Source: Tubulanus polymorphus
Taxonomy: Eukaryota > Nemertea > Palaeonemertea > Tubulaniformes > Tubulanidae
Reading direction: 5' to 3'
DNA: 64,000 bases
Assembly (NCBI RefSeq): GCF_964204645.1
Contig: NC_134025.1
Span: 31,836,001 to 31,900,000, forward strand
Below are positions 1-64,000 of this stretch, piece by piece; positions within the stretch are counted from its first letter, which is position 1; every line of letters begins with the position of its first letter. Below the pieces are notes generated by a model. It was not told the DNA's origin. It was given only the letters and a program-made list of their open reading frames with translations, and did not search any database. The translations under genes and the position numbers were made by a program.

Positions 1-230
1 GCGGGTACTGCCAGTGCTGCTGTTGCTGCTGCTGGTGGCGCTGTTGCTGCATGGTGCTGGTACTGCAGGTACTGCCAGTGCTGCTGTTGCAGCTACTGGT
101 GGCGCTGTTGCTGCATGGTGCTAGTACTGCTGGTACTGCCAGTGCTGCTGTTGCTGCTGCTGGTGGCGCTGTTGCTGCATGGTGCTGGTACTGCAGGTAC
201 TGCCAGTGCTGCTGTTGCTGCTGCTGCTGC
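1..230. repeat. 64-bp CTG/CAG-rich minisatellite, copy 1
   Basis: At least 3.6 units of a 64-base unit built around GGTGCTGGTACTGCAGGTAC, cut by the left window edge. The unit length is 1 modulo 3, so successive units are read in rotating frames. Confidence 0.95.
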
Positions 231-245
231 GGTGTGTATCTCATC
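1..245 (-). CDS. Q-rich first coding exon, copy 1 (partial)
   Basis: On the minus strand an acceptor (TTACAG at 251-246) is followed one base later by ATG at 244-242. The frame stays open to the window edge, at least 81 codons, starting MRYTPQQQQ. The peptide cycles through three textures because the 64-bp repeat shifts frame at each unit: Q/H/W/Y-rich, then A/P/T-rich, then S/C/N/T-rich. A 49-bp exon lies upstream at 353-401, separated by a 107-bp GT-AG intron. The family is not recognised. The opposite strand is also open but encodes only a Leu/Val/Cys run, so I treat it as a shadow. Being coding is inference from splice signals and the start codon. Confidence 0.45.
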
Positions 246-352
246 CTGTAACTGAGAGTAAAACAGTAATTTTTAGTTCAAAAATAATTCAAAATATCAA
301 CAGAGACTGTGAAGAATTCTGTGGAGAAATTCATTACCAGTTTTGTACTTAC

Positions 353-401
353 CTTTAAATGAGCCTGTTTAAATAGTAAATTCTATTGCATTCATTTCTT
401 T
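353..401 (-). other. Candidate 49-bp leader exon, copy 1
   Basis: On the minus strand a pyrimidine-rich acceptor (CTTTTCTTTTCAG) precedes the exon and a consensus donor (AAAG|GTAAGT) follows it. All frames meet a stop quickly (for example KEMNAIEFTI then TAA), so it is probably untranslated leader upstream of the Q-rich exon. Confidence 0.45.
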
Positions 402-679
402 CTGAAAAGAAAAGAAACAATAATCAGTGACAATAGAGCAGAATGTAACATCTCAAATTATCAATCAATCAGACAGAAACAGTACAGGATTTCTGTAGAT
501 TAAACTGCTGTACTTATTTCATACTGATTGAACAGTTACAGATACATGTAACATTGTGTACAGATACAGAGTACAGATCACTGCATTACTTCATCCTGTG
601 ATTGAACAGTGATTTAATGTTCTCTCATCTTCATTAGATTCCCATCCGTCTAACTAAAACATCAGAACATATTAACTCA

Positions 680-1045
680 TCTAACCTCCCGACCTGACCC
701 TCCCAGGCCCCATCCCTCCCACCCTCCCAGACCCCATCCCTCCCGCCCTCCCAGACCCCTTCCCTCCCGCCCTCCCGGACCCCTTAAAACCCTTCCCTCC
801 TGCCCTCCCCGACCCCTTCCCTCCCACCCTCCCATACCCCTTCCCTTCCGGACCCCTTCCCTCCCGGACCCCTTCCCTCCCTCCCTCCCGGACCCCTCAA
901 TGCCCTCCCACCTGGCCCTCCCTCAATGCCCTCCCACCTGGCCCACCCTCAATGCCCTCCCTCAATGCCCTCCCACCTAGCCCTCCCTCAATGCCTCCCA
1001 CCTAGCCCTCCCTCAATGCCCTCCCATCATGCCTCCTCAACTCTC
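680..1045 (+). repeat. C-rich imperfect minisatellite
   Basis: Runs of CCCTCCC with units such as GACCCCTTCCCTCC. The right part is made of about 25-30 base units containing CTCAATGCCCTCCCACCT. The open frame across it (MPSHLAHPQC...) is simple repeat translation. Confidence 0.9.
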
Positions 1046-2116
1046 TTGTCTCCTCTTCACACACCACTCATCTGTACAATAACTACAAAACGATTTGCCA
1101 TTTTTCACGATCATATCAATTTCATTTATAAACCAAAATCCTTAATCAATTGCATCATTGATGGGACTCACAGATACTTTCTCTACACATTTTGGAGGCA
1201 TTCAGATGACCTCAAATGATCATATGCCTGGGTTGGTCTTGAAAATCACATGGCTTCATTTTTACAGATGATTTCTTTATCAATTTCATCAAATTATTCC
1301 TATTATTTCTACTCCCTCTAATAAGTATTCACAATATATCTCAGTTTCACGACAAGTTGCAGCAGTCGTCTGTAAATAGATTTCATTTCATCAAATGATG
1401 CGAGTTTGAGTTGTAGAGGTTTCATCTACAAAACATCAAACCAAACCGGAGGAACCTAATGTTGTAAGGTAGGGGGAGGTTCACCCGAACCGAGGAAATA
1501 AACCCGAACCAAACCTCCACACTCACAAAATGTCGTGAGAAAGGCAAACACAAACCAAGGACAAGAATGATGGCTGAGATCAAAACAATTAATGCTATTT
1601 ATGTTGCTTCACCAATTCAACATGACGTCACTAAATGAAACCATTGTGGACTATTTCAATACTCTCTACTAGAGGTTTCATATAAGCAAGTAGTTTATGG
1701 AATCCAATTCATAAAAGTTATTAATCAATGTTTTTAAACTGCTGATGCAAAATATATACGTCATTAAATAATCTGTTTGATTGTCTTTTCAAGTTAACAC
1801 TTTAACCCAGTGGAACAAATCAAACTCCAGCCATTTTTCCTTCATTTGCCATTTTTCGTTTTTACTCTTTTCTCTGACTTGAGTCGAGGTAGGAATAGAC
1901 CCCTGCCCACTCGCTAAGCGTGCAGGACACTAAACCTTCGAATTGCTCTCGGACCCCACTCTTTATATCAGCATTTCATGCTGTTTTATTTTATTCACGT
2001 GTTTACATTTTTTCATATGGCTTTTCCTTATTTGTCCTCTCATTAAATTTCTCATCAGTTCCGACTGGGATCAAGTTTAATCTTTTAGAGACAAACAGCA
2101 AAAGGTTGTGTTAGTT

Positions 2117-2118
<2 letters not shown>
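1046..2118. other. Conserved non-coding stretch, nothing recognised
   Basis: Conserved almost base for base in the sister copies (12765-13860 and 30113-31198), but no convincing exon, RNA or element end is visible. Short frames are broken differently between copies. Confidence 0.6.
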
Positions 2119-2119
<1 letters not shown>

Positions 2120-2148
<29 letters not shown>

Positions 2149-2162
2149 TGCAGCAGCAGCAA
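2120..2162 (+). repeat. CAG trinucleotide tract
   Basis: Nine or more CAG units broken by one CTG. Its length and interruptions differ from those at 13862 and 31199, so it varies between segments. Confidence 0.9.
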
Positions 2163-2271
2163 CACTGATACAGATGAATCTTTCATTAACTACGTCATTT
2201 GTTCCATTCTCAAATATTGAGTCATGAAGGCAACAGAAATAACTTTAAAAAACGTTAAATCTTTCATTTAT

Positions 2272-2535
2272 GGCCTTGGTTTAGTGACCTAAGCGTCAAA
2301 GTTTGGTTCATAGCTCAGGTTTGGTGACCAAAGAGTCAAAGTTTGGTTCATAGCCCTGTTTTGGTGACCAAAGAGTCAAAGTTTGGTCTATGGTTCTGAT
2401 TTGGTGACCTAAGCGTCAAAGTTTGGTTCATAGCTCAGGTTTGGTGACCAAAGAGTCAAAGTTTGGTTCATAGCCCTGTTTTGGCGACCAAAGAGTCAAA
2501 GTTTGGTCTATGGTTCTGATTTGGTGACCACGGAG
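2272..2535 (+). repeat. 40-bp minisatellite, about 6.6 copies
   Basis: Unit GGTGACCAAAGAGTCAAAGT followed by TTGGTTCATAGCCCAGGTTT, with variants ending in CCCTGTTTT or GTTCTGATTT. The first unit begins GGTGACCTAAGCG in all three segments. Confidence 0.93.
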
Positions 2536-3190
2536 GGTAAATATAGCTCATGGCCCTCGTTGAAGGTAAGTCAGTTTTATGGCTCTGGTTAGATTAGCAA
2601 ATAACATGAGAAATTGAGCGTTGCATATGTTGAATAGGGGAATTGGACTAAACACTCATCACTAGAATAAAGTGAAGAATTATGTTCACACTGAATGGGC
2701 TCAAAATCTTGGACTAATTGATAAAATCCGAAATAATTCTGACTAATTTGAGTCTACCGGAAAATGATGCATTGATCGAAGTCTAAAAGCTATAAACTGA
2801 CAAATTGATCGAGCGCTGATAATATTTTAAATAACAGCGGAGGATGAAATGACTTTCATAAACTGATATGATCGTGAAAAATGGCAAAATACACTAGATA
2901 CACCTCCCCCACGCTTTATCAGAGTCTCATTGTAGTAGGAAGATTGCCGTAGCCTAACTGTAAAAACTACAACTACATCTGGTTGAATATCATTTGTTTT
3001 TACGCCTTTTAAATTCAGTAAAATATTTCCTGATAGAAGTATTATTAGTTCGCAGCCCCTTAAATTCTGTCTAGAATAGAATTATAAGTCACAGGTAGAA
3101 ATAGAATATTATCCTATTCTAAAATGAATATAATAATAGAACAATAGTCTCTCCGTGTCAATCTTCGTCCCACCTAAGAATTGTACAGTT
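2536..3190. other. Non-coding spacer, nothing recognised
   Basis: AT-rich, shared by all three segments and without a supported gene or element. Confidence 0.55.
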
Positions 3191-3943
3191 TATTTCAGAA
3201 AATATGTCCCATCTTTTTGAAAAGGATAACTAATTATTAAGGATATCTATGAATAGTGATATACTGTGCCATGAAGGCAAATGAAGAAGTGTGTCCATAA
3301 AAGTGATTACAAAACATATCACTTATTCTAATGAGTTCTATACTCTTCTTCCAAAAATGAAGAGTAGGTCTCTGTCTAAGAATCTGCAGAAAAAAGAGGA
3401 AGCAGCGATGAATGTGAACTGCATCTCGACTCTCGTCAATAATTTTCTAAGTCGTCCTATACAGTTCTCAGTATTTACAGCCGTTTCTAAAATAGCACAG
3501 AAGAAAATACATCTTTCAGCTGGAAATGTATCAGTAAACCGCCAGATATCAACAGTAATTATTACGTATGATTGTTGTTTCATTGAATTATTAATGAAAC
3601 CGTGTTTTGATCAGAGCCAAGGAGCAGTTTGTGATCATTCAAAAAATATCTCTCATTCCTGACAACATTAAATAATGGCCCTCAAAATTGAAACGTCCCA
3701 ATTCAAAAATCTGGGGCAATTATCTCATAACGATTGAGAGAAGTGACGGTGAAATAACGTGCGCACTCACCGGGGATCAAACCCGGGTCTCATAGAAATA
3801 ACAACCAGTAAAATAGAACGAGTCCAATTGGCCGATGCTTATACAGCTTACTGTAACATGACATGTTGCGGCCACATGACGTGTTTCATAATGATTAATC
3901 CTTTCTTAGAATAATAAAAAGATGGGACACATTTTCTGAAATA
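3191..3943. mobile_element. Short-TIR DNA element, 753 bp, copy 1
   Basis: The ends are inverted repeats of about 28 bases (inner part TTTCAGAAAATRTGTCCCATC), with TA at both outer edges. That fits a Tc1/mariner-like MITE with a TA target, though the sister segments carry it too, so no empty site is available. Inside, 3291-3662 is open on the plus strand and 3338-3583 on the minus strand, but without a usable ATG context or known domain. Near 3765-3790 the minus strand carries a B-box-like GGGTTTGATCCCCGG, suggesting a tRNA-like sequence captured within. Confidence 0.65.
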
Positions 3944-3984
3944 TCCTGAATTTCGAAACTAAAACTACGACTAAACCACCTGTA

Positions 3985-4130
3985 CCTGTACCTAAAACCC
4001 CACCCTATATCCCTCCCTCCAAAGTCCTACCACCACCCCTACATCCCTCCCGCCCTCCCTCACCCCTTCCCTCCCGCCCTCCCTCACCCCTTACCTGCCC
4101 CAAACCTACCCACCCTCCCTAAACCCTGTG
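3985..4130 (+). repeat. C-rich tract next to the right arm
   Basis: Repeated CCCTCCCTC and CCCGCCCTCCCTCACC. Sister tracts at 15830-16112 and 33290-33512 differ strongly in length. Confidence 0.85.
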
Positions 4131-4326
4131 GTTAGGTGAGATGAATGTTCTGATGTTTTAGTTAGACGGATGGGAATCTAATGAAGATGAGAGAACATTA
4201 AATCACTGTTCAATCACAGGATGAAGTAATGCAGTGATCTGTACTCTGTATCTGTACACAATGTTACATGTATCTGTAACCGTACAATCAGTATGAAATA
4301 AGTACAGCAGTTTAATCTATAGAAAT

Positions 4327-5097
4327 TCTAACTCTTAAGATACACATGATCTGATTATCACGAAGGAACATGATTGATAACAGTTGTATTATTGACATCA
4401 GGAACCAGTTTCATATTGATTAAAAATAACATTTGAGTTGACCACAATTTAGAAAACCTGTAAACCCGCTTATAGAAATAACAATCCCAATCACGAACTG
4501 ATTATAGTCAAATATTCACCAAAAGAAATTTGAAATGATTGAATAAATGCAACAGGTTTCTGAGATTTCATTTCAAAACATGGTTTATAACAAACAATAT
4601 AAAATTGGTCCCTTAAAATCAATTCAACAACCGATAAATAAAGAAGATTATCTTGATTAACTTATCTTGAATTTCCACATAGGCTATAGTGATTCCTGAT
4701 GTCATGCTGAATCCAGGAGTGATTCCCGATGTCCTGTGCTAAATCAAAAAAGTCTGGTTGTGAAACACTGATTCCTTGTTGTCCTGTGCAGAATGTAAGA
4801 GTGATTCTTGTTTTGAAGTGATACCTATAATAGACAAATCTAAGATTGTTTTCTTTCCTTAGAAATAACTGCAGAAATATCAAATCTAAAATTCAAACTT
4901 ACAAATTAGATTGTTCGCTCAAATCTGCAGTTCGTTTATTCAAGGGGTTTTTCTATCCACAGTTTAGGTTTTGCATCTAGAGTTCAACATGAAATATAAA
5001 CAAGAAAGTAATGAAAAAACATGAACAGTTTAAATATTATCTGTTTCTGAAACCAATGAAGATCATCATCAATATCACAGACGAATGGAGGCAGGTA
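4327..5097. other. Spacer with a degenerate short tandem repeat
   Basis: Mostly featureless. Bases 4690-4810 hold about three copies of a degenerate unit with GTGATTCCCGATGTCCTGTG. The same unit is present more times at 16665-16890. The minus frame across it (a GNHSWIQH motif) is explained by the repeat. Confidence 0.6.
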
Positions 5098-5415
5098 GAG
5101 GCATCAATCCTCCCGCGGCAGGGACTCGAACCTGATGGCATCCAGATTGCCACGGTACGAAACCCTGCCACACTAGACCGAGTGCGCAGCAGCTACACGC
5201 GCAGCTTAGATGATGTCACTAATAGCCAATCAGATATTAAGTTTCATTTTGGCCCAGGTTTTACCATTTATAGTTCTTCAAGTTTTTGTGCGGCAAAGCT
5301 GCATGTACCTGCGCACCCGGTCTAGTGTGGCAGGGGTTCATAACGTGGCTGAGTGTAGCGAGCGATGTCATCAGGTTGGAATCCCTCCCATGGGAGGATA
5401 TTGGTGTCCGACACG
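5098..5415. mobile_element. Two opposed tRNA-like SINE sequences, copy 1
   Basis: CCTGCCACACTAGACCG (near 5165) and its reverse complement (near 5319) bound an inverted pair. Read outward, each arm looks like a tRNA-derived head: GGTCTAGTGTGGCAGGG, then a B-box-like GGTTCGAGTCC (minus arm, near 5115-5130) or GGTTGGAATCC (plus arm, near 5373). The acceptor stems do not pair, so these are not functional tRNAs. Confidence 0.6.
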
Positions 5416-6460
5416 TTTGGACTGCTGTGGTGATTAATATCGGTTTAGCGACAGATGAAATAAACTTACACTGTTTTCACTGTTTGATGTAATCAGTCGA
5501 TGGAATCATTTTAGAACAAATTCATCACAAAACAGCGAGGTGAAGCCCATCGTGGTCTAGATATATCAGGATGGAATGACGTCATGCTTGACTGAGCGCC
5601 ACCAGTCCAAGTGCACCGTTTGTAGGATGTACCTCTGAAATAATTTGATTTCCCACAATATCTGAGATGGAATATTTTTCGCCATTTAAACCAATGTTAC
5701 AAACACTTACCAAATATTGAAATACTGATTTCAGGGGTCGGGAAGGAGGGTGGCAATGTTTAGGTGAGGTTTTTGCTAAATTTCGTGTTATGGTAAAGCA
5801 CGCCATTTTGATACTGCGTCATAGTGTACCTCAGATTGGGATTCCCGCCGCTAGACTGGTCATCGCCACCTGCATTCGCAAGTAGAAATGGCAACCAGTC
5901 TATTGCAGTTCTCGGCTTCTTTTCGATTATATTGGATTTTTATATTCTACGCATCAAAGAATTTATTCTAATGAAACCCACGCTCTTGGATCAAAGGCCC
6001 GTGGATTACTACTTTAGTTCACAGAAATTCCGCTATCGTTATTCATAGGGGCAGCACTGAACGGTTGTTATCTGATGCAGTCTTGCTATTTTACTGTGGC
6101 ATGTGAGGAATACAGATTTTTCTTAAGTCAAATTTCATTCATCACTCAACACTAGTTTATTAGAAATTAATAACTCAACCAACATTAGAGCTTTATATAA
6201 GGAGAGTAAATAGTATGATAGAATCTCCCTAATTCCGATCATTGGGACCAACAAAATTCATCCGTTTTACGGCAAATCCGGATTAAAAGTCATTTTCGTG
6301 TGATTAAATTGACTGTAAATATTATCCGGATTAGACCAAAATTCGGATTAAGCCGATGCGGATTAAACGATTTAGTTTGACTGTATTAGCCAATAGAATC
6401 AGTCTTCGCCCATCGAACTGGCCCCAGGGCACTAAAATTACCAAGAAACAAACACTGACG
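5416..6460. other. Conserved spacer, nothing recognised
   Basis: Shared with 17561-18640 and 34881-36010. Short open frames here are not kept in the sister copies in a way that supports coding. Confidence 0.5.
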
Positions 6461-6671
6461 AGTGTTGGCCTGTTTAATAAACGCAGAAACCCTAGTGTTG
6501 GCATGTTTAATAAACGTAGTAACCCTAGTGTTGGCCTGTTCAATAAACGCAGTAACCCTAGTGTTGGCCTGGTGAATAAACGCAGTAACCCTAGTGTTGG
6601 CCTGGTTAATAAACGCAGAAACCCTAGTGTTGGCCTGTTTAATAAACGTAGTAACCCTAGTGTTGGCCTGT
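6461..6671 (+). repeat. 33-bp minisatellite, about 6.4 copies
   Basis: Unit AGTGTTGGCCTGTTTAATAA followed by ACGCAGTAACCCT. Being a multiple of three, it is open on both strands (NPSVGLFNKRS on plus). Segments 2 and 3 have only about one unit at this place, so the expansion is private to segment 1. Confidence 0.93.
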
Positions 6672-6717
6672 TACCACACTGACTAACCATATTCACAAAC
6701 CATGCCAGCCATCAGAA

Positions 6718-6822
6718 CTCGGCGGTCTAGTGGTTAGCGTGCTCGGCTGGCATGCTGGAGGGCGCAGGTTCGAGTCCTGCTAGGGTTAGGGTTACGGTCG
6801 ATCTAGGGTTAGGGTTAGTGCC
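6718..6822 (+). mobile_element. tRNA-derived SINE head with telomere-like tail, copy 1
   Basis: An A-box-like CTAGTGGTTAGCGTG and a B-box GGTTCGAGTCC are spaced as in a tRNA. The 5' and 3' ends do not form an acceptor stem, so it is not a working tRNA gene. Directly after it come TAGGGTTAGGGTTA and, after a short gap, TAGGGTTAGGGTTAG. Confidence 0.65.
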
Positions 6823-7129
6823 TCAGGTCGGGGCTAATTTTTGGCCCAGCGAGGTATTTGTAGTACGATGATCATCTGTTTGACTCGGGTTATTTTTTGG
6901 TCAATAGATTCTATACTAACTTATATATTTTGAACACAAATATTTTTTGCTTTATCCTTAGAAGCGACTTTATTTAAAAGATACTTCGCTCGATACAGTA
7001 GTTTATTTCTGAATGAATGAAAGAGTTGGTGACATTATTCAATATATATAAAAACCATTATATCTATTTTACGGTTGGTATGCAACAATTTCCACTCTTT
7101 TCCATATAGGTGTCGCTTTGGATAAATGT
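6823..7129. other. AT-rich spacer
   Basis: No gene seen. It includes an AT dinucleotide run near 7040 whose length differs among segments. Confidence 0.5.
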
Positions 7130-7468
7130 CTATATCTCTTGACCCAATGGACCGATTACGATTAAACTTGTTACACAGGAACTTTTATCAAGTAGCACTC
7201 GGGGTGGGTGAAATCGCTCTAGGTTGAAGTTACACTGTCCTAAAATGGCTCCAAACAACGTGAAATTGGTAGTTAGGCCTACTACGAGTACGGGTAGAAC
7301 ACAGTTTAAAATCGTATCGTTGTAGGTTATCGTAAAGAAGATGAATCCGTAGGCACCTAATACGACGATTAACAGTACAAATATCGATATAGACACGGTT
7401 TTAGTCGAGACATTGATCGCCGGGTTTAAACATTCCTGGATATGACCATGTTTCACAATTAAATTCAT
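7130..7468 (-). CDS. Small two-membrane-segment frame, copy 1
   Basis: The 112-codon minus-strand frame starts at ATG 7468-7466, right after an in-frame TAG. Residues about 24-47 (SISIFVLLIVVLGAYGFIFF) and 54-78 (VLPVLVVGLTTNFTLFGAIL) are strongly hydrophobic and could be membrane helices. The N-terminus is polar, with Cys and Lys, and the tail is polar with a short hydrophobic end. The family is not recognised. Four versions exist in the window: 36528-36887 is intact and slightly longer, 25014-25354 is frameshifted and 18823-19027 is truncated. It may be one exon of a larger receptor-like gene, because CATTTAG just upstream of the ATG could be an acceptor, or it may be non-coding. Confidence 0.35.
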   Translation of the reverse strand: MNLIVKHGHIQECLNPAINVSTKTVSISIFVLLIVVLGAYGFIFFTITYNDTILNCVLPVLVVGLTTNFTLFGAILGQCNFNLERFHPPRVLLDKSSCVTSLIVIGPLGQEI

Positions 7469-7499
7469 CTTCTAAATGAGGACGACCATCGAACACGTG

Positions 7500-8080
7500 T
7501 CTAATCGCATCATAATGGGTACGGGTGTCCCGCGTTCGAACCCAGTAATTACTGATACTGGTTCAGAGAGGTCCTGATGATGATTAGATGATGTACAGGG
7601 GTGTCCCGGGTTCGAACTCAGTAGTGGTCCAAGTTGTCCCGATGCTGAATAGAGGATAAACAGCAGTGTCCCGACCGTACGGTGCTGCCGCTATGCTCAT
7701 CGTTAGCGGGATTTCGGTACACTAACTGAAGTCAACTCTGGCAATGGTCGTGCTGTCCAGTTATACTCCGTAACCCTTGCTTGCCAGAGTTGACTAACGT
7801 TAGTGTATAAAAATCCCGCTACCGATGAGCATAGGGGCAGCACCGTACGGTAAAATGTTGATGTCTTAACAAAAGTAATTACTGATAACTGATTCAGAGA
7901 GGTCCTGATGCTGAATATAGGATGTACAGGGGTATCCTGGGTTCGAACCCAGTAATCACGGATACTGATTTTGAGTGGTCCTGATGCTAATTAGATGATG
8001 TACAGCGGTGTCCCGGGTCCAACCCAGTAGTGGTCCCACTGTTGTCCTGATGCTGAATAGAGGATGTACAGGGGTGTATA
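7500..8080 (+). repeat. Degenerate tandem repeats with T-arm-like boxes, copy 1
   Basis: Units of about 75-85 bases carry GTCCCGGGTTCGAACCCAGT, CTGATACTGGTTCAGAG and CTGATGCTGAATAGAGGATG. GGTTCGAACCC resembles a tRNA T-arm/B-box, but no A-box or cloverleaf accompanies it. The 178-bp hairpin element lies within the array. Confidence 0.75.
7674..7851. mobile_element. 178-bp hairpin MITE, copy 1
   Basis: Long terminal arms of about 70 bases pair, starting ACCGTACGGTGCTGCC and ending GGCAGCACCGTACGGT, with about 40 bases between them. The outermost ten bases, ACCGTACGGT, are themselves palindromic. No clear target duplication is visible. Sister copies are at 25778-25955 and 37206-37383. Confidence 0.8.
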
Positions 8081-8204
8081 TTCTAGGTTTTTCTCGAGAA
8101 ATGATTAAATAACGCACAAATAACTAACAGCAACATTATCTATATTTATTCCTCATTGTCATGTAACGCACCTGCCTTTTTAAGAATAGTAGTTGGTCAA
8201 TCGA

Positions 8205-8426
8205 ATTGAAACCCTCGCATACCAGGGTAAAAAAGAATAAATGAATCCCTCGAGTGGACACCAGGGGTCGCAGTTTCACAAAAAACGATGCATTTTTTAA
8301 TCTGGATCGAATCTCACAAAATTGACAAAACAGATGAACTCTTCTTTTCTGTTAATCTTTGATGATAATAAATCCGTATATGTGAAGCCGTACCCTCGGT
8401 AGGATTTGGTTTGCGAGGGTTTCAAT
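8205..8426. mobile_element. 222-bp element with 15-bp inverted ends, copy 1
   Basis: ATTGAAACCCTCGCA at 8205-8219 is exactly inverted at 8412-8426. The interior has repeated CAGTTTCACA motifs. A longer version lies at 26339-26584. Probably MITE-like. Confidence 0.55.
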
Positions 8427-9442
8427 CAGATTTAGATGCTGCAGTTTCGCACATTGAATGGCGTGTATTTAAAACCGTCGAATCCAGTTTCACAGAGAAA
8501 GTATGAATCAATTTCAACTTGGATTTATCTTTTCTTCAAAATAAAATGTTTGAACGCAATTGGTTTGTGAAACTGTACCCTAGGCTCAGTTTCTTCAAAA
8601 ATATTCATTCATTGAGGTGGTAAACTCGAATTGAGTTGAGTCGAATTGAGTAAAAGTTTTTTGAGTAAATTATTTCTATGAAACTGAACCCGTGGGATTT
8701 ACGTGTGACGCACTGAGTGTGTGTGAAACTGCTGACGTCTGTAATCACAACTAAAACAACACAGAAAATTCATCTTTATTTCAAATAAAACAGAACAACA
8801 GTTCACACGAAATATTATAGTCACATCATAAAGAAAACCTGTCGATATTTCAACTTTATGGTTTCATTGATTGAGTGACTTGTCAAAACATGTCCATATT
8901 ACATCATTATACAATATGTGTATCATACAATTGTTTTACAAAACCAGAGATTTAATCTTCAATTTCAATTTTCACTAAAACTTTAACACTGACTACATAG
9001 CAATTTAATAGAAGTAAAAGAGACAACATTTTGGAGTCTCTGTAGAGACCATCATCAAGTCTGAAGAATAACTAAAACAGGGAAAAACAAGTTAATTAGG
9101 AAAGTAAAGCGAGTGTTCAGTGCTAAGGTTGAGAGGTTTTGTTATTTTGTTCGTATAGGTTGTTCTAGTTATTTCTTCATTATAGTTTTATTATTTTGAT
9201 TCTGATTCTTGATAAATGAATTTTGCCTTTTAAATTTGCATATAACAGGGTTTAAATCATATATTCTATGCCCGAGTCAGGCTATTATTCTATTAGCAAA
9301 AATGACACCACAGCTTTGAGAGATCAGGGGATCAGGGGATGACTCTATTGTTTTTATGGATATGTGAACCTTCACAAACAGAACAACAGTAGGCTGCCCG
9401 TGCCGGTCGGCACATATGAACAACATTCATTTGGCTTTAAAC
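8427..9442. other. Spacer with a repeat-derived motif
   Basis: No gene is seen. On the minus strand near 9062-9027, GATGGTCTCTACAGAGACTCC resembles 3' motifs seen in some invertebrate retroelements, but nothing else of such an element is present. A minus-strand AATAAA sits at 8780-8775. Confidence 0.4.
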
Positions 9443-10800
9443 TTAAAAATTGCAGATCTGAAATAAGTGGCAGCATATCAATCTCCAGGTAGATGGTTGG
9501 TCCCTGTCCCTGTCAAATGGCAAATTGGTCCCGATCCCCACTTCGTCCTAGAATAGAGAAAACTTGCGTCAGCAAACATTACATTGAAAATGTTCGATTG
9601 AATTAACAGTCAAGTGGGAATTGTTGTTTTCATGAAATATTTCGGAAACTAGAATTTATCATTACCTTATAATTCTAGATAATTCAACACCATTATTCAA
9701 TCTTTGGTCAATTTTCAAACTGTTCAATTGGACAAATTTCATGCTGCAAAAAATCATCATACTATGAAAAAGTAACGTATTTATAGCAGTCTGAAATTGG
9801 GGCTAAATTCTATTAGAAAATCAATCATTTTCAAACTTGTGTTTAGCAGAATTAAGCAGCATCAGCTGCAGCAGCATCAGCCTGCACTTCTTTCCGGAGA
9901 ATCACACATAAAAATTCTCTACAGAATAATTAAATGTTAGAATATTATGAAATTAGAGCACAGTGGAGTGATGAAAGACTCACCATTTCTAAACTCATAT
10001 CAGATAAATTCAGTGCCATCTAGCAGGATTTCACTTCCAACAGTCATAATGTCATGAAGTTAAGAGAACTGATGATTTTCTGAGAAAATAGATTCTTAAA
10101 ACGATAGCAGCAGCTTCAGCAACTAGAGCTTCTTTACTCTTTGAAGGTGAATATTTTTAATTTCTCCAGTTCCAAAAAGTGTTGGGCGTATTGCATTCTG
10201 GAAAGAGAAAATTATGCCAGAAAATGGTTAATGAAATAGATAGAAACTGCAACTTGTTTGTGTTCGATTGACAGAAAACCTACCAGGTTAATGAGTAGTT
10301 AATCACAATGTGTCGAGTATATGCAGATTTCTGAGAGGTTTGATGGTAGCTTTAGACTGCGTCCTCAAGTAAAACGTTGATACCTGTCGACATTGACCGA
10401 TCAAAACATCATTTTCTGGACTTGATTTGAAGATCACCACAAATTACTGCAATAAATCGATATAAAACTCACCGCTTCTGACTTGATTGATTTGTGGAGC
10501 GCAATGCAAGTTCAGTTTTATTTTGGACCCTAGAATACAAAAGTTGTATAATTTTGATGATTCGAACTTTGACCAGAATAGAAGTGATTGAAAATTCGCC
10601 TTCACTGATTAATGTAGCTTCTAATCAGGAAATGAGTTTATAAATGTACAGTCAAACAGAGACTAGAATCTGTAGAGATATTTACCGGTACTGTATTGGT
10701 TTTGAGGATCTAAAGCGATGTCCATCTTAAACAAATGTGAAGTGAATTCCCAATGTTTACTGTTCACAGATTCTATCAAGGGTTCCAGTTATTTCAGCTC
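9443..10800 (-). CDS. Candidate downstream exons of the Q-rich gene, segment 1
   Basis: Minus-strand exon-like blocks with GT and AG signals lie at 10800-10686, 10529-10473 (strong donor GCG|GTGAGT), 10383-10284, 10197-10138 (acceptor CTTTCCAG, 20 open codons NAIRPTLFGTGEIKNIHLQR), 10079-9984 (ends MALNLSDMSLEM|GTGAGT) and 9547-9443 (acceptor TATTCTAG, begins DEVGIGTNLPFDRDRD, then TAA). They follow the Q-rich exon at 11867-10975. A second set lies at 28936-27540. Frames do not all join: the first block has a stop in the frame that continues from the Q exon, and the 57-bp block differs from its 64-bp sister by a 7-base indel. In the 10383 block the two copies differ at third positions in the frame GINVLLEDAV. 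It may be a decayed or non-coding spliced gene. The family is unrecognised. Confidence 0.3.
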
Positions 10801-10974
10801 CTAAATACAAATTTTAGAAATTGTCAGTTAAGTTGTTATGAAATAAGAGCAGTTTCACAAAAAAATCAAACTAAGCCGTGATCTTTGAGTGATTGAATGC
10901 TGGAAACATAAACAGATAGAATAATTTATATAGAACAGTTCTCTAAAAATAATGAATTTCCAAACAGGTTTTAC

Positions 10975-11867
10975 CTGCTACTGCTGCTGTTGCAGCTGCT
11001 GGTGGCGCTGTGGCTGCATGGTGCTGGTACTGCGGATACTGCCAGTGCTGCTGTTGCAGCTGCTGTTGCTGCATGGTGCTGGTACTGCAGGTACTGCCAG
11101 TGCTGCTGTTGCAGCTGCTGGTGGCGCTGTTGCTGCATGGTGCTAGTACTGCAGGTACTGCCAGTGCTGCTGTTGCAGCTGCTGGTGGCGCTGTTGCTGC
11201 ATGGTGCTAGTACTGCAGGTACTGCCAGTGCTGCTGTTGCTTCTGCTGGTGGCGCTGTTGCTGCATGGTGCTAGTACTGCAGGTACTGCCAGTGCTGCTG
11301 TTGCAGCTGCTGGTGGCGCTGTTGCTGAATGGTGCTAGTACTGCGGGTACTGCCAGTGCTGCTGTTGCAGCTGCTGGTGGCGCTGTTGCTGCATGGTGCT
11401 AGTACTGCAGGTACTGCCAGTGCTGCTGTTGCAGCTGCTGGTGGCGCTGTTGCTGTATGGTGCTGGTACTGCAGGTACTGCCAGTGCTGCTGTTGCTGCT
11501 GCTGGTGGCGCTGTTGCTGCATGGTGCTGGTACTGCCAGTGCTGCTGTTGCAGCTGCTGGTGGCGCTGTTGCTGTATGGTGCTGGTACTGCGGGTACTGC
11601 CAGTGCTGCTGTTGCTTCTGCTGGTGGCGCTGTTGCAGCTGCTGGTGCTGCTGTTGCAGCTGCTGGTGGCGCTGTTGCTGTATGGTGCTGGTACTGCAGG
11701 TACTGCCAGTGCTGCTGTTGCTGCTGCTGGTGGCGCTGTTGCTGCATGGTGCTGGTACTGCCAGTGCTGCTGTTGCAGCTGCTGGTGGCGCTGTTGCTGC
11801 ATGGTGCTGGTACTGCAGGTACTGCCAGTGCTGCTGTTGCTGCTGCTGCTGCGGTGTGTATCTCATC
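10975..11867 (-). CDS. Q-rich first coding exon, copy 2, with internal stop
   Basis: The exon is bounded on the minus strand by acceptor TTACAG (ending 11868) and donor GCAG|GTAAAA (at 10974). ATG at 11866-11864 starts MRYTPQQQQ as in the other copies. The frame ends at a TAG at 11401-11399 after 155 codons, created where a unit has CTAG instead of CTGG, so the 893-bp exon is not open throughout in its starting frame. Because units rotate frame, other frames remain open across parts of it. It may be a broken allele, a shorter protein, or a sign that the exon is not translated here. The 49-bp leader exon is at 11975-12023. Confidence 0.35.
10977..11852. repeat. 64-bp minisatellite, copy 2, expanded to about 13.7 units
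   Basis: Same unit as at 1-230. Some units carry CTAG in place of CTGG, two lack nine bases (55-bp units, also 1 modulo 3), and one stretch near 11620-11660 is rearranged. Confidence 0.95.
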
Positions 11868-11974
11868 CTGTAACTGAGAGTAAAACTGTAATTTTTAGTT
11901 CAAAAATAATTCAAAATATCAACAGAGACTGTGAAGAATTCTGTGGAGAAATTCATTACCAGTTTTGTACTTAC

Positions 11975-12023
11975 CTTTAAATGAGCCTGTTTAAATAGTA
12001 AATTCTATTGCATTCATTTCATC
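11975..12023 (-). other. Candidate 49-bp leader exon, copy 2
   Basis: Same length and splice signals as 353-401 (acceptor TTTTTCTTTTCAG, donor AAAG|GTAAGT). The first bases differ (GATGAAATG instead of AAAGAAATG) and a stop follows soon, fitting an untranslated leader. Confidence 0.45.
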
Positions 12024-12303
12024 CTGAAAAGAAAAAGAAACAATAATCAGTGACAATAGAGCAGAATGTAACATCTCAAATTATCAATCAATCAGACAGA
12101 AACAGTACAGGATTTCTGTAGATTAAACTGCTGTACTTATTTCATACTGATTGAACAGTTACAGATACATGTAACATTGTGTACAGATACAGAGTACAGA
12201 TCACTGCATTACTTCATCCTGTGATTGAACAGTGATTTAATGTTCTCTCATCTTCATTAGATTCCCATCCGTCTAACTAAAACATCAGAACATTTAAACT
12301 CAT

Positions 12304-12760
12304 CTAACCTCCCGACCCGACCCTCCCAGGCCCGATCCCTCCCACCCTCCCAGACCCCATCCCTCCCGCCCTCCCAGACCCCATCCCTCCCGCCCTCCCA
12401 GACCCCTTCCCTCCCGCCCTCCGGACCCCTTAAAACCCTTCCCTCCTGCCCTCCCCGACCCCTTCCCTCCCACCCTCCCATACCCCTTCCCTCCCGGACC
12501 CCTTCCATCCCTCCCTCCCGGACCCCTCAATGCCCTCCCACCTGGCCCTCCCTCAATGCCCTCCCACCTGGCCCACCCTCAATGCCCTCCCACCTAGCCC
12601 TCCCTCAATGCCCTCACACCTGGCCCACCCTCAATGCCCTCCCTCAATGCCCTCCCACCTAGCCCTCCCTCAATGCCTCCCACCTAGCCCTCCCTCAATG
12701 CCCTCCCTCAATGCCCTCCCACCTAGCCCTCCCTCAATGCCCTCCCGTCATGCCTCCTCA
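12304..12760 (+). repeat. C-rich minisatellite, segment 2 left
   Basis: Expanded version of 680-1045, with many CTCAATGCCCTCCCACCT units. Confidence 0.9.
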
Positions 12761-12764
12761 ACTC

Positions 12765-13860
12765 TCTTGTCTCCTCTTCACACACCACTCTGTACAATAA
12801 CTACAAAACGATTTGCCATTTTTCACAATCATATCAATTTCATTTATAAATCAAAATCCTTAATCAATTGCATCATTGACGGGACTCACAGATACTTTCT
12901 CTACACATTTTGGAGGCATTCAGATGACCTCAAATGATCATATGCCTGGGTTGGTCTTGAAAATCACATGGCTTCATTTTTACAGATGATTTCTTTATCA
13001 ATTTCATCAAATTATTCCTTTTATTTCTACTCCCTCTAATAAGTATTCACAATATATCTCAGTTTCACGACAAGTTGCAGCAGTCGTCTGTAAACAGATT
13101 TCATTTCATCAAATGATGCGAGTTTGAGTTGTAGAGGTTTCATCTACAAAACATCAAACCAAACCTGAGGAACCTAATGTTGTAAGGGAGGGGGAGGTAT
13201 ACCGAGGGTTCACCCGAACCAAGGAAATAAACCCGAACCAAACCTCCACACTCACAAAATGTCGTGAGAAAGGCAAACACAAACCAAGGACAAGAATGAT
13301 GGCTGAGATCAAAACAATTAATGCTATTTATGTTGCTTCACCAATTCAACATGACGTCACTAAATGAAACCATTGTGGACTATTTCAATACTCTCTACTA
13401 GAGGTTTCATATAAGCAAGTAGTTTATGGAATCCTATTCATAAAAGTTATTAATCAATGTTTTTAAACTGCTGATGCAAAATATATACGTCATTAAATAA
13501 TCTGTTTGATTGTCTTTTCAAGTTAACACTTAAACCCAGTGGAACAAATCAAACTCCAGCCATTTTTCCTTCATTTGCCATTTTTCGTTTTTACTCTTTT
13601 CTCTGACTTTTAGCACTTGAGTCGAGGTAGGAATAGACCCCTGCCCGCTCGCTAAGCGTGCAGGACACTAAACCTTCGAATTGCTCTCGGACCCCACTCT
13701 TTATATCAGCATTTCATGCTGTTTTATTTTATTCACGCATTCGCTTTACATTTTTTCATATGGCTTTTCCTTATTTGTCGTCTCACTAAAATTCTCATCC
13801 GTTCCGACTGGGATCAAGTTTAATCTTTTAGAGACAAACAGCAAAAGGTTGTGTTAGTTG
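12765..13860. other. Conserved spacer, nothing recognised
   Basis: Sister of 1046-2118. Small indels relative to it, for example a 10-base difference near 13610, are not kept in frame. Confidence 0.55.
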
Positions 13861-13861
13861 C

Positions 13862-13905
13862 ACCAGCAGCTGCAGCAGCATCAGCAGCACCAGCAGCAAC
13901 ACTGA
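13862..13905 (+). repeat. CAG-type tract, interrupted
   Basis: Shorter uninterrupted CAG runs than at 2120, broken by CTG, CAT and CAC triplets. Confidence 0.85.
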
Positions 13906-14011
13906 TACAGATGAATCTTTCATTAACTACGTCATTTGTTCCATTCTCAAATATTGAGTCATGAAGGCAACAGAAATAACTTTAAAAAACGTTAAATCTT
14001 TCATTTATGGC

Positions 14012-14347
14012 CTTGGTTTGGTGACCTAAGCGTCGAAGTTTGGTTCATAAGCCAGGTTTGGTGACCAAAGAGTCAAAGTTTGGTTCATGGCTCGGGTTTA
14101 GTGACCAAAGAGTCAAAGTTTGGTTTATAGCTCTGTTTTGGTGACCAAAGAGTCAAAGTTTGGTTCATAGCTCTGTTTTGGTGACCAAAGAGTCAAATTT
14201 TGGTTCATAGCCCTGTTTTGGTGACCAAAGAGTCAAAGTTTGGTTCATGGCTCAGGTTTAGTGACCAAAGAGTCAAAGTTTGGTTCATAGCCCTGTTTTG
14301 GTGACTAAAGAGTCAAAGTTTGGTCTATGGTTCTGATTTGGTGACCT
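14012..14347 (+). repeat. 40-bp minisatellite, about 8.4 copies
   Basis: Same unit as at 2272. Interior unit types (GGTTCATGGCTCGGGTTTA and others) differ in order from the sister arrays. Confidence 0.93.
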
Positions 14348-15007
14348 CGGAGGGTAAATATAGCTCATGGCCCTCGTTAAAGGTAAGTCAGTTTTATGGC
14401 TTTGGTTTGATTAGCAAATAACATGAGAAATTGAGCGTTGCATATGTTGAATAGGGGAATTGGACTAAACACTCATCACTAGAATAAAGTGAAGAATTAT
14501 GTTCACACTGAATGGGCTCAAAATCTTGGACTAATTGATTAAGTCTGAAATAATTCTGACTAATTTGAGTCTATCAGAAAATGATGCATTGATCGAAGTC
14601 TAAAAGCTATAAACTGACAAATTGATCGAGCGCTGATAATATTTTAAATAACAACGGAGGATGGAATGACTTTCATAAACTGATATGATCGTGAAAAATG
14701 GCAAAATACACTAGATACACCTCCCCCACGCTTTATCAGAGTCTCATTGTCGTAGGAAGATTGCCGTAGCCTAACTGTAAAAACTACAACTACATCTGGT
14801 TGAATATCATTTGTTTTTATGGCTTTTAAATTCAGTAAAATATTTCCTGATAGAAGTATAATTAGTTCGCAGCCCCTCAAATTCTGTCTAGAATAGAATT
14901 ATAAGTCACAGGTAGAAATAGAATATTATCCTATTCTAAAATGAATATAATAATAGAACAATAGTCTCTCCGTGTCAATCTTTGTCCCACCTAAAAATTG
15001 TACAGTT
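14348..15007. other. Spacer, nothing recognised
   Basis: Sister of 2536-3190. A minus-strand frame at 14644-14880 is not conserved in the other copies. Confidence 0.5.
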
Positions 15008-15770
15008 TATTTCAGAAAATATGTCCCATCTTTTTGAAAAGGATAACTAATTATTAAGGATATCTACGAATAGTGATATACTGTGCCATGAAGGCAAATG
15101 AAGAAGTGTGTCCATAAAAGTGATAACAAAACATATCACTTATTCTAATGAGTTCTATACTCTTCTTCCAAAAATGAAGAGTAGGTCTCTGTCTAGGAAT
15201 CTGCAGAAAAAAGAGGAAGCAGCAATGAATGTGAACTGCATCTCGACTCTCGTCAATAATTTTCTAAGTCGTCCTATACAGTTCTCAGTATTTACAGCCG
15301 TTTTTAAAATAGCACAGAAGAAAATACATCTTTCAGCTGGAAATGTATCAGTAAACCGCCAGATATCAACAGTAATTATTACGTATGATTGTTGTTTCAT
15401 TGAATTATTAATGAAACCGTTTTTTGATCGGAGCCAAGGAGCAGAACTTGTGATCATTCAAAAAATATCTCTCATTCCTGACCACATTAAATAATGGCCC
15501 TAAACATTGAAACGTCCCAATTCAAAAATCTGGGGCAATTATCTCATAACGATTGAGAGAAGTGACGGTGAAATAACGTGCGCACTCACCGGGGATCAAA
15601 CCTGGGTCTCATAGAAATAACAACCAGTGAAATAGAACGAGTCCAATTGGCCGATGGTTATACAGCTTGTCATGCATAACAACTGAAACATGACATGTTG
15701 CAGTCACGTGTTTCATAATGATTAATCCTTTCTTAGAATAATAAAAAGATGGGACACATTTTCTGAAATA
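15008..15770. mobile_element. Short-TIR DNA element, 763 bp, copy 2
   Basis: Same inverted ends (TTTCAGAAAATATGTCCCATC) and TA edges as the element at 3191. The internal plus-strand frame 15108-15494 differs at its end, where a small indel changes the last codons relative to copies 1 and 3. This speaks against selection on that frame. Confidence 0.65.
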
Positions 15771-15829
15771 TCCTGAACTTCAAGACTAAAACTACGACTA
15801 AACCACCTGTACCTGTACCTAAACCCTAA

Positions 15830-16112
15830 AGCCCCACCCTATATCCCTCCCTCCAAAGTCCTACCACCACCCCTACATCCCTCCCACCCTCCCAAGTCCA
15901 ACCACCACCCCTACATCCCTCCCACCCTCCCAAACCCCATCCCTCCCAGACCCCTTCCCTCCTGCCCTCTCGGACCCCTTCCCTCCCGCCCTCCCTCAGC
16001 CCATCTCTCCCACCCTTCCTCCCAGACCCCTTCCCTCCCACCGTCCCCCACCCCAACCCTCCCTCCCTCTACCCCTTCCCTCCCCCCAACCCTACCCACC
16101 CTCCCTAAATCC
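15830..16112 (+). repeat. C-rich tract, segment 2 right
   Basis: Roughly twice as long as its sister at 3985-4130, with units such as ATCCCTCCCACCCTCCCAA. The apparent minus-strand Gly/Arg frame is repeat translation. Confidence 0.85.
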
Positions 16113-16313
16113 CGTGGTTAGGTGAGTTGAATGTTCTGATGTTTTAGTTAGACGGATGAGAATCTAATGAAGATGAAAGAACATTAAATCACTGTTCAAT
16201 CACAGGATGAAGAAATGCAGTGATCTGTATCTCAGTATCTGTACACAATGTTACATGTATCTGTAACTGTACAATCAGTACGAAATAAGTACAGCAGTTT
16301 AATCTATAGAAAT

Positions 16314-17199
16314 TCTAACTCTCAAGATACACATGATCTGATTATCAAGAAGGAACATGATTGATAACAGTTGTATTATTGACATCAGGAACCACTTTCA
16401 TATTGATTAGAAATAACATTTGAGTTGATCACAATTTAGAAAACCTGTAAACCCGCTTACAGAAATAACAATCCCAACCATGAACTGATTATAGCCAAAT
16501 ATTCACCAAAAGAAATTTGAAATGATTGAATAACTGCAACAGGTTTCTGAGATTTCATTTCAAAACATGGTTTATAACAAACAATATAAAATTAGTCCCT
16601 TAAAATCAATTCAACAACCGATAAATAAATGTAACTTATCTTGAATTTCCACATAGGCTATAGTGATTCCTGACGTCATGCTGAATCCAAGAGTGATTCC
16701 CGATGTCCTGTGCTAAATCAAAAAAAAGTCTGGTAGTAAAACACTGATTCCTTGTTGTCCTGTGCTGAATCCAAGAATGATTCCCGATGTCCGGCGCAAA
16801 ACCAAAAAAGTCTGATTGTGAAACACTGATTCCTTGTTGTCCTGTGCTGAATCTAAGAGTGATTCTTGTTTTCCTGTGCTGAATCAAAATTCCCGTTGAA
16901 CATGTTGAAGTGATACCTATAATAGACAAATCTAAGATTGTTTTCTTTCCTTAGAAATAACTGCAGAAATATCAAATCTAAAATTCAAACTTACAAATTA
17001 GATTGTTCGCTCAAATCTGCAGTTCGTTTATTCACGGGGTTTTTCTATCCACAGTTTAGGTTTTGCATCTAGAGTTCAACATGAAATATAAACAAGAAAG
17101 TAATGAAAAAACGAACAGTTTAAATATTATCTGTTTCTGAAACCGATGATGATCATCATCATCAATATCACAGACGAATGGAGGCAAGTAGAGGCATCA
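16314..17199. other. Spacer with expanded degenerate tandem repeat
   Basis: Bases 16665-16890 hold about five units with GATTCCCGATGTCC and TGTGCTGAATCCAAGA, more than in copy 1. The minus frame 16636-16929 repeats DIGNHSWIQH because of this and is not supported as a gene. Confidence 0.55.
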
Positions 17200-17560
17200 A
17201 TCCTCCTGCGGCAGGAACTCGAACCTGATGGCATCCAGAATGCCACGGTACGAAAACCCTGCCACACTAGACCGAGTGCGCAGCAGCTACACGCGCAGCT
17301 TAGATGATGTCATTAATAGCCAATCAGAAATTTAGTTTTATTTGAGCCCGGGTTTTCCCATTTATAGTTCTTCCGTGAAATTTACCTCAGCGATTAACGA
17401 GCAATCTGTTTGGTGCCGCAAGATTTCGCGCGGTAAAGCTGCGCATGTACCTGCGCACCCGGTCTAGTGTGGCAGGGGTTCGTACCGTGGCTGAGTGTAG
17501 CAAGCGATGTCATCAGGTTCAAATCCCTCCCATGGGAGGATGTTGGTGTCCCACATGTTT
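17200..17560. mobile_element. Two opposed tRNA-like SINE sequences, copy 2
   Basis: Same layout as 5098-5415. The plus arm here has GGTTCAAATCC, close to a B-box, and the minus arm has GGTTCGAGTTCC. The region between the arms is longer than in copy 1 and matches copy 3. Confidence 0.6.
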
Positions 17561-18676
17561 GGACTGCGATTAATAGGCCTATAGGTTAAGCGACATATGA
17601 AATAAACTTACACTGTTTGATGTAATCAGTCGATGGAATCATTTTAGAACAAATTCATTACAACACAGCGAGGTGAAGCCCATCGTGGTCTAGATATATC
17701 AGGATGGAATGACGTCGATATGCTCGACTGAGCGCCACCAGTCCAAGTGCACCATTTATAGGATGTACCTCTGAAATAATTTGATTTACCACAATATCTG
17801 AGATGGAATATTTTTCGCCATTTAAACCAATGTTACAAACACTTACCAAATATTGAAATACTGATTTCAGGGGTCGGGAAGGAGGGTGGCAATGTTTAGG
17901 TGAGGTTTTTGCTTAATTTCGTGTTATGGTAATTCGGTAAAGCACGCCATTTTGATATTGCGTCATAGTGTACCTCAGATTGGGATTCCCGCCGGTAGAC
18001 TGGTCACCGCCACCTGCATTCGCAAGTAGAAATGGCAACCAGTCGATTGCAGGTCTCGGCTTCTTTTCGATTAGATTAGATTTTGTATTCTACGCAATAT
18101 TCAAAGAATTTATTCTAATGAAAACCACGCTCTTTACCAATCTAATCATTCGTTTCGAGGTTTCCGCAATTACTACTTTAGTTCACAGAAATTCCGCTAT
18201 CGTTATTCATAGGGGCAGCACTGAACGGTTGTAATTTGATGCAGTCTTGCTATTTTACTGCGGCATGTGAGGAATACAGATTTTTCTTAAGTCAAATTTC
18301 ATTCATCACTCAACACTAGTTTGTTAGAAATTAATAACTGTACCAACATTAGAGCTTTATATAAGGAGAGTAAATTAATGGTATGATAGAATCTCCCTAA
18401 TTCCGATCATTGGGACCAACAAAAATCATTCGTTTTACGGCAAATCCGGATTTAAAAGTCATTTTCGTGTATATTAATGATTAAATTGACTGTAAATATT
18501 ATCCGGATTAGACCAAAATTCGGATAAAGCCGATGCGGATTAAACGATTTAGTTTGACTGTATTAGCCAATAGAATCAGTCTTCACCCATCGAACTGGCC
18601 CCAGGGCACTAAAATTACCAAGAAACAAACACTGACGAGTGTTGGCCTGTTTAATGAACGCAGAAACCCTAGTGTC
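17561..18676. other. Conserved spacer, nothing recognised
   Basis: Sister of 5416-6460. It ends with a single 33-bp unit, where segment 1 has its expanded array. Confidence 0.5.
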
Positions 18677-18822
18677 CCGACAGAGTACTGTGTACCGACA
18701 GAGTACTGTGTACCGACAGAGTACTGTGTACCGACAGAGTACTGTGTACCGACGGAGTACTGTGTCCCGACGGAGTACTGTGTCCCGACGGAGTACTGTG
18801 TACCGACGGAGTACTGTGTACC
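18677..18822 (+). repeat. 18-bp minisatellite, about 8 copies
   Basis: Unit CCGACAGAGTACTGTGTA, later units CCGACGGAGTACTGTGTC. Period six codons (PTEYCV on plus), so it is open on both strands. It starts immediately after CGCAGAAACCCTAGTGT and is followed by sequence equivalent to base 7035 of segment 1. It therefore stands where the 33-bp array, SINE and spacer should be. Confidence 0.95.
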
Positions 18823-19027
18823 ATTATTCAATATATATAAAAACCACAATATCTACTTAACGGTTGGTATGCAACAATTTCCACTCTTTTCCATATAGGT
18901 GTCGCTTTGGATAAATGTCTATATCTCTTGACCCAATGGACCGATTACGATTAAACTTGATACACAGGAGCTTAGTAGCACTCGGGGTGGGTGAAATCGC
19001 TCTAGGTTGAAGTTACACTGTCCTAAA
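18823..19027 (-). pseudogene. Truncated two-membrane-segment frame
   Basis: Matches the 3' part of the 7130-7468 frame, with a small deletion near 18970, and stops abruptly at TCCTAAA (19027), where unique DNA begins. The part encoding both membrane segments is missing. Confidence 0.7.
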
Positions 19028-20439
19028 TTGGGTTGGCGAGCCAGGTGCTATTACCTATTGTTTGGGCCTATTTTGCCTTTGTTGAGGCTATTTCATGATT
19101 CCTGTCGTCCCCTAAATGCCATTTTGGTGGAAAAAGGGTAATTTATTATTGGCGTCGATGGGGTCTTAATAGAGAATTGTTGTTATCAGAAAAATGATAG
19201 CGTTTCGACAGTTTACAAATAAGATAAACTTTTTCGACTTTTACAGAAGTAAACCGTATGCCGTAAACATCAAGCGATTAAAATATTCACTTAAGTTTTA
19301 TTCAGCAAAAAATCATCGAGTTTATTTTGTACGTTACAATTAAGTTCTTCAATTAAACAACTTAGTATAAAAAAAATGATGGTTGGATTTATAATTTTCA
19401 ATATAAATGGCGGAACTTACTTTTTACAATATTGAATAATTCGATGGTTTAAAAAATACTAATAGAAAAGGAGAAATGGAAGATGAAATGAAATAATTTT
19501 CAGATTGACTAGAGAGATTGAGATTTTCTGGTGTTCTACATCTTATGTTCAAAATACACGTATTTATTATAGTGGTACCTGGTTTATCGTGGGCTGATTA
19601 TATGTATAGTCCGTCTGATATTCAAAGTTTAACAAAATCTGATAAACACGTAGTCCAAAAACTGGCCCTATAAGTGTCACTTTCGTAATCTTAATTTGCT
19701 CTAACTGACATTGAACCACATAACTACGTGATAGGGGGAAATGTTCGTATTCTCAAAGCGTGGATTTCCGAACATCATCTACGGTGAATTAAACAGTGAA
19801 TCAGTCGATACCGTATACAACTAGTGAAGATGGAGAAATTCAAATTTGATCAGTGTCATTAATTCAAGTCAATTACAGATAATACAGTCGTCTGTCAACA
19901 AAACGGTTACTATTATCAGTCACCAGCTGTCCTTGTAACGCGCGTCACACATATAGACAATACAGATGTAGAACGATAACCACACTCAAACGTGATGAAC
20001 GGATAATAAGATAAAATCCCACTATTTACAGATTAAAATAGTGGGATTTTATCTTAATACAGATGTTTATTACTGTCGAAATTGTTTTTTAATTTCGAGG
20101 TTTTACTTGAAAAAGCCGCCATCTTGATTTTGACCTTTTAAAGGACATTTGACTTTTAAAATGTAGTTTCAGATTTAAATAGCTATATCAGACAGGAATA
20201 AAACACGTTATTGATAGTTTATATCATTATGATGATATTTATGTAAAGAAGACAGGTTCTGTTACGGGTGATGAAGCTCTGCAGTTTTACACCCGGAGAC
20301 GGTTTAGGACGGCGTCCAGAATAGACTGAACGAGCTCCAGAGTGTGGAAGGTTTTTTTGTATTGTATCGAGTTTGCCGGGTTTTGATCGTCAGTTTGTAC
20401 GTAAACATCGACCATGATTTGTGGAACATCACGTATTGT
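19028..20439. other. Unique insert between segment blocks
   Basis: Not found elsewhere in the window. It contains no supported gene; the only clear structure is the hairpin at 20008-20055. Confidence 0.6.
20008..20055. repeat. Perfect 20-bp inverted repeat, 8-base loop
   Basis: AAGATAAAATCCCACTATTT is exactly inverted across ACAGATTA. No T-run or gene end points to a terminator role. Confidence 0.9.
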
Positions 20440-20930
20440 ATTCTAATTTATATCTTGAGTGTAAAAAAAACGTGAAATTTATTTTAGATTAACACAATGT
20501 ATTTCTCAAGTTGAGTGTGAACTGTTGGTTTGATCTGAATGCTGTGGAACACAATATCTGAGTTACTGTTAAAACCCTTCCAGGATTGGCACTGTCCCCC
20601 AGAGATGATTTTGGTAAAACCAGTGTCTCTGGTAAACTTTGCATCATTCAGAATCTACTCAACCAAAATAAATAAAATTGAAACCAAATTTTAGAATCTA
20701 CAGGGCTTCATTTCTGAATGATTATTGTTTGTTTTGACTGGTGCGTTGTCATGGTGATGGCAAGGTGCTATTCTGGATCCGATGTCTGGAAAAATAGTAA
20801 TTCCTCAAAACCGAGCCAAATTTCATACTGAAATGAATAACTACACTTATTTTCATCGATATGATAATGAAATGAGTTTATTTGAGCAAAATACGTTATA
20901 GAAATTTATCACAGAAATATAGAACTTGTA
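20440..20930 (+). repeat. Left direct repeat of block Z, segment 2
   Basis: Shares long similarity with 23150-23560 and 40345-40830, for example GTTGTCATGGTGATGGCAAG and CCTCAAAACCGAGCCAAATT. The copies bracket block Z in the same orientation. They are too different from each other to look like young LTRs, and no polymerase is present between them. Confidence 0.75.
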
Positions 20931-21119
20931 GATGTCGGCCGCGCCCCGCTGATAAACTAGGTGAAATACCTTTTGTGAGTCACCGATTTAAGTTTTTAAG
21001 TTTCTTTGTTTGAAATACCGGTATTTTATTGGGAATATTTTTCACATAATTTTTCTGTGAACTATTGCACGGAAATCGCTACAAATTCCTAATTTCGTGG
21101 TTTTATTTCCTGCAACTAT

Positions 21120-21290
21120 CAATTCGGAGCGGCATTTAAAGTCTACCGCGGGCACTATCGTGAGCTCTTTACTTGGTGCCCGGAGCGCTAATGCCCCTGA
21201 GTCCTGGTCTCCTCGATCTGCGCGGACTACAGAACTAGCCCTCCCAAGTGGAGTATGTCCCATTTAAGAATGATGGCGGACGAATCAATC
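21120..21290. promoter_or_regulatory. Possible CpG-richer promoter of the block Z gene
   Basis: This stretch has more CpG than its surroundings (CTACCGCGG, CTGCGCGGAC, GGCGGACG) and lies just before a candidate first exon at 21345. It is almost identical at 38110-38275. The minus frame through it (21042-21263) has an unremarkable peptide. Confidence 0.25.
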
Positions 21291-21344
21291 GAAATTTACA
21301 CTTGAAATATTTAGAAGCTTCTCTTTCAACGAAGAAGCGACAGA

Positions 21345-22822
21345 ATGTCTTCAAACCATTTCAACATTGAAATACAGTAAGTAACTTTACTTATGAATCG
21401 AATACTTTTTTTGTACGGTTGAAGGTGATTCGAGATGGAAGGTGTCGGAACACAGGGGCTTGTCGTCACAATGAATTCCGTCACAATTTGATGGACGGAT
21501 GGATGACACCAGTTGCCAGTATCCCTATCTAGGTATGACTGCAGTTTAGGTGTCCCTAATGGTATGTACCTAACCTTACCATAACACTATTCTTTAATAA
21601 CACTAGCGCCACCCAGTGGATAGGTGACCCAAACTGCAGTTAGCCCCCTATCTATATAAGGATACTGGTGTGGTCCATCCTCAATCAAATTGTGATAAGC
21701 TCCTGTGTGTTGGACATAAAACACTCGGGTTTAACCGCCATGTCGAGCTGATGCGTGTAAAACTGTCGGCCGACATTCAAGATACAATTAGTAAAATGTA
21801 TGATTAATATCAAGTGTGGATCGAGGCCTAATATAAACTATTATTATCAATGCAGATGGAGCATTTGAGCAGGGACTTGACACAAAAGGATTTTGACCCC
21901 AGTATCCTCAGTCTTTTTATATATAGTACCTAGGATACTGGGGTTGAAATCGTTTTGTGTCAAGTCCCTGTAATTGCTATCAACACAGATGGAGAATTTG
22001 ACCCCGCGGATACCCTTGATTTTAAAGTGCTTTCTCTGACAGGTTTCTATGTTTATTTCAGGGTGATGCTCTATTAATTAACTGCAGTCATGCAGGAAGT
22101 TCAAGAAATAACTGTTTGCAATGAAGTGAACAAGTGGTCCCTCGATTCAGGTAGATATATCTTAGGCCCTAATCACAGACCTCTAGAAACTAAATAGTTT
22201 CAGTGGTGTTTTAAAACTGAGTTAACCAAAATCCAAGTAGGTTTTCAGCGCCGGTCTCAAATCATTGATGCCATCATGATTTGAAAGCTTGTCAAAGATT
22301 GCGGCTCAATTTACTGTGTTTGGGACTAAACAAAAATTTTGCTGCGATGAAATTTACTGTGGAAATATCAAACATGTTTGAATGGTGCGATTCACCTGCT
22401 GCTGAGCAACGAACACGCTGCAAATTTCATTGTGAAATCTGTAATTTCAGACGGTGTGGGAATAAATTCATATAGTGTTCCCTGCTCTAAGTCTGAACCA
22501 ATTTACCGTTAAGTCTTGTATGAAAAAAATTGTAACACTGAAAATTCTTGGCACTAAAAGCATTTTGAATCTAGTTGAATCTGTTTTCATTTTTTATCTG
22601 ATGAAGAAATAAAGATTTTCAGTGTTTTGTATTATTTCAGATGTAGGCGTAACGCTAGAGTTTTGTTTATTCTACTCAAAAGAAGGTGATGTTTAGATCA
22701 GGTTTGTTTAGTTACTCTTATTCATGTCGAATATTTGATATGATTTTTGTGAATTGCTCTAATGATGTTATAATGAATGTTGTTTGATTTATTTTCAGTC
22801 TAATGGAGGAGGATCTCAATAA
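21345..22822 (+). CDS. Candidate spliced gene in block Z, segment 2
   Basis: Plus-strand exon-like pieces: 21345-21376 (ATG, MSSNHFNIEI, donor ACA|GTAAGT), an open stretch to TAA at 21807 (HPQSNCDKLLCVGHK..., identical in segment 3), 22062-22150 (acceptor TTTATTTCAG, donor ATTCAG|GTAGAT, 89 bp) and 22799-22822 (acceptor TTATTTTCAG, SNGGGSQ then TAA). The same signals recur at 38334-40116. The phases do not give one obvious continuous protein, and the 89-bp exon is 93 bp in segment 3 and 82 bp in an inverted third copy, so lengths are not kept in frame. It may be a long non-coding or decayed spliced gene. No family is recognised. Confidence 0.28.
21524..21654. mobile_element. 115-bp MITE with 8-bp target duplication
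   Basis: CCTATCTA lies on both sides (21524-21531 and 21647-21654) of an inverted-repeat element. Its left end reads GGTATGACTGCAGTTTAGG; its right end, inverted, reads GGGGCTAACTGCAGTTTGGG. Segment 3 has the empty site near 38505-38516. Eight-base duplications fit the hAT group; the assignment is inference. Confidence 0.85.
21870..21970. mobile_element. 101-bp hairpin element, segment 2
   Basis: Arms of about 40 bases run from CAGGGACTTGACACAAAA to TTTTGTGTCAAGTCCCTG, with CCCCAGTATCCT/AGGATACTGGGG paired inside. The loop differs between this copy and 38729-38836. Confidence 0.85.
22162..22164. other. Empty target site (TTA) of the segment 3 Harbinger-like MITE
   Basis: GATATATCTTAGGCCC here corresponds to the sequence interrupted at 39032-39462 in segment 3. 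Confidence 0.85.
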
Positions 22823-23149
22823 CTGAAACCTGCGACACGTCTAAACCTGAAATTGACTGCACGTCAAATGAATGAATTATTGATTCTAAATGACTGTGAT
22901 GTTTCATGCTGATTGGAGGATTTGGAGGAATGTCTCAGGTTCGAACCCAATGACTGTGTTGCGATGTCCCAGGTTCAAACCCAGTGATTCTGATCAGATG
23001 ATGAACCAAGGTGTCTTATAACTTCACATACATTAGTTACATGTTCGCCACCTCTTGGAATTTTGCTGAACCACTAAATTACTGGAAAAGCTAATTGCGA
23101 CGATTGGCAAAATGAGTTACATATCGCAGGCGCCATCTATCGGAAATTT

Positions 23150-23560
23150 GAGTTGTGAACTTTTGATCTGAACACATTTTATCACAAAATCTGAGTGACT
23201 AAAAGCCCTCCAGGGATGGGGCAGTGAAGTTTACCATCAGTACTGAAACTCAAACTTTGCATCATTCAAAATCTACTCAACCAATATAAACAAACTTTTA
23301 ACCAAATATAAGAATCTACAGGGCTTCATTTCTGAATGATTGTTGTTTGTTTTGACTGCTGCGTTGTCATGGTGATGGCAAGGTGAATTTCTGGATCCGA
23401 TTTCTGGAAAATTAGTAATTCCTCAAAACCGAGCCAAATTTCAAACTGAAATGAATTACTACACTAATTTTCATTGATATGATAACAAAATGAATTTATT
23501 TGAGCAAAATATTTCATAGAAATATAAAATTAACCTCGAATGATGATACTGGAGGCTGTA
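23150..23560 (+). repeat. Right direct repeat of block Z, segment 2
   Basis: Counterpart of 20440-20930 in the same orientation, with substitutions and small gaps. Confidence 0.75.
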
Positions 23561-24608
23561 ATGTTGAGTCCGGCTGACCCCAAATACTTCAGACCGCACA
23601 GATGATGATGATGAAAACTGTCATGAAAACTGTGTTCTCCCCTTCTTCAGAATCAAGCTTTAAATTAAGAAAAGATATTTGCATTATTTACTTAAAAGTG
23701 TCATTATTGCTTAGGCTACATTCTGCTTTCATCAATATCAATATCTATAAGCCTATGTGCCCCTAGAGGAACCTTATCTATTTTCTGAATTGATAATCAA
23801 TGGAGTTTCAATGCACCTTATTTCTTATGCATCATCTATGGGAAATATAGAATGAAATGTATTCAATGAATTAAACTCTGTGTCCGTGATTCGAACCCTG
23901 TAACTTGCCATTGGCTGTTGAAGGAGAGAATTTTTCCCGGGTTCCAGCGTCCGCATATTTGACACCAAATTTCACAAAATTTTCTTTCCAAACAAAAACT
24001 AACTCATTTTTACTATAGAATCAATCTTATATAGGTCTATGTAGTGTTAATGGAAATAAATAGAAATATATTTATAAATAGACGATTATTTCTTTATATT
24101 ATGGTCTGATGGTGCATGGTCTTTTGGTCTCTTCTTTTCCCTGCTTAGGATAGCGGACACACAGCAGGAAAACTGGAATAATCATTTGTCACATCCCAAA
24201 CACCCCCGTCCCCAGACGCGCGTCTGCATGTGGTATAAGTCAAACCTCGGACTACATAAATCGCTACTGTAAATTGACTGTAAATATTATCCGGATTAGA
24301 CCAAAATTCGGATTAAGCCGATGCGGATTAAACGATTTAGTTTGACTGTATTAGCCAATAGAATCAGTCTTGGAATACAGAAAGACGTTCACGATTGAGT
24401 TATGTACAAATACCGATATGAGAAAAGCTTAGATTCACCTCCTAAGCCATCACCCATGGAAATGGCCCCAGGGCACTAAAAAGGCAATTACCAAGAAACA
24501 AACACTGACGCGAGTGTTGGCCTGTTTGATAAACGCAGAAACCCAAGTGTTGGCCTTGTACCACACTGACCACACGCATTCACAAACTAAGTCAGCCACC
24601 AGAACTCA
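23561..24608. other. Spacer to the resumption of segment order
   Basis: No gene seen. The join to sequence matching base 6309 of segment 1 lies near 24266. Confidence 0.5.
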
Positions 24609-24708
24609 GCGGTCTAGTGGTTGGCGTGCTCGGCTGGCATGCTGGAGTTCGCAGGTTCGAGTCCTGCTAGGGTTAGGGTTACGGTCGATCTAGGGTTAGG
24701 GTTAGTGC
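24609..24708 (+). mobile_element. tRNA-derived SINE head with telomere-like tail, copy 2
   Basis: Nearly identical to 6718-6822, including the two TAGGGTTAGGGTTA blocks separated by ACGGTCGATC. Confidence 0.65.
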
Positions 24709-25013
24709 CTCAGGTTGGGGCTAATTTTTGGCCCAGCGAGGTATTTGTAGTACGATGATCATCTGTTTGACTCGGGTTATTTTTTGGTCAATAGATTCTA
24801 TACTAACTTATATATTTTGAACACAAATATTCGCTTTATCCTTAGAAGCCACTTTATTTAAAAGATACTTCGCTCAATACAGTAGTTTATTTCTGAATGA
24901 ATGAAAGAGTTGGTGACATTATTCAATATATATATATAAACCACAATATCTACTTTACGGTTGGTATGCAACAATTTCCACTCTTTTCCATAGGTGTCGC
25001 TTTGGATAAATGT
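24709..25013. other. AT-rich spacer
   Basis: Sister of 6823-7129, with a longer TA run near 24930. Nothing recognised. Confidence 0.5.
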
Positions 25014-25354
25014 CTATATCTCTTGACCCAATGGACCGATTACGATTAAACTTGATACACAGGAACTTTTATCAAGTAGCACTCGGGGTGGGTGAAATCG
25101 CTCTAGGTTGAAGTTACACTGTCCTAAAATGGCTCCAAACAACGTGAAATTGGTAGTTAGGCCTACTTCGAGTACGGGTAGAACACATTTTGAAATCGTA
25201 TCGTTGTAGGTTATCGTAAAGAAGATGAATCCGTAGGCACCTAATACGACGGTTAACAGTACAAATATCGATATAGACACGCGGTTTTAGTCGAGACATT
25301 GATCGCCGGGTTTAAACATTCCTGGATATGACCATGTTTCACAATTAAATTCAT
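25014..25354 (-). pseudogene. Two-membrane-segment frame with a 2-bp insertion
   Basis: Relative to 7130-7468, two extra bases lie near 25280 (CACGCGGTTTT against CACGGTTTT), shifting the frame just before the first hydrophobic segment. The rest is conserved. Confidence 0.75.
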
Positions 25355-25419
25355 CTTCTAAATGAGGACGACCATCGATCACGTGTCTAATCGCATCATA
25401 ATGGGTACGGGGTGTCCCG

Positions 25420-26130
25420 CGTTCGAACCAAGTAATTACTGATACTGGTTCAGAGTGGTCTTGATACTGAATAGAGGATGTACAGGGGTATCCCGAGTTC
25501 GAACCCAGTAATTACTGATACTGATTCAGAGAGGTCCTGATGCTGATTTGATGATGTACAGGGTGTCCCGGGTTCAAACTCAGTAGTGGTCCAAGTTGTC
25601 CTGATGCTGAATGGAGGATGTACAGGGTTGTCCCGGGTTCGAGAATCAGTAATTACTGATACTGATTCACAGTGGTCCTGATGCTGATTTGATGATGTAC
25701 AGGGGTGTCCCGGGTTCGAACTCAGTAGTGGTCCAAGTTGTCCTGATGCTGAATGGAGGATGTACAGGGGTGTCCCGACCGTACGGTGCTGCCGCTATGC
25801 TCATCGTTAGCGGGATTTCCATACACTAACTGAAGTCAACTCTGGCAATCGACGTGCTGTCCAGTTACACTCCGTAACCCTTGCTTGCCAGAGTTGACTA
25901 ACGTTAGTGTATGAAAATCCCGCTACCGATGAGCATAGAGGCAGCACCGTACGGTAAAATGTTGATATCTTAACAAAAGTAATTACTGATAACTGATTCT
26001 GATTGGTCCTGATGCTGAATGGAGGAAGTACAGGGGTATCCCGGGTTCGAACCCAGTAATTACTGATACTGGTTCAGAGTGGTCTTGATACTGAATAGAG
26101 GATGTACAGGGGTGTCCTGGGTTCGACCCC
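25420..26130 (+). repeat. Degenerate tandem repeats with T-arm-like boxes, copy 2
   Basis: Longer version of 7500-8080, with more units containing GGGTTCGAACCCAGTAATTA on either side of the 178-bp hairpin. Confidence 0.75.
25778..25955. mobile_element. 178-bp hairpin MITE, copy 2
   Basis: Same ends (ACCGTACGGT) and same length as 7674-7851, with few differences. Confidence 0.8.
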
Positions 26131-26212
26131 GCCACGAAAAATGATTAAATAACGCACACACGACTTACAGCAACAATTATCTATATGTATTCCTCATTGA
26201 CATGTAACACAC

Positions 26213-26308
26213 CAGGACCCAGTTCCACAGTTGTGAGTTTGGGGTAACCCATTGAAAATGAAATAACTCAGAGTTAACTCTAACTCACAACTGTGGAACT
26301 GGGTCCTG
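26213..26308. mobile_element. 96-bp hairpin MITE private to segment 2
   Basis: CAGGACCCAGTTCCACAGTT at the left is inverted as AACTGTGGAACTGGGTCCTG at the right, with the arms continuing through GTGAGTT. In segment 1 the flanks are directly joined at 8168-8175 (GCACCTGCC), the empty site. Confidence 0.85.
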
Positions 26309-26338
26309 CCCTTTTAAGAATAGTAGTTGGACCATCGA

Positions 26339-26584
26339 ATTGAAACCCTCGCATACTATGGTAAGAAAGAATAAATGAATCCCTTAAATGGACACCAGGG
26401 GTCGCAGTTTCACAAAAAACGATGCATTTTTTAAATGAATTTGTGAAGAAATTTAATCTGGATCAAATCTAACAAAAACAGATGAACTTCCTGAACTCAG
26501 TTTTTCTTTTTTGTTGATCTTTGATAATTAATCCGGTGAACTGTACCCGCGGTAGGATTTGGTTTATGATGCGAGGGTTTCAAT
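26339..26584. mobile_element. 246-bp element with 15-bp inverted ends, copy 2
   Basis: ATTGAAACCCTCGCA is exactly inverted at 26570-26584. It is longer than the sister at 8205-8426 by several small indels. Confidence 0.55.
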
Positions 26585-27539
26585 CAGATTTAGATGCCGC
26601 AGTTTCGCACACTGAATAGCGAGTATTTAATCCCATCGAGTCCAGTTTCACAGAGAAAGTATGAATCAATTTCAACTTGGGATTTAATTTTTTCTTCAAA
26701 ATAAAATGTTTGAACGCAATTGGTTTGTGAAACTCTACCCCAGGCCCAGTTTCTTCAAAAATATTCATTCATTGAGGCGGTAAAGTCGAATTGAGTAAAG
26801 TTTTTTGAATAAATTATTTCTATGAAACTGAACCCGTGGGATTTACGTGTGAAACACTGAGTGTGTGTGAAACTGCTGGCGTCTGTAATCACAACTAAAA
26901 CAACACAGAAAATTCATCTTTATTTCAAATAAAACAGAACAACAGTTCACACGAAATATTATAGTGCCATAATAAAGAAAACCTCGATATTTCAACTTTA
27001 TGGTTTCATTGATTGAGTGACTTGTCAAAACATGTCCATATTACATCATTATACAATATGTGTATCATACAATTTTTCTACAAAACCAGACCAATAAAAC
27101 TGGTCGTTGGGTACAAACAATTACAAACTAATGCAACCAGTTATCGCTGCTTTACAGCTACATTTAATCTTCAATTTCAATTTTCACTAAAACTTTAAAA
27201 CCCACTATATAGAAACTTAATAGAAGTAAAAGAGACAACATTTTGGAGTCTCTGTAGAGACCATCATCAAGTCTGAAGAATAACTAAAACAGGGAAAAAC
27301 AAGTTAATTAGGAAAGTAAAGCGAGTGTTCAGTGCTAAGGTTGAGAGGTTTTGTTATTTTGTTCGTATAGGTTGTTCTAGTTATTTCTTCATTATACTTT
27401 GATTATTTTGATTCTGATTCTTGATAAATGAATTTTGCCTTTTAAATTTGCATATAACAGGGTTTAAATCATATATTCTATGCCCGAGTCAGGCTATTAT
27501 TCTATTAGCAAAAATGACACCACAGCTTTGAGAGACGAA
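26585..27539. other. Spacer, nothing firmly recognised
   Basis: Sister of 8427-9442, with the same motif near 27237-27272. A 60-base stretch near 27090-27160 is absent from segment 1. Confidence 0.45.
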
Positions 27540-28936
27540 TCAGGGGATGACTTGATTGTTTTTATGGATATGTGATACACAGTCCATCAAACCATCATAA
27601 ACAGAACAACAGTAGGCTGCCCGTGCCGGTCGGCACAGATAAACAATATTCATTTGGCGCCAGGTAGATGGCTGGTCCCTGTCCCTGTCAAATGGCAAAT
27701 TGGTCCCGATCCCAACTTCGTCCTAGAATAGAGAAAACTTGCGTCAGCAATTATTACATAGAAAATGTTCAATTGAATTAACAGTTAAGTGGGAATTGTT
27801 TTCATGACATAATTCGGTAACTAGAATTTATAATTACCTTATAATTCAAGATAATTCAACACCATTATTCAATCTTTGGTCAATTTTCAAACTGTTCTAT
27901 TGGACAAATTTCATGCTGCAAAAAATCATCATACTATGAAAAAGTAACGTATTTATAGCAGTCTGAAATTGGGGCTAAATTCTATTAGAAAATCAATCAT
28001 TTTCAAACTTGTGTTTAGCAGAATCAAGAATCACACATAAAAATTTTGTACAGAATAATTAAATGTTAGAATATTATGAAATTAGAGCACAGTGGAGTGA
28101 TGAAAGACTCACCATTTCTAAACTCATATCAGATAAGTTCAGTGCCATCTAGCAGGATTTCACTTCCAACAGTCATAATGTCATGAAGTTAAGAGAACTG
28201 ATGATTTTCTGAGAAAATAAATTCTTAAAACGATAGCAGCAGCTTCAGCAACTAGAGCTTCTTTACTCTTTGAAGGTGAATATTTTTAATTTCTCCAGTT
28301 CCAAAAAGTGTTGGGCGTATTGCATTCTGGAAAGAGAAAATTATGCCAGAAAATGGTTAATGAAATAGATAGAAACTGCAACTTGTTTGTGTTCGATTGA
28401 CAGAAAACCTACCGGGTTAATGAGTAGTTTATCACAATGTGTCGAGTATATGCAGATTTCTGAGAGGTTTGATGGTAGCTTTAGACTGCATCCTCTAGTA
28501 AAACGTTGATACCTGCCAACATTGACCGATCAAAACATCATTTTCTGGACTTGATTTGAAGATCACCACAAATTACTGCAATAAATCGATATAAAACTCA
28601 CCGCTTCTGACTTGATTGATTTGTGGAGCGCAATGTTAACTGCAAGTTCAGCTTTATTTTGGACCCTAGAATACAAAAGTTGTATAATTTTGATGATTCG
28701 AACTTTGACCAGAATAGAAGTGATTGAAATTTCGCCTTCACTGATTAATGTAGCTTCTAATCAGGAAATGAGTTTATAAATGTACAGTCAAACAGAGACT
28801 AGAATCTGTAGAGATATTTACCGGTACTGTATTTGTTTTGAGGACTTAAAGCGATGTCCATCTTAAACAAATGTGAAGTGAATTCCCAATGTTTACTGTT
28901 CACAGATTCTATCAAGGGTTCCAGTTATTTCAGCTC
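27540..28936 (-). CDS. Candidate downstream exons of the Q-rich gene, segment 2
   Basis: Minus-strand blocks with splice signals at 28936-28822 (115 bp), 28665-28602 (64 bp, reads QNKAELAVNIALHKSIKSEA in one frame, donor GCG|GTGAGT), 28326-28267 (60 bp, same peptide as its sister), 28208-28113 (96 bp) and 27722-27540, where acceptor TATTCTAG opens a 60-codon frame (DEVGIGTNLPFDRDRDQPST...HIHKNNQVIP) closed by TGA. Block lengths equal those of segment 1 except the 64-bp block. Relative to segment 1, the stretch equivalent to about 9845-9890 is deleted, and a shorter last block gives a longer frame. Some differences are at third positions, others replace residues. Continuity from the Q-rich exon is not shown, since the first block has an early stop in that frame. 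Confidence 0.3.
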
Positions 28937-29109
28937 CTAAATACGAATTTTAGAAATTTTCAGTGAAGCTGTTATGAAATAAGAGCAGTTTCACACCAAA
29001 TCAAACTAAGCCGTGATCTTTGAGCGGTTGAATGCTGGAAACATGAACAGATCGAATAATTTATATAGAACAGTTCTCTAAAAATAATGAATTTCCAAAC
29101 AGGTTTTAC

Positions 29110-29335
29110 CTGCTGCCGCTGCTGGTGGCGCTGTTGCTGCATGGTGCTGGTACTGCAGGTACTGCCAGTGCTGCTGTTGCAGCTGCTGGTGGCGCTGTTG
29201 CTGCATGGTGCTGGTACTGCAGGTACTGCCAGTGCTGCTGTTGCTGCTGCTGGTGGCGCTGTTGCTGCATGGTGCTGGCACTGCAGGTACTGCCAGTGCT
29301 GCTGTTGCTGCTGCTGCTGCGGTGTGTATCTCATC
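29110..29335 (-). CDS. Q-rich first coding exon, copy 3, intact
   Basis: Acceptor TTACAG ends at 29336 and donor GGCAGCAG|GTAAAA begins at 29109, bounding a 226-bp minus-strand exon. ATG at 29334-29332 gives exactly 75 open codons ending in phase 0. The peptide goes from MRYTPQQQQQQQHWQYLQ through an Ala/Pro/Thr stretch and a Ser/Cys/Asn/Thr stretch back to QQQRHQQRQQ. This is the only copy fully open across the exon within the window. The next block (28936) would add three codons and a stop, giving a 78-residue product unless another exon is used. The role is unknown; low-complexity Gln/Ala composition alone says little. Confidence 0.45.
29111..29320. repeat. 64-bp minisatellite, copy 3, about 3.3 units
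   Basis: Shortest of the three arrays and without CTAG variants. Confidence 0.95.
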
Positions 29336-29442
29336 CTGTAACTGAGAGTAAAACAGTAATTCTTAGTTCAAAAATAATTCAAAATATCAACAGAGACTGT
29401 GAAGAATTCTGTGGAGAAATTCATTACCAGTTTTGTATTTAC

Positions 29443-29491
29443 CTTTAAATGAGCCAGTTTAAATAGTAAATTCTATTGCATTCATTTCATT
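29443..29491 (-). other. Candidate 49-bp leader exon, copy 3
   Basis: Same length as copies 1 and 2. The acceptor is TTTTCTTTTCAG-like and the donor is AAAG|GTAAAT, slightly weaker than GTAAGT in the sisters. Confidence 0.42.
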
Positions 29492-29764
29492 CTGAAAAGA
29501 AAAAGAAGCAATAATCAGTGACAATAGAGCAGAATGTAACATCTCAAATTATCAATCAATCAGACAGAAACAGTACAGATTAAACTGCTGTACTTATTTC
29601 ATACTGATTGTACAGTTACAGATACATGTAACATTGTGTACAGATACAGAGTACAGATCACTGCATTACTTCATCCTGTGAATGAACAGTGATTTAATGT
29701 TCTCTCATCTTCATTAGATTCCCATCCGTCTAACTAAAACATCAGAACATTTCAACTCATCTAA

Positions 29765-30112
29765 CCTCCCGACCCAACCCTCCCAGACCCCATCCCTCCC
29801 GCCCTTCTTCTCTCCCATACCCCTTCAATCCCGCCTCCCGACCCCTTCCCTCCCACGCCCCTTCCCTCCCGCCTCCTTCCCTCCCTCATCCCTTCCCTCC
29901 CGCCCTACCCGACCCCTTCCCTCCCGCCCATACCCTAGCCTTCCCTCAATGCCCCCCCCCACCTGGCCCTCCCTCAATGCCCTCCCACCTAGCCCTACCT
30001 CAATGCCTCCTCAACTCTCTCAATGCCCTCCCACCTGGCCCTCCCTCAATGCCCTCCCACCTAGCCCTCCCTCAATGCCCTTCCATCATGCCTCCTCAAC
30101 TCTCTTGTCTCC
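29765..30112 (+). repeat. C-rich minisatellite, segment 3 left
   Basis: Sister of 680-1045 with its own unit order and a run of ten C residues near 29951. Confidence 0.88.
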
Positions 30113-31198
30113 TCTTCACACACCACTCATCTGTACAATAACTACAAAACGATTTGCCATTTTTCACGATCATATCAATTTCATTTATAGATCAAAATCC
30201 TTAATCAATTGCATCATTGATGGGACTCACAGATACTTTCTCTACACATTTTGGAGGCATTCAGATGACCTCAAATGATCATATGCCTGGGTTGGTCTTG
30301 AAAATCACATGGCTTCATTTTTACAGATGATTTCTTTATCAATTTCATCAAATTATTCCTATTATTTCTACTCCCTCTAATAAGTATTCACAATATATCT
30401 CAGTTTCACGACAAGTTGCAGCAGTCGTCTGTAAACAGATTTCATTTCATCAAATGATGCGAGTTTGAGTTGTAGAGGTTTCATCTACAAAACATCAAAC
30501 CAAACCCGAGGAACTTAATGTTGTAAGGGAGGGGGAGGTATACGGAGGGTTCACCCGAACAAAGGAAATAAGCCCGAACCAAACCTTCACACTCACAAAA
30601 TGTCGCGAGAAAGGCAAACACAAACCAAGGACAAGAATGATGGCTGAGATCAAAACAATTAATGCTATTTATGTTGCTTCACCAATTCAACATGACGTCA
30701 CTAAATGAAACCATTGTGGACTATTTCAATACTCTCTACTAGAGGTTTCATATAAGCAAGTAGTTTATGGAATCCTATTCATAAAAGTTATTAATCAATG
30801 TTTTTAAACTGTTGCAAAAAATATACGTCATAAATAATCTGTTTGATTGTCTTTTCAAGTTAACACTTAAACCCAGTGGAACAAATCAAACTCCAGCCAT
30901 TTTTCCTTCATTTGCCATTTTTCGTTTTTACTCTTTTCTCTGATTTTTAGCACTTGAGTCGAGGTAGGAATAGACCCCTGCCCGCTCGCTAAGCGTACAG
31001 GACACTAAACCTTCGAATTGCTCTCGGACCCCACTCTTTATATCAGCATTTCATGCTGTTTTATTTTATTCACGCATTCGCTTTACATTTTTTCATATGG
31101 CTTTTCCTTATTTTTCGTCTCACTAAAATTCTCATCAGTTCCGACTGGGATAAAGTTTAATCTTTTAGAGACAAACAGCAAAAGGTTGTGTTAGTTGC
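30113..31198. other. Conserved spacer, nothing recognised
   Basis: Sister of 1046-2118 and 12765-13860. Confidence 0.55.
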
Positions 31199-31243
31199 AC
31201 CAGCAGCAGCAGCAGCAGCTGCAGCAGCACCAGCAGCAACACT
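31199..31243 (+). repeat. CAG trinucleotide tract
   Basis: CAG run with CTG and CAC interruptions, intermediate between the other two copies. Confidence 0.88.
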
Positions 31244-31351
31244 GATACAGATGAATCTTTCATTAACTACGTCATTTGTTCCATTCCCAAATATTGAGTC
31301 ATGAAGGCAACAGAAATAACTTTAAAAAACGTTAAATCTTTCATTTATGGC

Positions 31352-31888
31352 CTTGGTTTAGTGACCTAAGCGTCAAATATTGGTTCATAGCCCAGGTATG
31401 GTGACCAAAGAGTCAAAGTTTGGTTCATGGCTCAGGTTTAGTGACCAAAGAGTCAAAGTTTGGTTCAAGGCTCAGGTTTAGTGACCAAAGAGTCAAAGTT
31501 TGGTTCATGGCTCAGGTTTAGTGACCAAAGAGTCAAAGTTTGGTTCATGGCTCAGGTTTGGTGACCAAAGAGTCAAAGCTTGGTTCAAGGCTCAGGTTTA
31601 GTGACCAAAGAGTCAAAGTTTGGTCCATGGCTCAGGTTTAGTGACCAAATAGTCAAAGTTTGGTTCATAGCCCAGGTTTGGTAACCAAAGAGTCAAAGTT
31701 TGGTTCATAGCCCAGGTTTGGTGACCAAAGAGTCAAAGTTTGGTTCATAGGCCTGTTTTGGTGACCAAAGTGTCAAAGTTTGGTCTATGGTTCTGATTTG
31801 GTGACCAAAGAGTTAAAGTTTGGTTCATAGCCCTGTTAGGTTTACCAAAGAGTCAAAGTTTGGTCTATGGTTCTGATTTGGTGACCAC
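31352..31888 (+). repeat. 40-bp minisatellite, about 13.4 copies
   Basis: Largest of the three arrays. Interior units with GGCTCAGGTTTA are amplified, while the first and last units match the sister arrays. Confidence 0.93.
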
Positions 31889-32483
31889 GGAGGGTAAATA
31901 TAGCTCATGAGCGTTGCATATGTTGAATAGGGGAATTGGACTAAACACTCATCACTAGAATAAAGTGAAGAATTATGTTCACACTGAATGGGCTCAAAAT
32001 CTTGTACTAATTGATAAAGTCTGAAATAATTCTGACTAATTTGAGTCTATCGGAAAATGATGCATTGATCGAAGTCTAAAAGCTATAAACTGACAAATTG
32101 ATCGAGCGCTGATAATATTTTAAATAACAGCGGAGGATGAAATAACTTTCATAAACTGATATGATCGTGAAAAATGGCAAAATACACTAGATACACCTCC
32201 CCCACGCTTTATCAGAATCTCATTGTAGTAGGAAGATTGCCGTAGCCTAACTGTAAAAACTACAACTACATCTGGTTGAATATCATTTGTTTTTACGCCT
32301 TTTAAATTCAGTAAAATATTTCCTGATAGAAGTATAATTAGTTCGCAGCCCCTTAAATTCTGTCTAGAATAGAATTATAAGTCACAGGTAGAAATAGAAT
32401 ATTATCCTATTCTAAAATGAATATAATAATAGAACAATAGTCTCTCCGTGTCAATCTTTGTCCCACCTAAAAATTGTACAGTT
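31889..32483. other. Spacer, nothing recognised
   Basis: Sister of 2536-3190 with about 55 bases missing right after the minisatellite. Confidence 0.5.
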
Positions 32484-33239
32484 TATTTCAGAAAATGTGT
32501 CCCATCTTTTTGAAAAAGATAACTAATTATTAAGGATATCTATGAATAGTGATATACTGTGCCATGAAGGCAAATGAAGAAGTGTGTCAATAAAAGTGAT
32601 TACAAAACATATCACTTATTCTAATGAGTTCTATACTCTTCTTCCAAAAATGAAGAGTAGGTCTCTGTCTAAGAATCTCCAGAAAAAAGAGGAGGCAGCA
32701 ATGAATGTGAACTGCATCTCGACTCTCGTCAACAATTTTCTAAGTCGTCCTATACAGTTCTCAGTATTTACAGCCGTTTCTAAAATAGCACAGAAGAAAA
32801 TACATCTTTCAGCTGGAAATGTATCAGTAAACCGCCAGACATCAACAGTAATTATTACGTATGATTGTTGTTTCATTGAATTATTAATGAAGCCGTGTTT
32901 TGATCGGAGCCAAGGAGCAGTTTGTGATCATTCAAAAAATATCACTCATTCCTGACCACATTAAATAATGGCCCTAAACATTGAAACGTCCCAATTCAGA
33001 AATCTGGGGGCAATTATCTCATAACGATTGAGAGAAGTGACGGTGAAATAACGTGCGCACTCACCGGGGATCAAACCCGGGTCTCATAGTAAAATAGAAC
33101 GAGTCCAATTGGCCGATGCTTAAAAAGCTTACTGAAACATGACATGTTGCAGTCACACATGTTGCGGCCACATGACGTGTTTCATAATGATTAATCCTTT
33201 CTTAGAATAATAAAAAGATGGGACACATTTTCTGAAATA
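32484..33239. mobile_element. Short-TIR DNA element, 756 bp, copy 3
   Basis: Inverted ends as in the element at 3191; the two ends here match better (TTTCAGAAAATGTGTCCCATC). The internal plus frame 32584-32955 is 123 codons like copy 1. Confidence 0.65.
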
Positions 33240-33289
33240 TCCTGAATTTCGAGACTAAAACTACGACTAAACCATCTGTACCTGTACCA

Positions 33290-33512
33290 AAACCCCCACC
33301 CTATATCCCTCCCTCCAAAGTCCTACCACCACCCCTACATCCCTCCCGCCCTCCCTCACCCCTTCCCTCCCGTACCCTTTCCCTCCTGCCCTCCCTCACC
33401 CCTTCCCTCCCGCCCTCCCTCACCCCTTACCTCCCGCCCTCCCTCACCCCTTACCTCCCGCCCTCCCTCACCCCATAGGCCTACCTCCCCCCAACCTACC
33501 CACCCTCCCTAA
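33290..33512 (+). repeat. C-rich tract, segment 3 right
   Basis: Several copies of CTCCCGCCCTCCCTCACCCC, more than at 3985-4130. Confidence 0.87.
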
Positions 33513-33717
33513 ACCCTGTGGTTAGGTGAGATGAATGTTCTAATGTTTTAGTTAGACGGATGGGAATCTAATGAAGACGAGAGAACATTAAATCACTGTT
33601 CAATCACAGGATGAAGTAATGCAGTGATCTGTACTCTGTATCTGTACACAATGTTACAATGTATCTGTAACTGTTCAATCAGTATGAAATAAGTACAGCA
33701 GTTTAATCTATAGAAAT

Positions 33718-34509
33718 TCTAACTCTTAAGATACACATGATCTGATTGTCACGAAGGAACATGATTGATAACAGTTGTATTATTGACATCAGGAACCAGT
33801 TTCATATTGATTAAAAATAACATTTGAGTTGACCACAATTTAGAAAACCTGTAAACCCGCTTACAGAAATAACAATCCCAATCATGAACTGATTATAGTC
33901 AAATATTCACCAAAAGAAATTTGAAATGATTGAATAAATGCAACAGGTTTCTGAGATTTCATTTCAAAACATGGTTTATAACAAACAATATAAAATTGGT
34001 CCCTAAAAATCAATTCAACAACCGATAAATAAAGATTAATGTTACTTATCTTGAATTTCCACATAGGCTATAGTGATTCCTGATGTCATGCTGAATCCAA
34101 GAATGATTCCCGATGTCCGGCGCGAAACCAAAAAAGTCTGATTGTGAAACACTGATTCCTTGTCCTGTGCTGAATCTAAGAGTGATTCTTGTTTTCCTGT
34201 GCTGAATCAAAATTCCCGTTGAACACGTTGAAGTGATACCTATAATAGACAAATCTAAGATTGTTTTCTTTCCTTAGAAATAACTGCAGAAATATCAAAT
34301 CTAAAATTCAAACTTACAAATTAGATTGTTCGCTCCAATCTGCAGTTCATTTATTCACGGGGTTTTTCTATCCACAGTTTAGGTTTTGCATCTAGAGTTG
34401 AACATGAAATATAAACAAAAAGGTAATGAAAAAATGAACAGTTTAAATATTATCTGTTTCTGAAACCAATGATCATCATCATCATCAATATCAGACGAAT
34501 GGAGGCAAG
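33718..34509. other. Spacer with degenerate tandem repeat
   Basis: Bases 34075-34215 hold about four of the units described at 16665-16890. No gene supported. Confidence 0.55.
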
Positions 34510-34880
34510 TAGAGGCATCCATCCTCCCGCGGCAGTGACTCGAACCTCATGGCATCCAGATTGCCACGGTACGAAACCCTGCCACACTAGACCGAGTGCG
34601 CAGCAGCTACACGCGCAGCTTAGATGATCTCATTAATAGCCAATCAGAAATTCAGTTTTATTTTAGCCCGGGTTTACCCATTTATAGTTCTTCCGTGAAA
34701 TTTACCTCAGCGATTAACGAGCAATCTGTTTGGTGCCGCAAGATTTCGCGCGGTAAAGCTGCGCATGTACCTGCGCACCCGGTCTAGTGTGGCAGGGGTT
34801 CGTGCTGTGGCTGAGTGTGGCGAGCGATGTCATCAGGTTGGAATCCCTCCCATGGGAGGATATTGGTGTCCGACACGTTT
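34510..34880. mobile_element. Two opposed tRNA-like SINE sequences, copy 3
   Basis: Same inverted layout as 5098-5415, with a longer middle like copy 2. The plus arm has GGTTGGAATCC. Confidence 0.6.
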
Positions 34881-36117
34881 GGACTGCTGTGGTGATTAAT
34901 ATCGGTTTAGCGACAGATGAAATAAACTTACACTGTTTTCACTGTTTGATGTAATCAGTCGATGGAATCATTTTAGAACAAATTCATCACAAAACAGCGA
35001 GGTGGAGCCCATCGTGGTCTAGATATATCAGGATGGAATGACGTCGATATGCTCGACTGAGCGCCACCAGTCCAAGTGCACCATTTATAGGATGTACCTC
35101 TGAAATAATTTGATTTACCACAATATCTGAGATGGAATATTTTTCGCCATTTAAACCAATGTTACAAACACTTACCAAATATTGAAATACTGATTTCAGG
35201 GGTCGGGAAGGAGGGTGGCAATATTTAGGTGAGGATTTTGCTGAATTTCGTGTTATGGTAAAGCACGCCATTTTGATATTGCGTCATAGTGTACCTCAGA
35301 TTGGGATTCCCGCCGCTAGACTGGTCACCGCCACCTGCATTCGCAAGTAGAAATGGCAACCAGTCTATTGCAGGTCTCGGCTTCTTTTCGATTATATTGA
35401 ATTTTTATATTCTACGCAATATTCAAAGAATTTATTCTAATGAAAACCACGCTCTTGGATCAAAGGCCCGTGGATTACTACTTTAGTTCACAGAAATTCC
35501 GCTATCGTTATTCATAGGGGCAGCACTGAACGGTTGTTATCTGATGCAGTCTTGCTTTTTTACTGCGGCATGTGAGGAATACAGATTTTTCTTAAGTCAA
35601 ATTTCATTCATCACTCAACACTAGTTTGTTAGAAATTAATAACTCTACCAACATTAGAGCTTTATATAAGGAGAGTAAATAGTATGATAGAATCTCCCTA
35701 ATTCCGATCATTGGGACCAACAAAATTCATCCGTTTTACGGCAAATCCGGATTAAAAGTCATTTTCGTGTATATTAATGAATAAATTGACTGTAAATATT
35801 ATCCGGATTAGACCAAAATTCGGATTAAGCCGATGCGGATTAAACGATTTAGTTTGACTGTATCAGCCAATAGAATCAGTCTTGGAATACAGAAAGACGT
35901 TCACGATTGAGTTATGTACAAATACCGATATGAGAAAAGCTTAGATTCACCTCCTAAGCCATCACCCATGGAACTGGCCCCAGGGCACTAAAAAGGCAAT
36001 TACCAAGAAACAAACACTGACGCGAGTGTTGGCCTGTTTGATAAACGCAGTAACCCTAGTGTTGGCCTTGTACCACACTGACCACACGTATTCACAAACT
36101 TAGTCAGCCACCAGAAC
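34881..36117. other. Conserved spacer, nothing recognised
   Basis: Sister of 5416-6460. Like 24266-24500 it contains an extra stretch (TTGGAATACAGAAAGACGTT...) that segment 1 lacks. One 33-bp unit lies near 36027. Confidence 0.5.
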
Positions 36118-36222
36118 TCAGCGGTCTAGTGGTTAGCATGCTCGGCCGGCATGCTGGAGTTCGCAGGTTCGAGTCCTGCTAGGGTTAGGATTACGGTAGA
36201 TATAGGGTTAGGGTTAGTGCCA
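36118..36222 (+). mobile_element. tRNA-derived SINE head with telomere-like tail, copy 3
   Basis: Matches 6718-6822. The telomere-like tail has decayed to TAGGGTTAGGATTACGG plus TAGGGTTAGGGTTAG. Confidence 0.62.
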
Positions 36223-36527
36223 CAGGTTAGGGCAGCTTTTGGCCCAGCGAGGTATTTGTAGTACGATGATCATATGTTTGACTCAGGTTATTTTTTGGTG
36301 AATAGATTCTATACTAACTTATATATTTTGAACACAAATATTCGCTTTATCCTTAGAAGCCACTTTATTCAAAAGATACTTCGCTCAATACAGTAGTTTA
36401 TTTCTAAATGAATAAAAGAGTTGGTGACATTATTCAATATATATATATATAAACCACAATATCTACTTTACGGTTGGTATGCAACAATTTCCACTCTTTT
36501 CCAAGAGGTGTCGCTTTGGATAAATGT
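36223..36527. other. AT-rich spacer
   Basis: Sister of 6823-7129 with the longest TA run (near 36436). Confidence 0.5.
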
Positions 36528-36887
36528 CTATATCTCTTGACCCAATGGACCGATTACGATTAAACTTGATACACAGGAACTTTTATCAAGTAGCACTCGG
36601 GGTGGGTGAAATCGCTCTAGGTTGAAGTTACACTGTCCTAAAATGGCTCCAAACAACGTGAAATTGGTAGTTAGGCCTAATTCGAGTACGGGTAGAACAC
36701 AGTTTGAAATCGTATCGTTGTAGGTTATCGTAAAGAAGATGAATCCGTAGGCACCTAATACGACGATTAACAGTACAAATATCGATATAGACACGGTTTT
36801 AGTCGAGACATTGATCGCCGGGTTTAAACATTCCTGGATATGACCATGTTTCACAATTAAATTCATCTTCTGAATGAGGACGACCAT
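36528..36887 (-). CDS. Small two-membrane-segment frame, copy 3, longest
   Basis: Open for 119 codons. A change of CATTTAG to CATTCAG removes the stop that precedes the ATG in copy 1, so the frame can start seven codons earlier (MVVLIQK). Two hydrophobic segments are kept (SISIFVLLIVVLGAYGFIFF and CVLPVLELGLTTNFTLFGAI). Residue changes against copy 1 include T-to-S, L-to-S and V-to-E within or near the second segment. Unrecognised family. It lies between the SINE and T-arm-like repeats, with no obvious partner exons, so coding remains a guess. Confidence 0.35.
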   Translation of the reverse strand: MVVLIQKMNLIVKHGHIQECLNPAINVSTKTVSISIFVLLIVVLGAYGFIFFTITYNDTISNCVLPVLELGLTTNFTLFGAILGQCNFNLERFHPPRVLLDKSSCVSSLIVIGPLGQEI

Positions 36888-36904
36888 CGATCACGTGTCT
36901 AATC

Positions 36905-37510
36905 GCGTCATAATGGGTACGGAATGTCCCGTGTTCGAACCAAGTAATTACTGATACTGGTTCAGAGTGGTATTGATACTGAATAGAGGATGTACAGGGG
37001 TATCCCGAGTTCGAACCTAGTAATTACTGATACTGGTTCAGAGTGGTATTGATACTGAATAGAGGATGTACAGGAGTATCCCGAGTTCGAACCTAGTAAT
37101 TACTGATACTGGTTCAGAGTGGTCTTGATACTGAATACAGGGGTGTCACGGGTTCGAACCCAGTAGTGGTCCAAGTTGCCCTTATGCTGGATAGAGGATG
37201 TCCCGATTGTACAGTGCTGCCGCTATGCTCATCGTTAGCGGGATTTCCATACACTAACTGAAGTCAACTCTGGCAATCGTCGTGCTGTCCAGTTATACTC
37301 CGTAACCCTTGCTTGCCAGAGTTGACTAACGTTAGTGTATGAAAATCCCGCTACCGATGGGCATAGAGGCAGCACCGTACGGTAAAATGTTGATATCTTA
37401 AAAATAATTACTGATAACTGATTCAGAGTGGTCCAAGTGGTCACTGGTGGTCCAAGTTGTCCTGATGCTGAATAGAGGATGTACAGGGGTGTCCCGAGTT
37501 CGAACCCAGC
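36905..37510 (+). repeat. Degenerate tandem repeats with T-arm-like boxes, copy 3
   Basis: Units with CCGAGTTCGAACCTAGTAAT are duplicated here in a local order unlike the other copies. Confidence 0.75.
37206..37383. mobile_element. 178-bp hairpin MITE, copy 3
   Basis: Same length; the left tip has mutated to ATTGTACAGT while the right tip keeps ACCGTACGGT. Confidence 0.8.
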
Positions 37511-37587
37511 ACTATTCTAGGTTGTTAGTCGAAAAATGATTGAATAACGCACACACGACTTACAGCAAAATTTATCTATATTTACTC

Positions 37588-37920
37588 CAGAGATGATTTT
37601 GATAAAACCAATGTCTCTAGTAAACTTTGCATCATTCATGAATCTACTCAACCAAAATAAATAAAATTGAAACCAAATTTTAGAATCTACAGGGCTTCAT
37701 TTCTGAATGATTATTGTTTGTTTTGACTGGTGCGTTGTCATGGTGATGGCAAGGTGCTATTCTGGATCAGATGTCTGGAAAAATAGTAATTCCTCAAAAC
37801 AGAGCCAAATTTCATCCTGAAATGAATAACTACACTTATTTTCATCGATATGATAATGAAATGAGTTTATTTGAGCAAAATACGTTATAGAAATTTATCA
37901 CAGAAATATAGAACTTGTAG
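37588..37920 (+). repeat. Left direct repeat of block Z, segment 3 (truncated)
   Basis: Begins mid-repeat at CCAGAGATGATTTTG, joined directly to segment sequence. This is the breakpoint of the block Z junction. Confidence 0.75.
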
Positions 37921-38333
37921 ATGTCGGCCGCGCCCCGCTGATAAACTAGGTGAAATACCTATTGTGAGTCACCGATTTAAGTTTTTAAGTTTCTTTGTTT
38001 GAAATACCGGTATTTTATTGGGAATATTTTTCACATAATTTTTCTGTGAACTATTGCACGGAAATCGCAACAAATTCCTAATTTCGTGGTATTATTTCCT
38101 GCAACTATCAATTCGGAGCGGCATTTAAAGTCTACCGCGGGCACTATCGTGAGCTCTTTACTTGGTGCCCGGAGCGCTAATGCCCCTGAGTCCTGGTCTC
38201 CTCGATCTGCGCGGACTACAGAACTAGCCCTCCCAAGTGGAGTATGTCCCATTTAAGAATGATGGCGGACGAATCAATCGCATTTTTCGCTTGAAATATT
38301 TAGAAGCTTCTCTTTCAACGCAGAAGCGACAGA

Positions 38334-40116
38334 ATGTCTTCAAACCATTTCAACATTGAGATACAGTAAGTAAATTTACTTATGAATCGAATACTTTTTT
38401 GTACGGTTGAAGGTGATTCGAGATGGAAGGTGTCGGAACACAGGGGCTTGTCACTCACAATTTGACGGAGGGAGGATGGATTGGATGACACCAGTTGCCA
38501 GTATCCCTATCTATATAAGGATACTGGTGTGGTCCATCCTCAATCAAATTGTGATAAGCTCCTGTGTGTTGGACATAAAACACTCGGGTTTAACCGCCAT
38601 GTCGAGCTGATGCGTGTAAAACTGTCGGCCGACATTCAAGATACAATTAGTAAAATGTATGATTAATATCAAGTGTGGATCGAGGCCTAATATAAACTAT
38701 TATTATCAATGCAGATGGAGCATTTGAGCAGGGACTTGACACAAAAGGATTTTGACCCCAGTATCCTCAGTCTTTTTATACATAGTACCTAGGATACTGG
38801 GGACTGGGGTTGAAATCGTTTTGTGTCAAGTCCCTGTGATTACTATCAATACAGATGTAGCATTTGACCCCGCGGATACCCTGGATTTTAGAGTGATTTC
38901 TCTGACAGGTTTCTATGTTTATTTCAGGGTGATGCTCAACTAAATAACTGCAGTCATGCAGGAAGTTCAAGCTGGAATAACTGTTTGGCGATGAAGTGAA
39001 CAAGTGATCCCTCAATTCAGGTAGATATATCTTAAGGTAGGGGCACACGAGCATATTTTTTCGCCCGTTCGCGGCGAATTTATTAATCGCCCGAAAAATT
39101 CGCTAGTGTGGCCACTCACGGCGACGACGATTTCGTCGGCCGACTCGATCGCCCGGTGAATCGCCTGTATCAAACATGTTTGATATTTTCGGCCGATTAT
39201 TTACGCCGGCGATCAGATCGCTCGCAAATTCGCTCGTCTGCCCGCACTCAGCGAATTTCACCGATCAATCCATTTTTATCAACCAATAGGATGCATTGTT
39301 GATATCATGTGATTCGTTAACTCTCTCCCTCTTAGTGCCAGTCGCTGACCGAATTTCGGTTTGATCGCTTTGTGTGCCCGCTCGTATCGGGCGTATAATT
39401 TTGTCGGTGAATTTAATCGTCGCGATCGGGAGAAAAAATACGCTCGTGTGTCCCTAGCTTTAGGCCCTTGTCACAGACCTCTAGAAACCAGTTTCAGTGG
39501 TGTTTTAAAACCGAGTTAACCAAAATCCAAGCAGGTTTTCAGCGCCGTTCTCAAATCATTGATGCCATCATGATTTGAAAGCTTGTCAAAGATTGCGGCT
39601 CAATTTACTGTGTTTGGGACTTTGCAAAATTTCGCTGCGATGAAATTAACTGTGGAAATATCAAACATGTTTGAATGGTGCGATTCACCTGCTGCTGAGC
39701 AACGAACACGCTGCAAATTTCATTGTGAAATCTGTAATTTCAGACGGTGTGGGAATAAATTCATATAGTGTTCCCTGCTCTAAGTCTGAACCAATTTACC
39801 GTTAAGTCTTGTATGAAAAAAGATTGTAACACTGAAAATTCTTGGCACTAAAAGCATTTTGAATCTTGTTGAATCTGTTTTCATTTTTTATCTGATGAAG
39901 AAATAATGATTTTCAGTGTTTTGTATTATTTCAGACGTAGGCCTAACGCTAGAGTTTTATTTATTCTATTCAAAAGAAGATGATATTTAGATCAGGTTTG
40001 TTTAGTTACTCTTATTCATGTCGAATATTTGATATGATTTTTGTGAATTGCTCTAATGATGTTATAATGAATGTTGTTTGATTTATTTTCAGTCTAATGG
40101 AGGAGGATCTCAATAA
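38334..40116 (+). CDS. Candidate spliced gene in block Z, segment 3
   Basis: Same exon-like pieces as segment 2: 38334-38365 (MSSNHFNIEI, donor ACA|GTAAGT), an open stretch 38481-38666 (ends MRVKLSADIQDTISKMYD, TGA/TAA context identical), 38928-39020 (acceptor TTATTTCAG, 93 bp; GDAQLNNCSHAGSSSWNNCL in the phase-0 frame) and 40093-40116 (SNGGGSQ then TAA). A 425-bp element has inserted 14 bases after the 93-bp piece, just inside the following intron. The 93-bp piece is 4 bases longer than in segment 2, so one of the two must be out of frame if it is coding. No family is recognised. Confidence 0.28.
38729..38836. mobile_element. 108-bp hairpin element, segment 3
   Basis: Sister of 21870-21970, with seven extra bases (GGACTGG duplication) beside the right inner arm. 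Confidence 0.83.
39032..39462. mobile_element. 425-bp Harbinger-like MITE with TTA duplication
   Basis: Element 39035-39459 is flanked by TTA on both sides. Left end AGGTAGGGGCACACGAGC; right end inverted AGCTAGGGACACACGAGC, followed by a shared ATTTTTTC. Segment 2 keeps the empty site at 22162-22164. A three-base TWA target is typical of PIF/Harbinger. The interior is unusually rich in CG and TCG/CGA words and has no transposase. Confidence 0.88.
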
Positions 40117-40344
40117 CTGAAACCTGCGACACGTCTACACCTGAAATTGACTGCACGTCAAATGAATGAATTATTGAATGTAAATGACTGTGATGTTTAA
40201 TGTTGATTAGAGGATTTGGACCAGGGTGTCTGATATATACTGATGAATAGTTACTACATGATCGCCACCTATTGGAATTTTGCTGAACTACCAAATTATT
40301 GGATTGAACAGTATATCACAGACGCCATCTATTGGAAATTTAGA

Positions 40345-40830
40345 AATTTATGTCTTGAGTGTCAAAATAAACGTAAAATTTATTTTAGATAAACACTTAA
40401 AATCATTCTCAAGTTGAGTCTGAACTGTTTGTTTTGATCTGAATGTAGTCGATCACAATATCTGAGTGACTGTCAAAACCCTTTCAGGATTGGCACTTAA
40501 CTATCCTATGAGTACAGAGATGATTTTGATAAAACCAGTGTCTCTGGTAAACTTTGCATCATTCAGAATCTACTCAACCAAAATAAAGAAACTTGAAACC
40601 AAATTTGAGAATCTATATGCGTTGTCATGGTGATGGCAAGGTGAAATTCTGGATCTGAGTTCGGGGAAAATAGTAATTCCTCAAAACAGAGCCAAATTTC
40701 ATACTGAAATGAATAACTACACTTATTTTTCATCGATATGATAAAATGAATTTATTTGAGCAAAATATTTCATAGAAATTTGTCACAAAAATATAGAACT
40801 TGACCTCGAATGATATGAAAGGGTGTTGAG
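40345..40830 (+). repeat. Right direct repeat of block Z, segment 3
   Basis: Counterpart of 20440-20930, with a deletion of about 70 bases near 40615. Confidence 0.75.
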
Positions 40831-41189
40831 TCTGGGTGACCTGTAGATACTTCAGATCGCACAGATGATGATGATGATGAAAACTGTTATTTGTGTTCTC
40901 CTCTTCTTCAGAATCAGACTATAAATAAATCAAGAAAAGATATCTGTATTTTTATTTTAAGAGTCATTATCAGGCCACACCGAGGGGTAGGGTGAGAGGT
41001 TTGAGACGGACAACCATGAATGGTCCCACATCTCAAATATTACTACATATATTACTAAAACATCCTAAAATCCAGTTGCTACCTGGTTCAAGTTGACGTG
41101 TTTTGACTACATGTAATTTGACCAGTAACTTTGTGCCCCACACCAAATCCAGATTTATCAAAGTGACATAGTAAACAGTACCAAACAAT
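40831..41189. other. End of segment 3, nothing recognised
   Basis: Similarity to segment 2 (23531-23690) fades by about 40960. Confidence 0.5.
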
Positions 41190-41375
41190 ATATCTACCCG
41201 TACCTGAATTGAGGGATCACTTGTTCACCTCATTGCCAAACAGTTATTCGGACTGGAACTCCCTGATGACTGCAGTTATTTAGTAGATCATCACCCTGAA
41301 ATGAACACAGAAACCTGTCTGTCAGAGAAAGCACTCTAAAATCCAGGGTATCCACCGCGGGGTCAAATCTGTAAA
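41190..41375 (-). repeat. Inverted third copy of a block Z exon region
   Basis: Reverse complement of 38855-39030. It includes the exon-like piece (41295-41214 on the minus strand, acceptor CATTTCAG, donor AATTCAG|GTACGG, 82 bp) and flanking words such as TTTGACCCCGCGG. Confidence 0.85.
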
Positions 41376-42600
41376 CAGTATCTCATGAGACCAGTATCAA
41401 TCGCCTAATCGTATCGAAGGAGTCTCTACGAACCTGTTCGCTGGACGTTCGTCGCCCGATAGTTTATCGAGACAATTATATGCCCTCCATATGATTTCTT
41501 CAGTCAGTTTTTATGTTACATCGTCTCGTGTACGACGCCGTCTCTATAATGAGATCACAAACATAGACTCGCCCAGTGAGAGGGTAGTCGGCGTCTTCAA
41601 GTTCCGACTTCCAGAATATCATTAAAAAAACTACCATTAACCAGTATAAACACCCCTAAAACCTCAATCAGTTAAGTATCAAGGCTGAAACAACCCCCGA
41701 CTCGATATTTCAAGAGAAAACGTATCAAATACGCCCAGCCCATCCCGCTGTCGCAATAGCTCATCCCCCTATTGTTGCAACACAATAGAACACGCCACAA
41801 TTGAAATATCCCTCGCACTAGCAATAGACGATATCCCCCAATTGAGATCGATTAGCCAATCAGCGGCCGCGTACTAAAGCGTGTCTGGACTTGTCGCAGG
41901 CGCCGGGAAATTCGATTTCAGCAATAAATCGAAATATCAGTCGAATCGTGCGCCATCTTTCGCTATTCTGATTGGATTTCACTCGCAAAGGAATACAATA
42001 CGGAGAAAATGTTTTATAGGAGGTTTTTAGTGAATAAATGGAATATTTTCAATCGAAATGTGATAAAAATATTGCTATTTTGCGAATGGATTTCATGAAA
42101 ATTCTTAGACTGGACACGGAATTAAATTTACTTCAAAACGTGGGATTGGATGAACTTAAATAATCACTGGATCCACGTCGGAATCTGAGAAAAAGTTGCA
42201 GTTGTGTAAGTAAGTTTTTTTTGTATCAACGATGGATTTATTATTCTATACTTTAGGGATATATTTTTCTTGAACAATATTTAGAAAGTAAGGTAAAGTT
42301 TGAAATTTGTTCGTTACAAAATGCAACTTAAATTTACTAACGACTGGACTAATTTGACCCAACAATCAATATAGTGCTTTATGCATAGATTCTGCGCGAT
42401 ATTTCTCTTAAAAAAAAACCTCAGTCATCCTCATTAATCTGGGTGTCTAGTTGACTGATACAAATTACGTAACAGTAAAACAACAAACTGCGTTACGATG
42501 ATGAACTGTGTTTTTATGTCGGTTTGATAGTTTATACGAGTTGAATTTACATAAATAGATTATTAGAAATTAAACTCAGGAATATTTTGAGAGAGACTCA
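41376..42600. other. Unique region, possible first exon near 42000-42207
   Basis: No repeat or gene is firmly seen. A consensus donor (TTGT|GTAAGT) lies at 42208, preceded by sequence resembling the end of the 44073-44158 exon (GGATTGGATGAACT against GGATTGGATAAACT). Confidence 0.35.
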
Positions 42601-42832
42601 GTAAGAGAGCGGTGCCGCATTAGAGACACAGGGCGGGGTAAGAGAGCGGTGCCGCATTGGAGACACAGGGCGGGGTAAGAGAGCGGTGCCGCATTAGAGA
42701 CACAGGGCGGGGTAAGAGAGCGGTGCCGCATCAGAGACACAGGGCGGGGTAAGAGAGCGGTGCCGCATTAGAGACACAGGGCGGGGTAAGAGAGCGGTGC
42801 CGCGTTAGAGACACAGGGCGGGGTAAGCTGTG
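42601..42832 (+). repeat. 37-bp GC-rich minisatellite, about 6.2 copies
   Basis: Unit GTAAGAGAGCGGTGCCGCAT followed by TAGAGACACAGGGCGGG, with only a few point changes. It contains the inverted pair GCGGTGCCGC and stands out from AT-rich surroundings. Confidence 0.96.
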
Positions 42833-44072
42833 TTTTAGGTCGCGCTCTATTATCAACTACATCTCATTTTGCTAATAATCACTGATCAGCTCTTACAGTA
42901 ACTCAGTATACTAGTTTGATTCTTGATATAAAAAAAAGTCGAGGGCAGTAGGGATTTGTAATGGTATCAGGGGTAGATAGCAGACTGCAGAACTAGTTTC
43001 ACTCGTTTCAGTATGAATCAGTTATGACTAAATGAGACAATTTGTAGACTGCGTTATGTTTTCCAGGGTTTGATTAGCTTAAAGTTGTATGATCGACAAA
43101 TTGGTTACACATATTAATGTACTGATCTAAAGTTTATACATTGGTTAAATGGGACATTCGAAATAAATTCAAGTTAAATGATTTTCAACTAATAAAACTA
43201 CGATAGCGGTGTTGCATTAGTTCATCACGCAGGAACTTGTCACAAAATCATACACAGATACATTCAGTATTAAAACGGTCCAGTTTGAGATGATATTGAT
43301 ATTGTATTGTTAATGATTAACGTATAGTGACCTGCATTGAGTTTACGATGTAAAGAAGATGATTTAAAGTCTCGTGAAATGTGTCAAATGTCATTGTTTA
43401 TTGTTCTCGGACAATACGATACAAATGCCTACGTGATGCGCGTTCAAACGATTTCATCCAGTTTAGATATTCATATTTTGTATCAGTTAGCCAAACACCG
43501 ACGAGTATGACTAACTTTGTATCCAATCACTGACGAGTATGACTAATTATGCGTCGAATCATTGATGAGGATGTTTTGGAAGCTGGAACCGGTGTTGGCG
43601 GCGCCGACGCCTCATGAAAATATAAATTAATCATTAAAATTCAAATTTCAAGTTAAATCAATTGCTATAAGATATTTCTATAGTATCTGATTTATACTGA
43701 TACATACTTCATACAGTTCGGAATGGATTGATATCTTCACTAGAGTCACCGCGCAGTTTATAGAGCGAAGATGGATTATGACCAGTGACCCAATAGTTAG
43801 ATAATATGAAATATGAAGCTTCATTGTGTTCGACCATTCTTGTCGTTCGTTGTGTCCAGCACAGATTATTACATCTGGGTGTCAAGTGTACATTATTCAT
43901 ATGACTGTCGGACTTAGAGGTGCTCGCACGTAATGTCTACAGTAAAAATCAGACATTTTAACATACCTACCTCTTGTGAACATATATACGAATTTATTCT
44001 GAATGGAATCGATTAATATGACCTGTTCTCAAAAACTGTGAACTGTTACTGGAAACTAAATTTCTTATTCAG
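42833..44072. other. Unique region, nothing recognised
   Basis: A short direct duplication lies near 43500-43570 (ACGAGTATGACTAA twice, then GATGAGGATG). No gene supported; the minus frame 43709-43900 has no features. Confidence 0.45.
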
Positions 44073-44678
44073 GATTCCGGCACGTTATTCAAAACACAAG
44101 GATTCAAATTGACTCAAAGATTATCATTGGATTCAACACACACAGGATTGGATAAACTGTAAGTTAGAAAAAAATTAACAGCTGAAATTATGTTTTATAG
44201 GTTTAGTAAGTTATTAGGAACTTACTCGGTGAGTTAGTAAGTTATAGTATTACATGGAAATATAATGGGTTAATTTAAGTGATGAAATTAGGGTGCTATG
44301 CGTGGTGTCCTGGGAGTTCTCAGTTGGAGGAAGCTGTTTGTTTATTCTGATGCTTAATATCTTAATTTCAGGATCCTGTATTTCATGCTTCTTTTTTTTC
44401 CAGGGTTTCTCTCTATTCTATTTCCAGGTGATTTTCTTTTTTTCAGAATTTCGGTTTTTTAAATCTATTGCTTTACTAGACAACGCCTATTATGTAAATA
44501 AATTATTTGAAATAAACATGACAATTTCAGGGTCATCGCTGAGACAAGACCCCAGAGGACTAGGCCACAGAGTACGTGTCTTCACCCCCAGCACACAAAA
44601 GAGTGGTCCGATTCAGGTGCGGCCTGTATATTCTATTTCAGTGAAAAGACCAAGACCCCCCTAGTCACAGAAGATTGA
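44073..44678 (+). CDS. Candidate two-exon coding tail, plus strand
   Basis: Exon 44073-44158 (acceptor TTTCTTATTCAG, donor AACT|GTAAGT) is open for 28 codons in one frame (begins DSGTLFKTQGFKLTQRLSLD). It leaves phase 2, and exon 44531-44678 (acceptor CAATTTCAG) completes the codon and stays open for 48 more (begins VIAETRPQRTRPQ, ends SEKTKTPLVTED) to a TGA. A polyadenylation signal AATAAA follows at 44908-44913. No in-frame ATG is present, so at least one upstream exon would be needed; the only visible donor upstream, at 42208, is preceded by a stop in the required frame. The family is unrecognised. An alternative reading is a single 123-codon frame 44293-44664 through intron-like pyrimidine tracts, which I consider less likely. 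Confidence 0.3.
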
Positions 44679-45597
44679 ACCTGAAGTTGAATGATGATGA
44701 CAGAGTGACTGAAGAACTCCGGTGCGACCTGTATAACATGTCTCTATTTCAGTATCCCCCTCCCTAACCCCTAAACCCGAGCCCGAATAGGTAGGCCGAA
44801 TATATATAGGTTAGGTTAGAATAGTTAGTTGATAAATCTGTGAATTGAAACATAATTTCAGCTGTTGATATAAAATGCAGTTGTAATTTCAAGTGGAACC
44901 TTTTAACAATAAAAAGTTGCATTTATTTACAATGAACTGGATTGAAAATGTTTGACAGTTTGTGAGTTAAGTGTGATTTGATTAAGATGAAGAGTTGAAC
45001 TGTTGAACTCTACTTCTTATAAAATACAAATGACATTTACTTACGTACAACTGGTTTCAGGTTCAGACAGCACCCACCCCACCCGGTCGGGTCCTATTCC
45101 TGTGGTACCTGGGTTTCTGGTTTATTTGGTTGAATTAATTTACTGATTTTGGTCGCGCTGTTTTTGATGTCGATATTTCTCGCGTATATTTTTAGAAGAC
45201 GCAGTTTGTAATGTTGAAGTTTAGTTTAATTGATGATTCAAATCATTGAATAATTATACATTTAAATAATCCACACCTTGTTATTTTGAGGTCTCCTCTC
45301 AAATTAATCTCGTTATAGCAGCGGTTGTTTTCGTACCATTGAACATCAGTGTTTTATTGCAAACATAGAAATTCATTACATGAAACAGAATTAGAGTCAA
45401 CAATTTATTACTATTATTCTATAGATTATAAATGTTGGATGTGGCTCGACCTTTAAGTCATCATTTCAAAGTCGTTTCGTGCTGTTTGATTTTTCTCACG
45501 GCAAGTCTAGGTAGGTAGGTCTCTGCCAATTGTAATTTTACGGGGTCAGTTACTCCAATTTCACGACCCTCTTATTGTATTAAAGAAGTTTCAAAAT
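44679..45597. other. Unique DNA between candidate gene and satellite
   Basis: No gene seen. It holds the plus-strand AATAAA at 44908 and minus-strand AATAAA signals at 45409-45404 and 45358-45353. Confidence 0.5.
45404..45409 (-). promoter_or_regulatory. Minus-strand AATAAA, possible poly(A) signal
   Basis: Lies about 190 bases after the stop codon that ends the satellite frame. In AT-rich DNA such hexamers are common, so the support is weak. Confidence 0.25.
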
Positions 45598-46110
45598 TCA
45601 CGATAAACAATAGATTCTCAGAATCAGAATTTTCTGGCTGCTTTTGGTTCTGAAGATGATGAATTCTATCTTAATTGATGGGTTAGGGTGTACTGAACTG
45701 ATTTTCAATAGATTGGCTGAAAGATTCAGAATTTTCTGGCTACTTATGCTTCTGAAGTTGATGGATTCAAACTGAAAAGATGGGTTAAGGCGTATTGAAC
45801 TGATTTCAAATAGATAGGTTGAAAGAACCAGAATTTTCTGGCTGCTTTTGGTTCTGAAGATGATGGATTCAATCTGAAAAGATGGGTTAAGGCGTATTGA
45901 ACTGATTTCAAATAGATAGGTGGAAAGATTCAGAATTTTCTGGGTACTTATGCTCCTGAAGATGATGGACTCGATCTGAAATGATAGGTTAAGGTAAACT
46001 GAACTGATTTCGAGTAGATGGACTGAAAGATACAGATTTTTCTTGCAAAGTAGGGTCCTAAAGATGATGAGTTCTATCTTAATTGATTGGTTAGGGTGTA
46101 CTGAACTGAT
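45598..46110 (-). CDS. Terminal part of the satellite reading frame
   Basis: The frame kept through the array continues here for 170 codons after the stop at 46113-46111. It leaves the last monomer (QKILILRIYCLS) and ends at TGA 45600-45598 in unique DNA. A minus-strand AATAAA follows about 190 bases on. If the array is a gene, this is its C-terminal end, and the TAA at 46113 would cut it off. Whether it is translated is unknown. Confidence 0.25.
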   Translation of the reverse strand: MSSVHPNQSIKIELIIFRTLLCKKNLYLSVHLLEISSVYLNLSFQIESIIFRSISTQKILNLSTYLFEISSIRLNPSFQIESIIFRTKSSQKILVLSTYLFEISSIRLNPSFQFESINFRSISSQKILNLSANLLKISSVHPNPSIKIEFIIFRTKSSQKILILRIYCLS

Positions 46111-49100
46111 TTAAAATAGATAGGTGGAAAGATTAAGAATTTTCTGGCTATTTATGCTCCTGAGGATGATGCACTCGATCTGAAATGATAGGTTAAGGTA
46201 GACTGAACTGATTTCGAGTAGATGGACTGAAAGATACAGATTTTTCTTGCAAAATAGGGTCCTAAAGATGATGAGTTCTATCTTAATTGATGAGTTAGGG
46301 TGTACTGAATTGATTTCAAATAGATAGGTTGAAAGAATCAGAATTTTCTGGCTGCTTTTGGTTCTGATGATGATGGATTCAATTTGAAAAGATGTGTTAA
46401 GGCGTATTGAACTGATTTCAAATAGATAGGTGGAAAGATTAAGAATTTTCTGGCTATTTATGCTCCTGAGGATGATGCACTCGATCTGAAATGATAGGTT
46501 AAGGTAGACTGAACTGATTTCGAGTAGATGGACTGAAAGATACAGATTTTTCTTGAAAAATAGGGTCCTAAAGATGATGAGTTCTATCTTAATTGATGGG
46601 TTAGGGTGTACTGAACTGATTTCAAATAGATAGGTGGAAAGATTAAGAATTTTCTGGCTATTTATGCTCCTGAAGATGATGGACTCGATCTGAAATGATA
46701 GGTTAAGGTAAACTGAACTGATTTCGAGTAGATGGACTGAAAGATACAGATTTTTCTTGCAAAATAGGGTCCTAAAGATGATGAATTCTATCTTAATTGA
46801 TGGGTTAGGGTGAACTGAACTGATTTCAAATAGATAGGTGGAAAGAATCAGAATTTTCTGGCTGCCTTTGGTTCTGAAGATGATGGACTCAATCTGAAAA
46901 GATGGGCTAAGGCGTATTGAACTGATTTCAAATAGATAGGTGGAAAGATTAAGAATTTTCTGGCTATTTATGCTCCTGAAGATGATGGACTCGATCTGAA
47001 ATGATAGGTTAAGGCGTATTGAACTGATTTCAAATAGATAGATGGAAAGATTAAGAATTTTCTGGCTATTTATGCTCCTGAAGATGATGGACTCGATTTG
47101 AAATGATAGGTTAAGGTAAACTGAACTGATTTCGAGTAGATGGACTGAAAGATACAGATTTTTCTTGCAAAATAGGGTCCTAAAGATGATGAATTCTATC
47201 TTAATTGATGGGTTAGGGTGAACTGAACTGATTTCAAATAGATAGGTTGAAAGAATCAGAATTTTCTGGCTGCTTTTGGTTCTGAAGATGATGGATTCAA
47301 TTCGAAAAGATGTGTTAAGGCGTATTGAACTGATTTCAAATAGATAGGTGGAATGATTCAGAATTTTCTGGGTACTTATCCTCCTGAAGATGATGGACTC
47401 GATCTGAAATGATAGGGTAAGGTAAACTGAACTGATTTCGAGTAGATGGACTGAAAGATACAGATTTTTCTTGCAAAATAGGGTCCTAGAGATGATGAAT
47501 TCTATCTTAATTGATGGGTTAGGATGTACTGAACTGATTTCAAATAGATAGGTTGAAAGAATCAGAATTTTCTGGCTGCCTTTGGTTCTGAAGATGATGG
47601 ACTCAATCTGAAAAGATGGGCTAAGGCGTATTGAACTGATTTCAAATAGATAGGTGGAAAGATTAAGAATTTTCTGGCTATTTATGCTCCTGAAGATGAT
47701 GGACTCGATCTGAAACGATAGGTTAAGGTAAACTGAACTGATTTCGAGTAGATGGACTGAAAAATACAGATTTTTCTTGCAAAATAGGGTCCTAAAGATG
47801 ATGAATTCTATCTTAATTGATGGGTTAGGGTGTACTGAACTGATTTCAAATAGATAGGTTGAAAGAATCAGAATTTTCTGGCTGCTTTTGGTTCTGAAGA
47901 TGATGGATTCAATCTGAAAAGATGTGTTAAGGCGTATTGAACTGATTTCAAATAGATAGGTGGAAAGATTCAGAATTTTCTGGGTACTTATGCTCCTGAA
48001 GATGATGGACTCGATCTGAAATGATAGGTTAAGGTAAACTGAACTGATTTCGAGTAGATGGAGTGAAAGATACAGATTTTTCTTGCAAAGTAGGGTCCTA
48101 AAGATGATGAGTTCTATCTTAATTGATTGGTTAGGGTGTACTGAACTGATTTCAAATAGATAGGTGGAAAGAATCAGAATTTTCTGGCTGCTTTTGGTTC
48201 TGAAGATGATGGATTCAACCTGAAAAGATGTGTTAAGGCGTATTGAACTGATTTCAAATAGATAGGTGGAAAGATTCAGAATCTTCTGGGTACTTATGCT
48301 CCTGAAGATGATGGACTCGATCTGAAATGATAGGTTAAGGCAAACTGAACTGATTTCGAGTAGATGGACTGAAAGATACAGATTTTTCTTGCAAAATAGG
48401 GTCCTAAAGATGATGAGTTCTATCTTAATTGATGGGTTAGGGTGTACTGAACTGATTTCAAATAGATAGGTTGAAAGAATCAGAATTTTCTGGCTGCTTT
48501 TGGTTCTGAAGATGATGGATTCAATCTGAAAAGATGTGTTAAGGCGTATTGAACTGATTTCAAATAGATAGGTGGAAAGATTAAGAATTTTCTGGCTATT
48601 TATGCTCCTGAAGATGATGGACTCGATCTGAAACGATAGGTTAAGGTAAACTGAACTGATTTCGAGTAGATGGACTGAAAGATACAGATTTTTCTTGCAA
48701 AATAGGGTCCTAAAGTTGATGAGTTCTATCTTAATTGATGGGTTAGAGTGTACTGAACTGATTTCAAATAGAAAGGTGGAAAGATTAAGAATTTTCTGGC
48801 TATTTATGCTCCTGAAGATGATGGACTCGATCTGAAACGATAGGTTAAGGTAAACTGAACTGATTTCGAATAGATGGACTGAAAGATACAGATTTTTCTT
48901 GCAAAATAGGGTCCTAAAGATGATGAATTCTATCTTAATTGATGGGATAGGGTGTACTGAACTGATTTCAAATACATAGGTTGAAAGAATCAGAATTTTC
49001 TGGCTGCTTTTGGTTCTGAAGATGATGGATTCAATCTGAAAAGATGTGTTAAGGCGTATTGAACTGATTTCAAATAGATAGGTGGAAAGATTAAGAATTT

Positions 49101-50394
49101 TCTGGGTACTTATCCTCCTGAAGATGATGGACTCGATCTGAAATGATAGGTTAAGGTAAACTGAACTGATTTCGAGTAGATGGACTGAAAGATACAGATT
49201 TTTCTTGCAAAATAGGGTCCTAAAGATGATGAATTCTATCTTAATTGATGGGTTAGGGTGAACTGAACTGATTTCAAATAGATAGGTGGAAAGAATCAGA
49301 ATTTTCTGGCTGCCTTTGGTTCTGAAGATGATGGACTCAATCTGAAAAGATGGGCTAAGGCGTATTGAACTGATTTTAAATAGATAGGTGGAAAGATTAA
49401 GAATTTTCTGGCTATTTATGCTCCTGAAGATGATGGACTCGATCTGAAATGATAGGTTAAGGTAAACTGAACTGATTTCGAGTAGATGGACTGAAAGATA
49501 CAGATTTTTCTTGCAAAATAGGGTCCTAAAGATGATGAATTCTATCTTAATTGATGGGTTAGGGTGTACTGAACTGATGTTCAATAGATTGGTTGAAAGA
49601 TTCAGAATTTTCTGACTACTAATACTTCTGAAGTTGATTGAAACAATCTGAAAAGATGGGTTAAGGCGTATTGAACTGATTTCAAATAGATAGGTGGAAA
49701 GATTAAGAATTTTCTGGCTATTTATGCTCCTGAAGATGATGGACTCGATCTGAAACGATAGGTTAAGGTAAACTGAACTGATTCCGAGTAGATGGGATGA
49801 AAGATACAGATTTTTGTTGCAAAATAGGGTCCTAAAGATAATGAATTCAATCTTAATTAATGGGTTAGGGTGTAATGAACTGATGTCAAATAGATAGGTT
49901 GAAAGAATCAGAATTTTCTGGCTGCTTTTGGTTCTGAAGATGATGGATTCAATCTGAAAAGATGGGTTTAGGCGAATTGAACTGATTTCAAATAGATAGG
50001 TGGAAAGATTCAGAATTTTCTGGGTATTTATGCTCCTGAAGATGATGGACTCGATCTGAAACGATAGGTTAAGGTAAACTGAACTGATTTCGAGTAGATG
50101 GACTGACAGATACAGATTTTTCTTGCAAAAGAGGGTCCTAAAGGTGATGAATTCTATCTTAATTGATGGGTTAGGGTGTACTGAACTGATTTCAAATAGA
50201 TAGGTTGAAAGAATTAGAATTTTCTGGCTGCTTTTGGTTCTGAAGATGATGGATTCAATCTGAAAAGATGTGTTAAGGCGTATTGAACTGATTTCAAATA
50301 GATAGGTGGAAAGATTCAGAATCTTCTGGGTACTTATGCTCCTGAAGATGATGGACTCGATCTGAAATGATAGGTTAAGGTAAACTGAACTGAT
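46111..50394 (-). CDS. Satellite open frame, section of 1,427 codons
   Basis: Open on the minus strand between TAA at 50397-50395 and TAA at 46113-46111. It encodes about 42 repeats of 34 residues. Each repeat is rich in Ile, Leu, Ser and Phe, with near-invariant EISS and IIFR, and C-type repeats add Lys-rich FCKKN. No signal peptide, known catalytic motif or in-frame ATG near the left boundary is seen. The composition would suit a beta-rich solenoid if translated, but that is speculation. The closing stop arises from GAA to TAA at the conserved Glu of EISS (plus strand TTC to TTA). Confidence 0.25.
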   Translation of the reverse strand: MSSVYLNLSFQIESIIFRSISTQKILNLSTYLFEISSIRLNTSFQIESIIFRTKSSQKILILSTYLFEISSVHPNPSIKIEFITFRTLFCKKNLYLSVHLLEISSVYLNLSFQIESIIFRSINTQKILNLSTYLFEISSIRLNPSFQIESIIFRTKSSQKILILSTYLFDISSLHPNPLIKIEFIIFRTLFCNKNLYLSSHLLGISSVYLNLSFQIESIIFRSINSQKILNLSTYLFEISSIRLNPSFQIVSINFRSISSQKILNLSTNLLNISSVHPNPSIKIEFIIFRTLFCKKNLYLSVHLLEISSVYLNLSFQIESIIFRSINSQKILNLSTYLFKISSIRLSPSFQIESIIFRTKGSQKILILSTYLFEISSVHPNPSIKIEFIIFRTLFCKKNLYLSVHLLEISSVYLNLSFQIESIIFRRISTQKILNLSTYLFEISSIRLNTSFQIESIIFRTKSSQKILILSTYVFEISSVHPIPSIKIEFIIFRTLFCKKNLYLSVHLFEISSVYLNLSFQIESIIFRSINSQKILNLSTFLFEISSVHSNPSIKIELINFRTLFCKKNLYLSVHLLEISSVYLNLSFQIESIIFRSINSQKILNLSTYLFEISSIRLNTSFQIESIIFRTKSSQKILILSTYLFEISSVHPNPSIKIELIIFRTLFCKKNLYLSVHLLEISSVCLNLSFQIESIIFRSISTQKILNLSTYLFEISSIRLNTSFQVESIIFRTKSSQKILILSTYLFEISSVHPNQSIKIELIIFRTLLCKKNLYLSLHLLEISSVYLNLSFQIESIIFRSISTQKILNLSTYLFEISSIRLNTSFQIESIIFRTKSSQKILILSTYLFEISSVHPNPSIKIEFIIFRTLFCKKNLYFSVHLLEISSVYLNLSFQIESIIFRSINSQKILNLSTYLFEISSIRLSPSFQIESIIFRTKGSQKILILSTYLFEISSVHPNPSIKIEFIISRTLFCKKNLYLSVHLLEISSVYLTLSFQIESIIFRRISTQKILNHSTYLFEISSIRLNTSFRIESIIFRTKSSQKILILSTYLFEISSVHPNPSIKIEFIIFRTLFCKKNLYLSVHLLEISSVYLNLSFQIESIIFRSINSQKILNLSIYLFEISSIRLNLSFQIESIIFRSINSQKILNLSTYLFEISSIRLSPSFQIESIIFRTKGSQKILILSTYLFEISSVHPNPSIKIEFIIFRTLFCKKNLYLSVHLLEISSVYLNLSFQIESIIFRSINSQKILNLSTYLFEISSVHPNPSIKIELIIFRTLFFKKNLYLSVHLLEISSVYLNLSFQIECIILRSINSQKILNLSTYLFEISSIRLNTSFQIESIIIRTKSSQKILILSTYLFEINSVHPNSSIKIELIIFRTLFCKKNLYLSVHLLEISSVYLNLSFQIECIILRSINSQKILNLSTYLF

Positions 50395-53250
50395 TTAGAG
50401 TAGATGGACTGAAAGATACAGATTTTTCTTGCAAAGTAGGGTCCTAAAGATGATGAGTTCTATCTTAATTGATTGGTTAGGGTGTACTGAGCTGATTTCA
50501 AATAGATAGGTGGAAAGATTAAGAATTTTCTGGCTATTTATGCTCCTGAAGATGATGGACTCGATCTGAAACGATAGGTTAAGGTAAACTGAACTGATTT
50601 CGTGTAGATGGACTGAAAGATACAGATTTTTCTTGCAAAATAGGGTCCTAAAGATGATGAATTCTATCTTAATTGATGGGTTAGGGTGTACTGAACTGAT
50701 TTCAAATAGATAGGTTGAAAGAATCAGAATTTTCTGGCTGCTTTTGGTTCTGAAGATGATGGATTCAACCTGAAAAGATGTGTTAAGGCGTATTGAACTG
50801 ATTTCAAATAGATAGGTGGAAAGATTCAGAATCTTCTGGGTACTTATGCTCCTGAAGATGATGGACTCGATCTGAAATGATAGGTTAAGGCAAACTGAAC
50901 TGATTTCGAGTAGATGGACTGAAAGATACAGATTTTTCTTGCAAAATAGGGTCCTAAAGATGATGAATTCTATCTTAATTGTTGGGTTAGGGTGTACTGA
51001 ACTGATGTTCAATAGATTGGTTGAAAGATTCAGAATTTCCTGACTACTTATAGTTCTGAAGTTGATTGATTCAATCTGAAAAGATGGGTTAAGGCGTATT
51101 GAACTGATTTCAAATAGATAGGTGGAAAGATTAAGAATTTTCTGGCTATTTATGCTCCTGAAGATGATGGACTCGATCTGAAATGATAGGTTAAGGTAAA
51201 CTGAACTGATTCCGAGTAGATGGGATGAAAGATACAGATTTTTCTTGCAAAATAGGGTCCTAAAGATCATGAATTCTATCTTAATCGATGGGTTAGGGTG
51301 TACTGAACTGATTTCAAATAGATAGGTTGAAAGAATCAGAATTTTCTGGCTGCTTTTGGTTCTGAAGATGATGGATTCAATCTGAAAAGATGTGTTAAGG
51401 CGTATTGAACTGATTTCAAATAGATAGGTGGAAAGATTCAGAATTTTCTGGGTACTTATGCTCCTGAAGATGATGGACTCGATCTGAAATGATAGGTTAA
51501 GGTAAACTGAACTTATTTCGAGTAGATGGACTGAAAGATACAGATTTTTCTTGCAAAGTAGGGTCCTAAAGATGATGAGTTCTATCTTAATTGATTGGTT
51601 AGGGTGTACTGAACTGATTTCAAATAGATAGGTGGAAAGATTAAGAATTTTCTGGCTATTTATGCTCCTGAAGATGATGGACTCGATCTGAAACGTTAGG
51701 TTAAGGTAAACTGAACTGATTTCGTGTAGATGGACTGAAAGATACAGATTTTTCTTGCAAAATAGGGTCCTAAAGATGATGAATTCTATCTTAATTGATG
51801 GGTTAGGGTGTACTGAACTGATTTCGAATAGATAGGTTGAAAGAATCAGAATTTTCTGGCTGCTTTTGGTTCTGAAGATGATGGATTCAACCTGAAAAGA
51901 TGTGTTAAGGCGTATTGAACTGATTTCAAATAGATAGGTGGAAAGATTAAGAATTTTCTGGCTATTTATGCTCCTGAAGATGATGGAATCGATCTGAAAT
52001 GATAGGGTAAGGTAAACTGAACTGATTTCGAGTAGATGGACTGAAAGATACAGATTTTTCTTGCAAAATAGGGTCCTAAAGATGATGAATTCTATCTTAA
52101 TTGATGGGTTAGGGTGAACTGAACTGATTTCAAATAGATAGGTGGAAAGAATCAGAATTTTCTGGCTGCCTTTGGTTCTGAAGATGATGGACTCAATCTG
52201 AAAAGATGGGCTAAGGCGTATGGAACTGATTTCAAATAGATAGGTGGAAAGATTAAGAATTTTCTGGCTATTTATGCTCCTGAAGATGATGGACTCGATC
52301 TGAAATGATAGGTTAAGGTAAACTGAACTGATTTCGAGTAGATGGACTGAAAGATACAGATTTTTCTTGCAAAATAGGGTCCCAAAGATGATGAATTCTA
52401 TCTTAATTGTTGGGTTAGGGTGTACTGAACTGATGTTCAATAGATTGGTTGAAAGATTCAGAATTTTCTGACTACTTATACTTCTGAAGTTGATTGAAAC
52501 AATCTGAAAAGATGGGTTAAGGCGTATTGAACTGATTTCAAATAGATAGGTGGAAAGATTAAGAATTTTCTGGCTATTTATGCTCCTGAAGATGATGGAC
52601 TCGATCTGAAATGATAGGTTAAGGTAAACTGAACTGATTCCGAGTAGATGGGATGAAAGATACAGATTTTTGTTGCAAAATAGGGTCCTAAAGATGATGA
52701 ATTCTATCTTAATTAATGGGTTAGGGTGTAATGAACTGATGTCAAATAGATAGGTTGAAAGAATCAGAATTTTCTGGCTGCTTTTGGTTCTGAAGATGAT
52801 GGATTCAATCTGAAAAGATGGGTTTAGGCGAATTGAACTGATTTCAAATAGATTGGTGGAAAGATTCAGAATTTTCTGGCTATTTATGCTCCTGAAGATG
52901 ATGGACTCGATCTGAAACGATAGGTTAAGGTAAACTGAACTGATTTCGAGTAGATGGACTAAAAGATACAGATTTTTCTTGCAAAAGAGGGTCATAAAGG
53001 TGATGAATTCTATCTTAATTGATGGGTTAGGGTGTACTGAACTGATTTCAAATAGATAGGTTGAAAGAATTAGAATTTTCTGGCTGCTTTTGGTTCTGAA
53101 GATGATGGATTCAATCTGAAAAGATGTGTTAAGGCGTATTGAACTGATTTCAAATAGATAGGTGGAAAGATTCAGAATTTTCTGGGTACTGATGCTTCTG
53201 AAGATGATGGACTCGATCTGAAATGATAGGTTAAGGTAAACTGAACTGAT
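50395..53250 (-). CDS. Satellite open frame, section of 951 codons
   Basis: Open between TAA at 53253-53251 and TAA at 50397-50395, in the same phase as its neighbours. The two bounding stops are the same mutated monomer: their surroundings match (AGAATTAGAATTTTCTGG at 50212 and 53068, GCAAAAGAGGGTC at 50134 and 52981) and they are 2,856 bases (28 monomers) apart. One nonsense mutation was therefore copied by duplication. An in-frame ATG at 52995 comes from a CCT to CAT change on the plus strand and need not be a start. Confidence 0.25.
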   Translation of the reverse strand: MSSVYLNLSFQIESIIFRSISTQKILNLSTYLFEISSIRLNTSFQIESIIFRTKSSQKILILSTYLFEISSVHPNPSIKIEFITFMTLFCKKNLYLLVHLLEISSVYLNLSFQIESIIFRSINSQKILNLSTNLFEISSIRLNPSFQIESIIFRTKSSQKILILSTYLFDISSLHPNPLIKIEFIIFRTLFCNKNLYLSSHLLGISSVYLNLSFQIESIIFRSINSQKILNLSTYLFEISSIRLNPSFQIVSINFRSISSQKILNLSTNLLNISSVHPNPTIKIEFIIFGTLFCKKNLYLSVHLLEISSVYLNLSFQIESIIFRSINSQKILNLSTYLFEISSIRLSPSFQIESIIFRTKGSQKILILSTYLFEISSVHPNPSIKIEFIIFRTLFCKKNLYLSVHLLEISSVYLTLSFQIDSIIFRSINSQKILNLSTYLFEISSIRLNTSFQVESIIFRTKSSQKILILSTYLFEISSVHPNPSIKIEFIIFRTLFCKKNLYLSVHLHEISSVYLNLTFQIESIIFRSINSQKILNLSTYLFEISSVHPNQSIKIELIIFRTLLCKKNLYLSVHLLEISSVYLNLSFQIESIIFRSISTQKILNLSTYLFEISSIRLNTSFQIESIIFRTKSSQKILILSTYLFEISSVHPNPSIKIEFMIFRTLFCKKNLYLSSHLLGISSVYLNLSFQIESIIFRSINSQKILNLSTYLFEISSIRLNPSFQIESINFRTISSQEILNLSTNLLNISSVHPNPTIKIEFIIFRTLFCKKNLYLSVHLLEISSVCLNLSFQIESIIFRSISTQKILNLSTYLFEISSIRLNTSFQVESIIFRTKSSQKILILSTYLFEISSVHPNPSIKIEFIIFRTLFCKKNLYLSVHLHEISSVYLNLSFQIESIIFRSINSQKILNLSTYLFEISSVHPNQSIKIELIIFRTLLCKKNLYLSVHLL

Positions 53251-56200
53251 TTAGAGTAGATGGACTGAAAGATACAGATTTTTCTTGCAAAATAGGGTCC
53301 TAAAGATGATGAATTCTATCTTAATTGTTGGGTTATGGTGTACTGAACTGATGTTCAATAGATTGGTTGAAAGATTCAGAATTTTCTGACTACTTATACT
53401 TCTGAAGTTGATTGATTCAATCTGAAAAGATGGGTTAGGGCGTATTGAACTGATTTCAAATAGATAGGTGGAAAGATTAAGAATTTTCTGGCTATTTATG
53501 CTCCTGAAGATGATGGACTCCATCTGAAATGATAGGTTAAGGTAAACTGAACTGATTCCGAGTAGATGGGATGTAAGATACAGATTTTTGTTGCAAATTA
53601 GGGTCCTAAAGATGATGAATTCTATCTTATTTAATGGGTTAGGGTGTAATGAACTGATGTCAAATAGATAGGTTGAAAGAATCAGAATTTTCTGGCTGCT
53701 TTTGGTTCTGAAGATGATGGATTCAATCTGAAAAGATGGGTTTAGGCGAATTGAACTGATTTCAAATAGATAGGTGGAAAGATTCAGAATTTTCTGGCTT
53801 TTTATGCTCCTGAAGATGATGGAATCGATCTGAAACGATAGGTTAAGGTAAACTGAACTGATTTCGAGTAGATGGACTGAAAGATACAGATTTTTCTTGC
53901 AAAATAGGGTCCTAAAGATGATGAATTCTATCTTAATTGATGGGTTAAGGTGTACTGAACTGATTTCAAATAGATAGGTTGAAAGAATCAGAATTTTCTG
54001 GCTGCTTTTGGTTCTGAAGATGATGGATTCAATCTGAAAAGATGTGTTAGGGCGTATTGAACTGATTTCAAATAGATAGGTGGAAAGATTAAGAATTTTC
54101 TGGCTATTTATGCTCCTGAAGATGATGGACTCGATCTGAAATGATAGGTTAAGGTAAACTGAACTGATTTCGAGTAGATGGACTGAAAGATACAGATTTT
54201 TCTTGCAAAATAGGGTCCTAAAGATGATGAGTTCTATCTTAATTGATGGGTTAGGGTGCACTGAACTGATTTCAAATAGAAAGGTGGAAAGATTAGGAAT
54301 TTTCTGGTTATTTATGCTCCTGAAGATGGTGGACTCGATCTGAAATGATAGGTTAAGGTCAACTGAACTGATTACGAGCAGATGGACTGAAAGATACAGA
54401 TTTTTCTTGCAAAATAGAGTCCTAAAGATGACGAATTCTATCTTAATTGATGGGTTAGGGAGAACTGAACTGATTTCAAATAGATAGGTGGAAAGAATCA
54501 GAATTTTCTGGCTTCCTTTGGTTCTGAAGATGATGGACTCAATCTGAAAAGATTGGCTAAGGCGTATTGAACTGATTTCAAATAGATAGGTGGAAAGATT
54601 AAGAATTTTCTGGCTATTTATGCTCCTGAAGATGATGGACTCGATCTGAAATGATAGGTTAAGGTAAACTGAACTGATTTCGAGAAGATTGACTGAAAGA
54701 TACAGATTTTTCTTGCAAAATAGGGTCCTAAAGATGATGAATTCTATCTTAATTGATGGGTTAGGGTGTACTGAACTGATTTCAAATAGATAGGTGGAAA
54801 GACTAAGAATTTTCTGGCTATTTATGCTCCTGAAGATGATGGACTCGATCTTAAATGATAGGTTAAGGTAAACTGAACTGATTTCGAGTAGATGGACTGA
54901 AAGATACAGATTTTTCTTGCAAAATAGGGTCCTAAAGATGATGAATTCTATCTTAATTGTTGGGTTAGGGTGTACTGAACTGATGTTCAATAGATTGGTT
55001 GAAAGATTCAGAATTTTCTGACTACTTATACTTCTGAAGTTGATTGATTCAATCTGAAAAGATGTGTTAAGGCGTATTGAACTGATTTCAAATAGATGGG
55101 TGGAAAGATTAAGAATTTTCTGGCTATTTATGCTCCTGAAGATGATGGACTCCATCTGAAATGATAGGTTAAGGTAAACTGAACTGATTTCGAGTAGATG
55201 GACTGAAAGATACAGATTTTTCTTGCAAAATAGGGTCCTAAAGATGATGAATTCTATCTTAATTAATGGGTTAGGGTGTAATGAACTGATGTCAAATAGA
55301 TAGGTTGAAAGAATCAGAATTTTCTGGCTGCTTTTGGTTCTGAAGATGATGGATTCAATCTGAAAAGATGGGTTTAGGCGAATTGAACTGATTTCAAATA
55401 GATAGGTGGAAAGATTCAGAATTTTCTGGCTATTTATGCTCCTGAAGATGATGGACTCGATCTGAAACGATAGGTTAAGGTAAACTGAACTGATTTCGAG
55501 TAGATGGACTGAAAGATACAGATTTTTCTTGCAAAATAGGGTCCTAAAGATGATGAATTCTATCTTAATATATGGGTTAGGGTGTACTGAACTGATTTCA
55601 AATAGATAGGTTGAAAGAATCAGAATTTTCTGGCTGCTTTTGGTTCTGAAGATGTTGGATTCAATCTGAAAAGATGTGTTAAGGCGTATTGAACTGATTT
55701 CAAATAGATAGGTGGAAAGATTTAGCATTTTCTGGGTACTGATGCTCCTGAAGATGATGGACTCGATCTGAAATGATAGGTTAAGGTAAACTGAACCGAT
55801 TTCGAGTAGATGGACTGAAAGATACATATTTTTCTTGCAAAGTAGGGTCCTAAAGATGATAAGTTCTATCTTAATTGATTGGTTAGGGTGTACTGAACTG
55901 ATTTCAAATAGATAGGTGGAAAGATTAAGAATTTTCTGGCTATTTATGCTCCTGAAGATGATGGACTCGATCTGAAACAATAGGTTAAGGTAAACTGAAC
56001 TGATTTCGTGTAGATTGACTGAAAGATACAGATTTTTCTTGCAAAATAGGGTCCTAAAGATGATGAATTCTATCTTAATTGATGGGTTAGGGTGTACTGA
56101 ACTGATTTCAAATAGATTGGTTGAAAGATTCAGAACTTTCTGACTACTTATACTTCTGAAGTTGATTGATTCAATCTGAAAAGATGGGTTAAGGCGTATT

Positions 56201-59200
56201 GAACTGATTTCAAATAGATAGGTGGAAAGATTAAGAATTTTCTGGCTATTTATGCTCCTGAAGATGATGGACTCCATCTGAAATGATAGGTTAAGGTAAA
56301 CTGAACTGATTCCGAGAAGATGGGATGTAAGATACAGATTTTTGTTGCAAATTAGGGTCCTAAAGATGATGAATTCTATCTTATTTAATGGGTTAGGGTG
56401 TAATGAACTGATGTCAAATAGATAGGTTGAAAGAATCAGAATTTTCTGGCTGCTTTTGGTTCTGAAGATGATGGATTCAATCTGAAAAGATGGGTTTAGG
56501 CGAATTGAACTGATTTCAAATAGGTAGGTGGAAAGATTCAGAATTTTCTGGCTTTTTATGCTCCTGAAGATGATGGAATCGATCTGAAACGATAGGTTAA
56601 GGTAAACTGAACTGATTTCGAGTAGATGGACTGAAAGATACAGATTTTTCTTGCAAAATAGGGTCCTAAAGATGATGAATTCTATCTTAATTGATGGGTT
56701 AGGGTGTACTGAACTGATTTCAAATAGATAGGTGGAAAGAATCAGAATTTTCTGGCTGCTTTTGGTTCTGAAGATGATGGACTCAACCTGAAAAGATGTG
56801 TTAAGGCGTATTGAACTGATTTCAAATAGATAGGTGGAAAGATTCAGAATCTTCTGGGTACTTATGCTCCTGAAGATGATGGACTCGATCTGAAATGATA
56901 GGTTAAGGCAAACTGAACTGATTTCGAGTAGATGGACTGAAAGATACAGATTTTTCTTGCAAAATAGGGTCCTAAAGATGATGAATTCTATCTTAATTGT
57001 TGGGTTAGGGTGTACTGAACTGATGTTCAATAGATTGGTTGAAAGATTCAGAATTTTCTGACTACTTATAGTTCTGAAGTTGATTGATTCAATCTGAAAA
57101 GATGGGTTAAGGCGTATTGAACTGATTTCAAATAGACAGGTGGAAAGATTAAGAATTTTCTGGCTATTTATGCTCCTGAAGATGATGGACTCGATCTGAA
57201 ATGATAGGTTAAGGTAAACTGAACTGATTCCGAGTAGATGGGATGAAAGATACAGATTTTTGTTGCAAAATAGGGTCCTAAAGATGATGAATTCTATCTT
57301 AATTAATGGGTTAGGGTGTAATGAACTGATGTCAAATAGATAGGTTGAAAGAATCAGAATTTTCTGGCTGCTTTTGGTTCTGAAGATGATGGATTCAATC
57401 TGAAAAGATGGGTTTAGGCGAATTGAACTGATTTCAAATAGATAGGTGGAAAGATTCAGAATTTTCTGGCTGCTTTTGGTCCTAAAGATGATGAGTTCTA
57501 TCTTAATTGATTGGTTAGGGTGTACTGACCTGATTTCAAATAGATAGGTGGAAAGATTAAGAATTTTCTGGCTATTTATGCTCCTGAAGATGATGGACTC
57601 GATCTGAAACGTTAGGTTAAGGTAAACTGAACTGATTTCGTGTAGATGGACTGAAAGATACAGATTTTTCTTGCAAAATAGGGTCCTAAAGATGATGAAT
57701 TCTATCTTAATTGATGGGTTAGGGTGTACTGAACTGATTTCAAATAGATAGGTTGAAAGAATCAGAATTTTCTGGCTGCTTTTGGTTCTGAAGATGATGG
57801 ATTCAACCTGAAAAGATGTGTTAAGGCGTATTGAACTGATTTCAAATAGATAGGTGGAAAGATTCAGAATCTTCTGGGTACTTATGCTCCTGAAGATGAT
57901 GGACTCGATCTGAAATGATAGGTTAAGGCAAACTGAACTGATTTCGAGTAGATGGACTGATAGATACAGATTTTTCTTGCAAAATAGGGTCCTAAAGATG
58001 ATGAGTTCTATCTTAATTGATGGGTTAGGGTGTACTGAACTGATTTCAAATAGATAGGTTGAAAGAATCAGAATTTTCTGGCTGCTTTTGGTTCTGAAGA
58101 TGATGGATTCAATTTGAAAAGATGTGTTAAGGCGTATTAAACTGATTTCAAATAGATAGGTGGAAAGATTAAGAATTTTCTGGCTATTTATGCTCCTGAG
58201 GATGATGCACTCGATCTGGAATGATAGGTTAAGGTAGACTGAACTGATTTCGAGTAGATGGACTGAAAGATACAGATTTTTCTTGCAAAATAGGGTCCTA
58301 AAGATGATGAGTTCTATCTTAATTGATGGGTTAGGGTGTACTGAACTGATTTCAAATAGAAAGGTTGAAAGAATCAGAATTTTCTGGCTGCTTTTGGTTC
58401 TGAAGATGATGGATTCAATCTGAAAAGATGTGTTAAGGCGTATTGAACTGATTTCAAATAGATAGGTGGAAAGATTAAGAATTTTCTGGCTATTTATGCT
58501 CCTGAAGATGATGGACTCGATCTGAAATGATAGGTTAAGGTAAACTGAACTGATTTCGAGAAGATGGACTGAAAGATACAGATTTTTCTTGCAAAATAGG
58601 GTCCTAAAGATGATGAGTTCTATCTTAATTGATGGGTTAGGGTGTACTGAACTGATTTCAAATAGATAGGTTGAAAGAATCAGAATTTTCTGGCTGCTTT
58701 TGGTTCTGAAGATGATGGATTCAATCTGAAAAGATGTGTTAAGGCGTATTGAACTGATTTCAAATAGATAGGTGGAAAGATTAAGAATTTTCTGGCTATT
58801 TATGCTCCTGAAGATGATGGACTCGATCTGAAATGATAGGTTAAGGTAAACTGAACTGATTTCGAGAAGATGGACTGAAAGATACAGATTTTTCTTGCAA
58901 AATAGGGTCCTAAAGATGATGAGTTCTATCTTAATTGATGGGTTAGAGTGTACTGAACTGACTTCAAATAGATAGGTGGAAAGATTAAGAATTTTCTGGC
59001 TATTTATGCTCCTGAAGATGATGGACTCGATCTGAAATGATAGGTTAAGGTAAACTGAACTGATTTCGAGAAGATGGACTGAAAGATACAGATTTTTCTT
59101 GCAAAATAGGGTCCTAAAGATGATGAGTTCTATCTTAATTGATGGGTTAGAGTGTACTGAACTGACTTCAAATAGATAGGTGGAAAGATTAAGAATTTTC

Positions 59201-62200
59201 TGGCTATTTATGCTCCTGAAGATGATGGACTCGATCTGAAACGATAGGTTAAGGTAAATTGAACTGATTTCGTGTAGATGGACTGAAAGATACAGATTTT
59301 TCTTGCAAAATAGGGTCCTAAAGATGATGAATTCTATCTTAATTGATGGGTTAGGGTGTACTGAACTGATTTCAAATACATAGGTTGAAAGAATCAGAAT
59401 TTTCTGGCTGCTTTTGGTTCTGAAGATGATGGATTCAATCTGAAAAGATGTGTTAAGGCGTATTGAACTGATTTCAAATAGATAGGTGGAAAGATTCAGA
59501 ATTTTCTGGGTACTTATCCTCCTGAAGATGATGGACTCGATCTGAAATGATAGGGTGAGGTAAACTGAACTGATTTCGAGTAGATGGACTGAAAGATACA
59601 GATTTTTCTTGCAAAATAGGGTCCTGGAGATGATGAATTCTATCTCAATTGATGGGTTAGGATGTACTGAACTGATTTCAAATAGATAGGTTGAAAGAAT
59701 CAGAATTTTCTGGCTGCCTTTGGTTCTGAAGATGATGGACTCAATCTGAAAAGATGGGCTAAGGCGTATTGAACTGATTTCAAATAGATAGGTGGAAAGA
59801 TTAAGAATTTTCTGGCTATTTATGCTCCTGATGATGATGGACTCGATCTGAAATGATAGGTTAAGGTAAACTGAACTGATTTCGAGTAGATGGACTGAAA
59901 GATACAGATTTTTCTTGCAAAAAAGGGTCCTAAAGATGATGAATTCTATCTTAATTGATGGGTTAGGGTGAACTGAACTGATTTCAAATAGATAGGTGGA
60001 AAGAATCAGAATTTTCTGGCTGCCTTTGGTTCTGAAGATGATGGACTCAATCTGAAAAGATGGGCTAAGGCGTATGGAACTGATTTCAAATAGATAGGTG
60101 GAAAGATTAAGAATTTTCTGGCTATTTATGCTCCTGAAGATGATGGACTCGATCTGAAATGATAGGTTAAGGTAAACTGAACTGATTTCGAGTAGATGGA
60201 CTGAAAGATACAGATTTTTCTTGCAAAATAGGGTCCTAAAGTTGATGAATTCTATCTTAATTGTTGGGTTAGGGTGTACTGAACTGATGTTCAATAGATT
60301 GGTTGAAAGATTCAGAATTTTCTGACTACTTATACTTCTGAAGTTGATTGATTCAATCTGAAAAGATGGGTTAAGGCGTATTGAACTGATTTCAAATAGA
60401 TGGGTGGAAAGATTAAGAATTTTCTGGCTATTTATGCTCCTGAAGATGATGGACTCCATCTGAAATGATAGGTTAAGGTAAACTGAACTGATTCCGAGTA
60501 GATGGGATGTAAGATACAGATTTTTGTTGCAAATTAGGGTCCTAAAGATGATGTATTCTATCTTAATTAATGGGTTAGGGTGTAATGAACTGATGTCAAA
60601 TAGATAGGTTGAAAGAATCAGAATTTTCTGGCTGCTTTTGGTTCTGAAGATGATGGATTCAATCTGAAAAGATGGGTTTAGGCGAATTGAACTGATTTCA
60701 AATAGATAGGTGGAAAGATTCAGAATTTTCTGGCTATTTATGCTCCTGAAGATGATGGACTCGATCTGAAACGATAGGTTAAGGTAAACTGAACTGATTT
60801 CGAGTAGATGGACTGAAAGATACAGATTTTTCTTGCAAAATAGGGTCCTAAAGATGATGAATTCTATCTTAATTGATGGGTTAGGGTGTACTGAACTGAT
60901 TTCAAATAGATAGGTTGAAAGAATCAGAATTTTCTGGCTGCTTTTGGTTCTGAAGATGATGGATTCAATCTGAAAAGATGTGTTAAGGCGTATTGAACTG
61001 ATTTCAAATAGATAGGTGGAAAGATTTAGCATTTTCTGGGTACTGATGCTCCTGAAGATGATGGACTCGATCTGAAATGATAGGTTAAGGTAAACTGAAC
61101 TGATTTCGAGTAGATGGACTGAAAGATACATATTTTTCTTGCAAAGTAGGGTCCTAAAGATGATAAGTTCTATCTTAATTGATTGGTTAGGGTGTACTGA
61201 ACTGATTTCAAATAGATAGGTGGAAAGATTAAGAATTTTCTGGCTATTTATGCTCCTGAAGATGATGGACTCGATCTGAAACGATAGGTTAAGGTAAACT
61301 GAACTGATTTCGTGTAGATTGACTGAAAGATACAGATTTTTCTTGCAAAATAGGGTCCTAAAGATGATGAATTCTATCTTAATTGATGGGTTAGGGTGTA
61401 CTGAACTGATTTCAAATAGATAGGTTGAAAGAATCAGAATTTTCTGGCTGCTTTTGGTTCTGAAGATGATGGATTCAACCTGAAAAGATGTGTTAAGGCG
61501 TATTGAACTGATTTCAAATAGATAGGTGGAAAGATTCAGAATCTTCTGGGTACTTATGCTCCTGAAGATGATGGACTCGATCTGAAATGATAGGTTAAGG
61601 CAAACTGAACTGATTTCGAATAGATGGACTGAAAGATACAGATTTTTCTTGCAAAATAGGGTCCTAAAGATGATGAGTTCTATCTTAATTGATGGGTAAG
61701 GGTGTACTGAACTGATTTCAAATAGATAGGTTGAAAGAATCAGAATTTTCTGGCTGCTTTTGGTTCTGAAGATGATGGATTCGATTTGAAAAGATGTGTT
61801 AAGGCGTATTGAACTGATTTCAAATAGATAGGTGGAAAGATTCAGAATTTTCTGGGTACTTATGCTCCTGAAGATGATGGACTCGATCTGAAATGATAGG
61901 TTAAGGTAAACTGAACTGATTTCGAGTAGATGGACTGAAAGATACATATTTTTCTTGCAAAATAGGGTCCTAAAGATGATGAATTCTATCTTAATTGATG
62001 GGTTAGGGTGAACTGAACTGATTTCAAATAGATAGGTTGAAAGAATCAGAATTTTCTGGCTGCCTTTGGTTCTGAAGATGATGGACTCAATCTGAAAAGA
62101 TGGGCTAAGGCGTATGGAACTGATTTCAAATAGATAGGTGGAAAGATTAAGAATTTTCTGGCTATTTATGCTCCTGAAGATGATGGACTCGATCTGAAAT

Positions 62201-64000
62201 GATAGGTTAAGGTAAACTGAACTGATTTCGAGTAGATGGACTGAAAGATACAGATTTTTCTTGCAAAATAGGGTCCTAAAGATGATGAATTCTATCTTAA
62301 TTGTTGGGTTAGGGTGTACTGAACTGATGTTCAATAGATTGGTTGAAAGATTCAGAATTTTCTGACTACTTATAGTTCTGAAGTTGATTGATTCAATCTG
62401 AAAAGATGGGTTAAGGCGTATTGAACTGATTTCAAATAGATAGGTGGAAAGATTAAGAATTTTCTGGCTATTTATGCTCCTGAAGATGATGGACTCGATC
62501 TGAAATGATAGGTTAAGGTAAACTGAACTGATTCCGAGTAGATGGGATGAAAGATACAGATTTTTGTTGCAAAATAGGGTCCTAAAGATGATGAATTCTA
62601 TCTTAATTAATGGGTTAGGGTGTAATGAACTGATGTCAAATAGATAGGTTGAAAGAATCAGAATTTTCTGGCTGCTTTTGGTTCTGAAGATGATGGATTC
62701 AATCTGAAAAGATGGGTTTAGGCGAATTGAACTGATTTCAAATAGATAGGTGGAAAGATTCAGAATTTTCTGGCTGCTTTTGGTCCTAAAGATGATGAGT
62801 TCTATCTTAATTGATTGGTTAGGGTGTACTGACCTGATTTCAAATAGATAGGTGGAAAGATTAAGAATTTTCTGGCTATTTATGCTCCTGAAGATGATGG
62901 ACTCGATCTGAAACGTTAGGTTAAGGTAAACTGAACTGATTTCGTGTAGATGGACTGAAAGATACAGATTTTTCTTGCAAAATAGGGTCCTAAAGATGAT
63001 GAATTCTATCTTAATTGATGGGTTAGGGTGTACTGAACTGATTTCAAATAGATAGGTTGAAAGAATCAGAATTTTCTGGCTGCTTTTGGTTCTGAAGATG
63101 ATGGATTCAACCTGAAAAGATGTGTTAAGGCGTATTGAACTGATTTCAAATAGATAGGTGGAAAGATTCAGAATCTTCTGGGTACTTATGCTCCTGAAGA
63201 TGATGGACTCGATCTGAAATGATAGGTTAAGGCAAACTGAACTGATTTCGAGTAGATGGACTGATAGATACAGATTTTTCTTGCAAAATAGGGTCCTAAA
63301 GATGATGAGTTCTATCTTAATTGATGGGTTAGGGTGTACTGAACTGATTTCAAATAGATAGGTTGAAAGAATCAGAATTTTCTGGCTGCTTTTGGTTCTG
63401 AAGATGATGGATTCAATTTGAAAAGATGTGTTAAGGCGTATTAAACTGATTTCAAATAGATAGGTGGAAAGATTAAGAATTTTCTGGCTATTTATGCTCC
63501 TGAGGATGATGCACTCGATCTGGAATGATAGGTTAAGGTAGACTGAACTGATTTCGAGTAGATGGACTGAAAGATACAGATTTTTCTTGCAAAATAGGGT
63601 CCTAAAGATGATGAGTTCTATCTTAATTGATGGGTTAGGGTGTACTGAACTGATTTCAAATAGAAAGGTTGAAAGAATCAGAATTTTCTGGCTGCTTTTG
63701 GTTCTGAAGATGATGGATTCAATCTGAAAAGATGTGTTAAGGCGTATTGAACTGATTTCAAATAGATAGGTGGAAAGATTAAGAATTTTCTGGCTATTTA
63801 TGCTCCTGAAGATGATGGACTCGATCTGAAATGATAGGTTAAGGTAAACTGAACTTATTTCGAGAAGATGGACTGAAAGATACAGATTTTTCTTGCAAAA
63901 TAGGGTCCTAAAGATGATGAGTTCTATCTTAATTGATGGGTTAGGGTGTACTGAACTGATTTCAAATAGATAGGTTGAAAGAATCAGAATTTTCTGGCTG
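53251..64000 (-). CDS. Satellite open frame, at least 3,582 codons, runs off the window
   Basis: Reading plus-strand triplets in phase from 62335 to 64000, I found no TTA, CTA or TCA, so the minus frame is still open at the edge. From 53254 to 62334 it is also unbroken. It holds about 105 repeats of 34 residues in A-B-C order with some A-C skips. Internal methionines are rare (as in FQMES, KKNMYL), and no start with a leader or signal peptide is present. The 5' end, if any, lies beyond 64000. It could be a giant repetitive protein, a run of identical in-frame exons without introns, or a satellite whose 102-bp monomer happens to lack stops in one frame. Confidence 0.3.
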   Translation of the reverse strand, partial: SQKILILSTYLFEISSVHPNPSIKIELIIFRTLFCKKNLYLSVHLLEISSVYLNLSFQIESIIFRSINSQKILNLSTYLFEISSIRLNTSFQIESIIFRTKSSQKILILSTFLFEISSVHPNPSIKIELIIFRTLFCKKNLYLSVHLLEISSVYLNLSFQIECIILRSINSQKILNLSTYLFEISLIRLNTSFQIESIIFRTKSSQKILILSTYLFEISSVHPNPSIKIELIIFRTLFCKKNLYLSVHLLEISSVCLNLSFQIESIIFRSISTQKILNLSTYLFEISSIRLNTSFQVESIIFRTKSSQKILILSTYLFEISSVHPNPSIKIEFIIFRTLFCKKNLYLSVHLHEISSVYLNLTFQIESIIFRSINSQKILNLSTYLFEIRSVHPNQSIKIELIIFRTKSSQKILNLSTYLFEISSIRLNPSFQIESIIFRTKSSQKILILSTYLFDISSLHPNPLIKIEFIIFRTLFCNKNLYLSSHLLGISSVYLNLSFQIESIIFRSINSQKILNLSTYLFEISSIRLNPSFQIESINFRTISSQKILNLSTNLLNISSVHPNPTIKIEFIIFRTLFCKKNLYLSVHLLEISSVYLNLSFQIESIIFRSINSQKILNLSTYLFEISSIRLSPSFQIESIIFRTKGSQKILILSTYLFEISSVHPNPSIKIEFIIFRTLFCKKNMYLSVHLLEISSVYLNLSFQIESIIFRSISTQKILNLSTYLFEISSIRLNTSFQIESIIFRTKSSQKILILSTYLFEISSVHPYPSIKIELIIFRTLFCKKNLYLSVHLFEISSVCLNLSFQIESIIFRSISTQKILNLSTYLFEISSIRLNTSFQVESIIFRTKSSQKILILSTYLFEISSVHPNPSIKIEFIIFRTLFCKKNLYLSVNLHEISSVYLNLSFQIESIIFRSINSQKILNLSTYLFEISSVHPNQSIKIELIIFRTLLCKKNMYLSVHLLEISSVYLNLSFQIESIIFRSISTQKMLNLSTYLFEISSIRLNTSFQIESIIFRTKSSQKILILSTYLFEISSVHPNPSIKIEFIIFRTLFCKKNLYLSVHLLEISSVYLNLSFQIESIIFRSINSQKILNLSTYLFEISSIRLNPSFQIESIIFRTKSSQKILILSTYLFDISSLHPNPLIKIEYIIFRTLICNKNLYLTSHLLGISSVYLNLSFQMESIIFRSINSQKILNLSTHLFEISSIRLNPSFQIESINFRSISSQKILNLSTNLLNISSVHPNPTIKIEFINFRTLFCKKNLYLSVHLLEISSVYLNLSFQIESIIFRSINSQKILNLSTYLFEISSIRLSPSFQIESIIFRTKGSQKILILSTYLFEISSVHPNPSIKIEFIIFRTLFCKKNLYLSVHLLEISSVYLNLSFQIESIIIRSINSQKILNLSTYLFEISSIRLSPSFQIESIIFRTKGSQKILILSTYLFEISSVHPNPSIEIEFIISRTLFCKKNLYLSVHLLEISSVYLTLSFQIESIIFRRISTQKILNLSTYLFEISSIRLNTSFQIESIIFRTKSSQKILILSTYVFEISSVHPNPSIKIEFIIFRTLFCKKNLYLSVHLHEISSIYLNLSFQIESIIFRSINSQKILNLSTYLFEVSSVHSNPSIKIELIIFRTLFCKKNLYLSVHLLEISSVYLNLSFQIESIIFRSINSQKILNLSTYLFEVSSVHSNPSIKIELIIFRTLFCKKNLYLSVHLLEISSVYLNLSFQIESIIFRSINSQKILNLSTYLFEISSIRLNTSFQIESIIFRTKSSQKILILSTYLFEISSVHPNPSIKIELIIFRTLFCKKNLYLSVHLLEISSVYLNLSFQIESIIFRSINSQKILNLSTYLFEISSIRLNTSFQIESIIFRTKSSQKILILSTFLFEISSVHPNPSIKIELIIFRTLFCKKNLYLSVHLLEISSVYLNLSFQIECIILRSINSQKILNLSTYLFEISLIRLNTSFQIESIIFRTKSSQKILILSTYLFEISSVHPNPSIKIELIIFRTLFCKKNLYLSVHLLEISSVCLNLSFQIESIIFRSISTQKILNLSTYLFEISSIRLNTSFQVESIIFRTKSSQKILILSTYLFEISSVHPNPSIKIEFIIFRTLFCKKNLYLSVHLHEISSVYLNLTFQIESIIFRSINSQKILNLSTYLFEIRSVHPNQSIKIELIIFRTKSSQKILNLSTYLFEISSIRLNPSFQIESIIFRTKSSQKILILSTYLFDISSLHPNPLIKIEFIIFRTLFCNKNLYLSSHLLGISSVYLNLSFQIESIIFRSINSQKILNLSTCLFEISSIRLNPSFQIESINFRTISSQKILNLSTNLLNISSVHPNPTIKIEFIIFRTLFCKKNLYLSVHLLEISSVCLNLSFQIESIIFRSISTQKILNLSTYLFEISSIRLNTSFQVESIIFRTKSSQKILILSTYLFEISSVHPNPSIKIEFIIFRTLFCKKNLYLSVHLLEISSVYLNLSFQIDSIIFRSIKSQKILNLSTYLFEISSIRLNPSFQIESIIFRTKSSQKILILSTYLFDISSLHPNPLNKIEFIIFRTLICNKNLYLTSHLLGISSVYLNLSFQMESIIFRSINSQKILNLSTYLFEISSIRLNPSFQIESINFRSISSQKVLNLSTNLFEISSVHPNPSIKIEFIIFRTLFCKKNLYLSVNLHEISSVYLNLLFQIESIIFRSINSQKILNLSTYLFEISSVHPNQSIKIELIIFRTLLCKKNMYLSVHLLEIGSVYLNLSFQIESIIFRSISTQKMLNLSTYLFEISSIRLNTSFQIESNIFRTKSSQKILILSTYLFEISSVHPNPYIKIEFIIFRTLFCKKNLYLSVHLLEISSVYLNLSFQIESIIFRSINSQKILNLSTYLFEISSIRLNPSFQIESIIFRTKSSQKILILSTYLFDISSLHPNPLIKIEFIIFRTLFCKKNLYLSVHLLEISSVYLNLSFQMESIIFRSINSQKILNLSTHLFEISSIRLNTSFQIESINFRSISSQKILNLSTNLLNISSVHPNPTIKIEFIIFRTLFCKKNLYLSVHLLEISSVYLNLSFKIESIIFRSINSQKILSLSTYLFEISSVHPNPSIKIEFIIFRTLFCKKNLYLSVNLLEISSVYLNLSFQIESIIFRSINSQKILNLSTYLFEISSIRLSQSFQIESIIFRTKGSQKILILSTYLFEISSVLPNPSIKIEFVIFRTLFCKKNLYLSVHLLVISSVDLNLSFQIESTIFRSINNQKIPNLSTFLFEISSVHPNPSIKIELIIFRTLFCKKNLYLSVHLLEISSVYLNLSFQIESIIFRSINSQKILNLSTYLFEISSIRPNTSFQIESIIFRTKSSQKILILSTYLFEISSVHLNPSIKIEFIIFRTLFCKKNLYLSVHLLEISSVYLNLSFQIDSIIFRSIKSQKILNLSTYLFEISSIRLNPSFQIESIIFRTKSSQKILILSTYLFDISSLHPNPLNKIEFIIFRTLICNKNLYLTSHLLGISSVYLNLSFQMESIIFRSINSQKILNLSTYLFEISSIRPNPSFQIESINFRSISSQKILNLSTNLLNISSVHHNPTIKIEFIIFRTLFCKKNLYLSVHLL

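Follow-up and report, generated by a model that had tools for sequence, protein, structure and literature searches.

The window, by which we mean the whole stretch of 64,000 nucleotides analyzed here (C1:31,836,001-31,900,000, on a contig of 32,063,560 bp in an assembly of 267.8 Mb and 77 contigs), closes with a tandem array of 102-bp monomers that runs on to the end of the contig. The genome is that of an animal, to judge by a GluN3-like receptor fragment, and probably of an invertebrate; no match was obtained when it was searched for COX1, GFP and STING. Within the window this array keeps a single phase and a largely open minus-strand frame; farther along, it is frame-shifted again and again and its long blocks are duplicated. 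We consider it highly probable that the array is a homogenised, non-coding subtelomeric satellite, since the features described below point to the frame not being translated.

Structure and extent of the array

Tandem Repeats Finder (TRF) reported a single tandem array in the window, at 45,620-63,999, and assigned it a 306-bp unit (89% matches, 0% indels). A 204-bp unit was also called for it, as an overlapping row. Approximately 180 monomers of 102 bp, which belong to three types (A, B and C) and form a 306-bp higher-order unit, occupy positions 45,620-64,000 in one phase, and all 158 matches of an anchor motif in the window share that phase modulo 102. The monomer, the higher-order unit and their common phase over 18.4 kb were therefore correctly described in the original prediction. 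The start of the array had been placed at 45,598, which is instead the site of the next stop of the frame; the array itself begins at 45,620. Its features in the window are as follows:

45,620-64,000, no strand assigned: satellite array of 102-bp monomers, mostly in the A-B-C 306-bp higher-order unit; first part, with about 164 kb more to the contig end
45,622-45,723, minus strand: type A monomer, the first complete copy, at the array's proximal edge

Beyond the window the array extends to the end of C1, to a total of about 182 kb (positions past 64,000 are given in extended coordinates, i.e., window numbering carried on). Satellite sequence on either strand accounts for 181,835 of 181,941 bases, and the sole uncovered stretch of 15 or more bases is a TTAGGG tract. 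The first phase lasts only to 69,396 (extended), and the earliest changes of phase fall within C1:31,905,390-31,909,800. Altogether the array comprises 53 phase segments, and 48 of the 52 changes of phase are not multiples of three and thus shift the frame. A monomer walk on C1 yielded 1,616 monomers in 176.6 kb. The in-phase block contains 233 monomers (84 of type A, 67 of type B and 82 of type C). Consensus sequences of the three types are equal in length and differ pairwise at 21, 24 and 21 sites.

Long blocks of the array are duplicated: identity of 98.5-100% was found between 3-kb windows separated by 16,521, 11,118, 5,304 bp and other lags, with at most 5.1% of such windows at any one lag. 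These duplications support one of two readings that had been offered at the outset, that of a recently homogenised array. Chromosome-specific differentiation was weak in the sampled pieces. The origin of the array is probably as follows. A 102-bp family with types A, B and C was amplified as the 306-bp unit and as longer blocks, giving large arrays near contig ends. Copying of whole units in register would spread existing monomers faster than indels build up. Phase may thus have been kept because in-register copying of long blocks outpaces indels, and no coding constraint would be needed.

Indels and substitutions were examined in 2,020 monomers from C1 and from sampled pieces of C4 and of the unplaced contig C34, a set that omits most indel-bearing monomers, which occur at irregular spacings. 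The commonest irregular monomers were of type C and lacked one base; two such deletions, with 27 and 13 copies, respectively, show that frame-breaking changes are tolerated and multiplied. Thirteen indel patterns were listed, one of which is a multiple of three (21 bp), and five irregular spacings (1,641 twice, 4,653, 131 and 121) could not be aligned as a single monomer and are outside these patterns. Set against 403 distinct substitutions, 13 indel patterns are few for the divergence, and this counts against the satellite reading. The paucity of indels and the equal length of the A, B and C consensus sequences favor a different view, that monomer length is kept for a reason at the level of DNA (protein binding, curvature, nucleosome or a telomere-related role) and that the frame is a by-product. 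However, the amplification of one-base deletions to 27 and 13 copies speaks against such a constraint.

Location and orientation at chromosome ends

The genome was searched three times with satellite queries, and 40 candidates were scored among 1,128, 1,162 and 1,417. Satellite sites among the scored candidates were the right end of C1, both ends of C4, the right end of C7 and the unplaced C34. Continuity between matches was established for the C1 array, and the sizes given for C4 and C7 are spans between the outermost matches:

C4 left, 85-424 kb: array, about 339 kb between outermost matches
C4 right, 27.32-27.36 of 27.38 Mb: array, at least 43 kb between outermost matches
C7 right, 21.27-21.56 of 21.62 Mb: array, about 290 kb between outermost matches

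The left and right arrays of C4 are near contig ends, and direct junctions between satellite and TTAGGG repeats are present on C1 and C7, at different points of the monomer. The G-rich strand points endward on the chromosome in each of the four placed arrays. In addition, monomer A contains a telomere-like GGGTTAGGG, which was counted 515 times on the G-rich strand of C1 versus 26 times on the other strand. This common orientation and the strand bias of the motif are also consistent with a constraint at the level of DNA. On the other hand, a (TTAGGG)n match equalling the best of monomer A arose in 85 of 3,000 composition shuffles (a figure per type, with three types examined). Considering these observations together with the amplified deletions, we regard a DNA-level reason for the monomer length as unlikely.

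A further proposal is that the G-rich, telomere-like strand gives the satellite a role at chromosome ends, where it might be a substrate for healing or supply the telomere with G-rich transcripts. It derives from the endward direction of the G-rich strand at four of four arrays and from the TTAGGG joins at two monomer points (C1 and C7), and we put it forward as a speculative, rather doubtful role. A centromeric satellite is not favored, as the arrays are near contig ends; telocentric centromeres would be compatible with this location.

Several additional repeats were observed at contig ends and beside the arrays. A different tandem repeat, which contains GGGACTGGAGTGGA and GGGTTAATA motifs, is located at C3:1-1,500 and at the right end of C8, and CCCTAA repeats are found at the left ends of C9 and C10. 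Beside the C7 satellite, a retroelement is present between TTAGGG tracts (C7:21,564,101-21,571,600). It has an 830-residue frame with a match to the RVT_1 reverse transcriptase (E 1.3e-7) and a GIY-YIG match just under the cut-off (E 3.8e-4), and an upstream 520-residue frame with no Pfam match at E 0.01. The terminal sequence of this retroelement recurs at three sites on C4 (left), in each case after a TTAGGG tract. We take the retroelement to resemble a Penelope-like element whose 3' end is placed on telomeric repeats. In the window, the array's flank (1-45,600) contains segments in two or three copies that are about 87-96% identical (20-2,530, 11,639-14,267 and 29,110-31,607 are examples); thus, the flank is itself built of large repeated blocks.

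The open minus-strand frame

The frame of interest is read on the minus strand, with codons starting at plus-strand coordinates equal to 1 modulo 3. In the part of the array that lies in the window it has three stops only, at 46,113, 50,397 and 53,253, and the remaining five frames have 249-886 stops each. The frame had been thought to stay open for 18.4 kb: the phase is indeed kept over this length, but the openness is interrupted by the three stops. The longest open run in the window measured 10,747 nt and is located at the right edge, in agreement with the earlier estimate of at least 10,747 bases. The corresponding features are:

53,254-64,000, minus strand: open stretch, 10,747 nt, which runs on outside the window to 69,492
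53,251-53,253, minus strand: stop codon in the frame
50,395-50,397, minus strand: stop codon in the frame
46,111-46,113, minus strand: stop codon in the frame

Followed outside the window, the open run ends at 69,492 (extended), just past the last monomer anchor of the first phase, and comes to 16,239 nt or 5,413 codons. Met is scarce in it, with 12 residues in the 5,413 codons. An example sequence from the three 34-residue repeat types is LSTYLFEISSVHPNPSIK. Farther along the array, beyond phase shifts, a further 18,834 nt are open without interruption; long open runs thus belong to the monomers as such and not to one gene. A stop in this register is present in 69 of 1,602 monomers on C1.

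The presence of one open frame may be explained by the divisibility of 102 by three, by strand composition and by the copying of founding monomers that happened to be without stops in this register. The minus strand is C-rich and G-poor, and is therefore poor in TAG and TGA. When monomers were shuffled with composition preserved, an open frame was obtained in 29-39% of cases on the C-rich strand versus 10-14% on the G-rich strand. Dinucleotide shuffles of monomer A left at least one of six frames open in 36% of cases, and simulated three-monomer families did so in 5.8%. Starting from one open monomer, a pair of additional copies that each received 12 substitutions remained open in 36% of cases.

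To look at selection, distinct variants were compared with a resampling that preserved the substitution spectrum, using 2,001 monomers with at most 12 mismatches to a consensus (19 of the 2,020, with more than 12, were dropped ahead of the counts). We observed 280 non-synonymous, 104 synonymous and 19 stop variants, versus 285.6, 98.7 and 18.7 expected, and the ratio of non-synonymous to synonymous variants (N/S) was 0.93 of expected (p 0.16). The comparison of dN/dS across monomers, which had been suggested as a check on the gene, thus gave a nearly neutral result, with stops at their expected number.

Subsets of the data behaved somewhat differently, with p values that are uncorrected for the number of looks. 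N/S was 0.78 of expected in the in-phase block (p 0.06), where stop-creating variants numbered 3 versus 6.9 expected (p 0.058), 0.83 in the C4 and C34 monomers (p 0.07) and 0.81 among variants present at least three times (p 0.047). Singleton variants had an N/S of 1.03 of expected and 10 stops versus 6.3. The frame-broken part of the array gave 0.87 of expected (p 0.15); thus, an intact frame does not clearly account for the slight lean. Heterozygosity at codon position 3 was 1.45 times that at positions 1 and 2 (permutation p 0.05). For pairs of consensus sequences in this register, dN/dS was 0.71, 0.87 and 0.31, and the last value, for B versus C, is below the 5% point of the simulated neutral range (5-95%, 0.41-2.55); in the other five registers, values of 0.39-2.18 were obtained. 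In our reading, the substitution tests agree with neutrality within error and leave a weak lean unexplained.

It is conceivable that the satellite arose from a fragment of a genuine repeat gene, in which case the open frame, the third-position excess and the borderline N/S values would be left from past coding. However, differences between the monomer types are flat across codon positions (24, 21 and 21 at positions 1, 2 and 3, summed over the consensus pairs), and a Pfam search with two 204-residue pieces of the frame detected no family above the cut-off. We therefore consider a relic of this kind quite improbable.

Upstream of the frame, as far as the contig end, we found satellite, including inverted blocks, and 13 TTAGGG units only. 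At C1:32,058,194-32,063,560, satellite is followed by these 13 units and then by 5,289 bp of inverted satellite, a tail that reaches the contig end and could represent a fusion, a fold-back or a misassembly. Three more inverted blocks are located at 200,782-205,278, 209,042-210,572 and 212,416-213,946 on C1 (extended coordinates). A 5' exon with an ATG, which had been anticipated past 64,000 in the case of a gene, was not found up to the contig end, where satellite and one TTAGGG tract occupy the sequence. The inverted blocks and the 5.3-kb inverted tail behind the TTAGGG units look unusual, as they might if repeats had been collapsed or expanded, or blocks misjoined, during assembly. However, the many variants, the local blocks and the sister arrays at other ends make it very improbable that the array is an artefact of this sort.

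At the protein level, AlphaFold2, run on a single sequence of 204 residues of the frame, predicted an all-beta structure with a pLDDT of 78 (78.0 to 63.5 in five models) and a pTM of 0.78. An off-frame control, taken from the neighboring frame with stops read through, had a pLDDT of 39, in a sequence that also differs in composition (20 of its 204 residues are read-through stops). According to PMC11795689, AlphaFold2 yields such models for perfect repeats of random sequence. Our off-frame control did not reproduce this artefact, and to this extent the predicted structure stands against the satellite reading. When one model was compared with PDB by Foldseek, 143 matches had E 10 or better, but none reached 0.001. 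We discount the model because of the artefact reported in that paper and the lack of a Foldseek match at E 0.001, and translation of the frame into a predicted beta-solenoid appears extremely unlikely.

The other reading offered at the outset was a giant gene, with a minus-strand transcript that would encode a protein of thousands of 34-residue repeats. The open runs of 10,747 nt in the window, 16,239 nt overall and 18,834 nt farther along, the pLDDT of 78 versus 39, and the borderline third-position excess and lean within the in-phase block speak for such a gene; however, with 52 phase changes (48 frame-shifting), stops in the frame, amplified frameshift deletions (27 and 13 copies), stop and N/S counts that are neutral when all monomers are taken together, nothing but satellite and TTAGGG units upstream, 12 Met in 5,413 codons, and neither a Pfam family over the cut-off nor a PDB fold at E 0.001 or better, it is rejected as having almost no chance of being correct. 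The original prediction had named two results that would speak against a gene, near-neutral ratios and frameshifts elsewhere in the array, and both were observed.

Relation to known repeats

In its head-to-tail monomers, higher-order unit, homogenised blocks and location just inside telomeric repeats, the array resembles subtelomeric satellite DNA as a class, as presented in PMC5615363, where formation of higher-order repeats from monomers is also described. No matching named satellite was recognised in open-licence literature on 102-bp/306-bp satellites, a search in which descriptions under the species name may be missed. Alpha-satellite-like higher-order repeats similarly have divergent monomers grouped in a repeated multi-monomer unit; in contrast, the monomer described here is 102 bp long and its arrays are near chromosome ends. 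Genes for tandem-repeat proteins whose units are TPR- or PPR-sized, at about 34 residues, share the 34-codon period with the array. Unlike such genes, the present frame is without a Pfam match over the cut-off, is predicted to be all-beta and is repeatedly frame-shifted.

These observations show how, when its period is divisible by three, a satellite can look like a gene that is many kilobases long. A view of the size of our window is insufficient in such a case, and it is the rest of the array that decides between gene and satellite. If the endward orientation of the G-rich strand holds at further ends, this satellite could be used for asking what role subtelomeric repeats play at chromosome ends.
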